This document shows positions 1-20,881 of a stretch of 20,881 nt of DNA, one piece after another. The first letter of the stretch is position 1; every line of letters begins with the position of its first letter. The DNA comes from a virus: positions 1 to 20,881 of IMG/VR virus record IMGVR_UViG_3300026097_000130. One strand, 5' to 3'. The notes beneath the pieces were generated by a model. That model was not told where the DNA came from. It ran no database searches and worked only from the letters and a program-made list of their open reading frames with translations. A program made the position numbers and the translations under genes.

Positions 1-1075
1 GCTCTGTGGTCTTAAGCCATACACTGCCTGTTGGAGCTGGGCTTGTGTCAGTTGACTTAAACTCTGGAACATTAGTGTGAGGTGCAATAGCAAGGCTAGG
101 TGCTCTGTATGTACCGGCAGTCAAACCTAGCACTGTTAGGGCGTTTTCACTGCCGCCACCGTCTGCAATTATCAGCTCACCGCCAGTTGCAGTACTGTCT
201 ACAAACAGTTCAAGTGTGTTTGTGTCAGTGTTGTGTGCGGCTGTTACACCTGCTCCGTTCATGTCAAAATTGATTTGCGAAGCAATTTGTGAAATTGTAG
301 TGCCGTTTGCAATTGAAACGTCTGTTCCGTTAATCTCAATAATAAATCCGCTAGTGACTGTAGGGTTAGCAACAGTTGATGTAACCGCTGGCCAACTTCT
401 CTTCCACTCATCTGAACCTACTTCTACCCATGAACCGCTTCTGTTCTTGTACCATACACGGTTTTGAGTGTTTGTTGTATCGATGGCGTATTCACCAATT
501 GCACCAACAGCGCCGCTTGGTGCTGACTGTGTTGATGTAGGATCTGCAAGATCGCTGGTTTCAGTGATTACTATAGTATTAACCGTTGAGAAACTTTGTC
601 CTCCTGTGGTTGTAACAGGAGCCGCATTCCACTCTAAGAGTCCGAAGCGTGTGTTCTGTGTATCAAACCAATATGCACCGTCGGCTGGTTCGCCACCTGG
701 AGCATTTGCGCTAGGCTGTAGTTTACCAAGATCAATGTCTGCTCTAACAACAAATACCTGATTGGTAACACCCAGCAATGAATAAGCAGTTTGCAAGCCA
801 TACTCGTTTAGCTCGCCACCGTGAATCATGTTGCCGTTTGAATCTGAATAGAAAGTTGGATCTCCGAATAGGTCTCCGAGGTCCTTTTGACTGGTTAGCA
901 AGAACGGTCTTCCTGCATTTGCTTTTGTAGTTCCCTCTGCAACTCCCGTACCACCAGCGTTCAGCTTGTTCTCTGCTGACGCTACAAATATCATTGGTAC
1001 TGTACCAGGGGCTGCGGGCGTGTAAAAACTTTCATCAATTACATTGACTTCTACACCCGGTGATACTAATGCCAT
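1..1075 (-). CDS. Tail sheath protein, gp18-like (partial, N-terminal part)
   Basis: The contractile sheath subunit surrounds the tail tube and contracts at infection. The reading frame is open from the start to the left edge, giving 358 visible residues, so the C-terminal part is missing; T4 gp18 has about 660. The protein begins MALVSPGVEVNVIDESFYTP, the N-terminus characteristic of sheath proteins of T4-like marine phages. Further sheath-like stretches are LNEYGLQTAYSLLGVTNQVF and the GAYWFDT...GLLEWN segment near residues 125-150. Residues about 243-317 (EINGTDVSI ... GVTAAHN ... ALTVLGLTAG) resemble a Flagellin_IN-type insertion. Two adjacent ATGs (1078 and 1075) are possible starts. I chose 1075 because the AAGGAG box then sits 7 bases upstream and because family members begin MALVSPG. 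A late-type -10 box lies at 1108-1115. The call as sheath is secure; the gp18 numbering is by analogy. Confidence 0.93.
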   Translation of the reverse strand, partial: MALVSPGVEVNVIDESFYTPAAPGTVPMIFVASAENKLNAGGTGVAEGTTKANAGRPFLLTSQKDLGDLFGDPTFYSDSNGNMIHGGELNEYGLQTAYSLLGVTNQVFVVRADIDLGKLQPSANAPGGEPADGAYWFDTQNTRFGLLEWNAAPVTTTGGQSFSTVNTIVITETSDLADPTSTQSAPSGAVGAIGEYAIDTTNTQNRVWYKNRSGSWVEVGSDEWKRSWPAVTSTVANPTVTSGFIIEINGTDVSIANGTTISQIASQINFDMNGAGVTAAHNTDTNTLELFVDSTATGGELIIADGGGSENALTVLGLTAGTYRAPSLAIAPHTNVPEFKSTDTSPAPTGSVWLKTTE

Positions 1076-1082
1076 CATTTTT

Positions 1083-1088
1083 CTCCTT
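1083..1088 (-). promoter_or_regulatory. Ribosome binding site of the sheath gene
   Basis: On the minus strand this reads AAGGAG. It lies 4 bases from the ATG at 1078 and 7 bases from the ATG at 1075. The second spacing is near optimal and supports the MALVSPG start. Confidence 0.7.
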
Positions 1089-1107
1089 AAAGGTTTTAAT
1101 ACTAACG

Positions 1108-1115
1108 TATTTATT
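1108..1115 (-). promoter_or_regulatory. T4-late-like -10 box for the sheath gene
   Basis: The minus strand reads AATAAATA, one base from the T4 late consensus TATAAATA. A transcript would begin near position 1102, giving a leader of about 27 bases with the AAGGAG box inside it. T4 late promoters need no -35 element and none is evident. The assignment is by motif and position; no sigma gene (gp55-like) is visible in the window. Confidence 0.55.
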
Positions 1116-1123
1116 AAGATTTC

Positions 1124-1131
1124 TATAAATC
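1124..1131 (+). promoter_or_regulatory. Possible T4-late-like -10 box for the HNH gene
   Basis: The plus strand reads TATAAATC, seven of eight matching TATAAATA. It sits 8 bases from the opposed sheath promoter box and about 50 bases upstream of the ATG at 1183. A transcript starting near 1137 would include that ATG with a leader of about 45 bases. It is weaker than the neck-gene pair because the eighth base deviates. Confidence 0.4.
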
Positions 1132-1182
1132 TACCTGTTATAACCAGTGGAAAAGGGACCGAAAAGGTGTGCTAAATACAAT

Positions 1183-1521
1183 ATGCGTCCATTATGTGTT
1201 TGTAAACAGCGTCCAGCCGCCGTAAATTACCACAAAGAAGGTAGAACTTACTATCGGAAAAAATGCGAAACCTGCCTAAGACACGGCAAGGTGGGATATG
1301 GAATTCCCCGTTGGCGACAGGCTGGATACGAAAAGAAGGGCTTCTGTGAGAAGTGTGGGTACACATCTAAACACTCAGAACAGTTTGATGTGTACCACAC
1401 CGATGGTGATTTGAACAACTGCTTGCCTCACAATCTCAAAACCATATGCGCAAACTGTCAAAGGATTTTACAGAAAGAAGGCAGTAAATGGAAGCAGGGT
1501 GATTTGATACCTGACTTCTAA
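1183..1521 (+). CDS. Small HNH-type nuclease / zinc-ribbon protein
   Basis: This 112-residue protein has paired cysteines: CxC at 5-7, CxxC at 28-31, CxxC at 55-58 and CxxC at 89-92. Between the last two pairs lies an H-x-D-G-x-x-x-N-N core (H72, D74, N78, N79) followed by N84 and L85. That order, CxxC - H.D....N - NL..xC..C, is the zinc-stabilised HNH fold, so DNA cleavage or binding is plausible. Similar small proteins occur in T4-like marine phages, usually annotated as hypothetical or HNH. An in-frame GTG at 1147 would add 12 residues. I prefer the ATG at 1183, which gives MRPLCVCKQRPA; neither start has a good ribosome binding site. The gene lies between structural genes on the opposite strand and overlaps the convergent next gene by 4 bases (shared CTAA). 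It could be a homing-type enzyme, but it is very short for one. Confidence 0.75.
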   Translation: MRPLCVCKQRPAAVNYHKEGRTYYRKKCETCLRHGKVGYGIPRWRQAGYEKKGFCEKCGYTSKHSEQFDVYHTDGDLNNCLPHNLKTICANCQRILQKEGSKWKQGDLIPDF

Positions 1522-1757
1522 CAGTCGCCGTATTTTTCTAAACGCTCAATTTCTGCGTCAATGTAAAATTTAATTTTCTTAGCATCACGCAGTCGGGGTG
1601 AATGTTCCACTTCGCCGTAACGATACACAGCACGGAATATTTCAGCCATCTGTCCGTTCATGTTCTTGTATGAGATTAAGTCTTGCAGTTCCCTGGGGCT
1701 ATCGGGTAGTTCGTAATAGTTTGCGGTGCTTCCGTCACTTACAGATTTCTTTGCCAT
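1518..1757 (-). CDS. DUF3310-like small protein
   Basis: The product has 79 residues. Its core, from YYELPDSPRELQDLI through MAEIFRAVYRYGE to LRDAKKIKFYIDAEIERL, follows the pattern of the DUF3310 family of phage proteins (GN.iKYl.RaG.k......DL.KA..Yl..ei). Some DUF3310 members are labelled nucleotide-kinase-like, but no nucleotide-binding motif is visible and I assign no function. The ATG at 1757 is supported by an AGGAG box at 1767-1771 with 9-base spacing. The gene has its own strong sigma-70 promoter, unlike its structural neighbours with late-type boxes. It is therefore probably expressed early or constitutively. Family assignment is by pattern only. Confidence 0.72.
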   Translation of the reverse strand: MAKKSVSDGSTANYYELPDSPRELQDLISYKNMNGQMAEIFRAVYRYGEVEHSPRLRDAKKIKFYIDAEIERLEKYGDC

Positions 1758-1780
1758 AATGTTCTTCTCCTATAAGGTAC

Positions 1781-1809
1781 ATTATAACAAGAGTTGTGGA
1801 GGGTGTCAA
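1781..1809 (-). promoter_or_regulatory. Consensus sigma-70 promoter (TTGACA-17-TATAAT)
   Basis: On the minus strand a perfect -35 box, TTGACA (1809-1804), is followed after exactly 17 bases by a perfect -10 box, TATAAT (1786-1781). A TG one base before the -10 adds an extended -10. Transcription would start near 1774, just ahead of the AGGAG box of the DUF3310-like gene. The TGA inside TTGACA is the stop codon of the upstream gp13-like gene, so the promoter overlaps coding sequence. It looks like a promoter for the unmodified host RNA polymerase. Confidence 0.88.
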
Positions 1810-2564
1810 CCGATGGTGAAGCCGTATCCTACGCCGCCCGGCACTTGTGTCTTGACTTCTTCTTCCAGCTTGTCCATTTCGGCTTGTGCTTCTGCTTTGA
1901 GCGCATCACCGTTAAGTGTGCTTCCGCCCTGAGGACCCGCTATAGTTGCAAACTTGCTGCGTGCTTCGCCCAGCATGTATTTGCAACTGGCGAGCGTGTA
2001 ATCCTTAAGCCACTGATTGGCAAGATAGTCACTGATAAGCTCTGAATCCGGACGGTAGTTGTACACATACATCATCAGCGTTTCCTCTGTTCTAGGACGC
2101 TGAAGCAGTGTGAGTTTTTTGGTTGTGCTGTTCCACTTGAACTCAATAAAGCTTCCAAACATTCTGCCTACCAGTTCTTGGTATTGTGAGAACATATCGT
2201 AAGTTGCAATGCCACCTAGATTTGAGCTTGATAACAGATAGGTGTTTGTGTATGCTAGGTTAAAGGGTTCGAAGATGCTTCCGCCGTCTCCTCCGCCTGT
2301 GCGTGATCCCACACTTCTGCGAAACAATTGACGCACTTCCATTACTTCTTTGGGCAAGGTATATTCGTTTTGATCCTCTACCGTGGGCATAAACATATAG
2401 CTTTCTTCCACGGCATTGTCGCTTCTCTGTCTAAACCGTGTCAGTGCTTTGGTTAGTGCTGTTTCGTAGTGTATAGGATCAAGCTCTACATCCACCATAC
2501 CGCCGCCTAGGAATGTGTTTACATAATCGAATATTTCTTGCTTTTGGGTAACTAAATCGCTCAT
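1806..2564 (-). CDS. Neck protein, gp13-like
   Basis: This 252-residue virion protein belongs to a family conserved in T4-like phages. In T4, gp13 and gp14 form the neck that closes the filled head and receives the tail. Visible family hallmarks are FRQRSDNAVEESYMFM near residues 43-58, a VMEVRQLFRRSVG segment near residues 80-92, FNLAYTNTYLLSSSNLGG near 102-119, GRMFGSFIEFKWN near 132-144, and a charged, probably helical C-terminus ending in YGFTIG. The length is somewhat shorter than T4 gp13 (about 310). The ATG at 2564 has a GGAG box 6 bases upstream. It is transcribed away from the gp14-like gene, which in T4 follows gene 13 on the same strand. Structural-protein status is firm; the gp13 equivalence is likely but not proven. 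Confidence 0.78.
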   Translation of the reverse strand: MSDLVTQKQEIFDYVNTFLGGGMVDVELDPIHYETALTKALTRFRQRSDNAVEESYMFMPTVEDQNEYTLPKEVMEVRQLFRRSVGSRTGGGDGGSIFEPFNLAYTNTYLLSSSNLGGIATYDMFSQYQELVGRMFGSFIEFKWNSTTKKLTLLQRPRTEETLMMYVYNYRPDSELISDYLANQWLKDYTLASCKYMLGEARSKFATIAGPQGGSTLNGDALKAEAQAEMDKLEEEVKTQVPGGVGYGFTIG

Positions 2565-2580
2565 ATTGTTCTCCGTATTG

Positions 2581-2588
2581 TATTTATT
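2581..2588 (-). promoter_or_regulatory. T4-late-like -10 box for the gp13-like gene
   Basis: The minus strand reads AATAAATA, one base from TATAAATA. The predicted start point, near 2575, leaves a leader of only about 11 bases, placing GGAG almost at the 5' end. The box is half of an inverted repeat with the opposed plus-strand box. Confidence 0.55.
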
Positions 2589-2594
2589 CGTTAC

Positions 2595-2602
2595 GATAAA
2601 TA
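2595..2602 (+). promoter_or_regulatory. T4-late-like -10 box for the gp14-gp15-Nudix block
   Basis: The plus strand reads GATAAATA, one base from the T4 late consensus. It lies 19 bases upstream of the proposed gp14 start codon. The three plus-strand genes downstream overlap or are spaced by only 10 bases, so one transcript from here could serve all of them. Confidence 0.55.
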
Positions 2603-2614
2603 TGTTTAACCAAT

Positions 2615-2623
2615 AGGAGAACG
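2615..2623 (+). promoter_or_regulatory. Shine-Dalgarno plus abnormal ACG at the gp14-like start
   Basis: AGGAG (2615-2619) is followed after one base by ACG GCT ATT CCT. Relatives of this protein begin MxxPRLSLYKPERGND, so the ACG occupies the expected start position. The one-base spacing is far too short for normal initiation. The divergent gp13 leader reads GGAGAACAATATG. Here GGAGAAC runs straight into GGCT, as if the bases AATAT were lost. Confidence 0.5.
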
Positions 2624-3787
2624 GCTATTCCTCGTCTTAGTTTATACAAGCCCGAACGCGGTAACGATTACGAATTTCTAGACAAGCAAATCGAAGAGAT
2701 GTTTGTGGTAGGTGGTACCGAAATCAATATTCACAAATATCTAGGAAGCAACAATCTATCCGACGATGAAGCTGATGCAGTACAACCACAATACGATGCT
2801 GTGAAAGAAACCAATATTCAAGACTTGCTGTTCCTTGAAAACAGAGACAGAAAGTATGATCCGGATATCTATAAAACCCGCGCCATTTACAACGTGCAAG
2901 ATATAGATTTTGACCTGAGTGCGTTTGGATTGTTCTTGAGCAATGACACGCTGTTTATGACTGTGCACATTCGCAACATTGTGAAAACACTGGGCAGAAA
3001 ACCTCTCAGCGGTGATGTCATAGAACTTCCGCATTTGAAGGACGAATATGCCCTTAATGATTATTCAGTGGCACTAAAGCGTTTCTACGTGATAGAAGAT
3101 GTAAACCGTGCCTCAGAAGGATTCAGCCATACTTGGTATCCGCATCTTTACAGGCTGAAACTGAAACAGATTTACGACGGACAAGAATTCAAAGAAATAC
3201 TGGACTTGCCAGCCGAAGAAGAAAATCCAGGCGGAGACACGCTGAGAGATTTGCTGTCAGTGTACGACAAAGAAATGCAAATCAATGATGCTGTTATCAA
3301 ACAGGGCGAAGCTGAAGCACCCCTCAGCGGATACGAAACAAACCATTTCTACACCGTGACTAGAACAGAAGACGGGCAGGTAGATTTGCGTCCTGCCACG
3401 GATACCGAAGTTGACAGCACAGGTGTAAACACTTCAGAAGTTGTTCCTCCTGCAAGACAGGGTTACACGGGCTATCTGCTCAATTACGGTGACGGTGAAG
3501 CACCCAATGGGGCGGCGTTTGGAAGTGGCATACAGTTTCCACTGGACAACGAACGGGGTGATTATTTCATGCGCACTGACTTTTTGCCCAACAGGCTGTT
3601 TAGATATGACGGCGAGCGTTGGATTAAGGTAGAGGATTCTCTCAGAGAAACACTCACCAATAACAACACCAGAAGCACGCAGAAAGCAGGCTTTATCAAC
3701 AACACCGCTACAAACAGCATAGGCGGTGAGACGGTACCAGAAAGACAAGCTCTAAGCAAAGCTCTTAGACCCAAGGCGGATAATTAA
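2621..3787 (+). CDS. Neck protein, gp14-like (start codon degenerate)
   Basis: This is a T4 gp14-type head-completion/neck protein. From ACG at 2621 it has 388 residues; from the first ATG (2699) it has 362. I prefer the long form because the 26 extra codons (AIPRLSLYKPERGND...) match the conserved N-terminus of the family as I recall it, and there is no ATG, GTG or TTG between. The core follows gp14: NIQDLLFLENRDRKYDPDIY, then FGLFLSNDTLFMTVHIRN, GRKPLSGDVIELPHL, YVIEDVNRASEGFSHTWYPH and RLKLKQIYDGQEF. The C-terminal extension, with GDYFMRTDFLPNRLFRYDG and a terminal ERQALSKALRPKADN, is typical of marine T4-like phages and absent from T4 gp14 (256 residues). The stop codon overlaps the gp15-like start as TAATG. 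If translation really begins at 2699, the protein lacks its conserved N-terminal segment. Confidence 0.85.
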   Translation, partial: TAIPRLSLYKPERGNDYEFLDKQIEEMFVVGGTEINIHKYLGSNNLSDDEADAVQPQYDAVKETNIQDLLFLENRDRKYDPDIYKTRAIYNVQDIDFDLSAFGLFLSNDTLFMTVHIRNIVKTLGRKPLSGDVIELPHLKDEYALNDYSVALKRFYVIEDVNRASEGFSHTWYPHLYRLKLKQIYDGQEFKEILDLPAEEENPGGDTLRDLLSVYDKEMQINDAVIKQGEAEAPLSGYETNHFYTVTRTEDGQVDLRPATDTEVDSTGVNTSEVVPPARQGYTGYLLNYGDGEAPNGAAFGSGIQFPLDNERGDYFMRTDFLPNRLFRYDGERWIKVEDSLRETLTNNNTRSTQKAGFINNTATNSIGGETVPERQALSKALRPKADN

Positions 3788-5208
3788 TGGAATTTTTTTA
3801 CGACGGGCAAATACGCAGATATGTCACGCAGTTAATGAGACTGCTCAGTAACTTTCCTGTGAGATACGGTGATGGCTCCGTCAAAGCTATTCCGGTAGTG
3901 TACGGTGATATTACACGTCAGGTTGCAAACATTATTCGTGACAACTCAGAAAACAAACTGCCCAGCGCACCTAGAATGGCTGTGTATCTCACAGGACTGG
4001 AGCAGGACAGAGATCGCACACAAGATGCCACGTTCATCAACAAGCTGAACATCAAAGAACGTGCTTACGACGAAGATGGTGAAGAGTATCTTAATGTTCA
4101 AGGTAAGAATTATACTGTAGAAAGATTGATGCCAACACCTTATTTGCTTAAGGCAAACGTTGACATATGGACGTCTAATACCGATCAAAAGCTTCAGGTA
4201 ATTGAGCAGATAGGTGTATGGTTTAATCCAACTCTGGAGCTGCAAACAACAGATAATTTTGTGGATTGGACCAGCATTACCACACTGGAATTGGAAAACA
4301 TAAACTGGAGCAACAGAACTATTCCCGTAGGCGTGGACTCAGAAATAGATGTTGCTACATTGAGCTTCAACATTCCTATATACATATCTCCGCCCGCAAA
4401 AGTCAAGAAGCTGGGCGTTATCACAAACATTATTACCAGTATGTTCAATGAAGACATTGGTGACATAGAAACTGGTGTTTCTAGACCCATAACAAACGCA
4501 TACGATGATGCAATATCTCCAGGTGTAACAGAAAATCAATTTGGTAGAAAGTCTGTGACAGAAAGCACAGACCAAATGGCGAACGTAAACTACCTCAATT
4601 ATGGAGCGTACATAGACGGCACAACTGCACAAATTATACACAGAGGTGCAGTGGGCAGTGTTAACTGGAGAGACGTTCTAGAAAGCCTGCCAGGACAGTA
4701 TATTGCGGATATCAGCAGAATATTTTTAGAAAACAAAGATTCAGATGCTGTGGTTACAGGTTCAATCAGTCTTAATCCACTAGATGAAAGCAAGCTCAGC
4801 ATAAACTGGGATTCAGACAGCTTTCCTCAGGACAGCATTATATCAGGTCCTACAGGTGACAAAACCACAATCGACTATATTATTGATCCTCAAAAATTCA
4901 ATCCTACCACAGTAAAGCAGGCAGGCACACGACTGTTGTTGTTGGATGATGTTGGCAACGAACTTGCCACAGAAGGAGCCGCCGCTTGGAAAAACACGGA
5001 CGGTACACGCTTTGTTGCAAGTGCAAATGATATTGTAGAATGGGACGGTGCACAGTGGCACATTGTGTTTGACAGCAGTGAAACTTCTGCAGTGACATAT
5101 GTTACCAATTTGAATACCAGTGTGCAATACCGTTATGCGGACGGTGACTGGCTGTTGAGCATAGACGGCGAGTATCCAGTTGGCACCTGGCGCATCAGCT
5201 TAGATTAA
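3787..5208 (+). CDS. Tail sheath stabilizer / completion protein, gp15-like
   Basis: In T4, gp15 caps the tail tube and sheath and joins the tail to the neck. The first 230 or so residues match that family: FFYDGQIRRYVTQLMRLLSN at the N-terminus (T4 has YFYNSSFRRY...), then MAVYLTGLEQDRDR, a YTVERLMPTPYLLKANVDIW segment, QVIEQIGVWFNPTLEL and a closing SFNIPIYISPPAKVKKLG strand. The whole protein is 473 residues, against about 272 in T4. Residues about 235-473 form an extension containing two tryptophan-centred segments (IVEWDGAQWHIVF and RYADGDWLLSIDGEYPVGTW). The ATG shares its A with the gp14 stop codon (TAATG), implying translational coupling. A weak AAGGCGG precedes it. Confidence 0.88.
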   Translation: MEFFYDGQIRRYVTQLMRLLSNFPVRYGDGSVKAIPVVYGDITRQVANIIRDNSENKLPSAPRMAVYLTGLEQDRDRTQDATFINKLNIKERAYDEDGEEYLNVQGKNYTVERLMPTPYLLKANVDIWTSNTDQKLQVIEQIGVWFNPTLELQTTDNFVDWTSITTLELENINWSNRTIPVGVDSEIDVATLSFNIPIYISPPAKVKKLGVITNIITSMFNEDIGDIETGVSRPITNAYDDAISPGVTENQFGRKSVTESTDQMANVNYLNYGAYIDGTTAQIIHRGAVGSVNWRDVLESLPGQYIADISRIFLENKDSDAVVTGSISLNPLDESKLSINWDSDSFPQDSIISGPTGDKTTIDYIIDPQKFNPTTVKQAGTRLLLLDDVGNELATEGAAAWKNTDGTRFVASANDIVEWDGAQWHIVFDSSETSAVTYVTNLNTSVQYRYADGDWLLSIDGEYPVGTWRISLD

Positions 5209-5218
5209 TAATTACTGT

Positions 5219-5653
5219 ATGAGCGAGCTAATTGTGTGCAGTGGCGCACTGTTTTATACCCTTGATACTAGGCGATTTCTAATGCTGTATAGAAAAAACG
5301 GCAAGCGCAGTAACCAATGGGGACTTGTGGGCGGTACTAACAAAGAGTCAGAAACTCCCTGGGAAGGGCTTCAAAGAGAAATCACAGAAGAAATAGGCGA
5401 GCTTCCTGAGATTGTGAAAACAATTCCTTTAGAAACATTTATTTCCAGCGATGAAAAGTTTCAATTTCACACTTATCTCTGTCTTATTGGAGAAGAATTT
5501 ATTCCTTTGCTAAACTCAGAACACGACGGATATGCCTGGGTAGGGATGAATAATTGGCCTAAGCCTTTGCATCAGGGTTTGCGCAATACTCTCAATGCAA
5601 AGACTAACAAAATAAAGCTGGCAACCATAGAAGAAATGGCTGATTTATTTTAG
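5219..5653 (+). CDS. Nudix hydrolase
   Basis: Nudix enzymes hydrolyse nucleoside diphosphates linked to another moiety, using divalent metal bound by glutamates of the Nudix box. The 144-residue protein has a complete box: G39-x5-E45-x7-R53-E54-x2-E57-E58-x-G60, with E54, E57 and E58 as likely metal ligands. The only deviation is E61 where a bulky hydrophobic residue is usual, with L62 next. Length and fold pattern (beta strand, GLVGGT loop, box helix, later YAWVGMNNWPKPLHQGLRNT) fit a single-domain Nudix protein. The substrate cannot be read from the sequence. It starts 10 bases after the gp15-like gene without a clear ribosome binding site, so it probably depends on readthrough or coupling. 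It is the only evident metabolic enzyme in this structural block. Confidence 0.93.
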   Translation: MSELIVCSGALFYTLDTRRFLMLYRKNGKRSNQWGLVGGTNKESETPWEGLQREITEEIGELPEIVKTIPLETFISSDEKFQFHTYLCLIGEEFIPLLNSEHDGYAWVGMNNWPKPLHQGLRNTLNAKTNKIKLATIEEMADLF

Positions 5654-5655
5654 AC

Positions 5656-8600
5656 CTAGTCAGTTCTTCTCCAAAGAGTTAGAGTTTCTACATCAACAGT
5701 TGTTGATAACAATGTTAATGATCCAGTAGAAGAATTCCTAGTATCAGTAATTGAACCCATATTTTCCCAAGTGTTTATGACATCAGGAGGATTACCGTCC
5801 GTTGTTATGTCATATGTTCCTTTCTTGGTTTCATGAATTCTCTGCCTAATATACTGTGCAATTGCATTTATATCAGCAGATGCATACAGAGTGATTGTGT
5901 CATTTTCTAATTTTACAGGTTGCGGATAAGTCCCTTTGTCTTCCTGGGCCACCTTGCGCAATAATTTATAGTTGTTTTGTGTTTGATCTAAGGTGTTTGT
6001 TATCTGCTGTGCAGTATAGGACGTAATATTGTTTAGATCCCAAGTCCAATTCGTTCTGCTGTTAAATTCTTGAGTTTGAAAGAAAGGATCAGATGTCGAA
6101 AAGCTAGGATTGCCAGTATCTCCTTCGTTAAACACCAAGTAAATCGACGATGTATCGGCAAAATCATATAGTTCTCCCTTCCAAACATGTTCTTTTGATC
6201 CATTTGCAAATTCCTGTACTCCTCTGGCACTTGCCGTTTTCATACTTTGGTATGGAGAATTAAAATCAGGAAAATATGTCGGAGCCGAATTATTAGTAAT
6301 ATTTCCACTAGAGTCTATATTAAATTTTATATATCCATGACGCTCGTTTAATCCGTATGCACGAACAGCAACTGATACGACAAATTCTACTTCTGTATTT
6401 TCAAAATATAACGAATCGTTTACCTCATAACTTGCGCCGGTTGAACCGACGGGCACAGATTGACTGTCTACTACTGCTGTATCTATTAAAGTCAACGTGT
6501 TTGTTATAAGATTTATATCATAGGTCCTTACAGTGACTCCTATAGGCGTATCTTGGAAATTTGTTATCTCTTGTACTGATACAAGAATATTTTGGTCGAT
6601 CCACATAGTATGTTTAGTACCTGATCCTGAGTTTGGATCGTCTACATCTACAAAATTACCAACCTGAACAGTACCCACAAAATCGGTACCATCTGAATTA
6701 AAGTCTACGTTTGATATATCTTCGGTTGGATCACTTCCTATCCTAAATGTATCGCCGATATCTGCCACAGTTTCCCAGGTACCGGGTCCTGGAGATTCAT
6801 TAAATTCTACAAGTTTATATGTGTTAGGTCCAGGACTTGATGTTCCGGCACCTAGCATTAGTTCTATTGCAATATCTGCAATGTCTTCAAATAATGATCT
6901 TCCTGTAGAGCTAGGCTGTAGTGATACTTCTGAGCCGTTCACTGAATATTCAAGCAGATCCGGAGGGGTGCTAGGCAAGGCAGTGTACTCTTCTTGATCT
7001 ACAAAATAAAACGGAGTTGAACTTTCTATGACAGCTTGTTCTGTCACAGGATCAAAATCAGTATCTTCGAATGTATCAAGCAGAGTATTTGTGACACCAG
7101 CATCGTCGGTTACTTCTAAATTTCCAGTTTGTTGATTTTGGGTTGCTAGATGCTCTAGCACGTCATAGGCTAAATTGTTTATTTCTGCAGGTGTCATTGG
7201 ACGAATTGCAAAGGCGCCTTCTACTAGATTATATTGATATATGTCTCGGCCTTCACTGAAGTAAATTATTTTTCTTGAAAAGTCAATATCAAAGAATTTG
7301 TTCCTTGTAGTCTGAGTCACTTCGCTTGGAATATCTATTACTTCGTTGTTGTATTCTGCACTTGATAAATCAAATGGTATAGATAACACATATTGATAAA
7401 ATTTCAAATCAGTTGAATCAGCCAAGTATAATCTGTTTCCTACCGCATTCATTAGCATGGAAGTTGCGTTGATTCCGAGCGGAGTACCAAACTGATCAAC
7501 TCGTAAATCACTGTAATTCAGTATTTTTGACAACACTGCTGTTTGGATTTGGTATGGTACTGATAAAGTGTATGCATATACTTGCTGATCAAGTGTGTCA
7601 TTATTCAGTATGAACATTAAACTGCCAGTGTCGTTAAACTGGATATCAAATGGAGCGGGATTGGTTGTAACTAATGACAAATCAAATGATGCTACGAATG
7701 TAGCTGTGCTAACATCATTTGCAGAGGATAGCGCATATTGGTGAACTTGGTTAGATGCAGTGCCGACTACAAACATCAGTGAGCCGGACGGATCAAATTC
7801 AAGACTGGTCGGCGCAGTTTCCTGACTGCTAACATCGAAGGTTTTGTCGGTTGCAATTGCAGTTGATATATCAAAAGCAGTTCCGAGCTCTAGTTGGACT
7901 ATGCTGATCGAATTTTCGTCAATAATATTAACATGTTTTCCAGTACTATCTAGTCTAAATCCAAAGGAAGTAGCAAACCCGTTGTAGAGTTCAACAGTGC
8001 TGTTATTATATGCTATTTTTGAGCTAGTGTCTTGTAGATCTGTTTGACAAATAGTGTTAGATGAAGCTGTTAGCGACCTAAGATAAAATAATTTACTCTG
8101 ATTTGAGTTCACAACAATATCGTAAATAGTTTTATTATCTGACTCAGTATACATATTAATTTTATACAAATTTGCTGTTTCTATCTCAAAAGGTTGATTT
8201 AAAGGAATTCCTGCAATTCCTCTATTGAAATGTACATATAACATTGTGCCAGATTCATTGAAATCAATTGAATTTGGTTTAAGGATTAGGGGATCTAAAT
8301 CTGGTAAAGTGATGGATGCGTCTGAATCCCCTCTATTTTGTACGTCATATGGTGACGGTAAATTATATTGAGAAACCCTTGCTTCAAATTCACCGGTGAA
8401 AAAATTGTAGTTGCCTATATATAATTTTGTACCGTCGTTGTTAAATTTGAAACTTGCCCAAGCCACAGGTGACGTGGTTGTAAATATAGTACTTGTATTC
8501 ATATCTGTTGTTGATGAAATATCATAGGCAGAAGAAAGTGTAAGAGTATAAATGAATGCAGACCCAAATTCGATGCCTTCTAATACAAATAATTTAGTTC

Positions 8601-11600
8601 CGTCTGCAGAGAATTCCATATCGAACAGTCCTGAGGTAGAGGTATTCGAGCTAATTTTATATGTTTCTCCGGTGTACCTTGCTGTGTCAATATCAAATGG
8701 TGTGACTAAATCGTAAGCATAAATGTCTTTTCCCGTAGTCTTTGTATCTGCTACGTAAAGTTTAGTACCATCCGGTTTTAATGTAAGTGTAAAAGCGCTG
8801 TTGTCGCCAGTAAATAAGTAAACAGGGTCAGTAAAGTCTAAACTCCAATCAGGAGATTTGTATTGATAAACTTCATTACCGTCAGCAACATAAAAATCAT
8901 TGTTGAAAAAAGTAAGGCCTCTTGGTATATTTGTATTTTCAGTGCGCCCGTACGGTATACCGACCTCTACCATGGTTGTGATATCATATGCAGGATTAAG
9001 AGCAAATCTATGTATAAGCTCTGAAGTTGAGTCAAAATAGTAAAGCTCGGTTCCTGATGCGTTAAACTGAATATCAGCAGGATTGGTAGTAATTCCTAAC
9101 GCCCCAAGATCTACGTTAATACCGCTATAAATTGCACTTGATATATCGTATCCATTAGATAACTCATACTGATATATTGTATCCGAGGAACCGTCTAAGA
9201 TAAACATTTTTGTTCCGGTATTATTGAATAACACAGCTACCGGAAGTGTTCCTGGTGTAATATTAAAAATTACTCCAGTTTCTGATGCCGTGGATATATC
9301 ATAGGCAGTTGTCAAAGTTAGTTCATAAAGTCTGTCATTAGTAATATATGAGCCTACTATTAACTTTGTGCCGTCTGAGTTCCATGACATAAATTTAGGA
9401 GTGAAACTTAGGCTAAACTGCTTACTGGCTGTTAAGGCAGTTGTGATATCTGCCGGAGTACTAAGTGTATATTGATCTATGGTGTCATTAACATCATTAA
9501 TTGCAATCATTTCGCTACCAGTGCTGTTAAATAAAACTTTGTCTGTGCTTATATCCGACCATACATTAAAAACTGCTTCATCGTACGAAGGATATATCTG
9601 TGAGCTTATATCATACGTTTCAATTATATCATAGATATCATGTCCTCCGATCACAAAGTTTCCTGTGATTGTTACAGTGTTAGCATATGTTCTAATTATA
9701 GTACCCTCACCTGCATTTCTTTGAGGTCTTACTTGTTCTGTCCAAGTAGAACCACTTCTTGTGAACACATTTATTATATCATCATACCCGATTACTACGG
9801 TATCACCTGATATTGCAATTGAATCAATGCCTGAAAGCGGTGCACCATCCGCCTCCGGAAGTTCGGCTTGTGGAGTCCACGATTCACCTCCGTCATCTGT
9901 TACAAATACTGTAGCAACAGAAGAACCAACTACTATTGTATTTCCGCTTATTGCCGGGTGAGCAGTTGTTCCGGTTGGAGGTTGTAGCTGTTGTTGAAGC
10001 GTCCATGTAATACCGTTATCTGATGTAGTATATACGTTGCCCGAGTCGCTTACTATGATGTTATTATCTATAGCAATATCACTCCCCCCACCTGCTTCTA
10101 TTATTTGGCGTTCAGTCCAAGTAGTCCCTGATCTGGTGAATACATAAAACCTACCTGTATTTGTGCTAACTACCAAAGTATCGCCAGATAACGCTACTCC
10201 CGAGCCAAATCCATTAGAATCAGGATCTGTCAAGTCACTTGGTATTAAACGAGTTTGAAAATTCCACGACGCACCTCCGTCTGAGGAAGTCTGAATTTGA
10301 ACTGCTCCTTTGTAGGCATCTTGATTTCCGCTGTTATCCCACCCGGGCTCTCCTGCAACTATTGTGTCGCCTGATATTGCTACCGAAGTTCCCGTGAAGG
10401 TCTCACGGGAAGTACCAATAAATTTGTCGGTGTAGGTCCAAGTAGAATTTATGTTTTGAAAAATATAGACTGCTCCGGACTGGATTGAAATAGCAAACTC
10501 TTCAGGAGCGCCGACCACTAATGTGTTACCGTCTGCTGCAAGTGCTTGGCCAAAAGTGTTCGCATTAGGATCGAAATCCAGGCCGTAAATGCTTTGTTTG
10601 ACAATCAAGGAATACGGAGCTGGCAATGTATACTGATATGTGGTATGAGTGTTTTTGCCAAGAAGGTACATTTTAGTGCCATCGTTGTTGAAGTTTACAT
10701 CTACTGCAACATCTTCATCAAATCCATACTCAAGAAAATTACCAGTAGTTCGAATATCACCGGGCGTAGATAGATCGAAATAGTATATAGCACTTGCTCT
10801 AACACCGTGACGATCAGATCCAAGTACAAATAATCTGCTAGCGTCTGGGTTCAAAGCTATTGATCTTAGATTAGTAAAATTGCTAAAATCTGCAAAGTAG
10901 TTATTGTCATTAACTGAACCTAATGAATAATTACTTGTGGCGAATTGATAAACTGTATCAGTGTTACCTCCAACTATAAATAATCTAGTTCCGAATCGAG
11001 CGAATTTTGCATGTTTAGGATCGGAATCTTTGAGGCTAAAGTTATATGATAACCCATCATAGGATGGGTTGGACAAATCATATGGTGTGCTTAAACTAAA
11101 CTGAAACAGTACGTCATTGTTATACATGTATATCTTGGTGCCGTCGCCATTAAATTCGAACGCATCAATGCCCGAACCTCCATAGATTGTGGTACCAATT
11201 TTGCCATCCCAAACTACAAAGTCATAGGATGCGGTGGTTATATCGTAAGGAGTTGTTAAGCTATATTGATAGATGCCTGTAGGGTGTTGAAATGACGAAG
11301 CAAACATCTTAGTGCCGTCGTTAGAAAATCTAAGGCAGTTCGGGAGTTCGGCTTGTCCCTTTAAATCTGGAGACACAGAACCATCATAATAAATGCTAGA
11401 AAAATTTCTAGTGCTTTCAATTTCAGCTGGTAATATTTCCTTTAAAGTTATTACATTAACAGTATCACCGGGATCTTTAAATAAAAGAGATTTTACACGA
11501 TAGTTGCCATCTGTAGGATCTGGTTCAACTGGTACATAAGATCTTCCTTGTAACTGAGCACTTGATACTATAAAGGGCGACGATAAAGAATATCTGTATA

Positions 11601-14600
11601 TTCTAGGAATATTGCTAAGTAATTGGTTATCCAAAACATATAGTTCTGTTCCAGTGGGGTTAAATTCAAAATAACTCGAATTCGAAATATCTGGGAGATC
11701 GTAGACTGTGTTATATGTTACATCGAGTAAATCTGGATAAGTATCATTTGCTGTGAATATATAGGTTGCGCCGGCGTCGGTACCGCCTTGATCGTCTCCG
11801 GTGGCACCAACTGCCACAGTATCACCACTTATTGCTACTCCTCCTCCAAAACTAGCGTCCGAACTGGCATCACTAGCGACGAGTTTTTGATCTTCAGACC
11901 ACGTAGATCCCGTTCTAGTAAATACATAAGCAGCACCTGCATTGGCAATGCCGGGGTCTTCAAGAAATGCGCCGACGATAGCACGGTCACCTGATACAGC
12001 AACTGATTGGCCAAAACGATCGCTTCCTTGTCCATCACTAGCAACGAGTTTTTGTTGTTGGGTCCAAGTGGCACCTCCATCGGATGTAGTAAATATATAA
12101 ACTGAGCCAGGGCCAGTGAAGTTAACTCCACCGCTGCCGTCGTACGGTGAACCGACTATTACAGTATTTCCATCTATTGCTAAATTGCCGCCGAAGTAAT
12201 CGCCTGACTCTGCATCACTAGCGACAAGTTTTTGTTGTTCAGTCCACGTGGATCCCGATCTAGTAAATACATAAGCAGCACCTGCATCAGTGCCGCCTTG
12301 ATCGTCTCCGTATGCGCTAATAATAGCTATATCCCCATCTATTGCCACTGGCAGCCCAAAGAAATCGTTTATTTGACCATCACTGGCGACAAGTTTTTGT
12401 TGTTCAGTCCACGTAGATCCCGATCTAGTAAATACATAAGCAGCACCTGCATCTGAGGCAACTTGGTCGTCTCCGTATGCACCAACTACCACAGTATCAC
12501 CACTTATTGAAACCGATTGGCCAAAATATTTGTCTGGAGATGCATCACTAGCGACGAGTTTTTGTTGTTGGGTCCAAGTAGCACCTCCATCGGATGTAGT
12601 AAATACATAAGCAGCACCTGCAGAGGTGCCACCCGCATCCTCACCGGGGGCTCCGAATATCACAGTATCGCCACTTATTGCTACACTAAAACCACCGCGA
12701 TCGTCTTGTTGACCATCACTGGCGACAAGTTTTTGTTGTTCAGTCCACGTGGATCCCGATTTAGTAAATACATAGGCGGCACCTGCAGAGGTGGTCCCGT
12801 CGCCTCCACCTACTACCAAAATATCTCCATCTATTGCCACTGGCGTACCAACTCTATCGTTGGCGGCAACATCACTGGGTAGGAGTTTCTGTTGTTCTAC
12901 CCAGGGTGTAAATCCGTATTCATATATTTTGCCTAGATTTGCACCTACAAAAAGTTTTGAACCAGTTGTGTTAAAGCAAATACTGTTTGCCGCTGTAGTC
13001 TGAGCTGTAACATTTAAAAGTTTATTGTTGTATGTTGCTGTGCTTAGATCAAATCCTGTGCTAAGATCAATTTGATATATTCTATCATTATTCGCTAGTA
13101 AAAACATTTTTTCACCAGTTGAATTAAAAATAATTCCTAGATTATCTGATTCAGGTGCATCGTAACTAATACCACTGTAAATCGCTGTAGACAAATCGTA
13201 GGCTGTTGATAGGTTGTATTCATATACATCAGCTGAAGTTAATACAAACAGCTTAGTCCCGTCATTATTAAAAACAGTATCTATGAATTGACTCGTAGGT
13301 AACGTGACAGGCCGTGTTGTAAGAGTTCCGTTTATTTCTTCTATCTTTCCTACTTCCGGAATTAAATCATATTCATAAATATCCTCATCTTTTGATAAAA
13401 CAAACAATTTAGTACCATCGCTATTCACTTCAAACTCTTGTATATCATAGTCGACTATTATTCCGCCACCCGGTGCAGCGGTATTGATATTTGTTTCGAA
13501 TGGTGTATCTAAATAAACTGGCGTAATAGAATTTTCCCTACTATTTAAAGTGTAAAGTTTTGAGCCTGAGCTTGTTACTGCAAACCCTCTAGGCGGGTAT
13601 GTCGGAGAAGATAATATGCTATAATCATAATTTTCGAGTGATGAAAAATTCAGATAATATACCCGCATACTGTTACTTGCGGTAGCAAGTATCTTAGTAA
13701 AATTCCGATCAAACGAAAAATTATCTACATCTATGCCAGGTGCATAGGTTATATCGTCCGAATTTGCAGTAACACTGAAAGGCGCAATTGTGCTTGCCTG
13801 AAACCAAGTATTTGTAAAGTCTTCAAGCACATAAATCTTAGATCCTGAGCGATTAAATTGAAAACTGTCAAAGTTTATATTCTCTCCGGTCATAGGATTG
13901 CCACTAACATTATTATAAACTGCTGTGCTTAAATTATTAGGAACCGATAAATCATATTCATAAAGCAAACGAGAAGGAGCGTCGCTCAGGAACCACAACT
14001 TATCACCAGTTTCTGAGAATCTAAATGCTGCGGGATCTGTGGACTGAGAACTTACGTCTAGGACTGCGGAGTGAATTTTAGCAGAGTTTATATCAAAGTT
14101 TGTTTCAAGAGGATATACTTGATAATTACCTTCCGATGAAACGATCAAGCTGTTGCCGGTTCCGCTAAGATTTACGCCAGAAATATCGGTTGTATTGTTA
14201 AAATTGACCTGTATTTCTTTGCTTGCGGATGCTGTTGATATATCGTAAGCAGTTCCTAGATCGTATTGGTATATTCTGTCGGTAGTATCTCCTGCAAAAT
14301 ATGCTTGAGTTCCTGCAGAATTCATTGTGAATGATCTAATATTGCTGTCGCTCGAACTTAAATCCGGCGACGATATTAAGTAGTCATTTAGTGTACTCAA
14401 GTCAAATCCGGTTCCTAAAGTAAACTGGTGAACTTTATCAGTTTCGTTGCCCGCTACATAGAGTTTAGTTCCGCTATCTAAAAACTCCATACCAATCGGG
14501 CTATTATCCTTGCCACCTACAAATAGAGCACCGTTCAAGGCATATTGAAAGATGCTGTCAGTACCTAACCCAGAAATATACATTTTAGAAAAGTTGTTGT

Positions 14601-17600
14601 TAAACGCTAGTGAAGTAGGGGACGAATCTTCACTGTTCACGGAGGTACTTATAAAATCATATTGTGCAGATGATAAATCAAATATGCTAGGCACAGTAAA
14701 TTGGTGCACACTATTCGAAAGATTATCTAAAACATAAAGTCTGTCCCCTGCGGAATTTATAACAAAATCAATTGGATTTAAAGTAACTCCTAAGTTATCC
14801 AAATCAACCGACTGAGAGGGGCTCGGTATTGCTGTTGCTGTGTCGAATGCAGTATCTAGAAGGTAATAATCAATGGCATTACGGGTAGTATCGCCTAAAT
14901 ACATTTTGGTTCCGTCTGATGTTAACTGAATCGAATCTGGTTTTACTATCAATAAATTACTATTTCGACCTATAAAAAACACATCACTGTTAACTTTTGA
15001 AGGAAAAATATCATAAGGATCATCTAAATCATACTGTAACAAAACATTGTGTTGGTTTCCTAGTGCGAACATTCTAGTACCATTATCGCTAAAATCAACA
15101 CTTACTGGACTACTATCTAGCCCAATACCAAAATTAGAGCTTTCAGTAGCAGTATTGATTTCATGAGCAGTGCCTAAATTGTATTCTATAACTTCGCCGC
15201 TGAAGGAATCGCCGCTAGCGCCATCCGTACAAGTTACAAACATAATTGTACCAGTATCGTTAAATGTAAGGTCACTAGTAAAACTTGAGTTTATTGATCG
15301 TGACTTGTTTGAATAGGTCGTTGTAGATAAATCAAACCCAGATGAAAGATTATATTGATAAACTGTATCAGCTGTGGATGAAAGAACCATAGCCCTTGTA
15401 CCAGAATTTGTAAGCTTGATCCCTACAGGCGACGACATTTCGTTACCTACATAGAAACCGCCTCGAAGGTCATAAGTTTCAATGGTTCCATTACTGCGTC
15501 CTAATATTAAAGTTGTGTTGTCGTCGCTTACATCGATGGTTTCTCCTCCTGTTTTAGAGATTCGAACACCGTCATACGAAGCCGATGTTATATTAGAGTT
15601 CGACAAACTGAATTGATAGACTCCGTATGTAAAACTGCTCTGATCGCTGTAAATATATAAATAATCTGTGTTAGGAGTTACATAGATATCTCTTATTTCA
15701 ACACTGCTATTACCAGGTATTGACGGAGTATAACTTTCTTCATAATTGTTTTGGTCTAATTGATCGATTAGATATGGTGTAGATAGAGAATATTGATGTA
15801 TTTGATCTTCTCTTGAAACATACAATTTCGAACCATTGTCGCCAAACTCAAAACCAACTGAATCGTTTCCAATATCAAACGGAAATTGCACTCTGTCAAC
15901 TAACCCTGCTGGAATTGCAGAATCATTTATGACAGTTGCGTCATTAGCAGCATTACTGACCCAAGAAAACCCGTTATCGTTGTCGTGCCAAGTAAAACCG
16001 TAAGATTTCGATAGCCTCATATTTTCTGCGTAAAGAGCTGTGTAAGTAACAAAATTACCTGTCAATGTGTTAAGATCAAAAGGAGTAGATAATTTGTATG
16101 AAAATACTTGTCCGGTTTCTGAATCAATTGCGTATAGCTCAGTTCCTGAAGGATTAAAGTCAAATCCAAAAAAATCACCTGCATTTGAAGGACCAATTAG
16201 TCCATTATCGCGCAGTGTTATAACAGGTAAATATTCTGCTCCAGCTACATTAAATGAACTAACTCCATCATATTCTGCTGGTCCTTGGCTTGAATTAAAG
16301 GTAAAAAATCTGTCACCATTAGGGTGCCAATGAAACCCCCAAACCCGGTTAGTAATACGGCTTTTGATACTGCTGTTGTTTAAACTTGCAGTTGTGAGGT
16401 TATAAGGAGTACTAAGATTATAAGTTATAAAGTCGTTCTCTCTTACAATGGTAAGTTTTGAACCATTAGGACTTATATCTATGGCTGAAATGTCTATAGA
16501 AGTCGGACTAAATTGTGATTGGACGGCTCCGGCAGTTGTAGCATCGTAGGCTGTGCTAAGATTATATTGAACAATTCTATTTAAATTATTATCACTTATA
16601 AATAATTTTGTTCCTGAATCCCCAAAACACATGCCGCCCGGATCTTGATATCCATGATAAAATGCATTTCCTGTATAAGATATGGTAGTTGCATCGTATG
16701 CAGTGCTAACACTGTATTCGTAAATACGCAACAATCGTTCTTCCAAAGCATATAATTTTGTTCCGTTATTATTCCACACAGCAGATCTAAAGTCAAAAAA
16801 CAGTGTGCTGTTCCATTGTAGGTCTCCCTCACCGTCATACGTTCCGGTTGACAGATCGTATGCAGCTCCCAAAGAAAATTGTTTTATTTTCATTCCCTGT
16901 AACACATATATCTTAGTACCGTTGTTGTTGAAAGTTATGTCACTTTTGTAATAAGTGCCTGACAAGTTGGTTAATCCATCGGGTAAAGTTTTAGTCTTCA
17001 GTGTGTTTATGTCAAACCCAGAACTTAACGACATTTCAAGGACTCTGCTATCCGCGCTGGCATTATTTAAGGTAAAAAGTTTTGTTCCATTTGTGTTAAA
17101 CTGGAAACCAGTAGTAGTGAAGGTAGGCAGAGACACTTCTTTAGAATGATTGGTACTATTTACACCGGTTATATCATATGCGGGCGACAAATTATGTTCT
17201 CTTATTTCGTCGCGACCGCTAGAATTAATAACAGTAAACAGCTTAGTGCCATCTGAATTGAATGCAAAATCTGTTGTGGATGGATCTAAGCTTCCAGATT
17301 GAGATATTTTTGTAGGATTGGAATCAAACGCTACCTGCCTATATGGTGTATCTGTGCTAAAAGTATATATACGCATTGCAACGCCATTGGCTAAAAGATT
17401 AAATTTGTTTCCGTTATCTCGCCATCTAATCGCTCTTGTTTGCAAATAATCGAGATTTTGATACTCTGTGCCAGCGGAGCTGGCACTACCTGATGCAACC
17501 CTGTTATCTGGTTTCAGGTGGTTCAAAGACGCAGTAGATATATCAAATGCAGTTCCTAAATCAAAATCTAAGATTTGCTCAAATCTGTCATCAAGTACAT

Positions 17601-19701
17601 ACAGTTTTGTTCCGTTTTGATTAAACAATAAATCATGCGGTATCAGTGCTCCAGGAGCACTGAGTACTAAACTATTGTGCGCCGATTCTACATCCAAAGA
17701 TTTGTTATCGTAAGTAGCAGTTGAGATGTCGTATGGAGTGCTTAAACTATATTGATATATAGTAGAATCGTCAGGGTCTTCATTTACTACGTAAAGTTTG
17801 TTGCCATTATTGCCAAAAACAACTGCGCTTATTTTAGTATCAAGAGTGCTAGGCATTTGCGAAGCTACGGAAAATGTTCTTGACGAGTCCAACTCTGCGT
17901 CAGCAAGCCCTACAACTGGTACTTTTTCAAATGTAGCGGTGCTAATATTAAATGCAGTGCTTAAAGTGTATTGATAAATCCTGTTATTTGCAACCATGAA
18001 CATTTTGGTTCCGTCGGGTTTAAAATCAAAACCTTGTGCTATTGCTTGATTCGAAAAATCAAAAGATATGCCATCGTACGACAATGTCGAAGGATCATTC
18101 GCAGATGCAAGGCTATACTGATAAAGTTGTCCAGAACCAGAATCTAGGGCATAGAGTTTTGTTCCGTTATTTTCTATTCTAACAGCACCGGTATTAGATA
18201 TTTCATCAAATATAAATGTGCTGGATACTGCTGTGGTTATATCATAAGGTGTTGTTAATGTAAATTGATGGACAGCTCTATTAGTAAGAACATAAAATTT
18301 TGTACCGTTATCACTTATTGCAATAGATTCTGCAGAATCTAACAAATTATCAAATGTAAATGTCTTTTCATAAGTGGCTGTTGTTAAATCATACGCTGTG
18401 CCTAATCCGTATTGGTCCACTCTGTTAGCATAATCTAGGACATACAGTTTGGTTCCGTTTGAACTAAACTTTTTATTTTTCGGATTAGGAGATTGACTGG
18501 ATATATTTAAGCTTACACTGTCGTAAGATGCTTCAGATACACTGTTTGGCAATATTTCTGTATAAACTGCTGTTGATATATCGTAAGCTGGATTCAAAGT
18601 ATATGAGTAAATTTTAGCAGTCTGGCTGCCTAACAGATACATTTCAGTTCCGTTAGCATTGAAGTTGACAGAGCGAACTGTTGCATCTTGGTTACTAAAG
18701 TCAAAACTCTTGCTGTCATATGTAGCAGAGTCTGGAGCAAAATTTGTAGCTAATGAAAATTGGTGTATTGTAGTTGTTGCAAGATCTATAGTGTACATTT
18801 TAGATCCACTATCATTAAAAAACAGATTTTCAGGACTTCCTTGCAGGTATGTTTCTTTTGTGCCTATGCTGAGAATATCGTACGGAGTATTCAGATCAAA
18901 CTGATAAATTATTCCGGCTGTTCCGCCAAGCATGTATATTGATGTTCCGTCGTATGATAGAGTGATATGCTCAATATTAGTGTCTGCACAACTAAACTGT
19001 GAGAGTAACAACTCAACTGTGTCTGTTACAGTTCTTAAATCATACGAAGTACCAAGTGACAATTGCGAAATTTTTTCATTAGTTGCAACAAAAACTTTTG
19101 TTCCGTCTGGAGAAAATTCAGCAGATTTTGTATTACTAAAACTTAGGGTGTTATTTGTAGAAGTTCCAGGAAAAGTATCACTTGTAGCAGCAAAATTAAA
19201 GCCGGCTTCTGCATCATATTTTGCAATTCGTAGTGTATAAGAATTAATCTCTTCTTGAAGCAGAACATTGCTGTCATTGTTGTGTTGTCTGTATACTGAC
19301 TTTATAGGCTTATCACTGTTTATAGCTACAAACTCAAAAGAAGCTGTTGTTAAATCATATGCTGTGGTTAAATTATATTTTTTTAGCTCTTGGTTTACTC
19401 CAACGTATAAAATTGATCCATTATCTATAAAATCAAAGCCTCCTACTTCAGCATTAAGATCTCCTGAAACCGAAAGGGTTATATTGTCCTGGACAATGGA
19501 AGATATATCATATGCTGTGGTTACTGAGAATTGATGGATATTCTTATCTTCTTGTGAAAGTACGAATAATTTTGTTCCATCATTATTAAACCTGAAGGAT
19601 ATTGGGCTGTTTACAAAACTGCCTACATCTGCTGACTTATTTGCTGTAATAATCTCTGGTGTAAGATCCGTGTCATAACATAAAATATTTGAAATTGTCA
19701 T
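5656..19701 (-). CDS. Giant multi-beta-propeller virion/adhesion protein
   Basis: This is one uninterrupted frame of 4,681 codons, roughly 0.5 MDa. A short leader (residues 1-35, no signal peptide or membrane segment) is followed by about 65 blades of 40-65 residues. Their core, F.(N/S)(D/N)GTK(L/M)(Y/F)VL...(I/V)YQY.L(S/T)T.YDI.TA, resembles YVTN/lactonase-like beta-propellers. Two blocks of seven FG-GAP_2 repeats, some carrying Asp-boxes, interrupt the array. The last 520 or so residues are non-repetitive and look like a phage structural module. The protein is very poor in cysteine (seven noticed) and rich in N, D, S and T. The start overlaps the upstream fibre-like stop codon as TAATG, with a weak GGGG six bases upstream. 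The TAG stop faces the Nudix stop across 2 bases. Position and domain types suggest a virion-attached receptor- or glycan-binding fibre. That role is inference; I recognise no enzyme active site. Confidence 0.9.
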   Translation of the reverse strand: MTISNILCYDTDLTPEIITANKSADVGSFVNSPISFRFNNDGTKLFVLSQEDKNIHQFSVTTAYDISSIVQDNITLSVSGDLNAEVGGFDFIDNGSILYVGVNQELKKYNLTTAYDLTTASFEFVAINSDKPIKSVYRQHNNDSNVLLQEEINSYTLRIAKYDAEAGFNFAATSDTFPGTSTNNTLSFSNTKSAEFSPDGTKVFVATNEKISQLSLGTSYDLRTVTDTVELLLSQFSCADTNIEHITLSYDGTSIYMLGGTAGIIYQFDLNTPYDILSIGTKETYLQGSPENLFFNDSGSKMYTIDLATTTIHQFSLATNFAPDSATYDSKSFDFSNQDATVRSVNFNANGTEMYLLGSQTAKIYSYTLNPAYDISTAVYTEILPNSVSEASYDSVSLNISSQSPNPKNKKFSSNGTKLYVLDYANRVDQYGLGTAYDLTTATYEKTFTFDNLLDSAESIAISDNGTKFYVLTNRAVHQFTLTTPYDITTAVSSTFIFDEISNTGAVRIENNGTKLYALDSGSGQLYQYSLASANDPSTLSYDGISFDFSNQAIAQGFDFKPDGTKMFMVANNRIYQYTLSTAFNISTATFEKVPVVGLADAELDSSRTFSVASQMPSTLDTKISAVVFGNNGNKLYVVNEDPDDSTIYQYSLSTPYDISTATYDNKSLDVESAHNSLVLSAPGALIPHDLLFNQNGTKLYVLDDRFEQILDFDLGTAFDISTASLNHLKPDNRVASGSASSAGTEYQNLDYLQTRAIRWRDNGNKFNLLANGVAMRIYTFSTDTPYRQVAFDSNPTKISQSGSLDPSTTDFAFNSDGTKLFTVINSSGRDEIREHNLSPAYDITGVNSTNHSKEVSLPTFTTTGFQFNTNGTKLFTLNNASADSRVLEMSLSSGFDINTLKTKTLPDGLTNLSGTYYKSDITFNNNGTKIYVLQGMKIKQFSLGAAYDLSTGTYDGEGDLQWNSTLFFDFRSAVWNNNGTKLYALEERLLRIYEYSVSTAYDATTISYTGNAFYHGYQDPGGMCFGDSGTKLFISDNNLNRIVQYNLSTAYDATTAGAVQSQFSPTSIDISAIDISPNGSKLTIVRENDFITYNLSTPYNLTTASLNNSSIKSRITNRVWGFHWHPNGDRFFTFNSSQGPAEYDGVSSFNVAGAEYLPVITLRDNGLIGPSNAGDFFGFDFNPSGTELYAIDSETGQVFSYKLSTPFDLNTLTGNFVTYTALYAENMRLSKSYGFTWHDNDNGFSWVSNAANDATVINDSAIPAGLVDRVQFPFDIGNDSVGFEFGDNGSKLYVSREDQIHQYSLSTPYLIDQLDQNNYEESYTPSIPGNSSVEIRDIYVTPNTDYLYIYSDQSSFTYGVYQFSLSNSNITSASYDGVRISKTGGETIDVSDDNTTLILGRSNGTIETYDLRGGFYVGNEMSSPVGIKLTNSGTRAMVLSSTADTVYQYNLSSGFDLSTTTYSNKSRSINSSFTSDLTFNDTGTIMFVTCTDGASGDSFSGEVIEYNLGTAHEINTATESSNFGIGLDSSPVSVDFSDNGTRMFALGNQHNVLLQYDLDDPYDIFPSKVNSDVFFIGRNSNLLIVKPDSIQLTSDGTKMYLGDTTRNAIDYYLLDTAFDTATAIPSPSQSVDLDNLGVTLNPIDFVINSAGDRLYVLDNLSNSVHQFTVPSIFDLSSAQYDFISTSVNSEDSSPTSLAFNNNFSKMYISGLGTDSIFQYALNGALFVGGKDNSPIGMEFLDSGTKLYVAGNETDKVHQFTLGTGFDLSTLNDYLISSPDLSSSDSNIRSFTMNSAGTQAYFAGDTTDRIYQYDLGTAYDISTASASKEIQVNFNNTTDISGVNLSGTGNSLIVSSEGNYQVYPLETNFDINSAKIHSAVLDVSSQSTDPAAFRFSETGDKLWFLSDAPSRLLYEYDLSVPNNLSTAVYNNVSGNPMTGENINFDSFQFNRSGSKIYVLEDFTNTWFQASTIAPFSVTANSDDITYAPGIDVDNFSFDRNFTKILATASNSMRVYYLNFSSLENYDYSILSSPTYPPRGFAVTSSGSKLYTLNSRENSITPVYLDTPFETNINTAAPGGGIIVDYDIQEFEVNSDGTKLFVLSKDEDIYEYDLIPEVGKIEEINGTLTTRPVTLPTSQFIDTVFNNDGTKLFVLTSADVYEYNLSTAYDLSTAIYSGISYDAPESDNLGIIFNSTGEKMFLLANNDRIYQIDLSTGFDLSTATYNNKLLNVTAQTTAANSICFNTTGSKLFVGANLGKIYEYGFTPWVEQQKLLPSDVAANDRVGTPVAIDGDILVVGGGDGTTSAGAAYVFTKSGSTWTEQQKLVASDGQQDDRGGFSVAISGDTVIFGAPGEDAGGTSAGAAYVFTTSDGGATWTQQQKLVASDASPDKYFGQSVSISGDTVVVGAYGDDQVASDAGAAYVFTRSGSTWTEQQKLVASDGQINDFFGLPVAIDGDIAIISAYGDDQGGTDAGAAYVFTRSGSTWTEQQKLVASDAESGDYFGGNLAIDGNTVIVGSPYDGSGGVNFTGPGSVYIFTTSDGGATWTQQQKLVASDGQGSDRFGQSVAVSGDRAIVGAFLEDPGIANAGAAYVFTRTGSTWSEDQKLVASDASSDASFGGGVAISGDTVAVGATGDDQGGTDAGATYIFTANDTYPDLLDVTYNTVYDLPDISNSSYFEFNPTGTELYVLDNQLLSNIPRIYRYSLSSPFIVSSAQLQGRSYVPVEPDPTDGNYRVKSLLFKDPGDTVNVITLKEILPAEIESTRNFSSIYYDGSVSPDLKGQAELPNCLRFSNDGTKMFASSFQHPTGIYQYSLTTPYDITTASYDFVVWDGKIGTTIYGGSGIDAFEFNGDGTKIYMYNNDVLFQFSLSTPYDLSNPSYDGLSYNFSLKDSDPKHAKFARFGTRLFIVGGNTDTVYQFATSNYSLGSVNDNNYFADFSNFTNLRSIALNPDASRLFVLGSDRHGVRASAIYYFDLSTPGDIRTTGNFLEYGFDEDVAVDVNFNNDGTKMYLLGKNTHTTYQYTLPAPYSLIVKQSIYGLDFDPNANTFGQALAADGNTLVVGAPEEFAISIQSGAVYIFQNINSTWTYTDKFIGTSRETFTGTSVAISGDTIVAGEPGWDNSGNQDAYKGAVQIQTSSDGGASWNFQTRLIPSDLTDPDSNGFGSGVALSGDTLVVSTNTGRFYVFTRSGTTWTERQIIEAGGGSDIAIDNNIIVSDSGNVYTTSDNGITWTLQQQLQPPTGTTAHPAISGNTIVVGSSVATVFVTDDGGESWTPQAELPEADGAPLSGIDSIAISGDTVVIGYDDIINVFTRSGSTWTEQVRPQRNAGEGTIIRTYANTVTITGNFVIGGHDIYDIIETYDISSQIYPSYDEAVFNVWSDISTDKVLFNSTGSEMIAINDVNDTIDQYTLSTPADITTALTASKQFSLSFTPKFMSWNSDGTKLIVGSYITNDRLYELTLTTAYDISTASETGVIFNITPGTLPVAVLFNNTGTKMFILDGSSDTIYQYELSNGYDISSAIYSGINVDLGALGITTNPADIQFNASGTELYYFDSTSELIHRFALNPAYDITTMVEVGIPYGRTENTNIPRGLTFFNNDFYVADGNEVYQYKSPDWSLDFTDPVYLFTGDNSAFTLTLKPDGTKLYVADTKTTGKDIYAYDLVTPFDIDTARYTGETYKISSNTSTSGLFDMEFSADGTKLFVLEGIEFGSAFIYTLTLSSAYDISSTTDMNTSTIFTTTSPVAWASFKFNNDGTKLYIGNYNFFTGEFEARVSQYNLPSPYDVQNRGDSDASITLPDLDPLILKPNSIDFNESGTMLYVHFNRGIAGIPLNQPFEIETANLYKINMYTESDNKTIYDIVVNSNQSKLFYLRSLTASSNTICQTDLQDTSSKIAYNNSTVELYNGFATSFGFRLDSTGKHVNIIDENSISIVQLELGTAFDISTAIATDKTFDVSSQETAPTSLEFDPSGSLMFVVGTASNQVHQYALSSANDVSTATFVASFDLSLVTTNPAPFDIQFNDTGSLMFILNNDTLDQQVYAYTLSVPYQIQTAVLSKILNYSDLRVDQFGTPLGINATSMLMNAVGNRLYLADSTDLKFYQYVLSIPFDLSSAEYNNEVIDIPSEVTQTTRNKFFDIDFSRKIIYFSEGRDIYQYNLVEGAFAIRPMTPAEINNLAYDVLEHLATQNQQTGNLEVTDDAGVTNTLLDTFEDTDFDPVTEQAVIESSTPFYFVDQEEYTALPSTPPDLLEYSVNGSEVSLQPSSTGRSLFEDIADIAIELMLGAGTSSPGPNTYKLVEFNESPGPGTWETVADIGDTFRIGSDPTEDISNVDFNSDGTDFVGTVQVGNFVDVDDPNSGSGTKHTMWIDQNILVSVQEITNFQDTPIGVTVRTYDINLITNTLTLIDTAVVDSQSVPVGSTGASYEVNDSLYFENTEVEFVVSVAVRAYGLNERHGYIKFNIDSSGNITNNSAPTYFPDFNSPYQSMKTASARGVQEFANGSKEHVWKGELYDFADTSSIYLVFNEGDTGNPSFSTSDPFFQTQEFNSRTNWTWDLNNITSYTAQQITNTLDQTQNNYKLLRKVAQEDKGTYPQPVKLENDTITLYASADINAIAQYIRQRIHETKKGTYDITTDGNPPDVINTWENMGSITDTRNSSTGSLTLLSTTVDVETLTLWRRTD
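5659..7215 (-). other. Non-repetitive C-terminal region of the giant protein
   Basis: This encodes residues about 4163-4681. It begins IRPMTPAEINNLAYDVLEHL, a helix of a type seen in modular structural proteins of T4-like marine phages (MT.aEI..L.yd.L). A related helix recurs as LFEDIADIAIELMLGAGTSS and again near the end as ADINAIAQYIRQRIHETKKG, suggesting three modules with intervening beta-rich segments. No propeller blades are visible. It is the best candidate for the part that attaches to the virion. Confidence 0.6.
7216..9540 (-). repeat. Propeller blade array 3 (about 15 blades)
   Basis: This encodes residues about 3388-4162. About 15 YVTN-like units run from VLFNSTGSEMIAIND to a final IIYFSEGRDIYQYNL. 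The last unit ends after its inner strands, which is compatible with strand exchange closing a ring with the incomplete strand contributed elsewhere. Confidence 0.75.
9600..10590 (-). repeat. FG-GAP_2/Asp-box block 2: seven diverged repeats
   Basis: This encodes residues about 3038-3368. The units are recognisable by (A)ISGDT(I/V)V.G and by the spaced WT/WN positions. Three carry Asp-boxes ((S/T)xDxGx(S/T)W): SSDGGASW, TSDNGITW and TDDGGESW. Several units are shortened to about 38-45 residues. They are more diverged than block 1, so the two blocks are not a recent copy of each other. Confidence 0.78.
10591..11673 (-). repeat. Propeller blade array 2 (seven blades)
   Basis: This encodes residues about 2677-3037, lying between the two FG-GAP blocks. 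Seven YVTN-like units are visible, beginning FEFNPTGTELYVLD and ending with MYLLGKNTHTTYQYTL. Seven units could form exactly one closed propeller. Confidence 0.75.
11750..12903 (-). repeat. FG-GAP_2 block 1: seven near-identical repeats
   Basis: This encodes residues about 2267-2650. Seven units of about 55 residues follow W(T/V/S)E(Q/D)QKL(V/L)(A/P)SD ... FG..VAISGDTVVVG..GDD ... AGAAYVF, the FG-GAP_2 pattern. Seven is the blade number of integrin-like FG-GAP propellers. No DxDxDG calcium loop is present. Two of the seven units end in TSDGGATW, an Asp-box; four of the others end in a short SGST- or TGST-type turn and the last differs. DNA repeats are close: stretches starting at 12217 and 12382, 165 bases apart, differ at 2 of about 72 positions. 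Confidence 0.88.
12904..19596 (-). repeat. Propeller blade array 1 (about 43 blades)
   Basis: This encodes residues about 36-2266 of the giant protein. By eye I count 43 units, each opening with an (F/V/I/L)xF-type strand and a (D/N/S)GTK turn and closing with YQY or HQF strands and YDI.TA. The units are strongly diverged, several have lost the GTK turn (for example around residues 150 and 1300-1380), and spacing varies from about 37 to 70 residues. This points to old duplications. Confidence 0.8.
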
Positions 19702-20881
19702 TAATTACCCCAAATAACGTTTCCGCTACTGTCCTTAATTACTAGTTGTCGATCTTGTGAATCATAATAAGCAGATGATTTAACACTGGTAAATACTGGA
19801 TTTTCAACGTTATTTAATGTACCTTTCAAAACAAATATTTTTCCGTTCATTGCTGCTTGGTTTTCTGCATTGTAAAATAATTCGCTCGGTGCATCTTGGG
19901 GAACTGTGAAAGTAATCACTCCGCTGTCTGTTCCATTGTTTGTAACCCCGTCATTGAATGCAGACCCAGTACCTGTCGTGTTCGAGGTATTTATATAGAA
20001 CGAAGTACCAGTTGCATCTATATCGAAAGTGTACGTTTTACCCGGAAGTAGGTATAAATCAGGATTTGCGTCACTATCGGTGCCCTGTCCACTAAACAAC
20101 CACGCTGATGTTCCGCTTGCTGTAACAGAGAATGATGTTTGACCTGTGCTGGGTTGCCATTTCGACGATGTAGAATTATATACCAATGTATCGCCATTGC
20201 TAGGAGGTATAGACGATGTGTCTACATCCACTAGATCGTCTATTGAGGTATTTCCGATGGCCGTATCAAAATCTGATTGTAGAAAATTTTCTGCAGGGAC
20301 AAACTTGCTTATGGCTGAATTCCATACTAATGTATTGCCATTTGAAGGAGCAGAACTGGTAATGTCAATATCTGATAATGCATCGATACTAATGGACCCC
20401 AGTGCTGATTGCACCCTTCCGTTTGTAAAGAATAATTTAGATCCTTCTGTGATTTGGGTCGTAGTAATACCAGTTAAATTACTTCCGTCCCCTACAAAAG
20501 TACCAGAAAATTCTGTGTTTGCAGTGATTGTGTTAGCAACGATAGAGTTTGCATCAAGTTCAGTAAAAGATCCGACCGAAGGATTCACACCGCCAATGTC
20601 AGTATCATTTATTGTACCACCAGATATAATTGCATTTGCAAAAGAACTGTTACCAGTACTGGTTATATTACCTGTGACATTTCCTGTCACAGAGCCGGTA
20701 ACTGAGCCAATTAAACTTCCTAAAAATGTTCCGGCTTCAAGTGTTCCAGAACCTACAGTCCAGCGATCAGTAGCATCGTCCCATTTAAAATCAACCGGAG
20801 TGTCGTCACCTCTGTTTACTCGTATACCAGCAGTTTCTGACCCAGCTGCGCCAGTCTTATCACTGTTTAAAACAATAATAT
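19701..20881 (-). CDS. Tail-fibre-like structural protein (partial, N-terminus beyond window)
   Basis: The frame is open to the right edge, giving 392 visible residues; a GTG at 20690 lies within continuous fibre-like coding sequence and is not a credible start. In order, the protein shows VLNSDKTGAAGSETAGIRVNR and FKWDDATDRWTVG (a module common in marine myophage fibres), a VTG tandem run, TGTFVGDGSNLTGI-type fibre sequence, and two copies of a SIDxLxD.D..SS.PSNG.TLV(Y/W)NS..SK(F/W).P module. A beta-rich domain with the layout of the cupredoxin-like domains of marine phages follows, then a short terminal AYYDSQDRQLVIKDSSGNVIWGN segment. It is coupled to the giant gene by a TAATG overlap. A fibre or baseplate-associated role is likely; the exact counterpart is unknown. 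Confidence 0.82.
   Translation of the reverse strand, partial: IIVLNSDKTGAAGSETAGIRVNRGDDTPVDFKWDDATDRWTVGSGTLEAGTFLGSLIGSVTGSVTGNVTGNITSTGNSSFANAIISGGTINDTDIGGVNPSVGSFTELDANSIVANTITANTEFSGTFVGDGSNLTGITTTQITEGSKLFFTNGRVQSALGSISIDALSDIDITSSAPSNGNTLVWNSAISKFVPAENFLQSDFDTAIGNTSIDDLVDVDTSSIPPSNGDTLVYNSTSSKWQPSTGQTSFSVTASGTSAWLFSGQGTDSDANPDLYLLPGKTYTFDIDATGTSFYINTSNTTGTGSAFNDGVTNNGTDSGVITFTVPQDAPSELFYNAENQAAMNGKIFVLKGTLNNVENPVFTSVKSSAYYDSQDRQLVIKDSSGNVIWGN
19815..20140 (-). other. Cupredoxin-like domain without metal ligands
   Basis: The domain runs FSVTASGTSAWLFSG ... LLPGKTYTFDIDATG ... VITFTVPQDAPSELFYNAENQ AAMNGKIFVL. The usual marine form ends in a C..H..M pattern (YYC..HSGMGG). Here the position reads FYNAENQAAMNGK, so the Cys and His are absent. 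It is probably a purely structural beta-sandwich. Confidence 0.5.
20147..20397 (-). repeat. Duplicated SID..LSD module in the fibre-like gene
   Basis: Two copies occur, at about 20290-20397 and 20147-20250. They read SIDALSDIDITSSAPSNGNT and SIDDLVDVDTSSIPPSNGDT, and each ends NS..SK(F/W).P. This module is widespread in marine phage fibres. Confidence 0.75.
20661..20711 (-). repeat. VTG tandem repeat in the fibre-like gene
   Basis: The protein reads GSVTGSVTGNVTGNIT, four copies of a four-residue unit (G-S/N-V/I-T). Such runs are common in the shafts of phage fibres. At DNA level the copies also produce an 8-base inverted repeat (CTGTGACA / TGTCACAG, 20672-20692). Confidence 0.75.

Follow-up and report, generated by a model that had tools for sequence, protein, structure and literature searches.

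Gene content of the window

The stretch of DNA analysed here (the window) is a 20.9-kb IMG/VR fragment of 20,881 nucleotides. The genes found in it are listed below by coordinates and strand, with the basis of each assignment.

2..1078, minus strand: tail sheath, N-terminal part, the gene running off the window (phrog_10581)
1806..2564, minus strand: homologue of the head-tail adaptor Ad2, a neck protein (homology)
2699..3787, plus strand: virion structural protein (phrog_11591)
3787..5208, plus strand: gp15-like tail sheath stabiliser, used as the anchor for finding relatives (homology)
5219..5653, plus strand: NUDIX hydrolase, convergent with the giant gene and bordering the swap site described below (homology)
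5656..19701, minus strand: giant gene, 4681 aa (stop-free ORF, intact in contig G001)
19701..20881, minus strand: 3' end of the upstream tail-fibre gene, 2243 aa in G001 (phrog_677, tail-fibre connector)

The giant gene starts with ATG and remains free of stops over 4681 codons, for a product of 4,681 aa, 510 kDa and pI 4.2; at the base composition of the window, the probability of a frame of this length being open by chance is about 10^-139. The same gene is found unbroken in another IMG/VR contig, IMGVR_UViG_3300007609_000014 (68.8 kb, hereafter G001), which shares 19,314 bases with the window, with 10 mismatches, all within the first ~135 bases of G001. Positions 5656-19701 are a real, single gene, as proposed in an earlier note on this DNA, which had described one intact 14-kb frame; no internal stop was found in either contig.

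The major capsid protein gp23, encoded on G001, is 74% identical to that of Sinorhizobium phage Phosso and 68% identical to those of Pseudomonas PA5oct-like phages, and the gp15-like protein beside the giant gene shows about 35% identity to its Phosso and PA5oct relatives. By these matches the fragment derives from a T4-like jumbo phage, uncultured and belonging to the PA5oct/Phosso group, and the phage origin assumed earlier is supported by the gp15, gp23 and sheath homologues. The NUDIX gene and the structural gene adjoin the gp15-like gene in the same order as in the PA5oct group. Plasmid carriage was also considered and rejected, as no match was found.

The TAA stop of the upstream 2243-aa gene overlaps the ATG of the giant gene (TAATG), while only 2 bases separate the end of the latter from the convergent NUDIX gene. 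On G001 the transcription order, all on the same strand, is gp23, small fibre-like genes, the genes for proteins of 1497, 4253, 6200 and 2243 aa, with small genes interspersed among them, and the giant gene last. The 4253-, 6200- and 2243-aa proteins have PHROG matches to tail-fibre or virion structural proteins, and the 6,200-aa fibre-like protein carries an S74 intramolecular chaperone at its C-terminus. The tail-gene context is supported, the giant gene being the last of the G001 tail-fibre cluster. This tail-fibre set, in which the 6,200-aa S74 protein (G001 24866-43468, minus strand; loci L102 and L103) is accompanied by its 4,253- and 2,243-aa neighbours, is unusually large, with about 17,000 aa in four genes, the giant one included.

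Repeat composition of the giant protein

The following segments were recognized along the protein, from the N-terminus to the C-terminus.

12907..19599, minus strand: block A, 43 YVTN-like blades, aa 35-2265 (blade HMM)
11722..12906, minus strand: FG-GAP_2 array 1, seven units, aa 2266-2660, a predicted seven-bladed propeller (Pfam; AlphaFold2)
10600..11721, minus strand: block B, seven YVTN-like blades, one of them divergent, aa 2661-3034 (blade HMM; AlphaFold2)
9616..10599, minus strand: FG-GAP_2 array 2, seven units, more divergent, aa 3035-3362 (Pfam; sequence reading)
7213..9615, minus strand: block C, 15 YVTN-like blades, aa 3363-4163 (blade HMM, linker motif, AlphaFold2)
5659..7212, minus strand: C-terminal non-propeller region of about 518 aa, an orphan

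An iterative blade HMM produced 63 matches in the giant protein; after inspection of the gaps and tabulation, the YVTN-like blades are 65 (43+7+15 in the three blocks, spanning aa 35-2265, 2676-3034 and 3387-4163), the divergent blades 3, 23, 26 and 45 having been assigned by eye from their spacing and not by the HMM. A blade HMM trained on other phages only still identified 61 domains, 50 of them scoring at least 10 bits, and no domain reached this score in 100 shuffles of the protein or in its reversed sequence. The Pfam family FG-GAP_2 (PF14312) was matched in 10 stretches, with E=2.6e-132 and 431 bits versus a gathering cut-off of 23. By sequence reading, its units form two arrays of exactly seven each, the ring number of the integrin-alpha type; calcium-binding loops of the DxDxDG type were absent from array 1 and represented by one loose match in array 2. 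HMM counts, Pfam and sequence reading thus agree with the figure of about 79 given earlier, the sum of about 65 YVTN-like blades and 14 FG-GAP_2 units. The accompanying description of the protein as made almost entirely of blades is nearly right, except for the last ~518 residues. Searches detected no relatives of this C-terminal region, which is possibly an attachment, trimerisation or tip domain. No known fibre-attachment domain was found in the 34 residues ahead of blade 1, and Pfam and PHROG searches returned no fibre PHROG or S74 match within the giant protein itself.

The mean identity among the YVTN-like blades of the window is 22%, which indicates that the array is either old or fast-evolving; a recent tandem duplication of blades was rejected on the same ground.

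Number of blades per ring

A profile of single-ring relatives matches the YVTN surface-layer protein 1l0q (E=2.3e-12), and the blades of the window match the HMM of the same family. The blade family is homologous to YVTN propellers, and yet its relatives seem to close with five blades. Blades were counted in the complete ORFs of 73 viral contigs, retrieved by using a blade DNA pattern: 43 ORFs have 5 blades, 30 have 10-11, five have 15-16 and two have 20, the exceptions to the fives being 3-4 blades in 6 ORFs, 6 in 8 ORFs and 8 in a single one. The extra half unit of the 6- and 11-blade ORFs is an N-terminal strand region, which would serve for ring closure. Fives were also counted in gp51 of phage ICBM2 (5), gp42 of phage CRP-9 (5+5+5), a fibre of contig G009 (5) and the insert in gp53 of phage S-SCSM2R (5). 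In arrays whose blades are evenly spaced at 52 residues, about every fifth blade has lost the linker motif that lies between strands c and d. In block C the same motif, evaluated by eye, is weakest after blades 55, 60 and 65, that is the 5th, 10th and 15th of the block, which reads as three five-bladed rings.

Within the giant protein, no periodicity of 5 or 7 was apparent when blades were compared pairwise by lag, and position-specific ring models in a five-blade phase gave p=0.72 for block A and p=0.07 for block C, neither being significant. For block A, no clear ring partition emerged from lag similarity, position-specific models or the linker motif. Taken together, the 65 blades make a multiple of five, provided that FG-GAP_2 array 1 sits within a ring.

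The ability to fold into propellers was analyzed by using AlphaFold2, with alignments composed largely of the giant protein's own repeats. FG-GAP_2 array 1 was predicted with high confidence (pLDDT mostly 65-95) and shows propeller strands; block B reached moderate confidence. In block C, blades 51-55 and about 60-64 were modelled confidently, the middle poorly, and blade 65 was left unfolded, which is a poor fit to a clean 5-5-5 division. Since the mean pLDDT of the models is 65 and 62, inter-ring geometry cannot be read from them. Compared with the PDB by Foldseek, the models match tandem propellers with E values of 1e-15 to 1e-20 and probability 1.00. Megalin/LRP2, DDB1, Pwp2 and 2ymu are likewise chains of closed propellers, but they are unrelated cellular proteins, with six to eight blades per ring, and resemble the giant protein in fold only. 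In BFVD, the block C model matches, among others, ICBM2 gp51 and two proteins of phage Atu_ph07, as well as a baseplate wedge subunit, which superposes at 2.0 A over 255 columns, a size of five blades. Models and Foldseek matches together support the propeller fold.

Because the blade family comes in fives among its relatives, about 15 propellers are likelier than 11, and the likely composition of the chain, with a presumed partition of block A, is 13 five-bladed and 2 seven-bladed propellers. The earlier note had assumed seven blades per ring, for about eleven propellers; on this count (79/7), blocks A and C would each have one blade to spare. This number holds for the FG-GAP_2 units, which form two sevens; block B also contains seven blades, and 1l0q, the one solved structure that the blade family matches in sequence, is an archaeal surface-layer YVTN protein with seven blades. 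For the YVTN-like blades, however, relatives of the same family count 5, 10, 15 or 20 and not 7 or 14, their linker motif is broken about every fifth blade, and the 15 blades of block C have their breaks at 55, 60 and 65, so that a chain of eleven seven-bladed propellers is unlikely.

The same blades in other phage proteins

Blades of this family are found together with fibre-like N-termini in several tail-fibre-like proteins (CRP-9 gp42, ICBM2 gp51 and those of G009, L152 and L131), where they often interrupt a fibre domain with PHROG tail-fibre matches. The proteins of Lentibacter phage ICBM2 and Roseobacter phage CRP-9, both annotated only as hypothetical, share with the giant protein the blade family, the repeat of about 52 aa and the tail-gene neighbourhood, but contain only one or three five-blade rings in 403-1241 aa, and have a fibre-like N-terminus. 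In Synechococcus phage S-SCSM2R (L193 4077-6419), five blades of the family are nested as a single ring in the conserved baseplate wedge protein gp53, which is enlarged to 780 aa by this five-bladed propeller. Among the phage proteins examined, a motif-based and not exhaustive sample, the largest number of YVTN-like blades after the 65 of the window is 20.

The window is not the only source of a giant multi-propeller phage protein, since the cultured phage Phosso, of the same jumbo group, encodes one of 3,692 aa (L085 12748-23826), annotated as hypothetical. Unlike the protein described here, it is built of many FG-GAP_2 units, with a glycine-rich stretch and C-terminal laminin-G-like domains, and is encoded away from the gp15 locus.

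Gene exchange beside gp15

The gp15 protein of a sister contig, G002, is 99% identical to that beside the giant gene. G002 and G001 are 95.3% identical over 3,277 bases, and the similarity ends at the stop codon of the giant gene. Past this boundary, G002 contains a small fibre-like gene together with one for a 2893-aa fibre, a relative of the 2243-aa protein; no propeller gene was found on this contig. In relatives with about 75% gp15 identity, the same place is taken by glycine-rich/Ig-like proteins of 2.0-2.6 kaa, some of which carry FG-GAP_2 units and/or about five C-terminal blades; one protein with such blades also has seven FG-GAP_2 matches. The giants of L008, L012 and L013 occupy the same position as the gene of the window, convergent to gp15/NUDIX. 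About five blades are present at the C-terminus of those of L008 and L012, the latter with FG-GAP_2 units in addition, but in all three the stalk is Ig-like and glycine-rich rather than made of propellers, and the N-terminus is unlike that of the window protein.

According to these comparisons, the giant gene is most likely traded as a whole, in the manner of a cassette, by close relatives, and we infer that the locus behaves as a host-range cassette. As the site, within a tail-fibre cluster, is filled by different giants in relatives, a swappable host-gripping appendage is the most likely product.

Possible function of the giant protein

The giant protein is probably carried on the virion of this jumbo T4-like phage as an adhesin; we infer its location, attachment end, oligomeric state and binding function. 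That it should be both virion-borne and swappable is most likely in view of the same blades being fused to tail-fibre domains and nested in gp53. It would be translated last in the tail-fibre operon and would fold into a chain of closed beta-propellers, 13 five-bladed and two seven-bladed of the FG-GAP_2 type, followed by the non-propeller C-terminal region. The chain would form a long appendage, whose variable propeller faces may bind glycans or proteins of the host surface before attachment becomes irreversible, and the whole gene would be traded between close relatives like other host-range determinants. The adhesion role put forward earlier is thus supported as the most economical reading of the tail-fibre cluster, the gene swap and the blade fusions. 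In a Sinorhizobium jumbo phage, proteins modelled on integrin and apoptosome were annotated as hemagglutinin and tail fibre (PMC11242549), and phage SU10 provides an example of a seven-bladed propeller serving as a core component of a tail nozzle (PMC9509320).

The product might instead form whisker-like hairs on the capsid or sheath, sticking non-specifically to polysaccharide or particles. Hairy whiskers are indeed seen on the head or tail of related jumbo phages of the same group, such as Atu_ph07 (PMC6102473). The latter phage encodes large propeller-like proteins, which the block C model matches, and no known fibre N-terminus is present in the giant chain. Nevertheless this main functional rival is improbable, as the gene closes a tail-fibre operon, at a site where fibre genes are exchanged for it, and blades of this family are also present in fibre proteins and in gp53. 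Much less probable still is a non-virion protein made during infection, for example one whose display or release changes the host surface or blocks competing phages: such a role would agree with the failure to find any known attachment domain in the giant protein, but not with its place in a structural operon, the overlap with a fibre gene and the fusion of blades of this family to proteins of the fibres and the baseplate.

The giant protein could also represent a new kind of appendage, in which the usual trimeric fibre shaft is replaced by a string of about 15 propellers, all closed, 13 with five blades and 2 with seven, built from a phage blade family that is nearly absent from the scanned cellular genomes and elsewhere serves as a single binding module. 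This reading is conceivable, though somewhat doubtful. The contrast with known fibres drawn in the earlier note has to be softened, because ordinary tail-fibre proteins and gp53 already make use of the blade family as a plug-in module. Should the reading as a propeller chain be correct, a long host-contacting phage appendage could be made from strung globular propellers, and not from three chains wound into a beta-helix, and one gene would offer many binding faces. In marine phages, the five-bladed family would then move among tail fibres, baseplate proteins and giant adhesins. Gene exchange between near-identical phages and the availability of cultured carriers (ICBM2, CRP-9, S-SCSM2R and Phosso) make the host-recognition role directly testable.

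Origin and spread of the blade family

In a scan of 84,980 cellular genomes, the consensus blade DNA pattern, present in the 73 viral contigs, did not occur once, and a more permissive scan, limited to short exact peptides, gave two cellular relatives, results which speak against an origin from a host gene. The two relatives, L191 and L192, belong to a Moraniibacteriota MAG and to Reichenbachiella faecimaris and resemble the single-ring protein; because of them, "mainly phage" is as far as the data allow the family to be described. No description of this blade family was found in the open-access literature on phage propellers, FG-GAP or YVTN repeats, and a five-bladed propeller family in marine phages is apparently undescribed so far. 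In L179, L145, L172, L127 and other loci, two to three consecutive genes each encode one or two five-blade rings, which suggests paralogous tip genes arranged in tandem.
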